A stretch of 51,895 bases of DNA from an uncultured SAR86 cluster bacterium (GTDB lineage: Bacteria > Pseudomonadota > Gammaproteobacteria > Magnimaribacterales > D2472), in NCBI GenBank assembly GCA_902512655.1, contig CABXJR010000001.1, positions 1-51,895 on the forward strand. Direction: 5' to 3'. Positions 1 to 51,895 of this stretch are shown here, piece after piece; the first letter of the stretch is position 1, and each line of letters opens with the position of its first letter. The position numbers and the translations under genes are program-made. The notes under the pieces are model-generated. The model searched no databases. It was not told the DNA's origin and worked only from the letters and a program-made list of their open reading frames with translations.

Positions 1-1
1 A

Positions 2-493
2 TCATTGAAACCTTTGGTTAAGGTTTCGGTCCCACCAAGAATGCCAAAGAAAAAAAATAAAAACGGCTTCTTTGCATTTCTTAAATCTATTTTAACTCTT
101 TCTGTTTTTAAATCTACAAAGAAAAAGACAGCTAAAAATAAAAGATCAAGAAATTACAAAAAAGTTCAACCCAGGACCAATAGAAATACTAGAAATGATA
201 AAAACCAAAGCAATCGAGGTAGAAGACAAAATAACAAAACTCAGGATAATAATCCAAAAAGAAGTCAGCCAAAAAAATCTTCAAAACCTGTTGTGATAGC
301 TCCTAAGAAAAATATAAAGGAAGATAATAAAATGGCTAAAACAAATAAAGCCGATACTGCCAATGCAGATAAAGATGGTAATAAATCAAATGTTGAAGCT
401 TCAGCTGCTACCTCACCAGCACCAACTCCTGCACCTACGCCAGCACCTAAACCTACTAGAGCTTTAAACGACCCTCGATATAAGAGCGAATGA
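2..493 (+). CDS. rne: Ribonuclease E, C-terminal fragment (5' end outside window)
   Basis: The reading frame is open from the window edge to a TGA at 491-493, so only the tail of a longer protein is present. It contains a short hydrophobic/amphipathic stretch (GFFAFLKSIL, about residues 22-31), then a long Lys/Arg/Asn-rich stretch (RSRNYK, RNTRND, RGRRQN), a PTPAP repeat, and the ending RALNDPRYKSE. This order matches the non-catalytic half of gammaproteobacterial RNase E: membrane-targeting amphipathic helix, then arginine-rich RNA-binding region. In known homologues this part anchors the degradosome to the inner membrane and binds RNA. The catalytic S1/DNase I-like domains would lie upstream of the window. 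The 3' end overlaps the convergent nudC by 38 bp. The identification rests on composition and domain order, so another basic RNA-binding protein is possible. Confidence 0.65.
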   Translation, partial: SLKPLVKVSVPPRMPKKKNKNGFFAFLKSILTLSVFKSTKKKTAKNKRSRNYKKVQPRTNRNTRNDKNQSNRGRRQNNKTQDNNPKRSQPKKSSKPVVIAPKKNIKEDNKMAKTNKADTANADKDGNKSNVEASAATSPAPTPAPTPAPKPTRALNDPRYKSE

Positions 494-1283
494 GCTGACC
501 AGAAATTGATGCAGCAGGTGGAATAATTGGTAATTCATGCACATTAAACCACCTAGCGTCTTCAAGCTCATTATCGTTTAACACTATTTTTCCTGATTTA
601 TATTTGCAAAAGTAACCCAACATTAACTGAGCTGGAAATGGCCATGACTGTGACGAGTAATATTCAATATCTGAAACATCAACATTCACCTCCTCTTTTA
701 CTTCTCGAACTAATGCTTCTTCAGTATTCTCACCAGCTTCAATAAAACCAGCAAGAGTGCTATACATATTAGGCGGAAAGAATTTACTTCTTCCCAACAA
801 TATTTGATCCTCGTCATGTATTAAAGTGATAATGCACGGAGATATGGTGGGGTATTTTGGGCTAGATTTACACTTGCACTCAAAAGCACCCTCCTTGTCA
901 TTGTACAAATTGCTTTTTCCACAAATACTACAAAAGTCATTACTGGTAATCCATGCTTGAAGTATTGATGCGCGTGAGGCCAGCAAGAAACTAGATTGAT
1001 CTAAGAAACCTAATATTTGTCTTAAATCAACAAAGTTTATAGATTCAGGATTCATAAACAGACCTAAAATATTTTCATCTTTATTAACATTTACTACATA
1101 GAAATAGCAATCATCTATTAGAGCTATTGATAAAAATGGTTTTGTTTGATTTTTTAAATTTAAATCTTTTGGAGCAAAACTATAAGTATTTTCGCTTTGA
1201 TCATATAAAATCTTACTATCGCAAAATATAATTAACTTAGAATCTTCTTTGAATGACTTATGGAGTTCTCTTATTAATTTCAT
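456..1283 (-). CDS. nudC: NAD+ diphosphatase NudC (NUDIX)
   Basis: 275 residues, close to E. coli NudC (257). The protein hydrolyses NAD(H) to NMN(H) and AMP and, in E. coli, removes NAD caps from RNA. A zinc ribbon is visible in the middle (FCSICGK followed by FECKCK). The Nudix box follows as GFIEAGENTEEALVREV then KEEVN, where the last Gly of the consensus is replaced by Asn. The NudC-specific motif SQSWPFP comes next, which sets the family apart from other Nudix proteins. The gene is convergent with and overlaps the rne tail, and lies head to head with nhaB with only 18 bp between start codons. Cytoplasmic. Confidence 0.92.
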   Translation of the reverse strand: MKLIRELHKSFKEDSKLIIFCDSKILYDQSENTYSFAPKDLNLKNQTKPFLSIALIDDCYFYVVNVNKDENILGLFMNPESINFVDLRQILGFLDQSSFLLASRASILQAWITSNDFCSICGKSNLYNDKEGAFECKCKSSPKYPTISPCIITLIHDEDQILLGRSKFFPPNMYSTLAGFIEAGENTEEALVREVKEEVNVDVSDIEYYSSQSWPFPAQLMLGYFCKYKSGKIVLNDNELEDARWFNVHELPIIPPAASISGQLIRSYIEGRLKL

Positions 1284-1301
1284 GTGAATTAGGATTTAAA
1301 T

Positions 1302-2813
1302 ATGATAAATAACTTATATAAAATGTTTCTAGGTGATTCGCCTGACTGGTACAAAAATACCATCATAGCTTTTTTAGCAATTAATCCTATTACTTTATTA
1401 ATTTTAAACTCCATGGACTTAAATGGTAATTTCATCGTGGGCTGGATGATTTTACTAGAATTCATATTTACCCTTGCCCTTGCTCTTAAATGCTACCCTC
1501 TTCAACCAGGAGGATTAATTACAATACAAGCGCTAATTCTTGGGCTAACCAATCCGTACTCCTTGCTGCATGAAATCGAACATAATTTAGAGGTTATTTT
1601 ATTATTGGTATTTATGGTTGCCGGCATTTATTTTATGAAGAATTTAATGTTAACAATTTTTACAAAACTACTTCTTACGATTCACTCAAAAACAAAACTA
1701 TCATTGATGTTTTGTTTTGTATCTGCTTTCTTATCGGCATTTTTGGATGCGCTAACTGTAACTGCAGTTTTGATAGCTGTCGCAGTTGGTTTTTATAGAA
1801 TATTTCATCTTGCAAATTCTGGATTAGCTTTTTCCACCTCAGCTCATAATTATCATGACAATAGCTCTTTATCTGAAGCTGCCATTGAAGATCTAGAGAA
1901 ATTCAAAGCTTTCCTTAGAGACTTAATTATGCATGGTGTTGTTGGCACAGCTCTCGGTGGTGTTTGTACTATTGTTGGGGAGCCACAAAACTTGCTTATT
2001 GCAAATGTTGCAGGCTGGGAGTTTATTGAATTTATGGTTAAGATGGCTCCTATTACCGTTCCGGTTTTTATAGCAGGAATGATTACTTGCTTTGTAATTG
2101 AAAAACTTCATATTTTTGGTTTTGGTAATCATCTACCCCATAGAATAAAAAATATTTTTCATAAATTTAATGATTATGAGATTGCCCAAAGCACTTACGA
2201 GAGCAGATTAGAGCTTTATATTGAGATGCTTGTAGGGATTTTCTTAATAATAGCATTAGCGCTTCATTTAGCAGCGGTTGGAATCATTGGTTTAGCTGTA
2301 ATCATTCTTTTAACATCGTTTAAAGGCATTACTCATGAACATGACCTTGGCGATGCATTTAAGGAAGCTCTTCCCTTTACAGCATTGTTGGTTGTTTTCT
2401 TTGGTGTTGTAAGCGTTATAGCAGATCAACAATTATTTACTCCCATTATTACTTTTGTATTAGCTCAAGAGCTTGGTAACCAAGCTCCAATATTCTTTGT
2501 TGCCAATGGAGTTTTATCTGCAATAAGCGATAATGTTTTTGTTGCAACGATTTATATTAATGAAGTTAAGGATGCATTAGATATGAATGTTATCTCCAGA
2601 GATCAATTTGATAAACTGGCAATAGCAATTAATACCGGAACAAATATACCCAGTATAGCTACCCCCAATGGTCAAGCGGCCTTTTTATTTCTCTTAACAT
2701 CATCTTTAGCTCCACTTATAAACCTTTCATATATCAGAATGGTTTTGATGGCCCTTCCATATACAATTGTTTTAAGTGTTGTTGGGTTTATATCAGTAGT
2801 TATTAATTTATAG
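1302..2813 (+). CDS. nhaB: Na+/H+ antiporter NhaB
   Basis: 503 residues (E. coli NhaB 513), with about a dozen hydrophobic segments across the length. The N-terminus [20 protein letters not shown] and internal blocks such as [19 protein letters not shown] and [19 protein letters not shown] are characteristic of NhaB within the ion transporter superfamily. It exchanges cytoplasmic Na+ for protons at the inner membrane, fitting a marine organism. It is followed 4 bp downstream by dusA, so the two are probably co-transcribed although functionally unrelated. Confidence 0.93.
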
Positions 2814-2817
2814 TCGG

Positions 2818-3780
2818 ATGTCTCTAAATCATAGATTCTGCATTGCACCAATGATGCAGTGCACTGATATACATGATCGATTTTTATTTCGATTAATATC
2901 AAAAAAAGCTTTTTTATATACAGAAATGGTGACCACTGGATCAATCATTCATGGCAGATGCCTTGATCAATTAAATTTTAATAATGAAATTGAACATCCG
3001 ATTGCGGTTCAACTTGGGGGATCAGATCCAAGTGAACTTGCTGAATGCTCAAAAATATGTAGTTCTCTGGGCTATGATGAAATTAATTTGAATATTGGCT
3101 GCCCATCTGAAAGAGTTCAAAAAGGTTCTTTTGGAGCCTGCTTAATGCAAGACCCTGAACTTGTAAAAGACTGCATTGCGGCTATGCAAGAAGTTACAAC
3201 AACGCCAATCACTGCTAAATGTAGGATAGGTGTTAACGAGAGAGACGATATAAATTATTTAAATAATTTTGTCTCTAAAATAGTCAATCCCAAACTCAAA
3301 ACAATCATTGTTCATGCAAGAGTGGCAATTTTGAAGGGCCTTACACCAAGACAAAATAGGCAAATTCCTCCATTAAAATATGAAAATGTTTACCAACTAA
3401 AGAAAGAATTTCCAGAATTGGAGGTTGTAATAAATGGTGGAATCAAAGATTTAGAAGATTCAATTGAACATTTAAAAAAAGTAGATGGAGTGATGCTTGG
3501 TCGAAGTCCATATGACAACCCAATGATTGTCAGCAATGTTGATTCTACGATTTTTAACGAAGTAGATATTGGCGAAGATAGAAAATCTATATTAAAAAAG
3601 TATTTAAAATATTGCCTATTGCAATCTGATTTAGGGCATCCTCTTTCAAGAACTCTTAAACACGTCTTTGGATTAAATCGGGGACTAAAGAATGCGAAAG
3701 CTTATAGGTCATTGATTCTTGAAACAATGCAAAAGAATAATTTAGAATCAACTCAACAAGATTTAATATCAATGGTATAA
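2818..3780 (+). CDS. dusA: tRNA-dihydrouridine(20/20a) synthase DusA
   Basis: 320 residues, the usual length for DusA. This FMN-dependent TIM-barrel enzyme reduces uridine 20/20a in the D-loop of tRNA using NADPH. The N-terminal IAPMMQCTD and TEMVTTGSIIHG motifs, the catalytic-cysteine block NIGCPSERVQKGSFGACLM, and the DusA-type segment VHARVAILKGLTPRQNR are all present. A helical tRNA-binding domain follows the barrel. It starts 4 bp after nhaB and ends 3 bp from the convergent mlaA stop. Confidence 0.93.
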   Translation: MSLNHRFCIAPMMQCTDIHDRFLFRLISKKAFLYTEMVTTGSIIHGRCLDQLNFNNEIEHPIAVQLGGSDPSELAECSKICSSLGYDEINLNIGCPSERVQKGSFGACLMQDPELVKDCIAAMQEVTTTPITAKCRIGVNERDDINYLNNFVSKIVNPKLKTIIVHARVAILKGLTPRQNRQIPPLKYENVYQLKKEFPELEVVINGGIKDLEDSIEHLKKVDGVMLGRSPYDNPMIVSNVDSTIFNEVDIGEDRKSILKKYLKYCLLQSDLGHPLSRTLKHVFGLNRGLKNAKAYRSLILETMQKNNLESTQQDLISMV

Positions 3781-3783
3781 AGA

Positions 3784-4488
3784 TTAATCAAGTAAAAAAT
3801 CATCCATATCATCTACAAAATCATCTACTTGGTCTTCACCATTGGTTAATTCAAATTCTTGATATTGCATATATGAATCTCTAATAAATGAGTATCTATC
3901 ACCAATAATTAGCGTTTCAACTTCTAAATATCTTGCGCGTGTTTCAAGAGCATCAAGGGCTGATATTCCGATCCTAACATCTGTTTCTTCAATAGCGAAT
4001 GTTCCGCTGAGAACTGAACTAACACTTCTTCCAGTTAATCCTCGTGGTGTAGTGGGTCCATATATTGGAATCATTAAAAATGGTCCAGAACTAACGCCCC
4101 ATGATCCTAATGTTTGGCCAAAATCTTCGTCATGTCTTTCAAGACCAAATTTTGATCCAACATCTATAAAACCCCCCAAACCTAAAGTTGAGTTTATAAG
4201 AAAACGAGAAAAATCATTTATGGCCAGAATAGGCCTGCCTTGCAAGAGTTGATTGGCAGTATTATCAAGCTCATTTAAATTCCTAAAAAAATTGCTAATT
4301 CCAATTTCTATGAAATCAGGAGTCAAAGATGTATAAATTTCAGCAGTTGGTTTAGCAAAACTATCATCAAGAAATTCATTAAAAGCCCAAATTTTTCTGT
4401 TGTATTCTTCAAGGGGATCATCCTCAGCATGAGAGATGATGCTTAAAAAAAGTAATAAAAAAATTGAGGTAAATTTTTTAAAGTTCAT
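3784..4488 (-). CDS. mlaA: MlaA/VacJ-family phospholipid-trafficking protein
   Basis: 234 residues. MlaA forms an outer-membrane ring with OmpC/F porins and removes surface-exposed phospholipids to keep outer-membrane asymmetry. Family features include DDPLEEYNRKIWAFNE near the N-terminus, NFFRNLNELDNTANQLLQG, and the signature DFGQTLGSWGVSSGPFLMIP followed by the IYGPTTPRG stretch. The N-terminal signal (MNFKKFTSIFLLLFLSIISHA) ends in an ordinary SHA cleavage site and contains no lipobox cysteine, whereas most MlaA proteins are lipoproteins. The start codon overlaps the mrp stop by one base, so the two are translationally coupled. The C-terminus is acidic (repeated Asp), as in many homologues. 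Confidence 0.88.
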   Translation of the reverse strand: MNFKKFTSIFLLLFLSIISHAEDDPLEEYNRKIWAFNEFLDDSFAKPTAEIYTSLTPDFIEIGISNFFRNLNELDNTANQLLQGRPILAINDFSRFLINSTLGLGGFIDVGSKFGLERHDEDFGQTLGSWGVSSGPFLMIPIYGPTTPRGLTGRSVSSVLSGTFAIEETDVRIGISALDALETRARYLEVETLIIGDRYSFIRDSYMQYQEFELTNGEDQVDDFVDDMDDFLLD

Positions 4489-5204
4489 TATATTATCTTA
4501 AGAATTTCATTATAAATTGATTCAAAAAAAATTGATGATTTATTTGGATTGAAATCTGTTAATTGTTTTGTTCTAGGAATAGAGCCTAAAACTTTTAAAC
4601 CAATTTCATTTTCTATATTAATTGGAGTGAACTCAGATATTTTCTCATCAGAGTTTGGCGAAATTGAATAAGACATATTATCAACTATACCAATAATGGG
4701 TATTTTCAACCTCTCAAACATTGCTTTTGATTTAATTGTATCCTGAACAGCCAATTTACTTTGAGAAGTTACTAGCAATACATAATTAGGTTTAATCTCA
4801 GATGCAACTGTTAAATATGCATCGCCTGTTCCTGGTGGCATATCTATAAATAAATAATCTAGATCGCCCCATTGAGTTAAGTCTTTAAGTTGCTTAATTG
4901 CCCCGCTCAACATTGGACCTCTCCACATTACAGCCTTTTCGTTATCAAGGACAAAACCCATACTATTCAATGAAATATTGTTAACTTTAATGGGTATAAA
5001 TGATTTGTTGCCATCTTCAATCTGAACTTCTGGTTTAGAATCTAATAGATCAAAAAGAATATGTTGATTGGGCCCATATATATCGGCATCAAGAATGCCT
5101 ACCTTGAAGTCTTTTGAAAATTGGGATGCTAAATGTGCGCAAATAGTTGATTTCCCCACCCCACCTTTTGCTGAAGCTATAGCAATTATTTGTTTGATGC
5201 CCAT
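4488..5204 (-). CDS. mrp: Mrp/ApbC-like P-loop ATPase lacking the Fe-S CxxC
   Basis: 238 residues. Mrp/ApbC proteins are cytoplasmic ParA/MinD-like ATPases that carry and deliver [4Fe-4S] clusters. The deviant Walker A is SAKGGVGKST at residues 11-20, the switch region is MPPGTGDAYLTVASE, and the Mrp block VDNMSYSI is recognisable. The N-terminal DUF59 domain of the roughly 370-residue E. coli protein is missing, with no room for it before metG. The two cysteines that normally follow NMS are absent (NMSYSISPNSDEK). The position head-to-head with metG is the same as in E. coli, supporting orthology. Cluster transfer may be lost or use other ligands. Confidence 0.85.
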   Translation of the reverse strand: MGIKQIIAIASAKGGVGKSTICAHLASQFSKDFKVGILDADIYGPNQHILFDLLDSKPEVQIEDGNKSFIPIKVNNISLNSMGFVLDNEKAVMWRGPMLSGAIKQLKDLTQWGDLDYLFIDMPPGTGDAYLTVASEIKPNYVLLVTSQSKLAVQDTIKSKAMFERLKIPIIGIVDNMSYSISPNSDEKISEFTPINIENEIGLKVLGSIPRTKQLTDFNPNKSSIFFESIYNEILKII

Positions 5205-5222
5205 TGATATAATATTTTGACT

Positions 5223-5228
5223 TATAAT
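5223..5228 (+). promoter_or_regulatory. Candidate -10 box for metG
   Basis: A perfect TATAAT lies in the 55-bp divergent mrp-metG spacer. It would place transcription start near 5235, about 25 bases before the ATT at 5260 proposed as the metG start. The corresponding -35 would fall inside the mrp start region and is not clear. No strong Shine-Dalgarno follows; TTGGG at 5247-5251 is the nearest purine-rich block. Confidence 0.35.
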
Positions 5229-5259
5229 ACTCGATTAGCACTTAAATTGGGTCTCTGAA

Positions 5260-7227
5260 ATTAATAAATCAAGAAAAATAATCGTAACAAATGCCCTTCC
5301 ATATGCAAATGGCGACATACATGTTGGGCATATATTAGAGCATATCCAGACAAATATTTGGTCTCGTTTTATGAGTTTAACTCAAAATGAAGTTTTGACT
5401 TTTTGCGCAGATGATGCCCATGGAGCGCCAATAATGATGAAGGCAGATGAAATGGCTATCAAACCCACTGAATTTATCAATGAGGTAAAAAATAGTCATA
5501 TAGAATCATTAGCCAAGTTTGGAATTGAATACACAAATTACCATTCAACACATTCTAAAGAAAATGAATCCTTGGTTTCAGAAATCTATCTAGATGCAAA
5601 ATCTTCTGGATATATATATAAAAAAGAAATTGAGCAATTTTTTGATGAAGAAAAACAAATGTTCTTAGCCGACAGATATGTTCTTGGCGAATGTCCTAAG
5701 TGTTCAGCAAAAAATCAATATGGAGACGGATGTGAGGAATGTGGAGGAACTTATTCTGCTACAGAGCTTATCAACCCAAAATCATCTTTGTCAAAAACTA
5801 CGCCAATAACCAAAACTTCTGAACACATATTCTTTGATCTAGAAAAAGCAAAAAATGAACTTATTAATTTTCTAGATAAATCATCACTACAAAAACCAAT
5901 ACTTGGAAAGTTATCAGAGTGGCTTGATGGTGATTTAAAAAGTTGGGATATATCAAGAGATGCACCATATTTTGGATTCAAGATACCTGATGAAAAAGAT
6001 AAGTATTTTTATGTGTGGGTTGATGCTCCTATTGGGTACATGGCATCAGCAACCAATTGGGCTGATAAAAACTCTCAATCGCTAGAGAATTTATGGGGCA
6101 AAGATTCAGAATACGAGATTCATCATTTCATTGGTAAGGATATTACATATTTTCATGGGTTGTTTTGGCCTGCATTATTGATGGAATCAAAATATAAACT
6201 TCCTGATGCTATTCATGTGCATGGTTTTGTGACTGTAAATGGAGAAAAAATGTCTAAGTCAAAGGGCACATTTATTACAGCTGACCAATTTGCTGATGTG
6301 TGTGATCCAGAATTATTAAGATACTATTTTGCTAGTAAATTAAATTCCAAGATTGAAGACTTGGATCTAAATCTTGAAGACTTGGCTCAAAAAATTAATT
6401 CAGACTTAGTTGGAAAATTTTCAAATATTTTTAGCCGTTCAGCACCATTCATTTCAAAAAATAATAACTGCCTAAGCAAAACAATTCATCAAGACCATTT
6501 GTTAAATTGCAATCAGAGTGTAGAGACAATATTGCAAAACTATGAAGATAGAGAATTTTCTAAAGCAATTAAATTAATAATGGAGATTGCTGACGATACT
6601 AATAAATATATTAATAAGAATGCTCCTTGGAAGCTGGATCAAGCTGAAGCAGTGATCGTAGCAACAACCGCCCTAAATGTTTTTAAAAACTTATGTATAT
6701 TGCTGTCGCCTGTAACACCCGAACTCTCTAAACAGATGTTATTAATGCTGAATATTGATAATCTCAACATAGAAAATCTAGAAACAGAAATAATTGATTC
6801 TGAGATAAGTGAATTTAAACCCATCCTCTCAAGAGTTAAACCATTAAATATTCAAGATTTTTATAAAAAGGAAGAAAAAATGATCGAAGAAGATAATAAT
6901 ATTATTCAAATAGATGACTTCATGAAAGTTGATCTGAGGGTTGCTAAAGTAAAGGAAGCTTCTCATGTGGAAGGCGCAGATAAACTGCTTGCTATTAAAT
7001 TAGACTTAGGTGAGCTAGGAACAAAAAATGTATTTGCTGGAATTAAATCAGCATATGAACCTGCTCAATTAGAAGGGAAATTAGTTGTAATGGTCTATAA
7101 CCTAGCTCCTAGAAAAATGAAATTTGGAGTATCTGAAGGTATGATTTTGGCTGCAAGCGATTCAGATGGCGGTATTTTTGTTTTATCCCCTGATTCAGGG
7201 GCACAACCTGGACAAAAAATTAAATGA
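5260..7227 (+). CDS. metG: Methionyl-tRNA synthetase, non-canonical ATT start
   Basis: 655 residues from the proposed start (E. coli 677). It charges tRNA-Met with methionine. The class I signature [14 protein letters not shown] lies upstream of the first in-frame ATG (5371) and is essential, so translation must begin earlier. The frame is open only back to a TAG at 5236 and contains no ATG, GTG or TTG there; ATT at 5260 gives [18 protein letters not shown], matching the length and sequence of the usual N-terminus. Further features are the zinc knuckle CPKC plus [13 protein letters not shown], an anticodon-binding helical domain, and a C-terminal OB-fold tRNA-binding domain ([11 protein letters not shown]) as in dimeric MetRS. 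The stop overlaps the next gene as ATGA. Confidence 0.93.
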
Positions 7228-8267
7228 AAATTGAAACAGACATTTTGGTAATTGGCGCTGGTCCAGTTGGGCTATTTACTGTATTTGAAGCTGGCTTGCT
7301 AGGTCTTAAGTGCACATTAATTGATAATTTAGATAAAGTTGGCGGTCAATGCTCCGAACTCTATCCTGAAAAACCAATTTACGATATTCCCGGGGTACCA
7401 ATCCAAACAGCCCAGGAACATGTTGATGCCTTGATGAAGCAGATTAAGCCATTCGACTATGACCTTCATCTTTCTCAAAGAGTAGAATCAATCCAAGTTC
7501 ATTCAGTCACAGATGATATAACAACGTGGATGATCAAAACAAATGAAGGTATAGAATGCTTAACTAAGAATATCTTTATTGCAGCCGGCGCTGGTTCATT
7601 TGAACCAAGAAGACCGGCCAACATAGAAGATCCAGATAAATTTTTGAATCATGGGGTAAGTTATGCCGTTAAATCTAAAGATCTATACAAAGATAAAAAC
7701 CTTTTTATTTTTGGAGGTGGTGACTCCGCTTTAGATTGGACAGTTGAGTTAGCAAAAATAGCTAAATCAATAAATTTGATTCATCGAAGAGATGAATTCA
7801 GAGGTGCTCAACATACTGAAGCTCAAATGCGGGATTTGGTTAAAAATGGAGATATTAATCTACTTACGCCCTTTCAAATTGAAGAAATTCTAGGCGATAA
7901 CAAAGTAACAGGAGTAAAGTTAAAAAACTTTGATACAAAAGAATCCATTAGTCATGAAGCAGATGAATTATTATTTCTATTTGGTCTTAACAAAAAGTTA
8001 GGCCCAATTCTTGAATGGGAACTAGAGCTAGCATCTAAAAAGATCGCTGTTAATACAGAAGATTTTCAAACTAATCGAGATGGTATTTTTGCTGTCGGAG
8101 ATATCAATGACTACCCTGGCAAATTAGATTTAATACTATGTGGTTTTCATGAAACAACTCTAGCGGTTCAAAAAGCTTTTCAAAGAAATTTTCCAGGAGA
8201 AAGAGTTCCCTTTGGGTACACAACCTCAAATACAAAATTACAAAGAAAATTAGGTGTTGCGGAGTAA
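7224..8267 (+). CDS. Ferredoxin/flavodoxin--NADP+ reductase, thioredoxin-reductase-like type
   Basis: 347 residues. This FAD enzyme exchanges electrons between NADPH and ferredoxin or flavodoxin. The FAD-binding [14 protein letters not shown] at the N-terminus, the family block [20 protein letters not shown], and a second Rossmann motif [10 protein letters not shown] for NADPH are present, with [15 protein letters not shown] near the end. The redox-active CxxC of true thioredoxin reductase is absent, which with the length points to the YumC-type FNR. It overlaps metG by 4 bp (ATGA), so it is probably translationally coupled. Confidence 0.9.
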
Positions 8268-8268
8268 T

Positions 8269-9288
8269 TTAAACAAGCAATTCTTTTAATACGTCTTGAA
8301 GACTTATAGAGTGTTTTTGAGATTTAATTAAAGCTTTTCTAACTCTAGAAGCTATGTTTCTTAAATCTAATTCTGTCTCATCTTCATTTCTGTGCATTAT
8401 GTCTTTGGTTAAACCAATAGCTCCACCTGAATTGATTAAAATATCAGGTATGTAAATGATGCCATTTTCATATAAATCATTTGCAACAGATAGATCCTGC
8501 AGTTGATTATTTGCACCGCCAGCAATTATTTTACAATTTAGATTTTTTATAGATGATTTAGAAAATATTGCTCCTACAGCGCATGGTGAAAACACATCAC
8601 ATTGAAAGGTAAAGGCGTCATCTACACAGATAATATTAGGATCATTGATGTGATCTAATTTTTCTTTATCAATATCAGAAATAAAAACCTTTGCACCTGC
8701 ATTAGATAAATGGTCTGCTAATTTTTTACCCACGCTGCCAGCCCCTTGAATAGAAATTGTTTTATTTAGCAAAGATTCTGAATAATAGAAATCGATTGAC
8801 TCTTCGATAGCGTAAAAAATACCTTTAGCTGTATATGGTCCGGGATCAATATTATCAAAAACATGATCAGTATGATTTTTAATAAATCTAATATCTTCTA
8901 ATGAAATACCTATATCTTCAGCAGATATATATTTCCCTTCTAATAAATTTAAGAAATCAGCAAATGACTGTAATAGATTCTTTGATTTTTTTCCTTCCTT
9001 AAAAATTATAGCTTTCCCTCCTCCAAATGGTATTTGAGCGACATTATTCTTATGGGTCATTCCACGAGACAAACGTAATACATCATTTAAACCATCTTCG
9101 AATGAATCATATTTCTTATATCTACAACCACCAATTGCTGGTCCTTTTGAAGAATCATGGATAGCTACTAAGGATTTCAGACCAATGTTACTATCTTCAT
9201 AATAATAAACTTTCTCATGCTCAAACTCATGATAAGAGGAAATTTTTATGCCATTAAAGTTTGAGTCAGTTATATCTTTAAAAATCAT
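8269..9288 (-). CDS. Leucine (branched-chain amino acid) dehydrogenase
   Basis: 339 residues. Glu/Leu/Phe/Val dehydrogenase family: oxidative deamination of branched-chain amino acids with NAD+. The catalytic block LRLSRGMTHKNNVAQIPFGGGKAII-like region shows both active-site lysines (MTHKNN and GGGKAII). The Rossmann segment SIQGAGSVGKKLADHLSNAG binds NAD, followed by CAVGAIF and AGGANNQL typical of leucine dehydrogenase. Convergent with the FNR gene, with one base between stops. Valine or phenylalanine as preferred substrate cannot be excluded. Confidence 0.88.
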   Translation of the reverse strand: MIFKDITDSNFNGIKISSYHEFEHEKVYYYEDSNIGLKSLVAIHDSSKGPAIGGCRYKKYDSFEDGLNDVLRLSRGMTHKNNVAQIPFGGGKAIIFKEGKKSKNLLQSFADFLNLLEGKYISAEDIGISLEDIRFIKNHTDHVFDNIDPGPYTAKGIFYAIEESIDFYYSESLLNKTISIQGAGSVGKKLADHLSNAGAKVFISDIDKEKLDHINDPNIICVDDAFTFQCDVFSPCAVGAIFSKSSIKNLNCKIIAGGANNQLQDLSVANDLYENGIIYIPDILINSGGAIGLTKDIMHRNEDETELDLRNIASRVRKALIKSQKHSISLQDVLKELLV

Positions 9289-9338
9289 ATTTGTATGTGA
9301 TTATCGTTTATATTATACGTGCATGATAAGTGGCTTAA

Positions 9339-9935
9339 ATGTTAAAAGATAGATTTAGAAAATTCCTTCCAGTTATTGTAGACCTTGAAACTGGAGGTTT
9401 TGACTCAAAAAAAAATGCAATATTAGAAATAGCTATTCAATTAATTGATCAAGAAAGCTCAAAGTTAATTTTGGGAGATTCCTATAGGTATCATATAAAA
9501 CCATTTGAAGGGCTTAAAGTAGAAAAAGAAGCCTTAGAATTTCTTAGGTTAGATTTGAATCATCCATTAAGAACTGCCGTTGAGGAAGAATATGCCCTAA
9601 AAGAATTTTTTAAAATTATAAATACACAAAAATCAAAATATGATTGCTCTAGAGCAATTCTAGTTGGTCATAATGCATTTTTTGATCACAGCTTTCTATT
9701 AGAAGCATGTGATAGAAATAATATTAAAAAATCTCCCTTCCACCCTTTTTCGCTAATTGATACAGTTAGCTTAGGTGCTTTAGCAACAAAACAAACTGTT
9801 CTAGCAAGAATATGCAAAGAGTTAGGCATAACTTATGACAATGATGAAGCTCATAGCGCAGCATATGATGCAAGGGTTACTGGAGAGGTTTTTTGCAAAA
9901 TCATCAATGACTATGATTCTTTCAATGGTATTTAA
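9339..9935 (+). CDS. rnt: Ribonuclease T
   Basis: 198 residues. A DEDDh 3'-5' exoribonuclease that trims tRNA 3' ends and stable RNA. The motifs are VDLETGGF (DE of Exo I), VGHNAFFDHSF (Exo II) and EAHSAAYDARVTGE (Exo III, HxAxxD). The length and the phrase PVIVDLETGGF are specific to RNase T rather than DnaQ. The stop region overlaps the convergent MBL-like gene by 4 bp. Confidence 0.93.
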   Translation: MLKDRFRKFLPVIVDLETGGFDSKKNAILEIAIQLIDQESSKLILGDSYRYHIKPFEGLKVEKEALEFLRLDLNHPLRTAVEEEYALKEFFKIINTQKSKYDCSRAILVGHNAFFDHSFLLEACDRNNIKKSPFHPFSLIDTVSLGALATKQTVLARICKELGITYDNDEAHSAAYDARVTGEVFCKIINDYDSFNGI

Positions 9936-10657
9936 ATGCTGAGTGAGTCTCCTGCTTCCCTGCAAACAGATGATAAGAGTTCAGTCTGTAAATAAGATTC
10001 TTTAACGCTAAGTATGTAGCTAATTAGTCCTTTTGTTCTACTTGGCGCAATACCTGTTGAAATAAAATACTTTGCTTTTAAAGTCGATTGTGCTGATTTT
10101 GCTTGCTCTAAATCCATTGAAACTTGAACAAGACCAAAAACCTTTACCCTATCCACAGTCATAATACAGGCTTCAACCTCTTCAATTCTAGTATTCAAAT
10201 TAAACATATGTGATTCGTGAAAAAGCTTTGATTTTCCATCTTCTAAAGAATAGGCAAATGTAGTCGTATGGTATGGTTTTCCAGCTTGATAAATTGTTAA
10301 TCTAAGTGATCCTAGTTCATACGACTTATTTATTTGAACAACAGTTATATTCTCAAATCCATTCTTAATTAAAACTTTTGAAGCTTCGTGCGTTGTAAAA
10401 ATCTCTACATCTTTCCTAAATAGATTTAAAGAGTCCAAATCTAAATGATCAGAGAAATGAGCAGTAATAATTATATGGGTAACTTGATTAACTAAGTTAT
10501 TTTTTATTAAATAAGACTCATCTGATGCGCTTCTGTGCAACAACCAATTTAAACCTGGAAAAACCTGTTTTTTCGTTAGCCAAGGGTCAACAACAACCAA
10601 ATCCCCTTCATTGGAATAAACCCATGACTGGTAATCATCTCCTCTAATAATTTGCAT
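9932..10657 (-). CDS. MBL-fold-like protein with degenerate metal-binding motif
   Basis: 241 residues. The layout (GDLVVVDPWLTK at the N-terminus, then strand-helix repeats) resembles UlaG-like metallo-beta-lactamase-fold hydrolases. The motif that should read HxHxDH is ITAHFSDHLD, so only the Asp-His pair is in register. A later His-rich segment (AGKPYHTTT, LFHESH) is present. It may bind fewer metals or none. The gene begins 38 bp from a perfect Fur-type palindrome shared with the divergent bacterioferritin gene. Substrate unknown. Confidence 0.6.
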   Translation of the reverse strand: MQIIRGDDYQSWVYSNEGDLVVVDPWLTKKQVFPGLNWLLHRSASDESYLIKNNLVNQVTHIIITAHFSDHLDLDSLNLFRKDVEIFTTHEASKVLIKNGFENITVVQINKSYELGSLRLTIYQAGKPYHTTTFAYSLEDGKSKLFHESHMFNLNTRIEEVEACIMTVDRVKVFGLVQVSMDLEQAKSAQSTLKAKYFISTGIAPSRTKGLISYILSVKESYLQTELLSSVCREAGDSLSI

Positions 10658-10694
10658 ATATCTATAATTTCATAAATAAGAATAAATACCATAC

Positions 10695-10709
10695 TGATAA
10701 TGATTATCA
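10695..10709. promoter_or_regulatory. Perfect 7-1-7 Fur-type operator
   Basis: TGATAATGATTATCA is a flawless 7-1-7 inverted repeat identical to the classical Fur core (TGATAATNATTATCA). It lies between the divergent MBL-like gene (start 10657) and the bacterioferritin gene (start 10793). It is therefore a likely iron-responsive site for one or both. The distance of 38 bp to the MBL-like start would suit direct repression of that gene. The Fur assignment rests on the sequence match; fur itself is not in the window. Confidence 0.8.
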
Positions 10710-10792
10710 TTAAAAAAATACCTTAAATCAGTTCTTTACAAGAAATAAAAAGAGTAATATAGTGAAATTAAATTATATAAATATGAATAAAT

Positions 10793-11233
10793 ATGGAAAT
10801 GAAAGAAATTAATTCAGATGAAGTATGCGATATATTGAACGAAATAATGGAATATGAATTAGCAGGTGTTGTTAGGTACACGCACTCCTCCTTAATGGTT
10901 TCTGGGCCATATAGATTACCGATAGTTACGTTTTTAAAAGATCAAGCGGCTGAATCCATGCTTCATGCACAACAAGCTGGTGAATTACTGGTCGGACTTG
11001 ATGGTCACCCAAGCCTTAAAGTTGCAAAAATAAAAGAAACTCATAGGCATTCAATCAAAGATATCTTAGATGAAGGTCTAGAGCATGAATTGCATGCGTT
11101 AGGTCTGTACAAAAAATTACTATCAAGTGTTGCAGATGCTTCAGTCTATTTAGAAGAATATGCTAGAAGCATGATTGGAGAGGAAGAACAGCATACTCTT
11201 GAGCTTAAAGCTATGTTAAAAGACTTTGGTTAA
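10793..11233 (+). CDS. Bacterioferritin-family ferritin-like protein
   Basis: 146 residues, a four-helix-bundle diiron protein for iron storage or peroxide-linked iron oxidation. Visible ferroxidase-type residues are EYELAGVVRY in helix A, AAESMLHAQQAGE in helix B, EHELHALGLY in helix C and EEEQHTLE in helix D. The helix B segment has ESMLH where classical bacterioferritin has DEMKH, so one ligand is shifted by a residue. That ESMLHA form also occurs in a distinct subfamily, so it need not mean loss of function. A Fur-type palindrome lies 84 bp upstream. Confidence 0.82.
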   Translation: MEMKEINSDEVCDILNEIMEYELAGVVRYTHSSLMVSGPYRLPIVTFLKDQAAESMLHAQQAGELLVGLDGHPSLKVAKIKETHRHSIKDILDEGLEHELHALGLYKKLLSSVADASVYLEEYARSMIGEEEQHTLELKAMLKDFG

Positions 11234-11236
11234 CAT

Positions 11237-11551
11237 TTAAGAGGTAGCTTCTTTGATGATTGTTTGAAGCTCTCCAGCCTCATGCATCTCAGTTATAATA
11301 TCGCAGCCACCTATTAGCTCGTTGCTGACAAAAACCTGAGGGAAAGTTGGCCAATCTGAAATGCTTGGAAGAGTCTTTCTTATATCTTGATTCTCCAAGA
11401 TATCAACATAAGAAAATTCAGCACCGCAATCAATCAATGCTTGGACTGTTTTTGCAGAAAATCCACACTTGGGTTCGTAAGGAGAACCTTTCATATATAT
11501 TAAAATCTTATTCTCTTTAATTTGATCTTTTATTTTATCTTCAATCGACAT
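11237..11551 (-). CDS. grxD: Monothiol glutaredoxin, Grx4 type
   Basis: 104 residues, the normal length for single-domain Grx4. It holds a glutathione-ligated [2Fe-2S] cluster, often with BolA, and delivers clusters to apoproteins. The monothiol active site is PKCGFSAKTVQAL, and the WPTFPQVFV and GGCDIITEM motifs bind glutathione. It is preceded by pdxJ with a one-base stop/start overlap, so it is co-translated with it. Confidence 0.94.
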   Translation of the reverse strand: MSIEDKIKDQIKENKILIYMKGSPYEPKCGFSAKTVQALIDCGAEFSYVDILENQDIRKTLPSISDWPTFPQVFVSNELIGGCDIITEMHEAGELQTIIKEATS

Positions 11552-12306
11552 TAATTCTTCCTTACAGATTCAATATATTTTATTATGGTTTCCTTAAAAC
11601 CAAATTTCAACGCATCTGTGATAATTGCATGGCCAATTGATACCTCATCCAATCTTCCGCATTTAATTAAATGGGGTAGATTATCTAGATTTAAATCATG
11701 GCCAGCATTAATTCCAATCATAGATTTATTTGCAGCAGCAATACATTCAGCAATTTCATTTTTACATAAATCAAAATTTGTAAAATCTTCATCTGCTAAA
11801 AAATTTGCAAATGGGCCTGTGTAAATTTCAACTCGATCAAAGCCAATGCCTGCTGCATATTCAACTGAATTAGTATCAGCATCAATAAATAAACTTGTTC
11901 TTACATTAGAATCTTTGAGTGAATCAATGAAATCTTTTAATTGATCATCTAAAAAGCCTGGTTGCCACCCATGATCTGACGTAATTTGCTGAAGGTCATC
12001 TGGCACTAAGGTAACTTGATCAGGTTTTGTATTAGTACATAATTCTTGAAAACCAATAAATTTTCCTTGAGGGAAGGAGAATGGATTACCCTCTAAATTA
12101 AATTCAATACCATGATCTTTGCAGATTTTAGAGATATCAATTGCATCTTCTGAAGTGGCATGACGGTGATCTGGTCTTGGATGTAGAGTTAGACCATCAA
12201 CACCAAGATCAATACACTTTTTAGCATAATTAATTAGTGAGGGAGAATCATTACCCCGAGAATTTCTAATTAAAGCAATTTTATTAAGATTGACGCTAAG
12301 CTTCAT
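11551..12306 (-). CDS. pdxJ: Pyridoxine 5'-phosphate synthase PdxJ
   Basis: 251 residues. It condenses 3-amino-2-oxopropyl phosphate with deoxyxylulose 5-phosphate to give pyridoxine 5'-phosphate, the last ring-forming step of DXP-dependent vitamin B6 synthesis. The start MKLSVNLNKIALIRNSRG, the active-site block LHPRPDHRHA, VTLVPD, and the C-terminal GINAGHDLNLDNL with SIGHAII are all classic. The gene overlaps grxD by one base. Confidence 0.96.
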   Translation of the reverse strand: MKLSVNLNKIALIRNSRGNDSPSLINYAKKCIDLGVDGLTLHPRPDHRHATSEDAIDISKICKDHGIEFNLEGNPFSFPQGKFIGFQELCTNTKPDQVTLVPDDLQQITSDHGWQPGFLDDQLKDFIDSLKDSNVRTSLFIDADTNSVEYAAGIGFDRVEIYTGPFANFLADEDFTNFDLCKNEIAECIAAANKSMIGINAGHDLNLDNLPHLIKCGRLDEVSIGHAIITDALKFGFKETIIKYIESVRKN

Positions 12307-12320
12307 ACAAAAACAGAGAA

Positions 12321-12749
12321 TTAACCTCTATCTTTAAAATCATCAACATTGATATCAATTGAGCTCACATCATCAGGCTGTGAAATAGACGATTCATTCC
12401 AAAAAGCTCGACCACTCGTAATTTTTCCACTTTCGTTAATAATAAAGTGATCTACAATTGAAATATCCATTCCAGAACTATCATTAATATTTCTAACCTG
12501 CATAACAGCTTTTAGGATACCTTCATTAGAACAAATCACTGTTTCAACATTTGTAGGGTTTATCTCCATTCCATCACTATGTCCAAAATCCCAAAAAGCA
12601 CATATCGCTTCAATTCCATTACAAGGCTCTGCACCTACAGGATCTTCAAATACAGCCTTATCATCCCAAAGGCTTCTGAATAAAGCTTTATCATTATTTC
12701 TGTATGCTAAGACATAATTATCCAACGCTGATTGAACTATTTCTTTCAT
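12321..12749 (-). CDS. SnoaL-like / NTF2-fold protein
   Basis: 142 residues with an N-terminal NTF2-like pattern (LDNYVLAYRNNDKALFRSLW followed by DDKAVFEDPVGAEP), as in ketosteroid-isomerase and SnoaL-like proteins. Many members bind small hydrophobic molecules or catalyse isomerisation or hydration. It is the last gene of a four-gene minus-strand set (KstD-like, SDR, two NTF2-like), which suggests a role in handling cyclic ketone intermediates. No catalytic assignment is possible from sequence alone. Confidence 0.7.
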   Translation of the reverse strand: MKEIVQSALDNYVLAYRNNDKALFRSLWDDKAVFEDPVGAEPCNGIEAICAFWDFGHSDGMEINPTNVETVICSNEGILKAVMQVRNINDSSGMDISIVDHFIINESGKITSGRAFWNESSISQPDDVSSIDINVDDFKDRG

Positions 12750-12757
12750 AGTTATTC

Positions 12758-13243
12758 CTATTTTTTAATTCCCTTATCTTTTAAAAGAATTTTAGTAAAT
12801 TTGTCATCGGGATTAATAGGCGATACTTGTTCCCATATACGATCGTATTCAGAATGTTTAATTAACCATTGATCATTAGTTTTAATGTACCTATCTTCAT
12901 ATAATGCCGTGCCTTGAGTAACGGTAGCTAAATCAAAGTTGTAGAAAATATCTTGAAGATACCATTTCCCAGTAGCCTCAGTCTCTGAAAGAATTTCAAT
13001 TTCTGGATGATGGGCAGTATGCATGGCAGCAGTCTGATTATGAAATGCATGAATTAAGCTTTCTTTGATAGTCTCTTTGCCCTCAGATTCCCATCTATAG
13101 GTACCACCTCGATAATCAATTGTTATATCTTGTGAAAATACATTATCGAGTAAATCAAAATCAGCCATATCTATCGCCCTAAAATATCTATGCTTGAGAT
13201 TTTTGATCTCTTCTATATCAATTAATTTTTGCAGTTTATCCAT
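12758..13243 (-). CDS. SnoaL-like / NTF2-fold protein
   Basis: 161 residues. LQKLIDIEEIKNLKHRYFRA followed by DLLDNVFSQDITIDYRGG is the usual opening of SnoaL_4-type domains, which also include small subunits of ring-hydroxylating dioxygenases. A His-containing segment (HAFHNQTAAMHTAHHPEIE) lines the expected pocket. It sits 5 bp from the SDR stop and 8 bp before a second NTF2-like gene. Function inferred only from context: isomerase, hydratase or binding protein for oxidised cyclic substrates. Confidence 0.72.
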   Translation of the reverse strand: MDKLQKLIDIEEIKNLKHRYFRAIDMADFDLLDNVFSQDITIDYRGGTYRWESEGKETIKESLIHAFHNQTAAMHTAHHPEIEILSETEATGKWYLQDIFYNFDLATVTQGTALYEDRYIKTNDQWLIKHSEYDRIWEQVSPINPDDKFTKILLKDKGIKK

Positions 13244-13248
13244 GCTAG

Positions 13249-14001
13249 TTATCTCAGATATGCTTGACCCCCATCAAGCATGATAGTCGATCCGGTAATG
13301 TAATTCATGCCATCTGACAGAATATGACAAACGGCCTCCCCAATATCATCTTTGCATTCACCCACCCTGCCTAATGGGATGGTTTTAAGAAATTCGTTAG
13401 CTTCATCTGGATGCTCATTCATCCACCAGTCCATACCGGTTGACTTGGCGAGAGGCATTATACAATTTACTAAAATATTGTCCGGCCCCCACTCGACTGC
13501 AGCTGCCCTCGATAAAGAGCGAATTGACTCTTTTACAGCTGCATAAGCACCGTAAGATTTTGAATCAGGTCTTAAAGCAGAGGAGCTTGCTAGATTAATC
13601 ACTTTTCCACCTCCTTTTAGATAAGGGTGACAAGCCTTCATGAAGCGAAATGTTGCCAGAGGTCCAGAATCCCATCCATTTATAAATGATTCGTCTGTTA
13701 CATCTAAAATATTTCCCAATGGAACTTCTTGAGCATTGTTTACCAAAATATTTAAAGAATTAAACTTTGATAGTGTGGCTTTAATAGATTTGTTAATTGA
13801 TTCATTACATTTAACATCGCATTCAACAGCTATGGCTGAGCCACCGTCTTGATTTATTTGATCAGCAACCGATTCAACTTTTGAAAGAGTTCTACCAACC
13901 AAGCTCACGTTTCCTCCATATGAAGCAATCGCTCGAGCAATACCCTCTCCAACACCTTGTCCGGAGCCTGTAATTAATGCTGTTTTATTAGAGAAATCCA
14001 T
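13249..14001 (-). CDS. Short-chain dehydrogenase/reductase
   Basis: 250 residues from the chosen ATG at 14001 (MDFSNKTALITGSG). A longer frame upstream exists but would run into the KstD-like coding region and adds an unrelated N-terminus. The NAD(P)-binding motif is TGSGQGVGEG, the structural motif is NNAQ, and the catalytic residues are Ser in NLASSSAL and YAAVK. The closing GSTIMLDGGQAYLR is typical of classical SDRs. Two bases separate it from the KstD-like stop. Probably oxidises or reduces a hydroxyl/ketone in the same pathway. Confidence 0.9.
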   Translation of the reverse strand: MDFSNKTALITGSGQGVGEGIARAIASYGGNVSLVGRTLSKVESVADQINQDGGSAIAVECDVKCNESINKSIKATLSKFNSLNILVNNAQEVPLGNILDVTDESFINGWDSGPLATFRFMKACHPYLKGGGKVINLASSSALRPDSKSYGAYAAVKESIRSLSRAAAVEWGPDNILVNCIMPLAKSTGMDWWMNEHPDEANEFLKTIPLGRVGECKDDIGEAVCHILSDGMNYITGSTIMLDGGQAYLR

Positions 14002-14003
14002 AG

Positions 14004-15713
14004 TTAAAAATTTGAACCAGTAATGTGTTTTGCAGCCAAGTAACCAAAAGTCATGGCTGGACCAAGAGTTGAGCCAGGGCCAGGATATGTAGGTAACAAG
14101 GCTGTTGAGCAATTTCCACACGCATAAAGTCCTGGTATCGCTTTACCTTCTTTGTTTATAACTCTTGCATTTGTATCTATTACTAGACCGCCCGCAGTAC
14201 CCATTTCACCAGGATATAGAACCATACAATAAAAGGGTCCAGTTTCTAAAGGAGCAAGACATGGATTTGGTGTAACTGATGGATCGCCGTAATACCTATC
14301 ATAAACACTATCACCACGTTGAAGATCAAGGTCTTTGCCTGATGCAGCATATTCATTAACTTTTGCCTGTGTTGCTAAAAGACCTTCAACATCAATGCCA
14401 GCAACTTCAGCTAGTTCCTCTAATGTCTCACCCTTTGATAAAAAAGATGGTGTCCACCAATCCTTAGGAACAGATGAATCAGGCTGCATAGATGCTTGAA
14501 GAAGAGGTCCGCATGGTCGATTTTTTCTAAATGTGCTATCAAAAATCATATAACATGGAGCACAGGGATTTCCCTCCGCATATTTATCAAACATATCATT
14601 TACAAAGCTGACATAATTTTGGGATTCATTTGAAAATCTTTCACCGTTTTTATTGACGGTAAAATTTCCAGGCATTGATTTATCTACCATTGATAGCCAA
14701 CCTTTATCTTGTCCTGGTACTTTCATAACAGTAGACCACCAACCTGTATCCATTTGATGAGTATCAGCTCCTAATTTTAAAGCAGCTTTTAATGCATCGC
14801 CTGTATTATAAATATTGGCAGCACTCCACTCTATATTAGTGGGCTGAGGTAAATATTTTTCTCTCAAACTTTGATCTTTTTCAAATCCGCCAGAAGCAAG
14901 AATGACACCTTTGTTTGCTTTAATATTTATCTCAATATTATTTTTAGTAGCTTTAATACCAATTACTGAGCCATTTTCATCGATGAGATCAGTCATAGTA
15001 GTTTCAGTCCATAAAACTACATTTCTATCTTTGAGGGATAAAATTAATCGAGCCACACCTGCATTTCCCATAGTCAATCTTCTATCTTTCCAACCCCATT
15101 TAACCCTCATGGATATATCTAAAATATATTTAGTGAATAGTTTTGCAAAGAGAGATTTCCACCCTGGAAGTGCGCCTAACAATAACTGGCCTTCTACTTG
15201 AGTAAAATTCATATTGATTGGCCCCATAGTAAATGCAGTTTGCGGATGCTGTTCCCTGAGTTTCCGAAGATCGTCTCCAAGCTCAGTTCCTTTGATTGGC
15301 TCAGGTTCCATGGACCTATTCCCTGCTTTTCCACCAGGATTATCTGGAAAGTAGTCTGGATAATGAGCTAAATTTCTGTACTTAACTTGTGAATTTTCAT
15401 GAAGATAATCAATCATTTTGGGACCTTCAGAAAGATAAGTTTCCACTAGCTCATCTTTAATTTTTCCTTCAGGTGAAACGCTATTTATATAGTCCCTCGC
15501 ATCTTGATTAGAGTCATCAACATTTTCAGCTTTAGCATACCTGTTATTGGGAATCCACACCCCTCCACCAGAGGTTGCTGAGGTACCGCCAAATTGAGTG
15601 CTTTTTTCTATAACCAAAGTTTTTGCGCCACCATCGTGACTACATAAGGCAGATGTTAAAGCTCCGTTACCAGAACCGATTACAACCACATCAAATTCAT
15701 AATCCCATTTCAT
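14004..15713 (-). CDS. FAD-dependent 3-ketosteroid dehydrogenase-like protein (KstD family)
   Basis: 569 residues, the normal size for 3-ketosteroid delta-1-dehydrogenases and related FAD_binding_2 enzymes. The FAD motif is VVVIGSGNGALTSAL, followed by GGTSATSGGGVWIPNN, which is the KstD-type block. Near the end YPGEMGTAGGLVID and TYPGPGSTLGPAMTFGYLAA correspond to the family's active-site and FAD-binding regions. KstD introduces a C1-C2 double bond into 3-ketosteroid ring A. Other cyclic ketones are possible substrates. First gene of a minus-strand set with an SDR and two NTF2-like proteins, divergent from the nitronate-monooxygenase-like gene. Confidence 0.85.
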   Translation of the reverse strand: MKWDYEFDVVVIGSGNGALTSALCSHDGGAKTLVIEKSTQFGGTSATSGGGVWIPNNRYAKAENVDDSNQDARDYINSVSPEGKIKDELVETYLSEGPKMIDYLHENSQVKYRNLAHYPDYFPDNPGGKAGNRSMEPEPIKGTELGDDLRKLREQHPQTAFTMGPINMNFTQVEGQLLLGALPGWKSLFAKLFTKYILDISMRVKWGWKDRRLTMGNAGVARLILSLKDRNVVLWTETTMTDLIDENGSVIGIKATKNNIEINIKANKGVILASGGFEKDQSLREKYLPQPTNIEWSAANIYNTGDALKAALKLGADTHQMDTGWWSTVMKVPGQDKGWLSMVDKSMPGNFTVNKNGERFSNESQNYVSFVNDMFDKYAEGNPCAPCYMIFDSTFRKNRPCGPLLQASMQPDSSVPKDWWTPSFLSKGETLEELAEVAGIDVEGLLATQAKVNEYAASGKDLDLQRGDSVYDRYYGDPSVTPNPCLAPLETGPFYCMVLYPGEMGTAGGLVIDTNARVINKEGKAIPGLYACGNCSTALLPTYPGPGSTLGPAMTFGYLAAKHITGSNF

Positions 15714-15884
15714 AATATTTATTAATTTTTCTATAAATTGTAACTAATTCACTATAACTCATATGGTATTTTTTAAATAATTATCGTATATCTTTTTTAT
15801 TATTGACAAAATTATAGTAGTTGATGCTCGCATATTATTTTTATAAATGTCTATAATCTAATTTTATAAAAAACGAATAAATAA
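15714..15884. promoter_or_regulatory. Divergent promoter region of KstD-like and NMO-like genes
   Basis: A 171-bp very AT-rich spacer between divergent genes. TATAAT at 15852-15857 lies 27 bp before the start of the plus-strand gene and is a credible -10. TTGACA at 15803-15808 is too far away to pair with it. No clear operator palindrome, RNA gene or terminator is seen. Confidence 0.35.
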
Positions 15885-17015
15885 ATGAAAACTGATATTT
15901 GTAAAAAACTTGGTATTGAATATCCTATTTTTGCTTTTACGCATTGCAGAGATGTTGTTGTTGCGGTTAGTAAAGCCGGTGGAATTGGGGTGCTTGGTGC
16001 TGTAGGTTATTCACCAGAACAATTGAAAGAAGAGCTAGATTGGATCGACGAACATATTGGAGATTATCCATATGGTGTCGATACTGTTATTCCACAAAAA
16101 TATGAAGGTATGGATGAGAAAGATCCAGAGCAATTATTGGAATCATTACAAAAAATGATACCTGATGGTCATAGAGAATTTGTTGAGGGTCTATTATCTG
16201 ATAATGGCGTTCCAAAAGCTCCGGAAACTAATGGCCCTAAAGGGGGGCTCTTGGGATGGACAGAGGCAACGGCTGAACCTCAAATAGAGGAAGCTTTAAA
16301 ACACTCAAATGTAAAATTAATTGCTAACGCATTAGGCACTCCACCTGCTGATATGATTAAAAAAATTCAAGACAAAGGAGTGTTAATTGGTGCATTATGC
16401 GGAAAAATTAAGCAAGCAGTTGCCCATAAAGAAGCCGGACTTGATTTTATAATCGCCCAAGGTGGTGAAGGCGGTGGCCACACTGGTGAAATAGGAAGTA
16501 TTGTTCTATGGCCTCAAATAGTTGATGCGGTAGATGGTTTACCTGTTTTAGCTGCCGGTGGTATTGGAAATGGAAGACAAATGGCTGCTGCAATGTCTAC
16601 TGGTGCTCAAGGAGTTTGGTGTGGTTCTTTATGGCTTGCTGTTGAAGAGGCAGCAGCACAGCCAGCTGAAAAAGACTCATATTTAAATGCTACAAGCGAA
16701 GACACTATTAGAAGTAAAGCTTGGACAGGAAAACCTGCTCGAATGCTAAAAAATAAATGGACCGAAGCGTGGGAAAATCCTGAAAATCCAGATCCGTTAC
16801 CAATGCCTCTTCAAGGAATGATTACTTTTGATGCTATGAGACGAACCTCTATGTATGCTGGTTCAGGCAATACGCAAGATGTTTCTTTTAATGCTGCAGG
16901 TCAAGTAATAGGTCAAGTGCAACAAATTGAATCTGTGAAAGATGTTATTTATAGAATAATTAATGAATATCTTGATTCAGTTGAACGACTAAACTCTTTG
17001 CTCCCAGAAGAATAA
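15885..17015 (+). CDS. Nitronate monooxygenase-like flavoprotein
   Basis: 376 residues, FMN-binding TIM barrel of the 2-nitropropane dioxygenase/NMO family. Opening: CKKLGIEYPIFAFTHCRDVVVAVSKAG-like region with GGIGVLGA; the FMN-phosphate block is AQGGEGGGHTGEIGS, followed by LAAGGIGNGRQMAAAMSTGA. The usual PM(Q/A) after the substrate entry strand is replaced by FTHCRD. Enzymes in this family oxidise nitronates, but many relatives reduce or oxidise other compounds. Divergent from the KstD-like operon. Substrate unknown. Confidence 0.82.
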   Translation: MKTDICKKLGIEYPIFAFTHCRDVVVAVSKAGGIGVLGAVGYSPEQLKEELDWIDEHIGDYPYGVDTVIPQKYEGMDEKDPEQLLESLQKMIPDGHREFVEGLLSDNGVPKAPETNGPKGGLLGWTEATAEPQIEEALKHSNVKLIANALGTPPADMIKKIQDKGVLIGALCGKIKQAVAHKEAGLDFIIAQGGEGGGHTGEIGSIVLWPQIVDAVDGLPVLAAGGIGNGRQMAAAMSTGAQGVWCGSLWLAVEEAAAQPAEKDSYLNATSEDTIRSKAWTGKPARMLKNKWTEAWENPENPDPLPMPLQGMITFDAMRRTSMYAGSGNTQDVSFNAAGQVIGQVQQIESVKDVIYRIINEYLDSVERLNSLLPEE

Positions 17016-17025
17016 TTCCCTTACA

Positions 17026-17208
17026 ATGCTTGAAAATATTTTTTCTGAGTTAAAAGACTTGTTATGGGGCCTTGGTATTATTTCTTTTGCCATAGTTGGA
17101 TTACTAATATTACCGAAGAATTTATCTCATAAACTTGGTCAATATCCGCTAGTCCTAGCGATTATGTTTTGTTCAATTATATATATGGTAATTAAGGTTT
17201 TTAATTAA
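17026..17208 (+). CDS. Small membrane protein, unknown function
   Basis: 60 residues starting 10 bp after the NMO-like stop. Two hydrophobic segments (LWGLGIISFAIVGLLIL and YPLVLAIMFCSIIYMVI) separated by a basic loop (PKNLSHKLGQ) suggest a two-span inner-membrane protein. The position suggests co-transcription with the NMO-like gene. I do not recognise the family. A chance reading frame is possible but the hydrophobic pattern and tight packing favour a real gene. Confidence 0.5.
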   Translation: MLENIFSELKDLLWGLGIISFAIVGLLILPKNLSHKLGQYPLVLAIMFCSIIYMVIKVFN

Positions 17209-17210
17209 AA

Positions 17211-18515
17211 TTAATTACTACCGTAAAAATCAGATGAATAATCTTGAACTAAGTTAACAAATGCTTTTACGCCATTGGTTAAAGCTGAATCATCTATATA
17301 AAAATATGGTGAATGATTTGTGGGACCGTCTTCAACTCCTGGAGCATTAACCCCAAGAAAAAAGAATAAACCCGGAACTTGTTGAGCATAAAAGGAAAAA
17401 TCTTCGGCGCCAGTTCTAGGAACCCTTGCTTCAAAAAAATCTCCATTGGTAGCTTCTATTAATGAAGCTGAATATTTCTTAGCAAGATTTTCATCATTAA
17501 AAGTCACTGGATAGCCTCCATAAACTTTAAATTCAGTTACGGCAGAGGCATGATGAGCAGCTGCTACATTTTCAGCAATAAGTTTAATTTCATCTCGTAT
17601 TTGATCTGCATATGAATCTTTGAATGTTCTAATGGTCCCCTCTAACATTGCTGTGGACGGTATGATGTTATTTCTTGTTCCAGCCTTCATAATTCCGACT
17701 GTAACTACAGCCTGACTATCCAAAAGATTTAATCTTCTACTTACGATGGTTTGCAATGTTGTAGCTATATCAGATGCTGCAATAATTGGATCAACCCCAC
17801 TCCATGGTCGCGAACCATGAGTTTGTTGTCCTTGGACGATTATCCTAAAAGCTTCTGCTGAGGCCATAATTGGACCGGGTTTTGTCCATATTTGACCATT
17901 CTTAAAGTTTGATACATGCATTCCAAAAACAGCATCAGGCTTTTCAGCTTCAAAAAGGCCCTGTTTAAGCATTAATTCGGCGCCGCCCTCTTCACCTTCA
18001 GGAGCGCCTTCTTCGGCTGGTTGAAATATTAATAAAATATCACCATTTAACTTATCAGTATTCCTAGAAAGGAAGCTGGCAACCCCCAATAAAACTGCTA
18101 TGTGAGCATCATGACCACAAGCATGCATTACTCCAACTTCATTACCCTGATATGTGGTTTGAACTTTTGAAGAAAATGGGAGATTTAGTTTTTCTGTAAC
18201 TGGCAATCCATCTATATCAGCTCTCAAGGCTATTAGTGGACCGGGGTTTTGACCTCTTATAAATGCAGTAACTCCAGTAATTCCATAGTCTGTATTGGGC
18301 TCTAGACCCATTTCATTTAATGCTTCAACTATAGACTCTTGAGTTTTGAATTCTCTATTTGAGAGCTCTGGATACTCATGGAAATGATGTCTCCAGTCAG
18401 TAACCTTTGCCATGACACCTTGGAGGTCTCTATCCAATTGATTTTTTAAATCGTCTGCTGACATAGCATGTATGACAAACATTAAAGTAAAAAATATATA
18501 TAGCTTCTTCATCAT
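17211..18515 (-). CDS. Exported M20-family metallo-amidohydrolase
   Basis: 434 residues with a signal peptide (KKLYIFFTLMFVIHAMSA). M20D-type zinc-binding residues are seen in GVMHACGHDAHIAVLLG and PAEEGAPEGEEGGAELML, with a dimerisation domain after residue about 210. Family members (hippurate hydrolase, N-acyl-amino-acid deacylase, IAA-amino-acid hydrolase) split amide bonds of N-acyl amino acids. The gene is the seventh and last of the F420 operon, starting one base from the DUF1295 stop. A link to F420 (for example trimming glutamyl amides) is speculative, as the signal peptide places it outside the cytoplasm. Confidence 0.9.
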   Translation of the reverse strand: MMKKLYIFFTLMFVIHAMSADDLKNQLDRDLQGVMAKVTDWRHHFHEYPELSNREFKTQESIVEALNEMGLEPNTDYGITGVTAFIRGQNPGPLIALRADIDGLPVTEKLNLPFSSKVQTTYQGNEVGVMHACGHDAHIAVLLGVASFLSRNTDKLNGDILLIFQPAEEGAPEGEEGGAELMLKQGLFEAEKPDAVFGMHVSNFKNGQIWTKPGPIMASAEAFRIIVQGQQTHGSRPWSGVDPIIAASDIATTLQTIVSRRLNLLDSQAVVTVGIMKAGTRNNIIPSTAMLEGTIRTFKDSYADQIRDEIKLIAENVAAAHHASAVTEFKVYGGYPVTFNDENLAKKYSASLIEATNGDFFEARVPRTGAEDFSFYAQQVPGLFFFLGVNAPGVEDGPTNHSPYFYIDDSALTNGVKAFVNLVQDYSSDFYGSN

Positions 18516-19394
18516 CTAACCTTTTTTAAAAACGTTTATAAAAATTGCTGGGGTTGATTCCATGTATTCTTTAAAATCTGGACGTCTGTCTAATGAACGT
18601 TTATCCATCATTGAGACAGATGCTAAGGCTATTAAAGCATACATAATCAAAGAACCAATCAACAACCATGCAAATGATAGATTTGATGCTAAAGCAAAAA
18701 CAAACAGACTAAACCAAAATAATAATTCTCCAAAGTAATTAGGGTGACGTGAGTAGAACCACAAGCCTGATTTCATAGTTTTAGGTTCAGTTAGATTTTT
18801 TCTAAAATTATACATTTGCTGATCTGAGACAATCTGAATTATGACTGCTAAAACAGCCAAAAAAGTAGCCAGTATATCTAAGTTATTTAGATCAGCGCCA
18901 GGGTAAGCAAGTGCATAAATCATTGGTAGTAATGCCATATAAACACACAGAGTAGGAATAAGATGTATAGAACCAAAATCTACTATGAAGTATTGAAGTC
19001 TATTATTCGTTTTTTGTTTCATCATAATGTATCGCCAATCTTCATGAGAAAAGCCATCCCATGACCTCATCCAGTTAAAAGTTAATCTAATAGCCCAAAA
19101 GAATAAACACGCATGCATCAAGAATGATCTTTGAACGTCTCCAGCAGCAGAGATGTCTGCCCAGCACATTATAGTTAAAACAACTGGGATGATTGACCAA
19201 AAGGCATCATACCAACTTGAATTATTGAAAATTATACTTAACAGGTAAATAAAAATTGTAGCCTCAATATGACATATTAAAACTTTGAGTACTAAGGATG
19301 ATTCTGGAAAAGAATTCCAAGTAAGTTGCATAGAATAAATACATGCAATGTAACCAATAAAAATAACTGAAAGGTGTGTAAGTTTTTTGCTCAT
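18516..19394 (-). CDS. DUF1295 / steroid 5-alpha-reductase-like membrane protein
   Basis: 292 residues with about seven hydrophobic segments. The C-terminal block SGLWFYSRHPNYFGELLFW is the NADPH/substrate-binding signature shared by DUF1295, steroid 5-alpha-reductases and isoprenylcysteine methyltransferases. Homologues reduce C=C bonds of steroid-like enones at the membrane, or are of unknown function. It overlaps the fbiC stop by 4 bp (ATGA), so is translationally coupled to F420 synthesis. It might be a reductase that uses the same redox economy; no F420-binding motif is recognisable. Confidence 0.85.
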   Translation of the reverse strand: MSKKLTHLSVIFIGYIACIYSMQLTWNSFPESSLVLKVLICHIEATIFIYLLSIIFNNSSWYDAFWSIIPVVLTIMCWADISAAGDVQRSFLMHACLFFWAIRLTFNWMRSWDGFSHEDWRYIMMKQKTNNRLQYFIVDFGSIHLIPTLCVYMALLPMIYALAYPGADLNNLDILATFLAVLAVIIQIVSDQQMYNFRKNLTEPKTMKSGLWFYSRHPNYFGELLFWFSLFVFALASNLSFAWLLIGSLIMYALIALASVSMMDKRSLDRRPDFKEYMESTPAIFINVFKKG

Positions 19395-21805
19395 AAGGTA
19401 TTAATTATATGTTTAGGTTTATTATATTCATTGATTATTGGGATCAATGAAGTTGATTGTAAATTAATTAAGTCTTGAAGATTGTTTTTTATGGGTTCAT
19501 AAAGAGTATTTCTTTGTTTTAAATTTAAGCCTAACTCTTCTGCAATACATGCAACGTCATCCAGATTAAGCTCCTGGCCAAATGAGGCGCCAGCTGACCT
19601 TGTTATAGATTCATTCATCAAAACACCCCCAATGTCATTAATTCCAGAAGATAAAAGATATTTTAGACCTGGTAACCCCATTTTAACCCACGAGCCTTGA
19701 ATGTTATTTATGCTTCCATTAAAAAGAATTCTCGCAACGGAGTGCACTAAAATTGTCTCCTTGAAAGTAGGCCCAGGTCTTGCTTGGCCTCTTCTAAAAA
19801 TAGGTGCTTCATTCGCAATAAAAGGCAGGGGAACGAATTCAGTTAACCCGTTCGTGCTCATCTGAAGAGTTAAAAGCTTCATTAAATGGTGGGCGATATG
19901 ATGAGTGCTCTCGACATGACCAAACATCATGGTAGATGTAGTAGGCAGCCCTACTGAATGAGCGGTTTTGATAATCTCAATCCACTGTTTGCTTGTGAGT
20001 TTATCAGGGCAAATAATTGATCTAATATCATCATGCAAAATCTCAGCGGCTGTTCCGGGAAGTGAATTAAGACCTGCGTTTTTAAGTTCTATAAGAAATT
20101 CTTTAGCAGAAATATTTAAAGTTTTTCTACCGTGATCAATTTCTAGAGGGGAAAAAGCATGAATATGAACTGAACGGGAAGCAGATCTAATTGCCCTTAC
20201 AATTTCAAGATAAGTTTCACCAGAATATTTTGGATGAATGCCACCCTGTAAACAGACTTCTGTCGCACCTCTATCAATAGCTTCATTTGTTCTTCGAATG
20301 ATCTCTTCATGAGAAATGTTATATGGCTTGCCTCTTAAGTCATCATGCCCCCTACCTTTAGAGAAAGCACAAAAATTACATTTAAAAGAGCATATGTTTG
20401 TATAGTTAATATTTCTATTCACAACAAAACTAATATTAGATCCATGTATTTGTGATTTAACATCATTGGCATATTCAGTAATATATTTAAAATCATTATC
20501 AGAGACCTCTAAGAGCTCTTGGATATTGTCAATAGATGGATTGTTCTCAACATCATGGATCGACTGGCGTATATTAGAATGAAAAATAGATTCTGGGTAT
20601 AAAGGTATATATTTACTAATTCCTGATCTCCAATGGTCAGACCTTATAAGTGACTGAGAATCTGTTATTTGAAGAAGCTTGGAGGATATTTCATGTGTTG
20701 AGAAGGTCTTCAGGTCGGAAAAATATCTAGGGTACAATGTTGCCCTTGGTTTTAAAGATTGATTTGAGAATGAGGCTATTTTATTTAATTTTTCTATTTC
20801 AGGCCAAGGTGCTTCTGGATTCACATAATCCTTGGTAACTGGAGATATTCCTCCAAAATCATTTATCCCAGACAAAGTTAATTGTTTAACATTCTCTGCA
20901 TTTAGATTGGGTGGGACTTGTAAGCTAATGTCGCCAGGCAGAATTAATCTAGCCATAGAAATTGTCCACATTAGCTCATCAAATGATGGCTCGATTGCAT
21001 TTGCCATCAATGTATTAGGCTTTGCTCTAAAGTTTTGAACTATAACTTCTTGGATATGATTATATGTATTATGTAATTCAGCTATTTTGTGTAATGACTC
21101 TAAACGTTCTAACCTCGTTTCACCTATTCCAATTAATATTCCAGTGGTAAATGGAACTTTTTGTCTTCCAGCATCTTCTAAGGTCTGCATTCTAAATATA
21201 GGATCCTTGTCAGGAGATCCATAGTGCGGCTGACCTTTTTCAGTAAGCCGTGATGAGAGAGATTCAACCATTAAACCCATTGAGCCGCTTAAAGGCTTGA
21301 GTTTTTTGATTTCATCAGAAGTTAAGCAACCTGGATTTAAATGAGGAATTAAAGAGGTCTCATTCAATACAGCTTCTGCGCAAGCAGCCAGGTAATCATT
21401 TGTTGTTTTGAAGCCATTGATTGAAAGCCAATCTCTAGCAGCTTTGTATCTTAATTCGGGCTTATCACCAAGTGTAAATAAAGCTTCATAACAACCATTA
21501 ACCTCGCCCTCTTTTGCAATTGAAACAACTTGATCAATTGATAAGTATGGAGATTCAACTTTTTTAGGGGTTTGAGCAAAAGTACAGTAATGACAAACAT
21601 CGCGACATAAAAATGTTAATGGGATGAAAACCTTTGGTGAGTAGGTTAATAAATTTTTAAAATGCCCTTTTTTCTTCTCATAGGATGCTTGAATTAGAGC
21701 ATCGGATAAACAAATATTAGCCAAAGAGGTTAAAGCAGAAAAATCTATAGATCCAGTAGCAATTAACTGCTGCAAAGTATAATTTGATTGTTCTTGAATC
21801 TTCAA
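19391..21805 (-). CDS. fbiC: FO synthase, CofG-CofH fusion (FbiC)
   Basis: 804 residues, comparable to actinobacterial FbiC (about 850). Two radical-SAM halves: the N-terminal CofG-like half has CRDVCHYC and the C-terminal CofH-like half has CSFKCNFC, each a CX3CX2C cluster motif. Flanking blocks FIPLTFLCRDVCHYCTFAQ and VNRNINYTNICSFKCNFC are diagnostic. The enzyme joins 5-amino-6-ribitylaminouracil and tyrosine to give the deazaflavin FO, the committed step to F420. The fused gene is the bacterial arrangement; most archaea have separate cofG and cofH. It follows cofC by 4 bp and overlaps the DUF1295 gene. Confidence 0.95.
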   Translation of the reverse strand: MKIQEQSNYTLQQLIATGSIDFSALTSLANICLSDALIQASYEKKKGHFKNLLTYSPKVFIPLTFLCRDVCHYCTFAQTPKKVESPYLSIDQVVSIAKEGEVNGCYEALFTLGDKPELRYKAARDWLSINGFKTTNDYLAACAEAVLNETSLIPHLNPGCLTSDEIKKLKPLSGSMGLMVESLSSRLTEKGQPHYGSPDKDPIFRMQTLEDAGRQKVPFTTGILIGIGETRLERLESLHKIAELHNTYNHIQEVIVQNFRAKPNTLMANAIEPSFDELMWTISMARLILPGDISLQVPPNLNAENVKQLTLSGINDFGGISPVTKDYVNPEAPWPEIEKLNKIASFSNQSLKPRATLYPRYFSDLKTFSTHEISSKLLQITDSQSLIRSDHWRSGISKYIPLYPESIFHSNIRQSIHDVENNPSIDNIQELLEVSDNDFKYITEYANDVKSQIHGSNISFVVNRNINYTNICSFKCNFCAFSKGRGHDDLRGKPYNISHEEIIRRTNEAIDRGATEVCLQGGIHPKYSGETYLEIVRAIRSASRSVHIHAFSPLEIDHGRKTLNISAKEFLIELKNAGLNSLPGTAAEILHDDIRSIICPDKLTSKQWIEIIKTAHSVGLPTTSTMMFGHVESTHHIAHHLMKLLTLQMSTNGLTEFVPLPFIANEAPIFRRGQARPGPTFKETILVHSVARILFNGSINNIQGSWVKMGLPGLKYLLSSGINDIGGVLMNESITRSAGASFGQELNLDDVACIAEELGLNLKQRNTLYEPIKNNLQDLINLQSTSLIPIINEYNKPKHIINTL

Positions 21806-21809
21806 CGAG

Positions 21810-22385
21810 CTAACTCTTAATATATTTAATTAGTTTGAAGTAATCTTCCTCGGAGTCAAGGTCATCCTGAAGGCTTTCTATGCAAACATCTTGATAATTT
21901 ATTTCATTATTTTTGAATTCATTTATAAAAAGATTGTAGCTATCTATACCAAATTTAAGCTTGAAATTAACTGACGAATTAAACATTAAGCAATTTGTTC
22001 CTTGCTTTACAAGATCTGAAATAATGCTAACTTTTTTGACATCAAAAATTTTTGTTAGCTCCTGAAGATCTAATTCATTAATTCTGGGAAGATCGGCATG
22101 CATGATTAAAATAATGTCATTTTTAGCATGAGAATTTATAGCTTCATTTAAACCTTCATTCAATAATGATTTTGTAAAATATGACGTTGCATTATTTAAA
22201 TGTAAATTTTTGTCATTTGTAACAACTGTTATTGAGTTACATATCTTAGAATTAAATAAAGTATCTATTGTTTTCTTTGCCATTAAGGCGGCTAGATTCT
22301 CTCGCTCAGATGAACTAACAATATTTGATAATCGCTTCTTTGAAGTTAAAAATTTTTTAATCGGTATAAATGCAGATACATTCAT
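21810..22385 (-). CDS. cofC: Phospholactate/PEP/3PG guanylyltransferase CofC (FbiD)
   Basis: 191 residues. It activates a three-carbon phosphoacid with GTP for transfer to FO. Features are IPIKKFLTSKKRLSN at the N-terminus (GTP site), TVVTND, the metal-binding LIMHADLPRI, the QGTNCLMF stretch and the FGIDSYNLF segment, then DLDSEEDYFKL. The start codon directly abuts the cofD stop. Whether it uses 2-phospholactate (archaeal), PEP (mycobacterial FbiD) or 3-phosphoglycerate (as in Paraburkholderia) cannot be read from the sequence. Confidence 0.9.
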   Translation of the reverse strand: MNVSAFIPIKKFLTSKKRLSNIVSSSERENLAALMAKKTIDTLFNSKICNSITVVTNDKNLHLNNATSYFTKSLLNEGLNEAINSHAKNDIILIMHADLPRINELDLQELTKIFDVKKVSIISDLVKQGTNCLMFNSSVNFKLKFGIDSYNLFINEFKNNEINYQDVCIESLQDDLDSEEDYFKLIKYIKS

Positions 22386-23315
22386 TTATTTTGATTCAAG
22401 CTGGTGAATTATTGCCTTTGCAAGTGCATTTTTTGAGTTAGTGCTATTCATGATTAAATTATTATTATGCACTTCATATCCTAATTCATTTAACTCACTA
22501 GACTCATTCAAATCTGATGAATCTATAAAAATTCTTTTAGAATAATTTTTATAAAACTTAGCAATTGTAATAACACTTACTTCATAACCAAGCTCATTCA
22601 TCATTTTTGCAGTTGGGCCTTTTAATGATTGAGCATTAACGATAGGACTTATAACACTAACTTTTTCTGAAAAATCCTGTAAATAATTTTTTAGAGATGA
22701 TAACTGAAGCATCGGGTTTATACTTACATAAGGATTAGATGGGCAGACAATAATTTCATCATAAGTTGATAAATCTATATCTTTATTAAATTCAGCTTTA
22801 TCAAGGCCCTTAAAAACAAAATCAGTCACTGGTGGCTCGCATTTCAATTTTACAAAATATTCTTGAAATGAAAGCAACCTATTTTTTGTTTGAATATAAG
22901 TCTCAACAGGTTGATTGCTCATTGGAAAAATATACTTTGGAAGATTAAAAGACTCACATAAATTATGGGTTGCTTGAGTTAAAGATTGACCAGATTTAAT
23001 TAAATTTGTTCTTTGGATATGAGTTGCTAAATCTTTGTCTCCAAGCTGAAACCAAGTTTCCCGCTTCATGGCACCTAATGCTGAAAGCATATTCCATGAT
23101 TCATCTTTTCTACCCCAACCCTTTGATAGATCTGATTCACCAGCAAGGGTATACATCACAGTATCAAGATCGGGACAAATTTTAAGGTCAAGATGAATAA
23201 AATCATCTCCAGTATTGACAGCAATGGTTAAGTTATCTGCATCGATTGAATTTTTAAATCCTAATGCAAGTTTAGCCCCTCCAACTCCTCCACATAGTAA
23301 AAGATAATTTTTCAT
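22386..23315 (-). CDS. cofD: FO phospho-acid transferase CofD (FbiA)
   Basis: 309 residues, normal for the family. It transfers the activated phosphoacid to FO to make (dehydro-)F420-0. The glycine-rich N-terminus LLLCGGVGGAKLALGF, VNTGDDFIHLDLKICPDLDTVMY-like region (beginning VNTGDD), GWGRKDES and the block VCPSNPYVSINPML are characteristic. It overlaps cofE by 4 bp (ATGA) and abuts cofC, so all three are translated together. Confidence 0.94.
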   Translation of the reverse strand: MKNYLLLCGGVGGAKLALGFKNSIDADNLTIAVNTGDDFIHLDLKICPDLDTVMYTLAGESDLSKGWGRKDESWNMLSALGAMKRETWFQLGDKDLATHIQRTNLIKSGQSLTQATHNLCESFNLPKYIFPMSNQPVETYIQTKNRLLSFQEYFVKLKCEPPVTDFVFKGLDKAEFNKDIDLSTYDEIIVCPSNPYVSINPMLQLSSLKNYLQDFSEKVSVISPIVNAQSLKGPTAKMMNELGYEVSVITIAKFYKNYSKRIFIDSSDLNESSELNELGYEVHNNNLIMNSTNSKNALAKAIIHQLESK

Positions 23316-24073
23316 CTGAATAGATCCTCTTCTTCACTACGAATTAACGACTGAGAGTCACTAAGATTAGTTTGATTAAATTTATAACCTTTGATTAACA
23401 CAACAGGTTTTTTTTGAGCAGCTTGACCCATTAATAAAGATGCGGCGGCTGCTAACTCATCAGCAATACCAATTTGAGTAACTTTAAGTTTATTGCCAAA
23501 TAGATCATTTTTTCCACGTTCATCTAAAAGGCATTCAATATTATGGCTGCCTATAGTAAAACCCACTATTCCATTTCTAAAAGGCCTTCCCATGGTATCG
23601 GTAATAATTACAGATATATTTTTTTGAAAATGTTGAGATAAAGATTCTGAAATTATCTTTGCTGAATTGTCTGGATTTTCTGGTAATAATAATACGATGT
23701 CTTTTTCTTGATCTGTATTAGACCTGTCAATTCCCGCGTTCGCATGAATAAATCCTAACTTGTGCTCAACTATTAATACTCCCATCCTGTAGCGAACTAC
23801 CTTCTTTGATTCATTTAGGATTGCTTGAATAAACTTTGGATCTTTATCAATTTTTCTTGATAAAGTTAATGCCTCCTCTGAAGGGCTAAGCTGTGAAATA
23901 TCTAGATATCTGTTTTCTGATTTAGAAATAATTTTTTGTGCAACTGCTATTACATCTCCATCAGCAATCTTAATTGATTCAGATTCTATCCCATTAATAA
24001 TTTCTTTAGACAAATCTTGTCCAGGTTGGATAAGGGGTAATGTCTCTAATGCTATGAGGTTTATAGAACTAAT
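23312..24073 (-). CDS. cofE: Coenzyme F420-0:L-glutamate ligase CofE, non-canonical start
   Basis: 253 residues from the proposed ATT start at 24073. It adds gamma-glutamates to F420-0. The conserved opening INLIALETLPLIQPGQDLS corresponds to the first strand of CofE/FbiB (LP.I.PGDDL) but lies upstream of the only canonical in-frame start, a TTG at 24013. No ATG, GTG or TTG occurs between 24014 and the TAA at 24104. ATT at 24073 follows an AAGAGA block by 6 bases. DGDVIAVAQKIISKSENR, HANAGIDRSN and ITDTMGRPFRNG-like blocks confirm the family. The FMN (nitroreductase) domain of mycobacterial FbiB is absent. The gene overlaps fno slightly less than its own open frame allows. Confidence 0.9.
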   Translation of the reverse strand: MSSINLIALETLPLIQPGQDLSKEIINGIESESIKIADGDVIAVAQKIISKSENRYLDISQLSPSEEALTLSRKIDKDPKFIQAILNESKKVVRYRMGVLIVEHKLGFIHANAGIDRSNTDQEKDIVLLLPENPDNSAKIISESLSQHFQKNISVIITDTMGRPFRNGIVGFTIGSHNIECLLDERGKNDLFGNKLKVTQIGIADELAAAASLLMGQAAQKKPVVLIKGYKFNQTNLSDSQSLIRSEEEDLFR

Positions 24074-24087
24074 GATATTTCTCTTTT

Positions 24088-24720
24088 TTAGTGGCCTGTG
24101 ATCTTAATACCTGAATGGGCAAGTGAGTGTTTTTTATTGATTGCAATAAGTATTGAGGTTAATGCTTCTGCTGCAACTGAATTACAGAGTGGTCCAGCAT
24201 GCCATCCAGTTAGACCAGCATCGGATGCTAAACCAATAACAGTATTTCTAGCATCAACAAGATCCCCAGCAACCAATACATCACAATCAATGTTTGCATC
24301 AGTTTGAAGTAATTCGGCAGAAATATTTTGAAAGGCTGATATTACAGTAGTATGTTCACCCAGAATTGATTGGGCATTTAATGCTGCTGAGCCCGCTTTA
24401 GGTAATTGAACCCTCATTACTTTTGGAGGCATAAGGGGAACAGTTGCATCAACCATAATTTTGTTATGCAAAGCGTTCTCAATACTTAAAAGAGTTGATT
24501 CTTGATGAGCGAATGGCACTGTTAAACATGCGAGTTCACAAGATTTAGCCGCATCAATGTTTAGCATTCCAGATGAGCTATCAAGACCTAATTGCACAGC
24601 AATATCTTTGGCTTTTAATAAGTCACGACTCCCAATAAACACTTCATGACCCGCTTTAATCCATCTTGATCCCAATCCTTTACCCAAAGACCCTGTCCCG
24701 CCCAGAATAGCTATCTTCAT
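24088..24720 (-). CDS. fno: F420:NADP+ oxidoreductase (Fno/NPD)
   Basis: 210 residues. Reduces F420 with NADPH, or the reverse, linking F420 to the general nucleotide pool. The NADP-binding motif AILGGTGSLGKGLGSRWIKAG, with GSRD after it, and the later block VDATVPLMPP are typical of the F420-dependent NADP reductase family. First gene of the F420 operon. It has a very good Shine-Dalgarno (GGGAGG, complement of 24727-24732) 6 bases before the start. Its stop lies 14 bp upstream of the proposed cofE start. Confidence 0.92.
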   Translation of the reverse strand: MKIAILGGTGSLGKGLGSRWIKAGHEVFIGSRDLLKAKDIAVQLGLDSSSGMLNIDAAKSCELACLTVPFAHQESTLLSIENALHNKIMVDATVPLMPPKVMRVQLPKAGSAALNAQSILGEHTTVISAFQNISAELLQTDANIDCDVLVAGDLVDARNTVIGLASDAGLTGWHAGPLCNSVAAEALTSILIAINKKHSLAHSGIKITGH

Positions 24721-24750
24721 TCAATACCTCCCGAATAATATGTAATAAAT

Positions 24751-24756
24751 ATTATA
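24751..24756 (-). promoter_or_regulatory. Candidate -10 box of the F420 operon
   Basis: TATAAT on the minus strand, 31 bp upstream of the fno ATG. A CATTGA-like -35 lies 16 bp further upstream. The spacer to the divergent SDR gene is 143 bp and also holds a TATAAT for the plus strand at 24827-24832. No obvious operator palindrome is present. Confidence 0.45.
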
Positions 24757-24826
24757 CAAATTCAGCAACCAATCAATGGGTAACTGTAAGAATAAATTTG
24801 TCAATATAAATCAATCATACATACTC

Positions 24827-24832
24827 TATAAT
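24827..24832 (+). promoter_or_regulatory. Candidate -10 box of the divergent SDR gene
   Basis: TATAAT on the plus strand, 31 bp before the ATG at 24864. A convincing -35 is not visible at 16-18 bp spacing. Confidence 0.35.
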
Positions 24833-24863
24833 TAAATAGACTAAATTTGAAAAAGTACTAAAA

Positions 24864-25628
24864 ATGATAAATTTAAAAAATAAATCAATTGTGGTAACCG
24901 GTGGCACAAAAGGCATAGGCATAGAGATTGTAAAATCTTTTTTAAAACAAAATACTAATGTCTATATCCTTGCAAGACAAAAACCGAAAAGAATAATCCA
25001 AGCGAAAGGTAATAAAGCTGTTTTTATTGAATGTGATATTAGAAATATTGATTCTCTAGACAATGCAACAAAAGAAATTAAGAATCTCTCAAAATCAATA
25101 GATGTTCTAATTAATAATGCTGGTGGGGCTCCAATGGCCAATGCCTTAAACGTATCCAATAAATTTCATGAAGCCATCATCGATTTTAATTTATCTGCTC
25201 CACTAAACGTAAGTCAAAGATTTGCAAGAATTATGATGAAACAAAAGACAGTTTCAAACATTATTAATATATCTAGCGTTACAGCAACCAGACCAACGCC
25301 GGGAAGTGCGGCTTATGGTGCAGCCAAAGGTGGTCTTGTAAATCTAACGAAGACCTTGGCAGTTGAATGGGCTCCAAAAATTAAAGTGAATTCTATAATT
25401 GTAGGTTACATAGAAACAGAAAATTCGATAGTGCATTACGGGAGTAAAAAAGAAATCAATAAAGTTGCTAAAACCATTCCAATGAAAAGAATGGGAAAAC
25501 CTGAAGATATTGCAAATGCTTGCATGTTTTTTGCTTCAGATTTAGCGAATTGGATTACTGGTGCAGCCCTTGAAGTACATGGTGGTGGTGAAAAACCTAG
25601 TTACTTAGAGGTTGCTAAACCTAAGTAA
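24864..25628 (+). CDS. Short-chain dehydrogenase/reductase
   Basis: 254 residues, classical SDR. The cofactor motif is TGGTKGIGIE, followed by NNAGG, the catalytic Ser in NISSVTA and the YGAAKG Tyr/Lys pair, ending with ITGAALEVHGGGE. It is divergent from the F420 operon and convergent with the aldehyde dehydrogenase gene, with 2 bp between stops. Substrate not deducible; the neighbourhood suggests an alcohol or ketone from lipid or terpenoid oxidation. Confidence 0.9.
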   Translation: MINLKNKSIVVTGGTKGIGIEIVKSFLKQNTNVYILARQKPKRIIQAKGNKAVFIECDIRNIDSLDNATKEIKNLSKSIDVLINNAGGAPMANALNVSNKFHEAIIDFNLSAPLNVSQRFARIMMKQKTVSNIINISSVTATRPTPGSAAYGAAKGGLVNLTKTLAVEWAPKIKVNSIIVGYIETENSIVHYGSKKEINKVAKTIPMKRMGKPEDIANACMFFASDLANWITGAALEVHGGGEKPSYLEVAKPK

Positions 25629-25630
25629 GC

Positions 25631-27157
25631 TTAACCAAATAATTTTCTTACTAGCCTATTACCCCAAAATATTTTTAAAGCACCTTTAAGTTGCTCAAAT
25701 GATTTATCTGTATAGGGGTAAGCAGAGGCAGATTTCTTACCAATAATGATTGGCATTGGATGGGCATATGCTAATAAGCCCTCCTTTCCATTAACCACGC
25801 CCAAGCCGCTTTCTTTTACACCACCAAATGGGACTTCATTTACTCCGTAGCTCATTGCCATGTCATTAACAGAACAGGCTCCTGTATCAATTGATTTCGC
25901 TAATCTTTGACCTTTTTTTAAATCCTTGGTCCAAACATTTCCATTTAAACCATAATGAGATTGGTTAGCTAAAATTAATGCCTCATCCTCTGATTGAACT
26001 TTCATAATGGAAATAATTGGTCCAAAAGTTTCATCTTTCATGATTTTCATTTCATGTGTAACTTCAACAAGAACTGTTGGTTCGAAATATAAACCTTTAA
26101 AATTTGGATTTCGCTTGCCTCCAACCAATACCTTGGCTCCTTTAGCAACAGCGTCATTAACATGATCCTCGATTATGTTTATTTGCTTATCCCAAAATGT
26201 AGGGCCCACATCACCTTTACAATCATTTGATTGAATGAGTGACTGAGTAATGCTGACAACTTCATCAACGAACTCATCATAAACATCATCCATGACATAA
26301 ATTCTCTCAGTACCACAGCAATACTGGCCAGCATTCATACATGAACCAACAACTGCTCCACTTGCAGCATCTTTAATGTCTGCATCAGAGCAAACAATCA
26401 TGGCATCTTTGCCCCCCAATTCGAGGCTATAAGGAATGAGCATTTCACCACACTTTGCAGCAATCTTCTTTCCGGTAGCAACACTGCCTGTAAAGGACAC
26501 TTTATCTGGGCCCTGATCAATTAATTCAGCGCCCGTCTCTCCATCTCCAATCACAGTCTGAATTAAATGTTGGGGAGCTTCTGCTAATGCAAAAATCTCC
26601 TGGACCAATACTCCAGACATAGGCGTAACCTCAGATGGCTTTACCACCACGCTGTTTCCACAAAGAATGGCTTGAATAACTGGGTTAATGGAAAGTATAA
26701 ATGGACCATTCCAAGGAGTAATTACAGCTACCACTCCTCTTGGCTTATATGTGATTATTGTTTTTTTAAGAAACTGCATAGGACCATGCATCTTAATTTT
26801 TTTATCTGCTAGCCACTTTTGAGCTCTCTTCGCATAAAACACTAAGGAATCTACCGCTGAAAAGACCTCCATAGACATGGCTTCTTGTTCTGGTTTGCCA
26901 GTTTCTCTCATAACCACATCCATGATTCTATCTTGTTGTTGCATTACAACATCAGCAACTCTGTGCATTAATTCAACTCTTTCTTTTAAGGTTGTTTTCT
27001 TCCATTCACTTTGAGCAACTTTAGCTTGGGTCATTATGGTTGCAATCTCTTCAGGAGATGTGCATTCATAAGTGTCAATGTGAGAAAGATCAACAGGACT
27101 GTTTAAACTTAATAGTTTTTTACCAGTATCAGAATGAGAAATAGAAAAAATAGCCAT
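25631..27157 (-). CDS. NAD(P)-dependent aldehyde dehydrogenase
   Basis: 508 residues, full-length ALDH. It oxidises an aldehyde to its acid. Cofactor-binding block FTGSVATGKKIAAKC, general-base Glu in LELGGKDAMIV, catalytic Cys in NAGQYCCGTER, and the C-terminal FGGVKESGLG. The region PRGVVAVITPWNGPF is the standard ALDH entry motif. It follows the APH-like gene by 2 bp on the minus strand, so the two form an operon. Substrate unknown. Confidence 0.92.
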   Translation of the reverse strand: MAIFSISHSDTGKKLLSLNSPVDLSHIDTYECTSPEEIATIMTQAKVAQSEWKKTTLKERVELMHRVADVVMQQQDRIMDVVMRETGKPEQEAMSMEVFSAVDSLVFYAKRAQKWLADKKIKMHGPMQFLKKTIITYKPRGVVAVITPWNGPFILSINPVIQAILCGNSVVVKPSEVTPMSGVLVQEIFALAEAPQHLIQTVIGDGETGAELIDQGPDKVSFTGSVATGKKIAAKCGEMLIPYSLELGGKDAMIVCSDADIKDAASGAVVGSCMNAGQYCCGTERIYVMDDVYDEFVDEVVSITQSLIQSNDCKGDVGPTFWDKQINIIEDHVNDAVAKGAKVLVGGKRNPNFKGLYFEPTVLVEVTHEMKIMKDETFGPIISIMKVQSEDEALILANQSHYGLNGNVWTKDLKKGQRLAKSIDTGACSVNDMAMSYGVNEVPFGGVKESGLGVVNGKEGLLAYAHPMPIIIGKKSASAYPYTDKSFEQLKGALKIFWGNRLVRKLFG

Positions 27158-27159
27158 TT

Positions 27160-28230
27160 TTATAGTTCCTTAAGCTTTGCCTCAAGCATGGGTGTTACAT
27201 GATTATTGATGTGGGCATTCATCCCCATAGGCATGATTTCGTAATGTTCCAGTTTTCTAACAACTTTCACCATGATTACGGTAAATTTATATAACGCCAA
27301 AATATAATAGTAATCAAAATCATCTGTGCTAAATCCAGTTAGAGCCTCCCATTTAGCAATAGTCGCTACCGGTCCAGGAAATCCACTTAACCTTTCCACA
27401 TGAACGCCTTTTGAATTGCAATCATCAATAGCTATCCCCCAAGCAAGATCCATACAAGGATCTCCAAGTGCGGCCATCTCCCAATCTAAAACAGCTGAAA
27501 CTTTTCCATCAGGGTCATACATAATATTTGCACACCTACAATCTCCCCAAAGAATAGAAGATTGGGCTGGTTTTGGTTTATTGGCCTTGAGCCATTCACG
27601 TGCTTGATCGGCAACAGGATGAGCTTCACCATCCATGGCCCAATCATGAAAATTAAAGTAATAATTTAACTCTTGATCAAGATAGTCTTTTGCAAGTTTT
27701 GGCCTGTTAAGAAATTCAAAATCTCCATTCGATGTGTCAACTTGATGAATTTTAGCCATCTGCTCAACCCAACCCCACCATATTCTCTCTCTAACATCTT
27801 CAGAGGAATCAGCAACCCATCCCTCTTGATGAAATGGAGGATTATCAGAAGGAGCATCTCCGCTGGCCATTTCCATCACATAAAACGACGTGCCAAAAAC
27901 TTCTTCGCTAGGCTCGTACCATAAAACTTTAGGAACTTTAATATCATGACCAGCAAGTTTTTGCATAATCAAAAATTGTTTGTGAATATCATAATCAGGA
28001 AATACAAAGAAACCTTCTGGATAGAATCTAAGAACCATCCCAGTTTCAATATTAACGTCATCTAAAATATAGGAAACATTAAAACTTAATGTCTCATTTG
28101 AGAAGCCTGTATTCTCAGGACCTCCTAACAATTCAACTTTTAGGTTAGTGGGCTCATCTAATTGCGTCTCAAGCCAAGTGGTAAAAACAACCTTAGTTTG
28201 CTCTAAATCTCTCTCTTGTGGCTTTGGCAT
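27160..28230 (-). CDS. APH/ChoK-like phosphotransferase (ACAD10 type)
   Basis: 356 residues with the aminoglycoside-phosphotransferase fold seen in a large family associated with acyl-CoA metabolism. The catalytic loop is WGDCRCANIM, where the usual first residue His is Trp, followed by VLDWEMAALGDPCMDLAW for metal binding. The N-terminal GGPENTGFSNETLSF is the nucleotide-binding region. Homologues near acyl-CoA dehydrogenases phosphorylate hydroxyacyl groups, but no such gene is close here. Coupled to the aldehyde dehydrogenase. Confidence 0.85.
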   Translation of the reverse strand: MPKPQERDLEQTKVVFTTWLETQLDEPTNLKVELLGGPENTGFSNETLSFNVSYILDDVNIETGMVLRFYPEGFFVFPDYDIHKQFLIMQKLAGHDIKVPKVLWYEPSEEVFGTSFYVMEMASGDAPSDNPPFHQEGWVADSSEDVRERIWWGWVEQMAKIHQVDTSNGDFEFLNRPKLAKDYLDQELNYYFNFHDWAMDGEAHPVADQAREWLKANKPKPAQSSILWGDCRCANIMYDPDGKVSAVLDWEMAALGDPCMDLAWGIAIDDCNSKGVHVERLSGFPGPVATIAKWEALTGFSTDDFDYYYILALYKFTVIMVKVVRKLEHYEIMPMGMNAHINNHVTPMLEAKLKEL

Positions 28231-28297
28231 TGTATTTATCTATTCATTGATTAAACATCAACCTTAATATAAATTTAATCAATTAAAAAGAAAAAAT

Positions 28298-29380
28298 ATG
28301 GCTGATTTATTTAAAGAAAAATGGGATGCTTTTTGTGAAAACCTAAAGGAGGTTGGATCAATTATTGAAGCTGAATCTTCTCTGAGCGAAACAGACCAGG
28401 CTGAAGGATATAGGTACCTATTGCGGTTGATGCGCTTATCTTTGGAGATGAATTTGGAGCATTCGAATCCTTCTACGCCCTCTTTTTACAATCTCTCTCA
28501 TGAAACAGCAAAAATTGGCGCAGACAACCCAGATAATATTTACTTAAATGCAAACATAGATGGAAATCAAACCTATGAGGTGTATGGCAATATTGGTGAG
28601 TCAGACTATTTAAGCTTTGGGTTGAAAGAAAATAGATACAGCAAAGATGGAACGATGGTCTCTTTAGGAGAGATTGATATGAGGGATATGACGGTGGATA
28701 GTTCAGGAGATTTTATTTTATATCTTGGTGGGGAAACTAATTCTAAAAATTTTTTATCGCTTCCTGAAAATGCAAATATGTTAATTGTTAGGCAAACCTA
28801 TAAAAATAGAATCTCTCAAACTCATGCAAAAATTAATATAAAAACCACCAACTCAATTGCGAGTCCGGAACTTTTAACACCAATAAAACTTGAAAGTCAG
28901 TTAAATCAGTCTCTTGCTTTTGTCAGTGGAACCGCATCAACTTTCTTGAAATGGGTTCATGTATTTAAAGATAATCATAGAAATCAATTACCATTAGGTG
29001 ATCAAGCTTTTTTTCAAGCGGCTGGCGGTGATCCAAAAATATGCTACCTTCATGGTTATTATGACTTTGATGAAAATGAGTTTATGCAAATCACATCTGA
29101 CATACCTGATTGTGAGTATTGGAATTTTCAATTAGAAAATTATTGGATGGAGTCATTAGACTATCGACATTACCCTATTCACATTAATGAATCTTCAGCC
29201 AGTCTCAATAGTGATAAAACCATCACTATTAATGTTAGTCATTTACCTATTAATTTAAAAAATAACCTTATAACTGAAGGTCGCAATAACGGAGCTATGC
29301 TCCTGAGGTGGATTGGAGCAACAACCCATCCAATACCAAATATTGAAATTAAAAAACTTACTTCCTTGGAGAATGGCTAA
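28298..29380 (+). CDS. DUF1214-domain protein
   Basis: 360 residues, no signal peptide or membrane span. The N-terminus GYRYLLRLMRLSLEMNLEH-like region and the C-terminus GRNNGAMLLRWIGATTHPIP resemble the DUF1214 family, where a nearly identical position reads GHREG...RW. The family has no established biochemical role; genes often lie beside sulfotransferases and SDRs in lipid/steroid gene sets. It overlaps the sulfotransferase start by one base and begins the plus-strand catabolic set. Confidence 0.7.
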   Translation: MADLFKEKWDAFCENLKEVGSIIEAESSLSETDQAEGYRYLLRLMRLSLEMNLEHSNPSTPSFYNLSHETAKIGADNPDNIYLNANIDGNQTYEVYGNIGESDYLSFGLKENRYSKDGTMVSLGEIDMRDMTVDSSGDFILYLGGETNSKNFLSLPENANMLIVRQTYKNRISQTHAKINIKTTNSIASPELLTPIKLESQLNQSLAFVSGTASTFLKWVHVFKDNHRNQLPLGDQAFFQAAGGDPKICYLHGYYDFDENEFMQITSDIPDCEYWNFQLENYWMESLDYRHYPIHINESSASLNSDKTITINVSHLPINLKNNLITEGRNNGAMLLRWIGATTHPIPNIEIKKLTSLENG

Positions 29381-30519
29381 TGCTTGATTCTACAAAAATA
29401 ATTAGTGATGCAAAAAATCAAACAAATTTAGAGTATTTTGGTAATCCTTTATTTTTAGATGGATTTGAAACTCTTGTTCAATCAATAAATAAAGAAGCTG
29501 ATTTAAATGATATTGGAATGGAAGCGCAGAAACATAGATTAACAGGTGTATTAGCTAACTTGCTTAAAATTGAAGATGCGTGTATTCAAAATCCTGAGAT
29601 ACTCAGTGAAGAAATTAATTCTCCTGTTGTGATTGTCGGGCTTCCAAGAACAGGAAGTACAATGACCCATAGACTTCTTGCATCAGATCCAAGGCATACA
29701 GCGATGCTTTGGTGGGAAGGAAGATATCCTGCAATGCTAAAAGATGAAGTTCGTGGCCATCCAGAAGAACGAATGGAGATGGGAAAGGCAGAAGTTGAGG
29801 CGGTTATGCAGGCTTCGCCAGAAGCTCTAACCATTCATCCCTGGGATTATAAGGGTGCAGATGAAGAAATATTACTTTTAGAACATACATTCTTTAGTAC
29901 AGTTCCAGAATCATTTATGAGACTTCCCTCTTATTCTCAGTGGGTTGAATCCCAAGATCATATTCACGCATATGCTCAACTAAAAAAAATGCTTCAATAC
30001 CTTCAATGGCAGAACCCAGGAAGAGAAAAGAAAAGATGGGTTTTAAAATCTCCTCATCATTTAGGCTTTATTGATAAGCTTTTAAAGATATTTCCAGACT
30101 CAAGAGTTATACAAACTCACAGGGATCCTTTAAAAACGGTTCCATCATTTTGCTCAATGTGTGCAAATTTATTTGAACCCTTAACAAATTCATATGATAA
30201 AAATGAAATTGGTCATCATTGGGCTCATAAATTAGCCAAAGTATTAAATCACACTATGGAAGTTAGCAATTCGAATAAGGATAATTTTCTTAACCTTGGG
30301 TTCAATAAAATGATCAAAGATCCTATTCTTGAAATGAACGAAGTTTATAACTTTATTGGTGAGGATTTTACAGATCGAGCAGAGAATGCGATGAAGGCCT
30401 GGAAGGAAGAGAATCAACACGAAATGGGAGCTCATCAATACTCACTCGAAGAATTTGGATTAGAAAGCTCATTCATTGATAGTTACTTCAGTGAATACAT
30501 AAATCAATATATAAAATAG
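29380..30519 (+). CDS. Sulfotransferase family protein
   Basis: 379 residues. The 5'-phosphosulfate-binding loop is VVIVGLPRTGSTMTHRLL and the 3'-phosphate region follows at WVLKSPHHLGFI and VIQTHRDPLKTVPSF. These match the Sulfotransfer_3 group that transfers sulfate from PAPS to a hydroxyl or amine. Bacterial members act on lipids, steroids or carbohydrates. It overlaps the DUF1214 gene by one base and precedes an SDR by 8 bp. The acceptor is unknown. Confidence 0.85.
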   Translation: MLDSTKIISDAKNQTNLEYFGNPLFLDGFETLVQSINKEADLNDIGMEAQKHRLTGVLANLLKIEDACIQNPEILSEEINSPVVIVGLPRTGSTMTHRLLASDPRHTAMLWWEGRYPAMLKDEVRGHPEERMEMGKAEVEAVMQASPEALTIHPWDYKGADEEILLLEHTFFSTVPESFMRLPSYSQWVESQDHIHAYAQLKKMLQYLQWQNPGREKKRWVLKSPHHLGFIDKLLKIFPDSRVIQTHRDPLKTVPSFCSMCANLFEPLTNSYDKNEIGHHWAHKLAKVLNHTMEVSNSNKDNFLNLGFNKMIKDPILEMNEVYNFIGEDFTDRAENAMKAWKEENQHEMGAHQYSLEEFGLESSFIDSYFSEYINQYIK

Positions 30520-30527
30520 GAATTAAG

Positions 30528-31304
30528 ATGTTATTAAAAGATAAAGTGGTAATTGTTTCTGGTATTGGACCAGGGTTAGGTCAAGAACTTGCATATGGTG
30601 CTGCCAGAGAAGGAGCGAAAATTGCCATTGCAGCTCGCTCAACTGATCTGTTAAATAAACTCAAAGATGAAATTGGTAAAAAATCAGAAGTGATAGCAAT
30701 CCCCTGTGATATTACGAACTCAAAAGATTGTGAAAATTTAGTTCAAGAAACAATAAAAAAATATGGGAAGCTTGATGGGTTGATTAACAGCGCTTACCGA
30801 GCTGGTGATTTCAAGGAAATTGAAGATTCTGATTTTATTGATTGGCAAGAAACGATGAATACAAATTTTTTTGGAACTATGAATTTAACCATGGCTGCGG
30901 TCAAGGAGATGACGCCAAATAAATCAGGGGCAATAGTTATGATAAATAGCCTTATCACCAAAAAGCCACTGCCAACCCAAGGTGGCTATGCAGCATCGAA
31001 AGGTGCACTTGCTACAGCAACTAAAATTCTTGCGAAGGAACTTGGACCAAAAGGAATCAGGGTTAATTCAGTCTACATGGGATGGATGTGGGGTCCGCCT
31101 GTTGAAATGTATGTAAACTTTACAGCTGAATCTATGGGTGTAGAACCTAAAGATGTAATAGATGGCGTTACTAAAGATATTCCATTAGGAATCATTCCTG
31201 ATGATAGTGATTGTGCTAATGCAGCTTTATTCCTAATCTCTGATCTCGCAAAAGTTATTACTGGTGCTAATTTAGATGTAAATGGTGGAGAATTTATGTC
31301 CTAG
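30528..31304 (+). CDS. Short-chain dehydrogenase/reductase
   Basis: 258 residues, classical SDR: VSGIGPGLGQELA in place of the usual TGxxxGxG, then NSAYRAGDF in the NNAG position. Catalytic Ser in MINSLITKK and the YAASKG pair are intact; ends ITGANLDVNGGEFM. It follows the sulfotransferase by 8 bp. The unusual NSAYR motif is shared by a subgroup of SDRs found in lipid-oxidation gene sets. Substrate unknown. Confidence 0.88.
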   Translation: MLLKDKVVIVSGIGPGLGQELAYGAAREGAKIAIAARSTDLLNKLKDEIGKKSEVIAIPCDITNSKDCENLVQETIKKYGKLDGLINSAYRAGDFKEIEDSDFIDWQETMNTNFFGTMNLTMAAVKEMTPNKSGAIVMINSLITKKPLPTQGGYAASKGALATATKILAKELGPKGIRVNSVYMGWMWGPPVEMYVNFTAESMGVEPKDVIDGVTKDIPLGIIPDDSDCANAALFLISDLAKVITGANLDVNGGEFMS

Positions 31305-31313
31305 ATGAGTATC

Positions 31314-31363
31314 AAATGATATTTATTCGTCAAGTTAAATAAAAGTATTCATCATTTTTTTTT
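31314..31363 (+). terminator. Possible Rho-independent terminator
   Basis: An AAATGAT/ATCATTT inverted repeat (31314-31320 with 31351-31357) is followed by a T run ending at 31363; a nested TTTATT/AATAAA pair extends the stem. The stem is AT-rich and weak. Placed 10 bp after the SDR stop, it would end the DUF1214-sulfotransferase-SDR transcript. Confidence 0.35.
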
Positions 31364-31401
31364 AAAATAAGAATTTCTACATGATTATTGTTTAAAATCT
31401 A

Positions 31402-32271
31402 ATGATGGTGATTAATAAAGACATTCATACTGTCGACCTCATGCTTGGTATTCCTGAGCAAGAAGATAGATCAGATTGGTATAAGTTCATGGAACCATTG
31501 CTTCGCGATGAAGAGTCTAGATCCATGTTTAAGATGCCCGCTCAGTATATGTTTAAAGATATACCTGAAACAGGATCTCACGATGACTTTATCCAATACA
31601 CAATTGAACAAATGGATAAATTTTATATCAATCAAGCAATGATAGGATTTCATGAGAAATCAGAAGTTAAAATTGAGGCTGCAAAAAATCACACAGATAG
31701 ATTCTTTTTTGATCTCCCCGTAAATCCTAATATTGAAAATGAAGCTGAAAATATTAAAAGGCATTATGAAACTTATGGCATAAAAGCTGTGAGCGCATTC
31801 CCGTCTGGCATGTATCCTCAAGTTGCAATTAATGATCAAAAGTGGCATCCAATTTATGAAATATGTGTTGAATTAGATATACCTTTTTTTTGTTGTGTTG
31901 GAGTTCCAGGCCCAAGAATTCCGATGGCTCCACAGAAAGTTGAGCTCATTGATGAAGTTTGCTGGCGCTTTCCTGAATTAAAGTTTGTAATGCGCCACGG
32001 CGCAGAACCTTGGACAGCCCTAGCTTGCAAATTAATGCTTAAATATCCAAACCTTTACTACTCTACCAGTGCGTTTTCACCCAAACATTATCCCAAAGAT
32101 ATCATCAACTATGCTAATACTCGTGGTAAACATAAAATTATGTACGCAGGTTATTTTCCTATGGGGCTATCATTAGAAAAAATTTTTAGTGAAATGGATC
32201 AAGTGCCATTCAATGATGACGTTTGGCCAAAGTTCTTAGGCGAGAATGCAAAGGCACTTCTTAAAATTTAA
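31402..32271 (+). CDS. Amidohydrolase-fold (Amidohydro_2) protein
   Basis: 289 residues, TIM-barrel Amidohydro_2/ACMSD-like layout. The N-terminus (IHTVDLMLGIPEQEDRSDWYK) lacks the HxH metal motif of true amidohydrolases. Conserved elements later are GVPGPRIPMAP and FVMRHGAEPW, with GENAKALLKI at the end as in ACMSD relatives. Family members decarboxylate or hydrolyse cyclic acids; without HxH the metal site may differ. Preceded by a 97-bp gap, so probably has its own promoter, and followed by the Rieske oxygenase. Confidence 0.75.
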   Translation: MMVINKDIHTVDLMLGIPEQEDRSDWYKFMEPLLRDEESRSMFKMPAQYMFKDIPETGSHDDFIQYTIEQMDKFYINQAMIGFHEKSEVKIEAAKNHTDRFFFDLPVNPNIENEAENIKRHYETYGIKAVSAFPSGMYPQVAINDQKWHPIYEICVELDIPFFCCVGVPGPRIPMAPQKVELIDEVCWRFPELKFVMRHGAEPWTALACKLMLKYPNLYYSTSAFSPKHYPKDIINYANTRGKHKIMYAGYFPMGLSLEKIFSEMDQVPFNDDVWPKFLGENAKALLKI

Positions 32272-32327
32272 TGAAATTGATATATATCAAAAACTTGTAA
32301 GAATGGACTAAGTAAAATTGAAAAATT

Positions 32328-33290
32328 ATGAATAATAAAAAAAGATACCCAATGCCCATACCCTTTGGATGGTATGTTGTTGACTATATTGATGAGCTTA
32401 AATCAGGGGACGTGAAGCCTGTAAGATATTTCGGTCAAGATCAAGTCCTATTTAGGACTGAATCAGGTCAGGTGAGTATGTTAGATGCATACTGCCCTCA
32501 TTTAGGAGCTCACCTTGGTCATGGAGGTATTGTAGATGGTGAATGTATTGAATGTCCTTTTCACGCATGGAGATGGAAAACAGATGGAAAAATTGGCGAA
32601 ATACCCTATGCAAAAAATATTCCTCCAAAAGCCAAAGAGACTAAAATATTTACATATCCAACTGTTGAACGAAATAACTTAATATATGCTTGGTATCATC
32701 CCAATGGTGAAGAACCTCATTATGAGGTTGAAACCTATCCAGAAATTAATGATCCGGACTGGAGTGATGAATTTGAAAAGTTTGAATATCACATTAAATG
32801 TCACATACAAGATATGGCAGAAAATGCTGTTGATGCTGCTCATTTCATGTATGTTCACGGAGTCGCTTCATATCCTGAATTTGAAGTAACTTACCAAGAT
32901 CAAAAAAGATTTTTCTCTCAAAAAGCTGACATGATTACACCTAGAGGTACTGTAAAAGGAAAAATATCTGGTGCATCTAATGGACCCGGCGATAATTTTA
33001 CAAAGTTTGAAGGTATATGTGAAACCCTGCTTTTAGGCTCAACAACTCCCACTGAAAATGAAGAAGTTATTACAAGGTTCTCTTTTCTTCAAAAGAAAGT
33101 TGACGGAGAGGTGCCGACTGGTGGAGTTGGTGCTGCAATTATTGCCGACATAAATAAGCAAATTAAAGAAGATATACCAGTTTGGGAAAATAAGAAATAT
33201 GCATCCAAACCTGTCCTATGCGATTCAGATGGTCCAATTGCTAAATTTAGAAAGCATTTTGCAACTTTCTATGCTGATCAAACAAAGTAG
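32328..33290 (+). CDS. Rieske non-heme iron oxygenase, KshA/cholesterol-desaturase-like
   Basis: 320 residues. N-terminal Rieske domain with [2Fe-2S] ligands CPHLGAHLGHGG and CPFHAWRW. The mononuclear iron motif is NAVDAAHFMYVHG (Asp-x2-His-x4-His). The general plan matches the terminal oxygenase of 3-ketosteroid 9-alpha-hydroxylase and cholesterol 7-desaturase. It needs a reductase partner, which is not adjacent; the FNR at 7224 or a gene elsewhere could supply electrons. Followed by a Baeyer-Villiger-type monooxygenase 19 bp downstream. Confidence 0.87.
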   Translation: MNNKKRYPMPIPFGWYVVDYIDELKSGDVKPVRYFGQDQVLFRTESGQVSMLDAYCPHLGAHLGHGGIVDGECIECPFHAWRWKTDGKIGEIPYAKNIPPKAKETKIFTYPTVERNNLIYAWYHPNGEEPHYEVETYPEINDPDWSDEFEKFEYHIKCHIQDMAENAVDAAHFMYVHGVASYPEFEVTYQDQKRFFSQKADMITPRGTVKGKISGASNGPGDNFTKFEGICETLLLGSTTPTENEEVITRFSFLQKKVDGEVPTGGVGAAIIADINKQIKEDIPVWENKKYASKPVLCDSDGPIAKFRKHFATFYADQTK

Positions 33291-33309
33291 ATAATATTAA
33301 GGAATATCA

Positions 33310-34755
33310 ATGCATAAAGACATCATTGTAGTTGGAGCTGGAATTTCCGGTATTGCTGCTGGCTACAATCTTCAAAAAAGTTGTCCAGGCAAATCTTTTG
33401 CAATTTTAGAAGGCAGAGACTCCCTTGGAGGGACTTGGGATTTATTTAAGTACCCTGGTATTCGGTCTGATTCTGACATGCATACGCTTGGTTTTCGCTT
33501 TAAACCTTGGATACACAGGAAATCAATTGCAGATGGTCCCTCTATTCTAGAGTATCTAAATGATACAGTTGATGAATATGACCTTAGAAAAAGGATAATT
33601 TTTAATCAAAAAGTTATTGCATCTAATTGGGTTTCTGAAAGATCAATATGGGAATTAACAATTGATAGTAATGGTCAAGAATTGACTATGACTTGTAACT
33701 TCTTATTTCTATGCGGTGGTTACTACAGTTACGACAAGCCTTATATGCCCGAATTTCCTTATCAAGATGAATTTAAGGGCAGGCTCATACATCCACAGTT
33801 TTGGGATGAGGCTATGGACTACACAAACAAAAAAGTCGTTGTCATTGGAAGTGGTGCAACTGCAGTAACATTGGTTCCAGCTATTGCTGAGAAGGCTAGA
33901 CATGTAACCATGTTACAGAGGTCTCCAAGTTATGTGGTCTCAGCTCCTGGCGAGGATTCATGGAGTAAAGCATTAAATAAAATTTTGCCTACACGTTTAA
34001 CCTATTTCTTAATCAGATGGAAAAATGTATTAAGAACTAGCCTAGGCTTTTACTTGTCAAGAAAATATCCTGCAAAAGTAAAAGAAAAATTGATCAATTT
34101 AGTTCGTGAGGAGCTGGGCGATGATTTTGATGTTGATAAGCACTTTACACCGAGATACAACCCATGGGATCAACGAATGTGCCTTGTCCCTGATAGTGAT
34201 CTGTTTAATGCAATTAAAGCTGGACGAGCCTCTGTAGTTACCGATCACATAGATAGATTCACCGAAGACGGAATCTTAATTAAATCAGGAGAGGTTATAG
34301 ATGCAGATATTATTGTTTCAGCAACAGGAATAGAAATAAATGCTTTGAATGATATAAATGTCTCCATCGATCAAATAAAAGTGGAGCCTCATAACAAATT
34401 TTCATACAAAGGAATGATGTTAAGCGGAGTGCCAAATCTTGCTTTTTCTTTTGGTTATGTCAATGCTTCTTGGACTCTTAGAGCAGACCTTACATGCGAA
34501 TATGTATGTAGACTTTTAAATCAGATGGATAAGCAGGGCGTAACATCTTGTATTCCTGAGGAAGATCCAAATGCAATAGTAGATGATGAATATATTGATT
34601 TTACTTCAGGGTATGTTCAAAGGGCTTTAAATAGACTGCCCAAACAAGGCATGAGGGCGCCATGGCGAAATTATCAAAATTATTTAAAAGATATATTTTT
34701 AGTTAGATTGTTCTCAATCAAAGATTCAACACTGAGATTTTATAATCCAAAATAA
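33310..34755 (+). CDS. Flavin-containing / Baeyer-Villiger-type monooxygenase
   Basis: 481 residues. Two Rossmann motifs, VVGAGISGIAAGYNL (FAD) and VVIGSGATAVTLVPAIA (NADPH), flank the fingerprint FKGRLIHPQFWD, a near match to FxGxxxHxxxW(P/D). Members insert oxygen next to a ketone or oxidise heteroatoms. GGTWDLFKYPGIRSDSDM-type region (GGTW near residue 42) is conserved in class I BVMOs. Last plus-strand gene of the set; its stop is 5 bp before the tRNA-Arg 3' end on the other strand. Confidence 0.88.
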   Translation: MHKDIIVVGAGISGIAAGYNLQKSCPGKSFAILEGRDSLGGTWDLFKYPGIRSDSDMHTLGFRFKPWIHRKSIADGPSILEYLNDTVDEYDLRKRIIFNQKVIASNWVSERSIWELTIDSNGQELTMTCNFLFLCGGYYSYDKPYMPEFPYQDEFKGRLIHPQFWDEAMDYTNKKVVVIGSGATAVTLVPAIAEKARHVTMLQRSPSYVVSAPGEDSWSKALNKILPTRLTYFLIRWKNVLRTSLGFYLSRKYPAKVKEKLINLVREELGDDFDVDKHFTPRYNPWDQRMCLVPDSDLFNAIKAGRASVVTDHIDRFTEDGILIKSGEVIDADIIVSATGIEINALNDINVSIDQIKVEPHNKFSYKGMMLSGVPNLAFSFGYVNASWTLRADLTCEYVCRLLNQMDKQGVTSCIPEEDPNAIVDDEYIDFTSGYVQRALNRLPKQGMRAPWRNYQNYLKDIFLVRLFSIKDSTLRFYNPK

Positions 34756-34759
34756 GGTC

Positions 34760-34836
34760 TGGCGCACCCGGAGAGATTCGAACTCCCGACCCCTTGGTTC
34801 GTAGCCAAGTACTCTATCCAGCTGAGCTACGGGCGC
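34760..34836 (-). tRNA. tRNA-Arg (anticodon ACG)
   Basis: 77 nt with CCA encoded. Acceptor GCGCCCG pairs with CGGGTGC, giving a G3:U70 wobble. The D-arm GCTC/GAGT, anticodon arm CTTGG-CTACGAA-CCAAG, variable region GGGTC and T-arm GGGAG-TTCGAAT-CTCTC are intact. Anticodon ACG would be edited to ICG by TadA and read CGU/CGC/CGA. The discriminator base is G73. It differs from the tRNA-Arg at 50764-50840 at three positions: 34, 70 and 72. Confidence 0.95.
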
Positions 34837-34844
34837 ACGCGCTT

Positions 34845-34850
34845 ATTATA
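34845..34850 (-). promoter_or_regulatory. Candidate -10 box of tRNA-Arg(ACG)
   Basis: TATAAT on the minus strand 8 bp upstream of the tRNA 5' end. The spacing is right for a stable-RNA promoter with a GC-rich discriminator (GCGCGT). No good -35 is seen at 17 bp. Confidence 0.5.
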
Positions 34851-34925
34851 CTTTAGAAATGTTTCTTTACCGACTTGTAAAAAAACCTTATATTAAAGCA
34901 ATAAAAACACACATTTAACTAGCAA

Positions 34926-35123
34926 ATGGATTTCAATACAATTATTTTAGTTCTCCAAACTGTGGGCCCTTTTACCGTTCTAGTCACAGTCTATTTTTTA
35001 GTTACAGAATTAAGGGAGCAAAATAGAGTTGCCCGAGCTAATGCTAGACAAAATATTGCTGACTCTCATCAAAAAGTAGCCCTTGTTGGCATTATTTCAA
35101 TCAGAGACGTTTTTAAAGTTTAA
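34926..35123 (+). CDS. Small hypothetical membrane protein, possibly a remnant
   Basis: 65 residues. One N-terminal hydrophobic helix (LQTVGPFTVLVTVYFLV) is followed by a basic stretch TELREQNRVARANARQNIADS. This resembles the first third of a common proteobacterial protein of about 150 residues with an opening of the type VYL..Q.RQN....RA...Q. The downstream two thirds are missing because the frame ends and the transporter begins at 35140. It could be a truncated relic or a genuinely short protein. Confidence 0.4.
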   Translation: MDFNTIILVLQTVGPFTVLVTVYFLVTELREQNRVARANARQNIADSHQKVALVGIISIRDVFKV

Positions 35124-35139
35124 ACTTTTATAACCACGC

Positions 35140-36480
35140 ATGAATCTGTTTCAGCGGCTTTCTTATTCCGCATTAAATCTACCAACGTCTGCAGCAGGAA
35201 TGCCAATTTTTATCTTTATCTTGCCTTTTTATGCTGATGATATGGGCCTGGGTTTGTCTTTAGTAGGCGTTATTTTTTTCTTTGGCAGATTTACAGATAT
35301 CTTAACCGATCCAGTGATGGGGATTCTAATTGATAAATTTCCATCGAAATGGGGAAAACATAAGCTTTGGGTATTTCTTTCAACGCCTGTATTCATGCTT
35401 GCAACATACATGATTTTTTTACCTTCAATTGAGCAAACATCAGTACTGTATTTTTTTGGTGGATTATTTTTGCTGTATTCAGCTTTTACACTGAGCAGTA
35501 TCACACAACTATCATGGTCATCTTTTCTTGCGCCAAATTATGATGATCGAACCAAGCTTTTAACGTTAAGAGAGCTAATGGCTCTATTAGGAATGTTTTC
35601 AGTGATAGCAATACCTGCTGTTGTAGAAATTAATGATCCGTCTCTACAGGCAAAAGTTAATGCAATTGGAGTTTTTGTTTTAATTTGTATTCCCTTGATT
35701 ACCTTCAATGCTTTGAAGCAGGTTCCTGATTCAATAGAGGTTGCCTCATCAGAAAAGTTGATTAACCCATTTAGAACCTTTCGGAATCTATTTGCCAATA
35801 AGATGCTAAATAAAATTGTTTGCGCAGCTGTTCTTATAGCATTTTGTATGAGTTTAAATGGAGCTCTATATTTAATTTGGATGGATGTAGTAATAGAACT
35901 TCCTGAATACTCATCTCGATTAATGCTTGCATATTATGTTGTAAGTGTTTTCGGTCTATGGGTGTGGAGAAATCTAGGCATAAAAACATCTAAGCATTTT
36001 GCAGCCGGTATTGCTTGTCTGTATGCAATTATTGTCTTGAGTATCGGGTTTATCGGCTATTGGTTTATCAAAGACTTTGAAGACTGGCCTAAACTCATGG
36101 CTGTTGGGTCTTTCATAGTTTTATATGGCTTTGCATTTTCTGGACCTCTACCTTTAATTAATGCAATTACTGCAGATATATCAGATAAATTAAATTTTGA
36201 GGGCGGTGAAAATATTTCGGGAACAGTTTTTTCCTATTTAACCACATTAACAAAAGTTGGATTTGCGCTTGCATCAGCAATTCCATACTTAGTGCTAGAA
36301 ATGTTCTGGGGTTTTGATATTAGCATAGGTTTAGCTAACAGCAGCTCTTCAAAAATGGCTATTTTTTATATCTATACATTTGTACCAATCATCAGTTATT
36401 CTATAGCTGCATATTTGCTTTTTTCTCACTCACTTAGCAGAGAGCAACATGCAAAAATTAAGTCAAAGCTACAAAATTAA
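35140..36480 (+). CDS. GPH-family (MelB-like) MFS transporter
   Basis: 446 residues with about 12 hydrophobic segments. The N-terminal block [18 protein letters not shown] and [17 protein letters not shown] then KWGKHKLW is the glycoside-pentoside-hexuronide/cation symporter signature. Members import sugars or other organics with Na+ or H+. Followed 2 bp later by rubredoxin, so co-transcription is likely. Substrate unknown; the surrounding genes suggest a lipid or terpenoid rather than a sugar. Confidence 0.87.
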
Positions 36481-36482
36481 TT

Positions 36483-36653
36483 ATGGATTACAAAAAATAT
36501 GAATGCGTGATTTGTGGCCACATTTATGATGAAGAGTTGGGTGACCCTGATGATGGCATTCCTGCAGGTACTAGGTGGGGTGACATACCCGATGATTGGG
36601 TTTGCCCTGATTGTGGCGTCAGCAAGTTTGATTATGAGCCTCTTGATTCATAG
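36483..36653 (+). CDS. Rubredoxin
   Basis: 56 residues: starts [18 protein letters not shown] and contains the two iron-binding knuckles CVICG and CPDCG, with the intervening [12 protein letters not shown] and IPDDWVCP typical of rubredoxins. Four cysteines hold one iron; it passes single electrons, for example to alkane hydroxylases or diiron enzymes, and is reduced by a NAD(P)H reductase. It starts 2 bp after the transporter stop and ends 12 bp before the thioredoxin-like gene. Confidence 0.95.
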
Positions 36654-36665
36654 AGCTATTTAATT

Positions 36666-37157
36666 TTGAATGCAATTATCAAATTTCTTCTATTTCTATT
36701 TATAAGTTTCCCAATTCTTTCTTCACCCGGCCAACTGATGATTGGCGACATTACAAAAGATGAGCTCTTTTTTAACAATAAAAAATTCTATCAAAATTAT
36801 CTTGAAGCTGAGTCTCATATTTTAAATGAGAAGTTAAATTTAGATGGCATAAGTATTAAAGTTTTATTTGGTACCTGGTGTCATGATAGTCAAAGAGAAA
36901 TTCCAAAACTTTTAAGACTACTTGAAGATATTAATATGCAGCCCGACACGATGTCATTAATCGGTCTAAATTATCAAAAGAATGAGCCGCAGAATAGAGG
37001 TGTAATCTTACAGATAAAAAAAACTCCAACCATTATTTTTTATAGACAAGGCAAAGAAATTGGAAGAATTGAGGAGTCGCCAAAGCTTAATATTGAAGGA
37101 GTTGACATTATCCCTATAACTTTAGAAGAAAATATTTTATTTATTTTAAAAAGTTAA
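36666..37157 (+). CDS. Exported thioredoxin-like protein with WCHDS active site
   Basis: 163 residues starting from TTG at 36666. An N-terminal signal (IIKFLLFLFISFPILSSP) is followed by a thioredoxin-like fold with VLFGTWCHDSQREIPKL in the position of the WCxxC motif and the cis-Pro loop KKTPTIIFY. The second cysteine is replaced by Ser (WCHDS), so it cannot form the usual disulfide. It may act as a monothiol or a structural relative. Placed after rubredoxin in the same transcript. Confidence 0.75.
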   Translation: MNAIIKFLLFLFISFPILSSPGQLMIGDITKDELFFNNKKFYQNYLEAESHILNEKLNLDGISIKVLFGTWCHDSQREIPKLLRLLEDINMQPDTMSLIGLNYQKNEPQNRGVILQIKKTPTIIFYRQGKEIGRIEESPKLNIEGVDIIPITLEENILFILKS

Positions 37158-37204
37158 TAATTTACAAGTTTTAGACAAGCCGGTCATTTCTTTGATTGAT
37201 AGCC

Positions 37205-38851
37205 TCATTTACCAGATCTAGATACATTTCTAATTGATTTAAATTCATTTCCTTCATACCAATTAGGCCATTGTGAGCTATTTGCCAGTTCATTGCTAAT
37301 ATTAAATATTGCATCAATAGATTGATTAAGACCTTCTAAATTCCATGTCTCATCATATTCATCTGCGACTCCGTGATATGCATCCATTTGATATTGTTCT
37401 GCAATCAAAAAACCTTCTTCTCTCCCCCCTTCCACTAAATCAAAGCCTCCAGATGAGTAAAGAACTGGCACTCCTCTTTTAGCAAAACTAATATGATCAG
37501 ACCTATAAAAATATCCTTTTTCTGGATTAGGATCTGGGTTAATGTATCGTCCTGATTTCTTTAGCTCTTCCTCTAATAGATCTTCTAATTCAGAAGCTCC
37601 ATAACCTACAACAATCATATCATTTGTTAATCCGGTTGGTAGAATCGCATCATAATTGAATCCCGCAACAATCTTTGATAAATCAAATGGTGGGTATTTA
37701 GCAAAATACTCAGATCCTAATAATCCAGACTCCTCCAAGGTAACTGCAAGAAACATAATAGATCTATTGGTCTCAATTTCAGAATATCTTTTTGCAAGCT
37801 CTAATATTGCAGCAACGCCTGTAGCATTATCAACGGCTCCATTGGCAATATTATCTTGACCAATTTGAGCGCCATCCATGAGTCCAAGATGATCCCAATG
37901 AGCCATAAATAAAATATATTCATCTGGTTGAGAACTACCTCTTTTTATAGCTGCAATATTATGAGATTTAAGATATCTAACTTTATTGTGAATCTCTGAA
38001 TTAAGAGTTAAGCCTCTTAATGCAAAAGGAGAAAATGTTTTCTCAAGTGCTATTTGCTTAAGTGCAGCATAATTAAAACCGGTAAAATTAAGGACATCAT
38101 TCAAAGTGCTATCTTTTATCCAGCCTTCTAAAATTGCCCTATCACTACCCAAATCATCTCGTTGAAGATCAAGCTGAGCACCTTGCCAACTATTTTCAAC
38201 TACAGACCATGGATATCCAGCAGGCTCCTCTTCGTGAATGACTATGGCAGCTGCAGCTCCTTGGCGAGCGGCTTCTTCAAATTTGTAAGTCCATCTTCCG
38301 TAGTAAGTCATTGATTTACCATTGAAAAGTCTTAATTTACCAGTAGCGAAACCTGGATCATTTACTAAGATGACTACCGTTTTACCCCTAACATCAACAC
38401 TCTCATAATCATTCCAATTATATTCAGGAGCAACGATTCCGTATCCAACAAAAACAACCTCGCTATCTCTAATTTTTCTGTATTCCCTAGCCTGTTTAGT
38501 CCAAAAAATGACTTCTTTACCTGCAATCATTTTTTGATCATTGCCTCGAAATGATAGCGTTAGGTAGGAAGAATCTTTTAACGTAATTTCTGAAGTGGGA
38601 ACTTCTAAAAAATAACTACCATTAACTGGCTCTAAATCCATATCTTTAAATGTTTTTGAAATAAAGTTTTTAGTTAATTTACCGCCCTCAGTGCCTGGTG
38701 CCCTTCCTTCAAACTCATCAGATGAAAGGGTTGAAATCCAATACCTTAATCTGCCATCAGTTGTACCACTCAAAGTGTCTGAACAGCTAGTAATAAGAAT
38801 TGAAATTCCTAGAAGCACTAAAAAATAAGTTTTACTAATTTCCATGTTCAT
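37205..38851 (-). CDS. M28-family zinc peptidase lipoprotein
   Basis: 548 residues with a lipobox (LISILITSC, mature Cys at about residue 23), so likely anchored in a membrane facing the periplasm or outside. A protease-associated domain (about 100-270) interrupts the N-terminus. Zinc ligands of the M28 domain appear in MAHWDHLG, GAVDNATGVAAILELA, TLEESGLLGSEYF and YRSDHISFAKRGVP. Members are aminopeptidases or glutamate carboxypeptidase-like enzymes. Divergent from the M16 peptidase gene with 59 bp between start codons. Confidence 0.9.
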   Translation of the reverse strand: MNMEISKTYFLVLLGISILITSCSDTLSGTTDGRLRYWISTLSSDEFEGRAPGTEGGKLTKNFISKTFKDMDLEPVNGSYFLEVPTSEITLKDSSYLTLSFRGNDQKMIAGKEVIFWTKQAREYRKIRDSEVVFVGYGIVAPEYNWNDYESVDVRGKTVVILVNDPGFATGKLRLFNGKSMTYYGRWTYKFEEAARQGAAAAIVIHEEEPAGYPWSVVENSWQGAQLDLQRDDLGSDRAILEGWIKDSTLNDVLNFTGFNYAALKQIALEKTFSPFALRGLTLNSEIHNKVRYLKSHNIAAIKRGSSQPDEYILFMAHWDHLGLMDGAQIGQDNIANGAVDNATGVAAILELAKRYSEIETNRSIMFLAVTLEESGLLGSEYFAKYPPFDLSKIVAGFNYDAILPTGLTNDMIVVGYGASELEDLLEEELKKSGRYINPDPNPEKGYFYRSDHISFAKRGVPVLYSSGGFDLVEGGREEGFLIAEQYQMDAYHGVADEYDETWNLEGLNQSIDAIFNISNELANSSQWPNWYEGNEFKSIRNVSRSGK

Positions 38852-38910
38852 ATATTTATTCAGATAACTAAAGTATAAAATATATTTACATTCCTATGGA
38901 GCACATATCA

Positions 38911-41631
38911 ATGAAAACATTTTTTAATGCTTTAACGCTTAATTTTATATTTATTCTTTCAATACAAGCTTCGTTGCTTGAAGATCTTCCTGAAATTAAA
39001 TACGAGTCATTCAAACTTGATAATGGTCTGACCGTAATAGTGCATGAAGATAAAAAAGTGCCCATGGTTGCAGTTAATGTTTGGTACCACGTTGGATCAA
39101 AAAATGAAAAAGTTGGTAAAACTGGTTTTGCTCATCTATTTGAACATTTAATGTTTAATGGAACAGAAAATTATAATAATGAATACTTCGAGCCCTTTGA
39201 AAAGATTGGATCAACAGACCAAAACGGAACCACCAATTCAGATAGAACTAATTACTTTCAAAATGTACCAACTAATGCATTAGATTTAGCTTTGTGGATG
39301 GAATCTGATCGAATGGGTCATTTGCTTGGTGTTGTTGATCAAGAAAAACTAGATGAGCAACGAGGAGTTGTTCAAAATGAAAAACGTCAAGGTGAAAATC
39401 AGCCATACGGCAAAGCCTTCACTAGAATTAGTGAATCGGGCTTCCCAAATGGACATCCATATTCATGGTCTGTCATAGGCTCTATGGAGGATTTAGACGC
39501 TGCATCCTTAGAAGATGTGCAAGACTGGTTTAAAACTTATTATGGTCCAAATAATGCTGTTCTTGCATTAGCTGGAGATATTGATTTAAAGACAGCTAAA
39601 GCTAAAGTCACTAAGTTCTTTGGTGACATACCCGCTGGTCCTCCTCTGATTAAGCCCGAAAGATGGATTGCAAAACGCACGGAAGAGAAAAGAGAGATTA
39701 TGTTTGATAATGTTCCACAGGCAAGGATTTATAAAATTTGGAATGTGCCAGAAAGAGACACAGAAGCAGCAGCTCATTTTGATTTGGCTTCTAGCATCTT
39801 AGTAGGGGGTAAAAACTCCCCACTTTACAAAGAACTTGTTTATGAAAAGCAGATAGCTACCAACGTTTCTTCGTTTTATTATGATCGAGAAATTGCAGGC
39901 ATGTTTTTTATAACTGCAGATGTTGTTGCCGGAGTTGACCCAGCCATTGTTGAGCAATCGATGGATGAGGTGATGGAGACATTTATAAAAAAAGGGCCAA
40001 GCGCAAAACTTTTAAAAGCAGAGAAAACTAAGGCAATTGCTGGATTTATAAGAGGCATACAAAGGATAGGTGGTTTTGGTGGTAAATCAGATTTACTGGC
40101 AACCTGTCAAACCTACACAGGTAATCCTGGATGCTATCAAGAATCTGCTAAGTACTTAGATGCAGCAACCTCATCAAAAATAAAAACAACTTTTGCTGAG
40201 TGGATTGATGATACGCCTTATGTTCTGACCATTTTACCTTCAGATCAATATGGATTAAATGATAAGTCGGTAGATCGCTCAACAGGTGTACCCTATCCCA
40301 CAGAAAAAGTATCATTTAAATTTCCAACATTGCAGACTGCTACTTTATCGAATGGAGCAAAAATTGTTCTTGCGCAAAGATCAGATGTGCCTTTAGTTGA
40401 AATGAATTTTCAATTTAACTTTGGATATGCTCAAGAAAATAATGATGAGCTTGGATTCACTAACTTCATGATGGACATGCTCAATGAAGGAACTAAAAAA
40501 TATTCTTCCCTGCAATTTGATGAGGCGTTAGATTCACTAGGCTCTAATTTAAGCTTTGGCTCTGGTCTTGATACTTCAGTGATATCACTATCAAGTCTTA
40601 AAGGAAATCTTGCAGATACTTTAGATTTAGCCAAGGAAGCTTTAATAAACCCAACCTTCCCTCAAGCTGAAATTGACCGCATTAAAAGCCAAACCCTGGC
40701 ATCTATTGTGCAAGAAGAAAATAGGCCAGCATCAATTGCTTATAGAAATATTGGTAAATTACTATATGGAGATACACATCCTTATGGCAAACCTCTCACT
40801 GGAAGCGGTTTATCGAATACTATTTCAAGCATTACTCGCAAGAATATTATTGATCTTCATGCAAGAGCTCTGAGTCCGGATAATCTTACTTTTGCAGTTG
40901 CTGGAGATATTGATTTAGAGACCTTAGTAGACTTGTTAGAAAATAAGTTTGGGAGTTGGAGAGGAAACTCCCTAACCAAACTAAAAGCTTTAACAACCAT
41001 TGCTTTGCCAACTCAAAGAACTGTTTACCTAATAGATAAACCAAATGCGCAACAATCCTTCATCGTGGCTGGACAATTACTCCCACCCTCAGCAACTGAT
41101 GAAGAGATTAAGCTTGATTACATGAATTATGCAATTGGTGGCAGTTTTACATCCAGACTCAATATGAATCTTCGAGAAGATAAAAGCTGGTCCTATGGTG
41201 TGCGCACAAGATTGGCTTCTGCAAAAGGTCAAAGAGCTATGCTCGTCACTGCACCAGTGCAAACGGATAAAACCTCGGAATCTATAACTGAAATAGTTAA
41301 AGAATATGCTGCTTATCTCAGCGATACTCCCGTTACTGAAGCTGAATTAGCTAAAGGTAAGGCGTCCAAAACACTCCGTCTACCAGGCCAATTTGAAACT
41401 TTAGGAGCTTTGAAGAGCGGTGTTTCTGGGATAGTGACCTATAACAGAGATTTAGATTACTTAAATCAATTGCCAAGGCTTTTAGATGAGCCTACGTTAG
41501 AGGATGTTCAAAATATGGCTCAATCATATATTAAACCTGATCAATGGATATGGCTTATTGTTGGGGACCTAAGCAAAATTGAAGAGCCAATTAGGAATTT
41601 AAATCTTGGAGAAATGAAGGTAATTGACTGA
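38911..41631 (+). CDS. M16-family (pitrilysin-like) zinc peptidase, exported
   Basis: 906 residues from the ATG at 38911. An upstream in-frame ATG at 38896 exists, but GGAG at 38898-38901 is a Shine-Dalgarno 9 bases before 38911 and the shorter form has a clean signal peptide (KTFFNALTLNFIFILSIQA). The zinc site is HLFEHLMFNGTEN (HxxEH) with a downstream Glu in QRGVVQNEKRQ. A second, non-catalytic M16 half follows (after residue 470), as in bacterial two-domain M16 proteins. The stop overlaps the P450 start by one base. Confidence 0.92.
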   Translation: MKTFFNALTLNFIFILSIQASLLEDLPEIKYESFKLDNGLTVIVHEDKKVPMVAVNVWYHVGSKNEKVGKTGFAHLFEHLMFNGTENYNNEYFEPFEKIGSTDQNGTTNSDRTNYFQNVPTNALDLALWMESDRMGHLLGVVDQEKLDEQRGVVQNEKRQGENQPYGKAFTRISESGFPNGHPYSWSVIGSMEDLDAASLEDVQDWFKTYYGPNNAVLALAGDIDLKTAKAKVTKFFGDIPAGPPLIKPERWIAKRTEEKREIMFDNVPQARIYKIWNVPERDTEAAAHFDLASSILVGGKNSPLYKELVYEKQIATNVSSFYYDREIAGMFFITADVVAGVDPAIVEQSMDEVMETFIKKGPSAKLLKAEKTKAIAGFIRGIQRIGGFGGKSDLLATCQTYTGNPGCYQESAKYLDAATSSKIKTTFAEWIDDTPYVLTILPSDQYGLNDKSVDRSTGVPYPTEKVSFKFPTLQTATLSNGAKIVLAQRSDVPLVEMNFQFNFGYAQENNDELGFTNFMMDMLNEGTKKYSSLQFDEALDSLGSNLSFGSGLDTSVISLSSLKGNLADTLDLAKEALINPTFPQAEIDRIKSQTLASIVQEENRPASIAYRNIGKLLYGDTHPYGKPLTGSGLSNTISSITRKNIIDLHARALSPDNLTFAVAGDIDLETLVDLLENKFGSWRGNSLTKLKALTTIALPTQRTVYLIDKPNAQQSFIVAGQLLPPSATDEEIKLDYMNYAIGGSFTSRLNMNLREDKSWSYGVRTRLASAKGQRAMLVTAPVQTDKTSESITEIVKEYAAYLSDTPVTEAELAKGKASKTLRLPGQFETLGALKSGVSGIVTYNRDLDYLNQLPRLLDEPTLEDVQNMAQSYIKPDQWIWLIVGDLSKIEEPIRNLNLGEMKVID

Positions 41632-42983
41632 TGAGTGAACCTATTTCAATCAGTAATGCTATTGCTAATAAAACTTTTAGCTCTAATGCGTATCCACCTG
41701 TAAATGATTGGAAATCTAAAGTTAATTTCACTGACTTAGATGTTTTCACTCAAGGACAGCCTTTTGAGCATTTTAAGAAAATGCGAGAAGAAGCACCTGT
41801 ATTTTTGCACCCACCTTTTTTTAATGATCCTGAACCAGGTTTTTGGTCGCTTACAAGACATGAAGATATTTTGAAAGTTTCCTCTGATCCAAAAACTTTT
41901 TCATCACAAGCAGGTACGGGAACTATGATCACTCTTGGAAGTGAAGATAGAAGACATCCTAAGCTTTGGAGATCTGCAGTTGATAATATGTTAAATATGG
42001 ATGGAGATATGCATATCAATCTAAGACGAGAGCACATGCCCTTCTTCAAACCTGATTATGTATCCAACCTAAGGATTAAAGTTCAAGCAAAAGTTACCTC
42101 CCTCTTGGATGCAATTGACACCAGCCAAGATTGTAATTTTGTTAACGCTTTCTCACAGCAATTACCTATTTTTACTCTTTCTGAAATTTTGGGTATCCCA
42201 GAGGCTGATAGACCTAAACTTGTAACCTGGATGGAATTTTTAGAATTAGCTCAATACATACAAGTAGAACAAATGAAAAAAGAGCAAGAAGGCGAACAAA
42301 ACAATCAACCAGTTAATTCTGACATGATTGATATGTTTAATAATATGATCGATGAGATGTTTGAGTATGGTAGAGACATCATGAATACCAAGAGAAAAGA
42401 TCCTGCCGATGATTTGCTCTCTGCAATTGCTAATGCAGAATTAGAAGGTCATCAACTAAGTCCTGAGTTTCTAGATGGTTCTTGGTTGCTGATCATTTTT
42501 GCTGGCAATGACACCACTAGAAACACTTTAAGTGGGTCTATCAAGCTATTAACTGAAAATCCTGAGCAAAAGCAAAAGCTCATAGATAATCCAGAGTTAA
42601 TGCCAAATTTCCTACAAGAATGTATTCGCATGATTTCTCCAGTTATGCATATGCGCAGAACCACAATGTGCGAAACTGAAGTAGGCGGACAAAAGATGGG
42701 TCCTGGTGAAAAAGTTGTCATGTGGTACGGAGCTGCTAATAGAGATCCAGCAATCTTTTCAAATCCAGATCAATTTGATATTGAAAGAGCTAATGCTGAT
42801 AAACATTTAGCATTTGGTATAGGCAGGCATACCTGTATTGGTAAACCTGTTGCTTTGATGCAATTAGAAGAATCTTACAAGCAAATCCTGACACGCTTTC
42901 CTAACATTCATATGAGTGGAGATTGGAAAGTGGCACCAAATAATTTTGTGCATGCGATACAGGAAATGCCAGTTAAATTTTAA
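41631..42983 (+). CDS. Cytochrome P450
   Basis: 450 residues, soluble bacterial type without membrane anchor. The I-helix motif is FAGNDTTRNT, the ExxR is ECIRMI, and the heme loop is FGIGRHTCIGKPVA with the Cys thiolate ligand. The overall pattern resembles CYP124/125/142-like enzymes that oxidise methyl-branched lipid or steroid side chains. It hydroxylates using two electrons delivered by a ferredoxin or a rubredoxin-like partner. A one-base overlap couples it to the M16 peptidase. Substrate unknown. Confidence 0.9.
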   Translation: MSEPISISNAIANKTFSSNAYPPVNDWKSKVNFTDLDVFTQGQPFEHFKKMREEAPVFLHPPFFNDPEPGFWSLTRHEDILKVSSDPKTFSSQAGTGTMITLGSEDRRHPKLWRSAVDNMLNMDGDMHINLRREHMPFFKPDYVSNLRIKVQAKVTSLLDAIDTSQDCNFVNAFSQQLPIFTLSEILGIPEADRPKLVTWMEFLELAQYIQVEQMKKEQEGEQNNQPVNSDMIDMFNNMIDEMFEYGRDIMNTKRKDPADDLLSAIANAELEGHQLSPEFLDGSWLLIIFAGNDTTRNTLSGSIKLLTENPEQKQKLIDNPELMPNFLQECIRMISPVMHMRRTTMCETEVGGQKMGPGEKVVMWYGAANRDPAIFSNPDQFDIERANADKHLAFGIGRHTCIGKPVALMQLEESYKQILTRFPNIHMSGDWKVAPNNFVHAIQEMPVKF

Positions 42984-42984
42984 A

Positions 42985-44856
42985 TTAATTCACAGCTTCT
43001 AATTGTTCGCTGAGATTAAGCCAGATTTGCTCAACTTCATCGATTTCAGACTTCAACTCTGATTGGTTTCTAATCAAATCATGCAAATCTTCTTGAAAGT
43101 CACCGTCGTAAGTATCAGGTGATTGCAAGACAGCTTCAACCTCAGTAATCTTTCCTTGCAGTCGCTTGAGTCTCTTTTCAGCTGACATGATTTCTCCTTT
43201 AAGTTGACGAATAATTTTTTGCTCAGCTTTCTTGTTGGCACCTTCTGTTGGGCTTTCTTTTTTCTTTGATTTGCCCGGTTGAGCTTTATTTAAATTTTTT
43301 AAGATCCTTAAGCTGTAATCATGCAAGTCACCATCAAACACATTAAGACTTCCATCTTCAACTAATAGAAATTGATCTACATTGTTTGCCAATAAATGTC
43401 TGTCATGTGAGATAAGCAAGATGGCTCCCCCAAAGGATTGCAAAGCCATGGTTAATGCTTGCCTCATCTCCATATCAAGGTGATTGGTTGGCTCATCCAT
43501 GAGCAGTAAATTGGGTTTTTGATAAGCGATAATCGCAAGTGCCAGCCTTGCCTTCTCTCCCCCAGAAAAAAGGTTGATTGGGTCTTTCACCTTATCATTT
43601 TTAAAATCATATCCTCCAAGATACGTTCTAACTTGCTGCTCTGTTTTTTCAGTATCCAATTGATGGATGTATTGATAAGCGGTTTTAGATAAATCCAAAT
43701 CATCAACCTGATGTTGTGAAAAATAACCCACTTTTAAGTTACCGCCCTCAAACTTATGCCCATCCAGCAACGAAATGGCTCCGACTAAACTTTTCATGAG
43801 GGTTGACTTACCAGCTCCATTGGGACCCAACAAACCTATTCTATCGCCAGGATGGAGGCTAAGATTAATGTTTTGAAGTACCGGCTCAGAGTATCCCAGT
43901 GTCGCTTCATCCAATGTTAATAGTGGATCTGAGATCTTGTCTGCTTGCGGGATACTAAAATGAAAAGGTGAATCAACATGTGCAGGAGCAATCACTTCCA
44001 TTCTTTCTAACGCCTTGACTCTACTTTGTGCTTGGCGTGCCTTGGTTGCCTTAGCTTTAAAGCGTCTAACAAAATCTTGCATATGTGCAATTTCTCTTTG
44101 TTGTTTTTTAAATGTTGCAGCTTGCTCGGCTAATCGCAATGCTTTCACCTCTTCAAATTGCGAGTAATTGCCAGTGTAAAGCTCAATAGCTTGGCGATGA
44201 ATGTGAGCAATTGTATTGACGCATTCATCTAAAAATTCCCTATCATGAGAGATAAGTATGAGGGCACCTTTAAAAGATTTTATCCAATCAGCCAACCAGA
44301 CAATGGCATCCAAATCTAAGTGATTGGTCGGCTCATCAAGCAGCAATAAATCAGAAGGCTGCATTAATGTTCTAGCAAGATTTAAACGTACTCTCCAGCC
44401 ACCTGAGAAGTCTTTTACGCTTTTGGTGAGATCTGCTTGAGCAAACCCCAAGCCGATCATCAATTGCTCTGCTTTGGATAAGGCCGCATAACCATCTATA
44501 GAGTTATAAATAGCATGCAGCTCTCCTAATTTATCAAATTGCTCATTGGCCTCTGCCAGTTTAATCTTTTCCTGAATTTCAATAAGTTGCTTGTCGCCCT
44601 CTAAAACATATTGCACCGCAACTTCATCAGTACCAGGGACCTCTTGGGCCAAATAAGAGATCCTTAAATCTTGTGGATAATCTAAATACCCCTCTTCGAC
44701 ATCTAATTCACCTGTAATCATCTTAAATAAGCTTGTCTTACCAGCGCCATTAGCTCCAATTAAGCCAACTTTTTTATCTCGATGGATCACAAATGATGCA
44801 TCTTCAAATAAGAGATTCGGGCCTCTGCGCAAAGCTAGATTTGTAAATGAAAGCAT
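42985..44856 (-). CDS. ABC-F ATPase, YheS-like
   Basis: 623 residues (E. coli YheS 637). Two ABC cassettes: GANGAGKTS and GPNGAGKST as Walker A, SGGWRVRLNLAR and SGGEKARLALAI as signatures, and LLLLDEPTNHLD and LLLMDEPTNHLD as Walker B. An inter-domain linker after the first cassette and a C-terminal coiled coil (residues about 540-620) complete the ABC-F plan. These proteins act on the ribosomal E site and help with stalled translation. No membrane domain. Convergent with the P450 gene. Confidence 0.9.
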   Translation of the reverse strand: MLSFTNLALRRGPNLLFEDASFVIHRDKKVGLIGANGAGKTSLFKMITGELDVEEGYLDYPQDLRISYLAQEVPGTDEVAVQYVLEGDKQLIEIQEKIKLAEANEQFDKLGELHAIYNSIDGYAALSKAEQLMIGLGFAQADLTKSVKDFSGGWRVRLNLARTLMQPSDLLLLDEPTNHLDLDAIVWLADWIKSFKGALILISHDREFLDECVNTIAHIHRQAIELYTGNYSQFEEVKALRLAEQAATFKKQQREIAHMQDFVRRFKAKATKARQAQSRVKALERMEVIAPAHVDSPFHFSIPQADKISDPLLTLDEATLGYSEPVLQNINLSLHPGDRIGLLGPNGAGKSTLMKSLVGAISLLDGHKFEGGNLKVGYFSQHQVDDLDLSKTAYQYIHQLDTEKTEQQVRTYLGGYDFKNDKVKDPINLFSGGEKARLALAIIAYQKPNLLLMDEPTNHLDMEMRQALTMALQSFGGAILLISHDRHLLANNVDQFLLVEDGSLNVFDGDLHDYSLRILKNLNKAQPGKSKKKESPTEGANKKAEQKIIRQLKGEIMSAEKRLKRLQGKITEVEAVLQSPDTYDGDFQEDLHDLIRNQSELKSEIDEVEQIWLNLSEQLEAVN

Positions 44857-44934
44857 CTATGGTGTCTTAAAAAATGTAAGTGTAACAAATACTCTTGCTC
44901 TTTTATTAAAACAACATTCATATAAAATACTCCC

Positions 44935-45369
44935 ATGTCAAAATCTATCTGGTTTCATCCTATTTGTATCGAAGAGTTCAAAGATTCATCCATCAATATG
45001 GACAAACATCTTGATATAGAAATTGTAGAAATTGGTGATGATTTTATTATCGGAAGAATGCCAGTGATCGAAAAAACCAAACAACCTTATGGAATTCTGC
45101 ATGGAGGTGCTTCCTGTGTTCTAGCTGAAAGCATTGGCAGCACAGCTGCCGCACTTTCAATGGATAACACCAAAAAATATCCTGTTGGAATTGAGATTAA
45201 TGCAAATCATATCTCCTCTCCAACCGATGGCTATGTATACGCTAAAGCTACTCCAGTGCACATAGGTAAATCAACTTCAGTGTGGAATATCGATATTACT
45301 AACGATAACGGTAAACGCGTGGCTTTCTCTAGATTTACGGCTATGCACAAAAATCATCCTGAGACTTAA
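44935..45369 (+). CDS. Hot-dog-fold thioesterase, PaaI/YdiI-like
   Basis: 144 residues. PYGILHGGASCVLAESIGS is the hot-dog helix with the catalytic/CoA-binding region and GIEINANHISSPTDGYVYA follows. Members hydrolyse acyl-CoA thioesters such as those from fatty or aromatic acids. Divergent from the YheS-like gene and 38 bp before the hydroxylase gene, with which it may be co-transcribed. Confidence 0.87.
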   Translation: MSKSIWFHPICIEEFKDSSINMDKHLDIEIVEIGDDFIIGRMPVIEKTKQPYGILHGGASCVLAESIGSTAAALSMDNTKKYPVGIEINANHISSPTDGYVYAKATPVHIGKSTSVWNIDITNDNGKRVAFSRFTAMHKNHPET

Positions 45370-45407
45370 TAGATTACTTTTAAACATCCTGGTTCTATAA
45401 TTTAGCA

Positions 45408-46631
45408 ATGGATTACGTACCTTACGCAGTGCCATTCTTTTTGCTTGCCATCTTGATCGAGCTTACCTACGGTATTATCAAGAAAAATAATACCTATCGA
45501 TTGAATGATGCCATTAGCAGCCTGTTTATGGGTTCATTAAGATCTGCAAATAAACTAATTATTATTAGTTTTGGCGGATATATCTTTTATCTAATTGAGA
45601 CACATAATGATCTATGGAGAATGGATGCTAGCTCACCCTTTGTGTGGATATTTGCTTTTGTTGTATATGATTTTTTTTACTATTGGTTTCATCGTATCAG
45701 TCACGAGCGACAAATTTTTTGGGCATCTCATGTCGCTCACCATCAAAGTGAAGATTACAACCTAAGCACTGCCTTAAGGCAAACTGGAACCGGTGCCTTT
45801 GTAACTTGGGTGTTTTTTATCCCAGTTTTTTTAATTGGCGTGCCCTCTTATGTCTTTATCAGTGTTGCTTCAATCAATCTCATCTACCAATTCTGGGTGC
45901 ACAGTGAGCATATTCCAAAGCTCGGTTGGTATGAGAGATTCTTTGTTACTGCATCAAATCACAGAGTTCATCATGCACAAAACGAAATCTACATAGATAA
46001 AAACTATGGAGGAGTTTTCATTATCTGGGATCGAATGTTCGGCACCTATAAAGAGGAAGAATATCGTGAGGCACCCATCTACGGTATCAGAGGCAGTATT
46101 AATACTTTTAATCCCGTTTGGGCAAATCTTCACATCTATGTGAAAATGGTCAAAGATATCTGGTATGCACAAAACTGGAAAGAAAAATTCTTTGTGCCCT
46201 TTGCGAGAACAGGTTGGCAGCCTAGCACCCTATCTATCCAAGCAGACAAAGATGAATTTAATCCTACAACATTTAAAAAATATAATCCTGATGTTCCAAC
46301 CAAGATTAAGTTCTATGCATTCTTGCAATTTTTTACGTTGAGCCTAGTAGGATTGGTATTGTTGGAAAGCGGTAAATTAAACTATGGACAGTTGTGGATT
46401 GCCATCAGCATGATGGCATTTACCATGTATTCCACTTCACTTTGGCTTGATGGTAAAGAAGGTTTTGCTATAGAGATCGTTCGACTGATCTTGTGTTTAG
46501 CTCTTGGTATCTATGTTTACCTAGAAATGAGCCTTACTGGTGTAGCAATTAGTCTAATGATTTACTCTATTTTAAATATACTGGCACTGCCTTGGATTAA
46601 TAGGCCCCAAGCATTGCCCGAGGCCCAATAA
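45408..46631 (+). CDS. Membrane fatty acid hydroxylase / sterol desaturase family protein
   Basis: 407 residues with several membrane segments. The diiron histidine clusters are WFHRISHERQ (HxxxH), SHVAHHQSED (HxxHH) and SNHRVHHAQN (HxxHH). The extra C-terminal membrane portion (after residue about 290) resembles alkylglycerol monooxygenase relatives. The enzyme hydroxylates or desaturates lipids at the membrane using O2. Convergent with the NTF2-like gene with 6 bp between stops. Confidence 0.88.
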   Translation: MDYVPYAVPFFLLAILIELTYGIIKKNNTYRLNDAISSLFMGSLRSANKLIIISFGGYIFYLIETHNDLWRMDASSPFVWIFAFVVYDFFYYWFHRISHERQIFWASHVAHHQSEDYNLSTALRQTGTGAFVTWVFFIPVFLIGVPSYVFISVASINLIYQFWVHSEHIPKLGWYERFFVTASNHRVHHAQNEIYIDKNYGGVFIIWDRMFGTYKEEEYREAPIYGIRGSINTFNPVWANLHIYVKMVKDIWYAQNWKEKFFVPFARTGWQPSTLSIQADKDEFNPTTFKKYNPDVPTKIKFYAFLQFFTLSLVGLVLLESGKLNYGQLWIAISMMAFTMYSTSLWLDGKEGFAIEIVRLILCLALGIYVYLEMSLTGVAISLMIYSILNILALPWINRPQALPEAQ

Positions 46632-46637
46632 AATTAA

Positions 46638-47123
46638 TTAGTCCTCAAAATCTGAGGCTACAGTTATATGCACTCCGCCAAATTGAGCTGGAGAATAATG
46701 TTGGGTTTTTACAACCCATTTTCCACCTTCTTTTACCCAATTTTGTGTGACCCTTGTTCTATAGTCACTAGCTTGAGAACCGTTCTTAGCAATTCCTTCA
46801 TAGTAAAACCTAACGTAGACAACTCCGTCAGCAAGCTCTGAGAATTCTGGATAATAGGTATTTAAAACACCTGCTTGTCCGCTAGCTTTCCATTGAGCTG
46901 CAGTTGTTTTAGCTAATGCTTTATGAAAGCTGCCATCTGAATTGGTGTTAAATGTTCCTGAGGCACTTTCCATTGCTGCAACAGTATCCCATTCCTGATT
47001 TTCCCTAGCATCAAAATATTTTGTAAATGCCATGGCAACCTCAGATTCAGCCTTGGATTGAGCTGCGTCTATGACCCCAGTAAAACCAAACATCAATGCA
47101 CTAATTACTAATATATCCCTCAT
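46638..47123 (-). CDS. Exported NTF2-like / SnoaL-like protein
   Basis: 161 residues with a short N-terminal signal (ILVISALMFGFTGVIDA). After it, FTKYFDARENQEWDTVAAM begins a NTF2-like fold with conserved aromatic positions (TYYPEFSEL and WVVKTQHYSP). Secreted NTF2-like proteins are binding proteins or small enzymes; the role is unknown. A 129-bp AT-rich gap precedes it, in which I see no gene. Confidence 0.65.
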   Translation of the reverse strand: MRDILVISALMFGFTGVIDAAQSKAESEVAMAFTKYFDARENQEWDTVAAMESASGTFNTNSDGSFHKALAKTTAAQWKASGQAGVLNTYYPEFSELADGVVYVRFYYEGIAKNGSQASDYRTRVTQNWVKEGGKWVVKTQHYSPAQFGGVHITVASDFED

Positions 47124-47252
47124 TCATTCTCCTTATATTAATTAAAGCTTAATACTAACATTATGTATAAAAAAATTACTTTTAAATTTATTAATTACTA
47201 AAAAATGCCGACTATTGAGGGTTTCTACAAAAATAATCATACCTATTAGTTA

Positions 47253-47621
47253 TTAATTAATATCTAACGCATATTCTCTGAGAATTTTCATAGGGACTAA
47301 CTCTAAAGTTTTCTCATGAGTTTTAGTTAAGTAAATCTTAGGTGCGCAGTTTGCTTCATAGGCCTCTACCCATCTTGGTGCACACAAACACCAGTCATCC
47401 CCCTCCTTTAAACCAGGAAAGCCATACTCAGGTATTGGAGTAGATAGATCATTGCCTTGAGCCTTAGAAAAAGCTAGAAATTCATCCGTCATATGAGCAC
47501 AAACTGTGTGAATGCCATGATCTTGATCCATGGTTTCGCAAGAACCAGAACGAGTGAACCCTGTCATGGGGTCTTCGCAGCAAATTGGTAATTGCTCACC
47601 AAATACATTTAATTGTTTCAT
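47253..47621 (-). CDS. DUF2237 family protein
   Basis: 122 residues from the ATG at 47621; a longer start would overlap the MBL gene and add 11 non-conserved residues. Family blocks NVFGEQLPICCEDPMTGF, HTVCAHMTDEFLAFSKAQGNDLSTP and YGFPGLKEGDDWCLCA are strongly conserved, with several invariant cysteines that may bind metal. The biochemical role of DUF2237 is unestablished. Last gene of the DUF3604-MBL-DUF2237 minus-strand set. Confidence 0.92.
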   Translation of the reverse strand: MKQLNVFGEQLPICCEDPMTGFTRSGSCETMDQDHGIHTVCAHMTDEFLAFSKAQGNDLSTPIPEYGFPGLKEGDDWCLCAPRWVEAYEANCAPKIYLTKTHEKTLELVPMKILREYALDIN

Positions 47622-47637
47622 AGCGTAATTATAAAAC

Positions 47638-48624
47638 TTATTTAGTAAGTTCAAGAATCTCTCCAGGCTTAGGAGATATAAAAAAATTTGATTCTAAGTT
47701 TTGCTCTTTAAGAGCTTCCTTCAATCTTACTGGGGGCTCAAGTATAGGCTCATCGGTTAAGATAAATGTTCCCCAGTGCATACCAAATGAATGTGGGGTC
47801 TTTAGGTCTAAAGCAATTTGTATTGCCTCTTCTGGATTAACATGAGAGTCCTTCATAAACCAGCGAGGATCATAAGCTCCAATAGGTATAAATGAGTAAT
47901 CCGGTGCACCAAGACGCTCATAGGTGGTTTTAAAGTCACTGGAATACCCTGTGTCTCCTGCATGATATAAAGATAAATCTTCTGTCTTCATAAACCAACC
48001 GCCCCACAGACTCTTATTGCGATCAAAAAAACCTCGCTTTGACCAATGTTGAACAGGTGTAAAGTGAAAATTAGTTTTGCTTATTTGTTTTGTATCCCAC
48101 CAGCCCATCTCAAAGATTCGAGTAAGACCAGCCTTAATTAATCTTTTTTTATCTCCGGCAGGAACCATAAAAATAGTTTCTGGATTAAGCTTATGTAATT
48201 TTTTAAGTGACCACATGTCAAAGTGATCATAATGATTATGACTAACAACCACAGCATCTATCTTTGGTAAATCTTCTAGATTCATAGCTGGAGGAATCAT
48301 CCTTTTTGGCCCAGCAAAACCAATTGGTGAAGCGCGCTCTGAAAAGATAGGATCAGTAAGAATATTTATATCACCATTGTTAATGAGATATGTTGCATGT
48401 CCTATCCAAACAGCATAGTTGCTTTGATTGATTATTAGCTGTTGCCACTCATTGGAAGTCTCAATGATTGCTCTCTCTGGGCTTTCTTTACCATCAAAGA
48501 CCCAGGACATAAATTGGCCAAAAGTTTTTTCATTGAGCTGCTCATCAGTATTTTTGAAGTTTTCTGCATATGTAAGACTTGAAAACAAAAAACATATAGC
48601 GAAAAACACCAATAGATTCTTCAT
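47638..48624 (-). CDS. Exported MBL-fold hydrolase, UlaG/NAPE-PLD-like
   Basis: 328 residues with a signal peptide (NLLVFFAICFLFSSLTYA). Intact metal motif SHNHYDHFD (HxHxDH), then GDTGYSSDF and GMHWGTF for the remaining ligands. The block IGHATYLINNGDINILTDP is typical of the NAPE-hydrolysing phospholipase D/UlaG-like group. Members cleave phosphodiesters or lactones; an exported one might act on lipids. 13 bp separate it from the DUF3604 gene. Confidence 0.87.
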   Translation of the reverse strand: MKNLLVFFAICFLFSSLTYAENFKNTDEQLNEKTFGQFMSWVFDGKESPERAIIETSNEWQQLIINQSNYAVWIGHATYLINNGDINILTDPIFSERASPIGFAGPKRMIPPAMNLEDLPKIDAVVVSHNHYDHFDMWSLKKLHKLNPETIFMVPAGDKKRLIKAGLTRIFEMGWWDTKQISKTNFHFTPVQHWSKRGFFDRNKSLWGGWFMKTEDLSLYHAGDTGYSSDFKTTYERLGAPDYSFIPIGAYDPRWFMKDSHVNPEEAIQIALDLKTPHSFGMHWGTFILTDEPILEPPVRLKEALKEQNLESNFFISPKPGEILELTK

Positions 48625-48637
48625 GAGTAATTAAGCT

Positions 48638-50641
48638 TTATGGAATATAGTGAATGGGTGATGACCAAACACGCTCTTGAATCGTTTTAGGCATATCAGG
48701 TCTTGGCTCAACATTATTTCTCACCGCATCCCAAGTGCTCCATCGACAAGTTGGATTCTCTAATGCTCTAACATAATAAAAAGCTCTTTGATCAACTTCA
48801 AAAGTGGGATCGCTCCAAAAGGTTTTTAATTCAACCGCTCCAACATCTTTAGAGAATGCGCAACTTGAAATATCAACTTTCGCATTGTTATCTGGGCATC
48901 TAAAACTATTAAGATCAGGCACGCCTCCATCTGAACAAGCAACATCAAAGACTTGTTCATGAGGTTTACCACTGGCATCAACATAACCCTTTATAATTTG
49001 AACCCTTTGTAGCGGTGCTGTATAGGCATCTCGCACAGCCCAAACAAAGAAGCTAGGTGTTTGTTGCCCTACGCCATCTAGATCAGCGCCCATGGTTTTT
49101 GCATTTGCGTAAAGGTGATCAATCAAATCAGCATCATTGATCTTGCTTTGATCTAAGTTAAAACCAGCAAAAAAACGTATGGTCATCCTAGGGCCTGACG
49201 TTGCAAAGGATTCCTTGCGTCTAAAAGCATCATAAATGCTGTCTCTAGTATTTGTTTCAGCCCAAACTCCCACAAGTCCAGATGCACCCCAGGTAATTGC
49301 CGATGAATTCATGTATTTTTTTCCATCAACTTCAGTCAATGATTGATCAGTCTCCAAAATAGCAGGATCAGTCATTGGAATAGTTCCGCGCAAAGCAGCG
49401 CTTGAATCCAATAAACCTATTTTTGCAAAAAAATTATCTTCTTCTTGAGAGGATGCCGCTGTGTGCGTATCACTCGAACCAATAAAGCCAAATTTATATG
49501 GGTTAAAACCCTCTTTTTCTTCCATTTTAATCCCTTCCAACAAAGCATCTCTCACATAACTTCCTTTAGGCTCAGAGTAGCTTTGTGTTGCAACTTTAAA
49601 TGGCATGATCTCAAAGTCCGCCCATTCATCGTTGGTAGAAAGAGCTGGATGAGTATCAGAAGTGCCCTTAACCTGTGTAATCTCAACTATAGGTTCATTA
49701 CGCATTCTAAGTTCAGCATATTCTTTGGTTAATGGATTTCCGTATGAGTCTTTTAAAGCAAACATAAAACCATCTGATCCATTTGAATTATGAGGGATGG
49801 CCAAGCTTTCAATGCCATCCTCTCTTATTCTATCCATCCATTTCCATAAACCCTCTGGGTCATTGGAGTTAGCTCTGCTGTAGGGAACTGAAGGTATACG
49901 ATTGCCATTACCTTTAAAGATTACATTTCTATGAAGATTACCCATATCTGCAGTAGAAGCAGTGTATTCATAGGCTATAAAGGTTGTAAAATTTCCGGGG
50001 TCATTGTGTCGTTCTGCAGCTGCCACTGTATCAGCCCAAGCTCTTCTGCTTACACTGTCTAAATATCGGATATCAAGCTTTCTCTCTCTTAAAGCAGTTA
50101 TTGTATTAACTAAAAATCCTCCAAAAGCTTCAGTTCTTCTTGGGATAGTTGATATATTTAAATTTTCTGGGCTATTGATATCATTAACTTGCACGCTAGA
50201 TGGGGCATCATAAAAAGGTGTGCCTGGAGTTGCAGCCTCAGCAACTTGACCTAAAAACGTTCCGTGATCAGTAACGCCATAAAAATCTAAAGGCCTATCT
50301 AAACTTACATCAAATCCAGCAGGATGCTTAATTGACTTACCCTTAGCGAACTCATAAGCATCATCTGGTGTTGCTAAGGTTCCAAATATATAAGCATCAA
50401 AAGAATAGGTAGTATGCACGTGCAAATCACCAAACAATGGCACTCTTGAAGAGCTCATTTTTGGATCAATGTTAAAATATGGATCCACTGCCTGAAAGTC
50501 CCAATCTATTGGTTGCTGACTAGCAAGACCAACTCTAGCACCCGCAATATTAAGAAAGCTATCAGCCTCAATCTCTTCAATAGGTTCAGAGCAACTAGAA
50601 AAAAATATAAAAATAAAAATCAAAGTTACATTTCTATACAT
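48638..50641 (-). CDS. DUF3604 lipoprotein
   Basis: 667 residues with a lipobox (IFIFFSSC, mature Cys at about residue 17). The block PLFGDLHVHTTYSFDAYIFG with DHGTFLG further on gives a PHP-like metal-binding layout; HNSNGSDGF, SDTHTAASSQEEDNF and SGLVGVWAETNTRDSIYDA-type blocks are DUF3604 hallmarks. The family is abundant in marine bacteria and its function is unknown, with a hydrolase proposed from the fold. Strong Shine-Dalgarno AAGGAG precedes the start. Confidence 0.9.
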   Translation of the reverse strand: MYRNVTLIFIFIFFSSCSEPIEEIEADSFLNIAGARVGLASQQPIDWDFQAVDPYFNIDPKMSSSRVPLFGDLHVHTTYSFDAYIFGTLATPDDAYEFAKGKSIKHPAGFDVSLDRPLDFYGVTDHGTFLGQVAEAATPGTPFYDAPSSVQVNDINSPENLNISTIPRRTEAFGGFLVNTITALRERKLDIRYLDSVSRRAWADTVAAAERHNDPGNFTTFIAYEYTASTADMGNLHRNVIFKGNGNRIPSVPYSRANSNDPEGLWKWMDRIREDGIESLAIPHNSNGSDGFMFALKDSYGNPLTKEYAELRMRNEPIVEITQVKGTSDTHPALSTNDEWADFEIMPFKVATQSYSEPKGSYVRDALLEGIKMEEKEGFNPYKFGFIGSSDTHTAASSQEEDNFFAKIGLLDSSAALRGTIPMTDPAILETDQSLTEVDGKKYMNSSAITWGASGLVGVWAETNTRDSIYDAFRRKESFATSGPRMTIRFFAGFNLDQSKINDADLIDHLYANAKTMGADLDGVGQQTPSFFVWAVRDAYTAPLQRVQIIKGYVDASGKPHEQVFDVACSDGGVPDLNSFRCPDNNAKVDISSCAFSKDVGAVELKTFWSDPTFEVDQRAFYYVRALENPTCRWSTWDAVRNNVEPRPDMPKTIQERVWSSPIHYIP

Positions 50642-50745
50642 GCCTTCTCCTTATAATGCATATCTCAAATATATTATGTTTGGGTAATGTAAATTGTACA
50701 ACCCTATAAATTCATGGCTCTCTGATTGTCTTCAGGTTATCATTT

Positions 50746-50751
50746 TATAAT
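50746..50751 (+). promoter_or_regulatory. Candidate -10 box of tRNA-Arg(TCG)
   Basis: TATAAT 12 bp before the tRNA 5' end. No good -35 is present at 16-18 bp spacing. Confidence 0.4.
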
Positions 50752-50763
50752 CTTGAAACTAAT

Positions 50764-50840
50764 GCGCCCGTAGCTCAGCTGGATAGAGTACTTGGCTTCG
50801 AACCAAGGGGTCGGGAGTTCGAATCTCTCCGGGCGTGCCA
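50764..50840 (+). tRNA. tRNA-Arg (anticodon TCG)
   Basis: 77 nt with CCA encoded. Anticodon arm CTTGG-CTTCGAA-CCAAG; acceptor GCGCCCG with CGGGCGT gives a G1:U72 wobble but a normal G3:C70 pair. All arms are identical to the copy at 34760-34836 except positions 34, 70 and 72. It would read CGA/CGG codons. Confidence 0.95.
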
Positions 50841-50849
50841 CTAAAAATT

Positions 50850-51251
50850 CTAGTTCATTCTTTTAAGAGCGCAGATTTTATTTCCTGAGGGATCTCTGAG
50901 GTATGCTAAATACATATTAGTTCCCATTAATTTTTTAACATCTCTAATACCTGGAGGGCCTTCACATGTTTCACCACCATTTTCTATACCTGCCTGATGC
51001 CATGCATTACCTGTATCTTCATCAGGAACTAAGAAACCTATAGTGCTGCCATTACCTATTGATGATGGTTCGCCGTCAATAGGCTCAGAGACAATAAACA
51101 TATTGTTTTCATGAATATATAAATATCTTGTTTGGCCTGTTGGATTAACAGATAAGATTCCTGGCTTGCACCCAAGAGTGCCCAAAACCGCATCGTAGAA
51201 AACTTTTGATGCCTCAATATCATTTGACCCAACCATAATATGACTAAACAT
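50850..51251 (-). CDS. VOC-superfamily (glyoxalase/bleomycin-resistance-like) protein
   Basis: 133 residues. The two-module VOC fold begins FSHIMVGSNDIEASKVFYDAVLG and has a C-terminal YLAYLRDPSGNKICALKR. Metal-binding residues may be His at position 4 and Glu in the second module (HENNMFIVSE). Enzymes of this kind act on glyoxal adducts or on aromatic ring cleavage, but most small ones are uncharacterised. Upstream of the rhodanese stop in the same minus-strand run. Confidence 0.85.
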   Translation of the reverse strand: MFSHIMVGSNDIEASKVFYDAVLGTLGCKPGILSVNPTGQTRYLYIHENNMFIVSEPIDGEPSSIGNGSTIGFLVPDEDTGNAWHQAGIENGGETCEGPPGIRDVKKLMGTNMYLAYLRDPSGNKICALKRMN

Positions 51252-51267
51252 ATGCCCTACTCCTGAA

Positions 51268-51627
51268 TTAATTTAAAAGTTGCTTTTCAGCTCCTTGATC
51301 TAGAATATCTTGAAATCCAACTAAATTGAAAACTTTTTTATACCCAACTTTTTTTAAGTTATACCCTGCTATTGCTGATCTTATGCCTACAGCACAAAAA
51401 ACATAAATTGAGGTATCAAAAGTTATATCGTTATTATTATTTAACCTAAATTCTATAACTCCCTTTGGGACATGCATGGAACCATCTACGGACCCAGATG
51501 CTTGTAACTCTTCATGCTGCCTTACATCTATCATTACTTTTGCATTAGAATCATTATTAAAATCATCCAATGTTACCCTTGGAATAACCTCATCTGCTTT
51601 AGCGAGTAATTCTTCTGTATAAGTCAT
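51268..51627 (-). CDS. Rhodanese-domain sulfurtransferase
   Basis: 119 residues, single rhodanese domain. VMIDVRQHEEL marks the N-terminal strand and the active-site loop is YVFCAVGIRSAIAGYNL with one Cys (CAVGIRS). Shifts sulfur from thiosulfate or persulfides to thiols. Followed 16 bp later by the VOC gene on the same strand. Confidence 0.9.
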   Translation of the reverse strand: MTYTEELLAKADEVIPRVTLDDFNNDSNAKVMIDVRQHEELQASGSVDGSMHVPKGVIEFRLNNNNDITFDTSIYVFCAVGIRSAIAGYNLKKVGYKKVFNLVGFQDILDQGAEKQLLN

Positions 51628-51643
51628 AGGCTTTCTAAGATTG

Positions 51644-51895
51644 TTATTTTTTTACAGTGTTGGCAAAATACATTCCCATCATAACAAAAATAAAACCGCC
51701 AAAAATAATTAAAGTTATTTGCTCTTCTAGAAAAATAGCTCCCCATATAATACTAAATACTGGCAATAAATATGTCAGAGTTGCTGTTTTTACAGCACCA
51801 ATTTTGTCAATCAATCGTACAAAAACTAAATAGCCAATGCCGGTTGAGACAACTGCAAGCCAAAGCAAAGCTAAAAAAGAATTTATACTTGGTAG
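51644..51895 (-). CDS. EamA/DMT-family permease, partial (N-terminus outside window)
   Basis: The frame is open to the window edge, so at least 83 residues are visible and the N-terminal part is outside. WLAVVSTGIGYLVFVRLIDKIGA and LTYLLPVFSIIWGAIFL with EEQITL are typical of the second EamA repeat. Ends MYFANTVKK. It exports or imports metabolites such as amino acids. The stop is 16 bp upstream of the rhodanese start, so co-transcribed. Confidence 0.85.
   Translation of the reverse strand, partial: LPSINSFLALLWLAVVSTGIGYLVFVRLIDKIGAVKTATLTYLLPVFSIIWGAIFLEEQITLIIFGGFIFVMMGMYFANTVKK

Follow-up and report, generated by a model that had tools for sequence, protein, structure and literature searches.

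An F420 operon probably inherited in the marine SAR86 lineage and placed between steroid-degradation-like genes

The deazaflavin cofactor F420 is best known in methanogens and Actinobacteria. In the mycobacterial system of FbiA, FbiB, FbiC and FbiD, FbiC is a fusion protein, as it is in the SAR86 locus described here, and the SAR86 CofD and CofC are homologues of FbiA and FbiD. The two systems differ in that the SAR86 CofE lacks the FbiB-type C-terminal domain and that Fno is found beside the SAR86 operon. Paraburkholderia and Mycetohabitans, the producers of 3PG-F420, are likewise Gram-negative, and Fno is their known reducer (PMC8498797, available part). The SAR86 CofC differs from theirs by the absence of the 3-PG serine. 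The SAR86 genome also has known families of F420 enzymes, whereas P. rhizoxinica is reported to have none of them (same part of PMC8498797).

F420 clusters are also carried by plasmids of the sphingomonads Croceicoccus marinus (L201) and Novosphingobium resinovorum (L207) and of the betaproteobacterial Aromatoleum (L202). They share with our locus the FbiC fusion, Fno and CofC, and in L201 and L202 a single-domain CofE; luciferase-like (LLM) genes adjoin the cluster in L201 and L207, and the L207 plasmid has a flavoprotein 34% identical to the KstD-like protein of our locus. No cofD or cofE match was found in the L207 region. The order in L201 and L202 is fbiC-fno-cofE-cofD-cofC, unlike that of the SAR86 operon, and the plasmid FbiC proteins lie outside the gammaproteobacterial clade.

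Among public genomes F420 genes are common in marine Gammaproteobacteria. The operons of Seongchinamella unica (L149), HTCC2148 (L196), Litorivivens (L145) and Zhongshania (L167) have the SAR86 order, fno-cofE-cofD-cofC-fbiC on one strand, with a divergent SDR gene upstream of fno, and their FbiC is 50–51% identical to ours. However, these loci of about 18 kb have no match to the kstD or DUF1295 genes of our locus. Among the matches listed, fno-cofE-cofD precede fbiC on one strand in 33 of 61 named non-SAR86 loci, and an SDR homologue is divergent from fno in 7 of the 61, including Halieaceae and Spongiibacteraceae.

The window, which is the whole stretch of 51,895 nucleotides analysed here, comes from a SAR86 bacterium with an assembly of 954 kb, 72% complete; the attribution to a streamlined marine gammaproteobacterial lineage is thus correct. 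A complete operon for F420 biosynthesis and reduction (fno, cofE, cofD, cofC, fbiC) occupies positions 19391-24720 of the minus strand, between the kstD-like and kshA-like genes:

12321..14001, minus strand: two small SnoaL/NTF2-like proteins and an SDR beside kstD (ORFs; the SnoaL label is our own reading)
14004..15713, minus strand: kstD-like 3-oxosteroid 1-dehydrogenase (best PDB match 7p18, 3-oxosteroid 1-dehydrogenase, E 2e-136)
17211..18515, minus strand: M20 amidohydrolase (TIGR01891, 325 bits)
18516..19394, minus strand: DUF1295 membrane protein, 4-base overlap with fbiC (PF06966, 145 bits)
19391..21805, minus strand: fbiC, CofG-CofH fusion, FO synthase, 804 aa (TIGR03550 and TIGR03551 above cut-offs)
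21810..22385, minus strand: cofC, guanylyltransferase, 191 aa (Pfam CofC above cut-off)
22386..23315, minus strand: cofD, FO-accepting phospholactyl (or PEP) transferase, 309 aa (TIGR01819, 268 bits, cut-off 257.45)
23312..24073, minus strand: cofE, F420-0:glutamate ligase, 253 aa from the proposed ATT (TIGR01916, 251 bits, cut-off 180.65)
24088..24720, minus strand: fno/npdG, NADPH-dependent F420 reductase, 210 aa (NCBIfam TIGR01915, 176 bits, cut-off 149.8)
24732-24726, minus strand: GGGAGGT ribosome site, 5 bases before fno (read from sequence)
24756-24751, minus strand: TATAAT before fno (read from sequence)
24864..25628, plus strand: SDR oxidoreductase, divergent from fno (PRK07856 family, above cut-off)
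32328..33290, plus strand: kshA-like Rieske oxygenase (best PDB match 4qdc, 3-ketosteroid 9alpha-hydroxylase oxygenase, E 1e-44)
41631-42983: P450 gene

Coordinates and family profiles bear out the five genes and the order named in the sequence-only reading. The interval given there, 17211-24720, includes the operon, but also the DUF1295 and M20 genes. CofD matches the structures 3c3d (E 9e-50) and 6uvx (E 5e-46). The NCBIfam score of CofC (TIGR03552) is 103 bits, 2 below the cut-off of 105. FbiC is a single protein with a CofG domain (482 bits, cut-off 213.35) and a CofH domain (493 bits, cut-off 374.1); its radical-SAM cysteines C67/71/74 and C472/476/479 are invariant across eight aligned SAR86 sequences.

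Gaps of a few bases or overlaps, as first described, separate cofE, cofD, cofC and fbiC, but with ordinary start codons cofE begins 74 bases past fno. That ORF (23312-24013) is without the first 20 or so residues, and its TIGR01916 match begins at profile position 23. The start is most likely the ATT at 24073-24071, 14 bases after fno. All 21 distinct sequences of the genus have ATT or ATC at this position: the ordinary start has been lost and CofE reaches its full length solely with a non-canonical one. Outside SAR86, 29 of 33 distinct sequences among the matches listed carry ATG, GTG or TTG where the start is expected (rows cut by the end of a locus or with no recognisable anchor were left out of the count). 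As to the strong ribosome site and good -10 proposed before, both motifs are present, but a two-hexamer scan listed no full sigma-70 promoter near TATAAT and fno; it gave 26 sites in the region, fewer than the mean of 36.1 in shuffled sequences, so that nothing stands above chance.

In the SAR86 order CofD is found in 31 of 100 genomes. They belong to the genus of the window (23 of 26 genomes), g8 (3 of 5), g10 (2 of 2), g11 (1 of 1) and g17 (2 of 2); the 64 genomes from elsewhere in the order have none. The operon block recurs in 17 loci of f1 (20 loci of relatives were compared), one of them without fbiC. The locus is syntenic in three genera of the host family, with largely conserved surroundings, and the order of the SnoaL/NTF2-like, SDR and kstD genes is kept in the f1 loci. 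The block is not due to chance, since it recurs both in f1 and in non-SAR86 loci. A chimeric contig, which was a concern of the sequence-only reading, is unlikely because many separate assemblies carry the locus; to judge by their names, the ones labelled AG seem to be single-cell genomes. Two genomes, G013 and G075, have cofC-cofD-cofE and no FbiC match.

The DUF1295 gene adjoins fbiC in the f1 loci and in the f2 loci L031 and L047/L303. Its product also has a weak match to the steroid 5-alpha-reductase family (PF02544, 25.6 bits, cut-off 22.6). We have rejected it as an F420-specific partner: homologues are present in all 60 genomes searched, at 39–47% identity in several F420-negative genera. 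We have examined eight loci beside DUF1295 genes in F420-negative genera (L247-L254); they do not show a clean empty site and none has the f1 neighbourhood. In two of them (L250, L254) DUF1295 is adjoined by a P450 gene whose product is 52% identical to the window P450, and in L251 pdxJ is near it. These eight loci also have a few weak SDR, NMO-like, sulfotransferase and ABC matches. The M20 gene is beside the operon in the f1 loci and has no match in three f2 loci; nothing ties it to F420 synthesis and we consider it a mere neighbour. Its N-terminus reads to us as signal-peptide-like.

Candidate users of the cofactor were looked for in TIGR03617, TIGR03619 and TIGR00026, families named as F420- or deazaflavin-dependent. 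The window genome has two LLM proteins above the cut-off of TIGR03617, one above that of TIGR03619 and one FDOR-A (Ddn-like) protein above that of TIGR00026. The LLM genes are at 7867-8883 of locus L197, 7966-9033 of L198 and 8005-8883 of L199, and the FDOR-A gene is at 6360-6818 of L200. At least two LLM genes are present in all 31 CofD-positive genomes of the order, versus 6 of the 69 CofD-negative ones; five of these six belong to CofD-positive genera. G099 (genus g20) has two LLM genes and no CofD. LLM genes are absent from 12 of the 15 CofD-negative genera, and a single weaker one is found without CofD in g14 (7 of 9 genomes) and g18 (1 of 1). A strong FDOR-A is present in 21 of 31 CofD-positive versus 3 of 69 CofD-negative genomes, the latter three in CofD-positive genera; neither of the two g10 genomes has it. 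In G060 fbiC and cofC have a TIGR03619 LLM gene between them, and genes of the kstD and Rieske types are found about 6 kb away from fbiC. None of the three LLM genes of the window genome adjoins kstD or hsaC. With these enzyme families in the genome, the complete operon looks functional, in agreement with the working pathway proposed earlier.

Genes for steroid degradation in SAR86 have been described (PMC11582366, PMC4810484), and some of its sublineages are predicted to degrade steroid rings (PMC11582366; parts of both papers). We find that the distribution of KstD- and HsaC-type ring-degradation genes in SAR86 nearly coincides with that of the F420 genes. KstD homologues (E<1e-35) are confined to CofD-positive genera among 60 genomes. 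HsaC/BphC-type dioxygenases (E<1e-35) occur in 27 of 31 CofD-positive and 5 of 69 CofD-negative genomes, all five from CofD-positive genera. The F420-positive genera are few and related, so that about three changes on the tree, and not 100 independent genomes, underlie this co-distribution. Genus g17, which has LLM genes, has no HsaC-type gene in its two genomes and no KstD in the single one of the two that was searched for it; the window genome, 72% complete, has no HsaC match.

The KstD-like protein of the window matches the NCBIfam KSTD models strongly, yet below their cut-offs, and no HsaC-type match reaches the family cut-off in the 100 genomes of the order or in 369 genomes of the class. 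In G010 the dioxygenase scores higher with a biphenyl-type model (278 bits) than with the HsaC model (258 bits, cut-off 450); its locus has an IpdE2-like gene and encodes a CoA-transferase subunit whose closest structure is 6co6 (IpdA). Of a 9,10-seco-type set, the window would have KstD- and KshA-like members and G010 HsaC/BphC-type and IpdA-like ones, the latter two below family cut-offs. In the class as a whole (G000 left out), HsaC-type genes with E<1e-50 are found in 7 of 13 CofD-positive versus 7 of 355 CofD-negative genomes. The contrast shrinks at E<1e-74, with 2 of 13 versus 4 of 355 (p 0.016), one of the four being at 2.6e-75. Outside SAR86 the association recurs in five families of the class.

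The pathway may be read as follows. FbiC would make FO, CofC would activate 2-phospholactate or PEP, CofD would couple the activated unit to FO and CofE would add glutamates; Fno would then reduce F420 with NADPH. Reduced F420 would serve the LLM (TIGR03617, TIGR03619) and Ddn-like (FDOR-A) reductases, whose genes are at other places in the genome. These reductases most likely act on steroid-like or similar polycyclic compounds, at their double bonds or keto groups. Such substrates are proposed because the operon sits among kstD-, kshA-, SDR- and P450-type genes and because F420 and steroid-ring genes are distributed almost alike in SAR86. The sequences themselves show the genes and their conservation, the user-enzyme families and the co-distribution; production of F420, its use by the LLM and FDOR proteins and the steroid-like nature of the substrates we infer from them. 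The operon would be kept mostly where steroid-like catabolism is kept, and it is absent from the other SAR86 genera. Taken together, it is rather probable that the five genes make F420, that the LLM and FDOR-A proteins act on steroid-like substrates and that the operon is inherited and mostly kept with such catabolism. A wider proposal, for the SAR86 lineage and Gammaproteobacteria, is that F420H2-dependent LLM and FDOR enzymes take part in steroid or polycyclic ring catabolism, and that both are mostly kept or lost together in streamlining. We put it forward only tentatively, as less likely than not, since an aceE-like gene is the neighbour of one of the window genome's LLM genes and the HsaC-type matches are below cut-off.

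That same aceE-like neighbour suits a different use of F420, in general protection (quinone or nitro reduction, redox stress) or in other metabolism, the steroid genes being merely co-retained in the same genera. The best structures for FDOR-A include deazaflavin-dependent nitroreductases, g17 has F420 without HsaC-type genes, and the independent events within the order are few. However, kstD- and kshA-like genes are found on both sides of the operon, and the HsaC-type association extends beyond SAR86 to the five families just mentioned. We find such a general role somewhat unlikely.

The product of the pathway could be the variant 3PG-F420, or dehydro-F420, as the single-domain CofE has no FbiB-type reductase domain. 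Nitroreductase-family genes are found in 54 of 60 genomes, in F420-positive and F420-negative SAR86 alike, and thus do not single out a dedicated DF420 reductase; none co-occurring with the F420 genes was found in these 60 genomes and we have rejected this candidate. The residues of CofC speak against a variant product. At the positions of FbiD L92, T148 and G163, the residues considered in PMC8764529 (available part), the window CofC has Leu, Thr and Gly in our own mapping on the alignment; the G163 equivalent is Gly and not the Ser of the 3PG-F420 pathway. By these residues CofC shows itself as a putative 2-phospholactate/PEP-type enzyme, not of the 3-PG type, and a reductase would be dispensable if 2-phospholactate is the substrate. 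A variant product is therefore improbable.

The sequence-only reading took the operon as gained by transfer. It has been proposed that Gram-negative F420 producers received the genes from Actinobacteria by transfer (PMC8764529, available part), and FbiC can move, since 58 plasmid records carry it. We have collected 107 FbiC proteins from 109 sources (L033 and L034 gave none; some sources are one genome with two locus ids). A quick tree has 83 rows, with SAR86 near-duplicates left out; once it had been inspected, 41 rows were removed, which left 42 for a careful tree. Of 579 confirmed matches to a SAR86 profile, the best 80 make up the named loci, so that the tree favours close relatives, and eight plasmid regions (two from Rhodococcus; one in the careful tree) stand for other classes and phyla. 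Among the gammaproteobacterial predicted producers in these best 80 of 579, SAR86 FbiC forms one clade with moderate support. It is separate from the plasmid sequences of Alphaproteobacteria, Betaproteobacteria and Actinobacteria, and its grouping by genus and family matches that of rpoB. One row titled SAR86 (L136, NORP66) groups outside this clade, with Halieaceae-like sequences. The best tree favours nesting of SAR86 among the other Gammaproteobacteria, which is unproven: an AU test does not reject non-SAR86 gammaproteobacterial FbiC as a clade of its own (p 0.086). This placement comes close to what the earlier reading had itself named as speaking against transfer.

The comparison of codon use and GC with neighbouring genes, which it had also suggested, shows no difference between the five operon genes and 41 other genes of the window (Mann-Whitney p 0.18 for GC, 0.10 for GC3 and 1.0 for mean codon log-probability); a foreign codon use is rejected. 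Deviant codon use, patchiness within the genus (CofD is in 23 of its 26 genomes) and a foreign tree position, the marks of recent transfer, were not found, and the position of the operon is conserved in three genera. A recent gain from a producer outside Gammaproteobacteria is thus very improbable. The operon is no recent arrival and was most probably inherited within the SAR86 lineage; a transfer in the distant past, into Gammaproteobacteria or from one SAR86 family to another, may have taken place. It is hardly credible that FO alone is needed, for instance as a photolyase antenna, with the rest vestigial: the window has intact cofC, cofD, cofE and fno genes, the loci compared within the genus retain them, F420-family user enzymes are present, and two genomes keep cofCDE with no FbiC match, the opposite of what this predicts.

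SAR86 is a new addition to the known distribution of F420, as was anticipated, although in marine Gammaproteobacteria as a whole its genes were already common. We found no description of F420 in SAR86 in the literature searched, partly as excerpts, with the SAR86 genome paper of 2012 and the F420 survey of 2017 outside it. The available parts of PMC8067304 and PMC9088280 mention F420 for F420 hydrogenases, with no link to SAR86; those of PMC11582366 contain neither 'deazaflavin' nor 'F-420', and those of PMC4810484 do not contain 'F420'. Nothing was found there on F420 and Halieaceae together. New here are the operon between kstD- and kshA-like genes and the near co-distribution of KstD- and HsaC-type genes with F420 genes in SAR86.

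The SAR86 order is reported to reach up to 6% of the surface-ocean community (PMC11582366, available part), and according to a 2021 review what F420 does in bacteria other than Actinobacteria still needs experiments (PMC8498797, available part). An operon near steroid-breakdown-like genes suggests an unrecognised role of F420 in these abundant marine bacteria. If our reading is true, a deazaflavin cofactor would take part in the turnover of steroid-like carbon in the sunlit ocean, and its role outside Actinobacteria would become testable in cultured marine relatives. The operon, its users and their candidate substrates provide a genomic handle on SAR86, which is hard to grow.

The F420 system of SAR86 is real, complete and inherited, and it is accompanied by candidate user enzymes. 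It is of a known kind, of which SAR86 is an added member. In the window the genes are placed as follows.

24720–19391, minus strand: F420 genes in the order fno-cofE-cofD-cofC-fbiC
directly after fbiC with a 4-base overlap, minus strand: DUF1295 gene
after DUF1295, minus strand: M20 amidohydrolase gene

The sequence-only reading had proposed a complete F420 operon; all five genes are in place and family searches of the window proteins agree. Matches to npdG, CofE, CofD, CofG and CofH are over the NCBIfam cut-offs, while CofC is 2 bits below its NCBIfam cut-off and passes that of Pfam. An alignment of eight SAR86 sequences shows both radical-SAM cysteine motifs kept in FbiC. The solved structures nearest to CofD are 2-phospholactate transferase 3c3d (E 9e-50) and phosphoenolpyruvate transferase 6uvx (E 5e-46). 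L92, T148 and G163 of M. tuberculosis FbiD correspond to Leu, Thr and Gly in the window CofC, as found in the printed alignment. Enzymes which prefer 3-PG have Ser at the place equivalent to G163, according to a published study (PMC8764529). Because CofC has Leu, Thr and Gly and not this Ser, the F420 tail is probably of the ordinary type, derived from 2-PL or PEP.

The window assembly comprises 43 contigs with 953,812 bases in total, at 72% completeness. The named loci nearest to it in FbiC come from SAR86 cluster records: among the best 80 of 579 matches, 16 of the 17 loci L117–L133 carry a SAR86 title, with 55–97% identity. CofD is present in 31 of 100 order-level relatives, namely in 23/26 genomes of g1 (the genus of the window), 3/5 of g8, 2/2 of g10, 1/1 of g11 and 2/2 of g17, and in 0/64 of the remaining genera. 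FbiC is likewise found in 31 of the 100, a partly different set. Five genomes inside CofD-positive genera are CofD-negative: in G011 FbiC is truncated by the contig end, G046 (91% complete) has a partial FbiC, and in G001, G005 and G056, at most 81% complete, neither protein was found. The F420-positive genera of family f1 form a single clade in the rpoB tree (support 99), on which the F420 label of 27 genomes requires three changes.

We compared 20 loci from 20 relatives, 17 from f1 (g1, g8 and g10) and three from family f2. The arrangement M20-DUF1295-fbiC-cofC-cofD-cofE-fno is kept in the 17 f1 loci, G013 being without fbiC; their SDR, ALDH, APH-like and further flanking genes are mostly common to the window, and the window SDR has no match in L035. 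In f2 the F420 gene order is kept in all three loci, none of which has M20. DUF1295 adjoins fbiC in two of them, L031 and L047; in the latter, SDR, ALDH and APH-like genes also occur at a greater distance. fbiC is missing from L034, and in both L031 and L034 the contig ends inside cofE. In G013 (L033, between 11183 and 11240) DUF1295 comes 56 bases after cofC, and the rest of this genome (78% complete) gave no match to FbiC, despite eight matches to luciferase-like (LLM) proteins. G075 has cofC-cofD-cofE and no FbiC match was found in it; these two organisms possibly take FO from other cells. In G002 (L042) the F420 genes are intact and the adjacent DUF1295 and M20 genes are fragmented, through either gene decay or assembly errors.

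The gain by transfer that was first proposed does not agree with these data as a recent event: the codon use of the operon equals that of neighbouring genes, and in a careful tree of 42 proteins SAR86 FbiC is one clade (92/86), split into f1 and f2. We read the system as an old inheritance in SAR86 with losses. The neighbour of the SAR86 clade is a marine record under the title Methylococcaceae TMED69 (88/95), and both lie inside a Gammaproteobacteria clade (88/69) that excludes the plasmid rows of alpha-, beta- and actinobacterial origin. Support at these nodes is moderate, and the tree favours the nested position without proving it; in the AU test the alternative has p 0.086. CofD is uncommon in the class, with a real match in 14/369 genomes (13 pass the cut-off and one is divided between two contigs; seven further weak matches excluded). 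Among the best 80 of 579 matches, 33 of 61 named non-SAR86 loci have fno-cofE-cofD before fbiC on one strand, part of them with a cofC match in the interval from cofD to fbiC, and seven of the 61 share a divergent SDR upstream of fno. The FbiC of L136 (NVVJ01000023.1), titled SAR86 cluster bacterium NORP66, groups with Halieaceae-like sequences; its label or bin may be wrong.

The start of cofE has a peculiarity in f1. In rows with a recognisable anchor we looked for ATG, GTG or TTG 8–18 codons before a conserved Pro. They are found in 29/33 distinct non-SAR86 sequences and in both G060 (f2) and its FbiC neighbour L175, but in 0/21 sequences of g1 and 0/5 of other f1 genera. Codon −12 is ATT (12) or ATC (9) in all 21 distinct g1 sequences, ATG in G060 and TTG in L175; in the window this codon is the ATT at 24073–24071. 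Four g1 loci (L007–L010) have an in-frame stop immediately before ATT-ATT or ATT-ATC. For metG (window 5260–5262), 18 of 20 g1 loci read have no ATG, GTG or TTG ahead of the first conserved block, and nine codons upstream of that block they carry ATT, ATC or ATA; two more g1 loci were not found by the pattern. We infer that translation would start at these codons, so that several g1 genes may use non-canonical starts. MetRS itself (window 5371–7227), together with its C-terminal domain, is a single reading frame in f1; in f2–f4 it has two separate frames in 19 of 24 genomes searched, and three more have one match with an internal stop.

Candidate F420 users largely follow the distribution of CofD. 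At least two LLM genes are present in 31/31 CofD-positive genomes and in 6/69 CofD-negative ones, five within CofD-positive genera and one (G099) outside; a single weaker LLM gene occurs in 7/9 genomes of g14 and also in g18. Strong FDOR-A (Ddn-like) reductases are found in 21/31 CofD-positive vs 3/69 CofD-negative genomes, these three belonging to CofD-positive genera; none was found in g10. Of the three LLM proteins of the window genome, two pass the cut-off of TIGR03617 and one that of TIGR03619, subfamilies whose names call them F420-dependent. Its FDOR-A is over the TIGR00026 cut-off, with deazaflavin-dependent nitroreductases among the best structures. One LLM gene has two acyl-CoA-synthetase-like genes beside it, another an NMO/FabK-like gene, with acyl-CoA dehydrogenases at a distance of 3 kb, and another an aceE-like gene. 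SDR, P450, TonB-receptor-like and acyl-CoA dehydrogenase genes form the run in which FDOR-A stands; several of these neighbour names come from a reading of the sequences. In G060 a TIGR03619-type LLM gene separates fbiC from cofC and is read from the other strand. In plasmid regions of two sphingomonads, Croceicoccus marinus (L201) and Novosphingobium resinovorum (L207), F420 genes adjoin LLM genes, NTF2-like proteins and FAD-dependent oxidoreductases, with Rieske proteins in L207, a catabolic setting which resembles the SAR86 locus.

Two further genes of the window resemble those of steroid-ring degradation.

14004–15713: KstD-like flavoprotein, closest structure 3-oxosteroid 1-dehydrogenase 7p18 (E 2e-136)
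32328–33290: KshA-like Rieske protein, closest structure 3-ketosteroid 9alpha-hydroxylase 4qdc (E 1e-44)

KstD homologues (E<1e-35, 60 genomes) occur in F420-positive genera only; in G010 kstD is about 50 kb from the F420 locus. HsaC/BphC-type dioxygenases (E<1e-35) are found in 32/100 genomes, every one in F420-positive genera and 27 of them CofD-positive, with none of these matches reaching the HsaC family cut-off. After this gene G010 has a CoA-transferase subunit whose best structure is 6co6, an IpdA (E 1e-75), and an unassigned gene, probably encoding its partner. The same locus has two enoyl-CoA-hydratase-family genes, a FabK-like gene, a thiolase and acyl-CoA dehydrogenases, one of them IpdE2-like, below the cut-off; G032 and G060 have gene runs with similar N-termini. 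The restriction to F420-positive genera fits a 2024 SAR86 study, in which kstD, kshA and hsa genes are reported as confined to some genomes of a single family (PMC11582366). Outside SAR86, an HsaC-type gene occurs in 7/13 CofD-positive vs 7/355 CofD-negative genomes of the class at E<1e-50 (Fisher p 3e-8) and in 2/13 vs 4/355 at E<1e-74 (p 0.016); both p-values disregard the relatedness of genomes, and every match is below the HsaC cut-off. Two observations speak against the link: in the F420-positive g17 HsaC was not found, and no LLM gene of the window genome adjoins kstD or hsaC. The part worth testing is the co-distribution and co-location of F420 with steroid-type ring catabolism.
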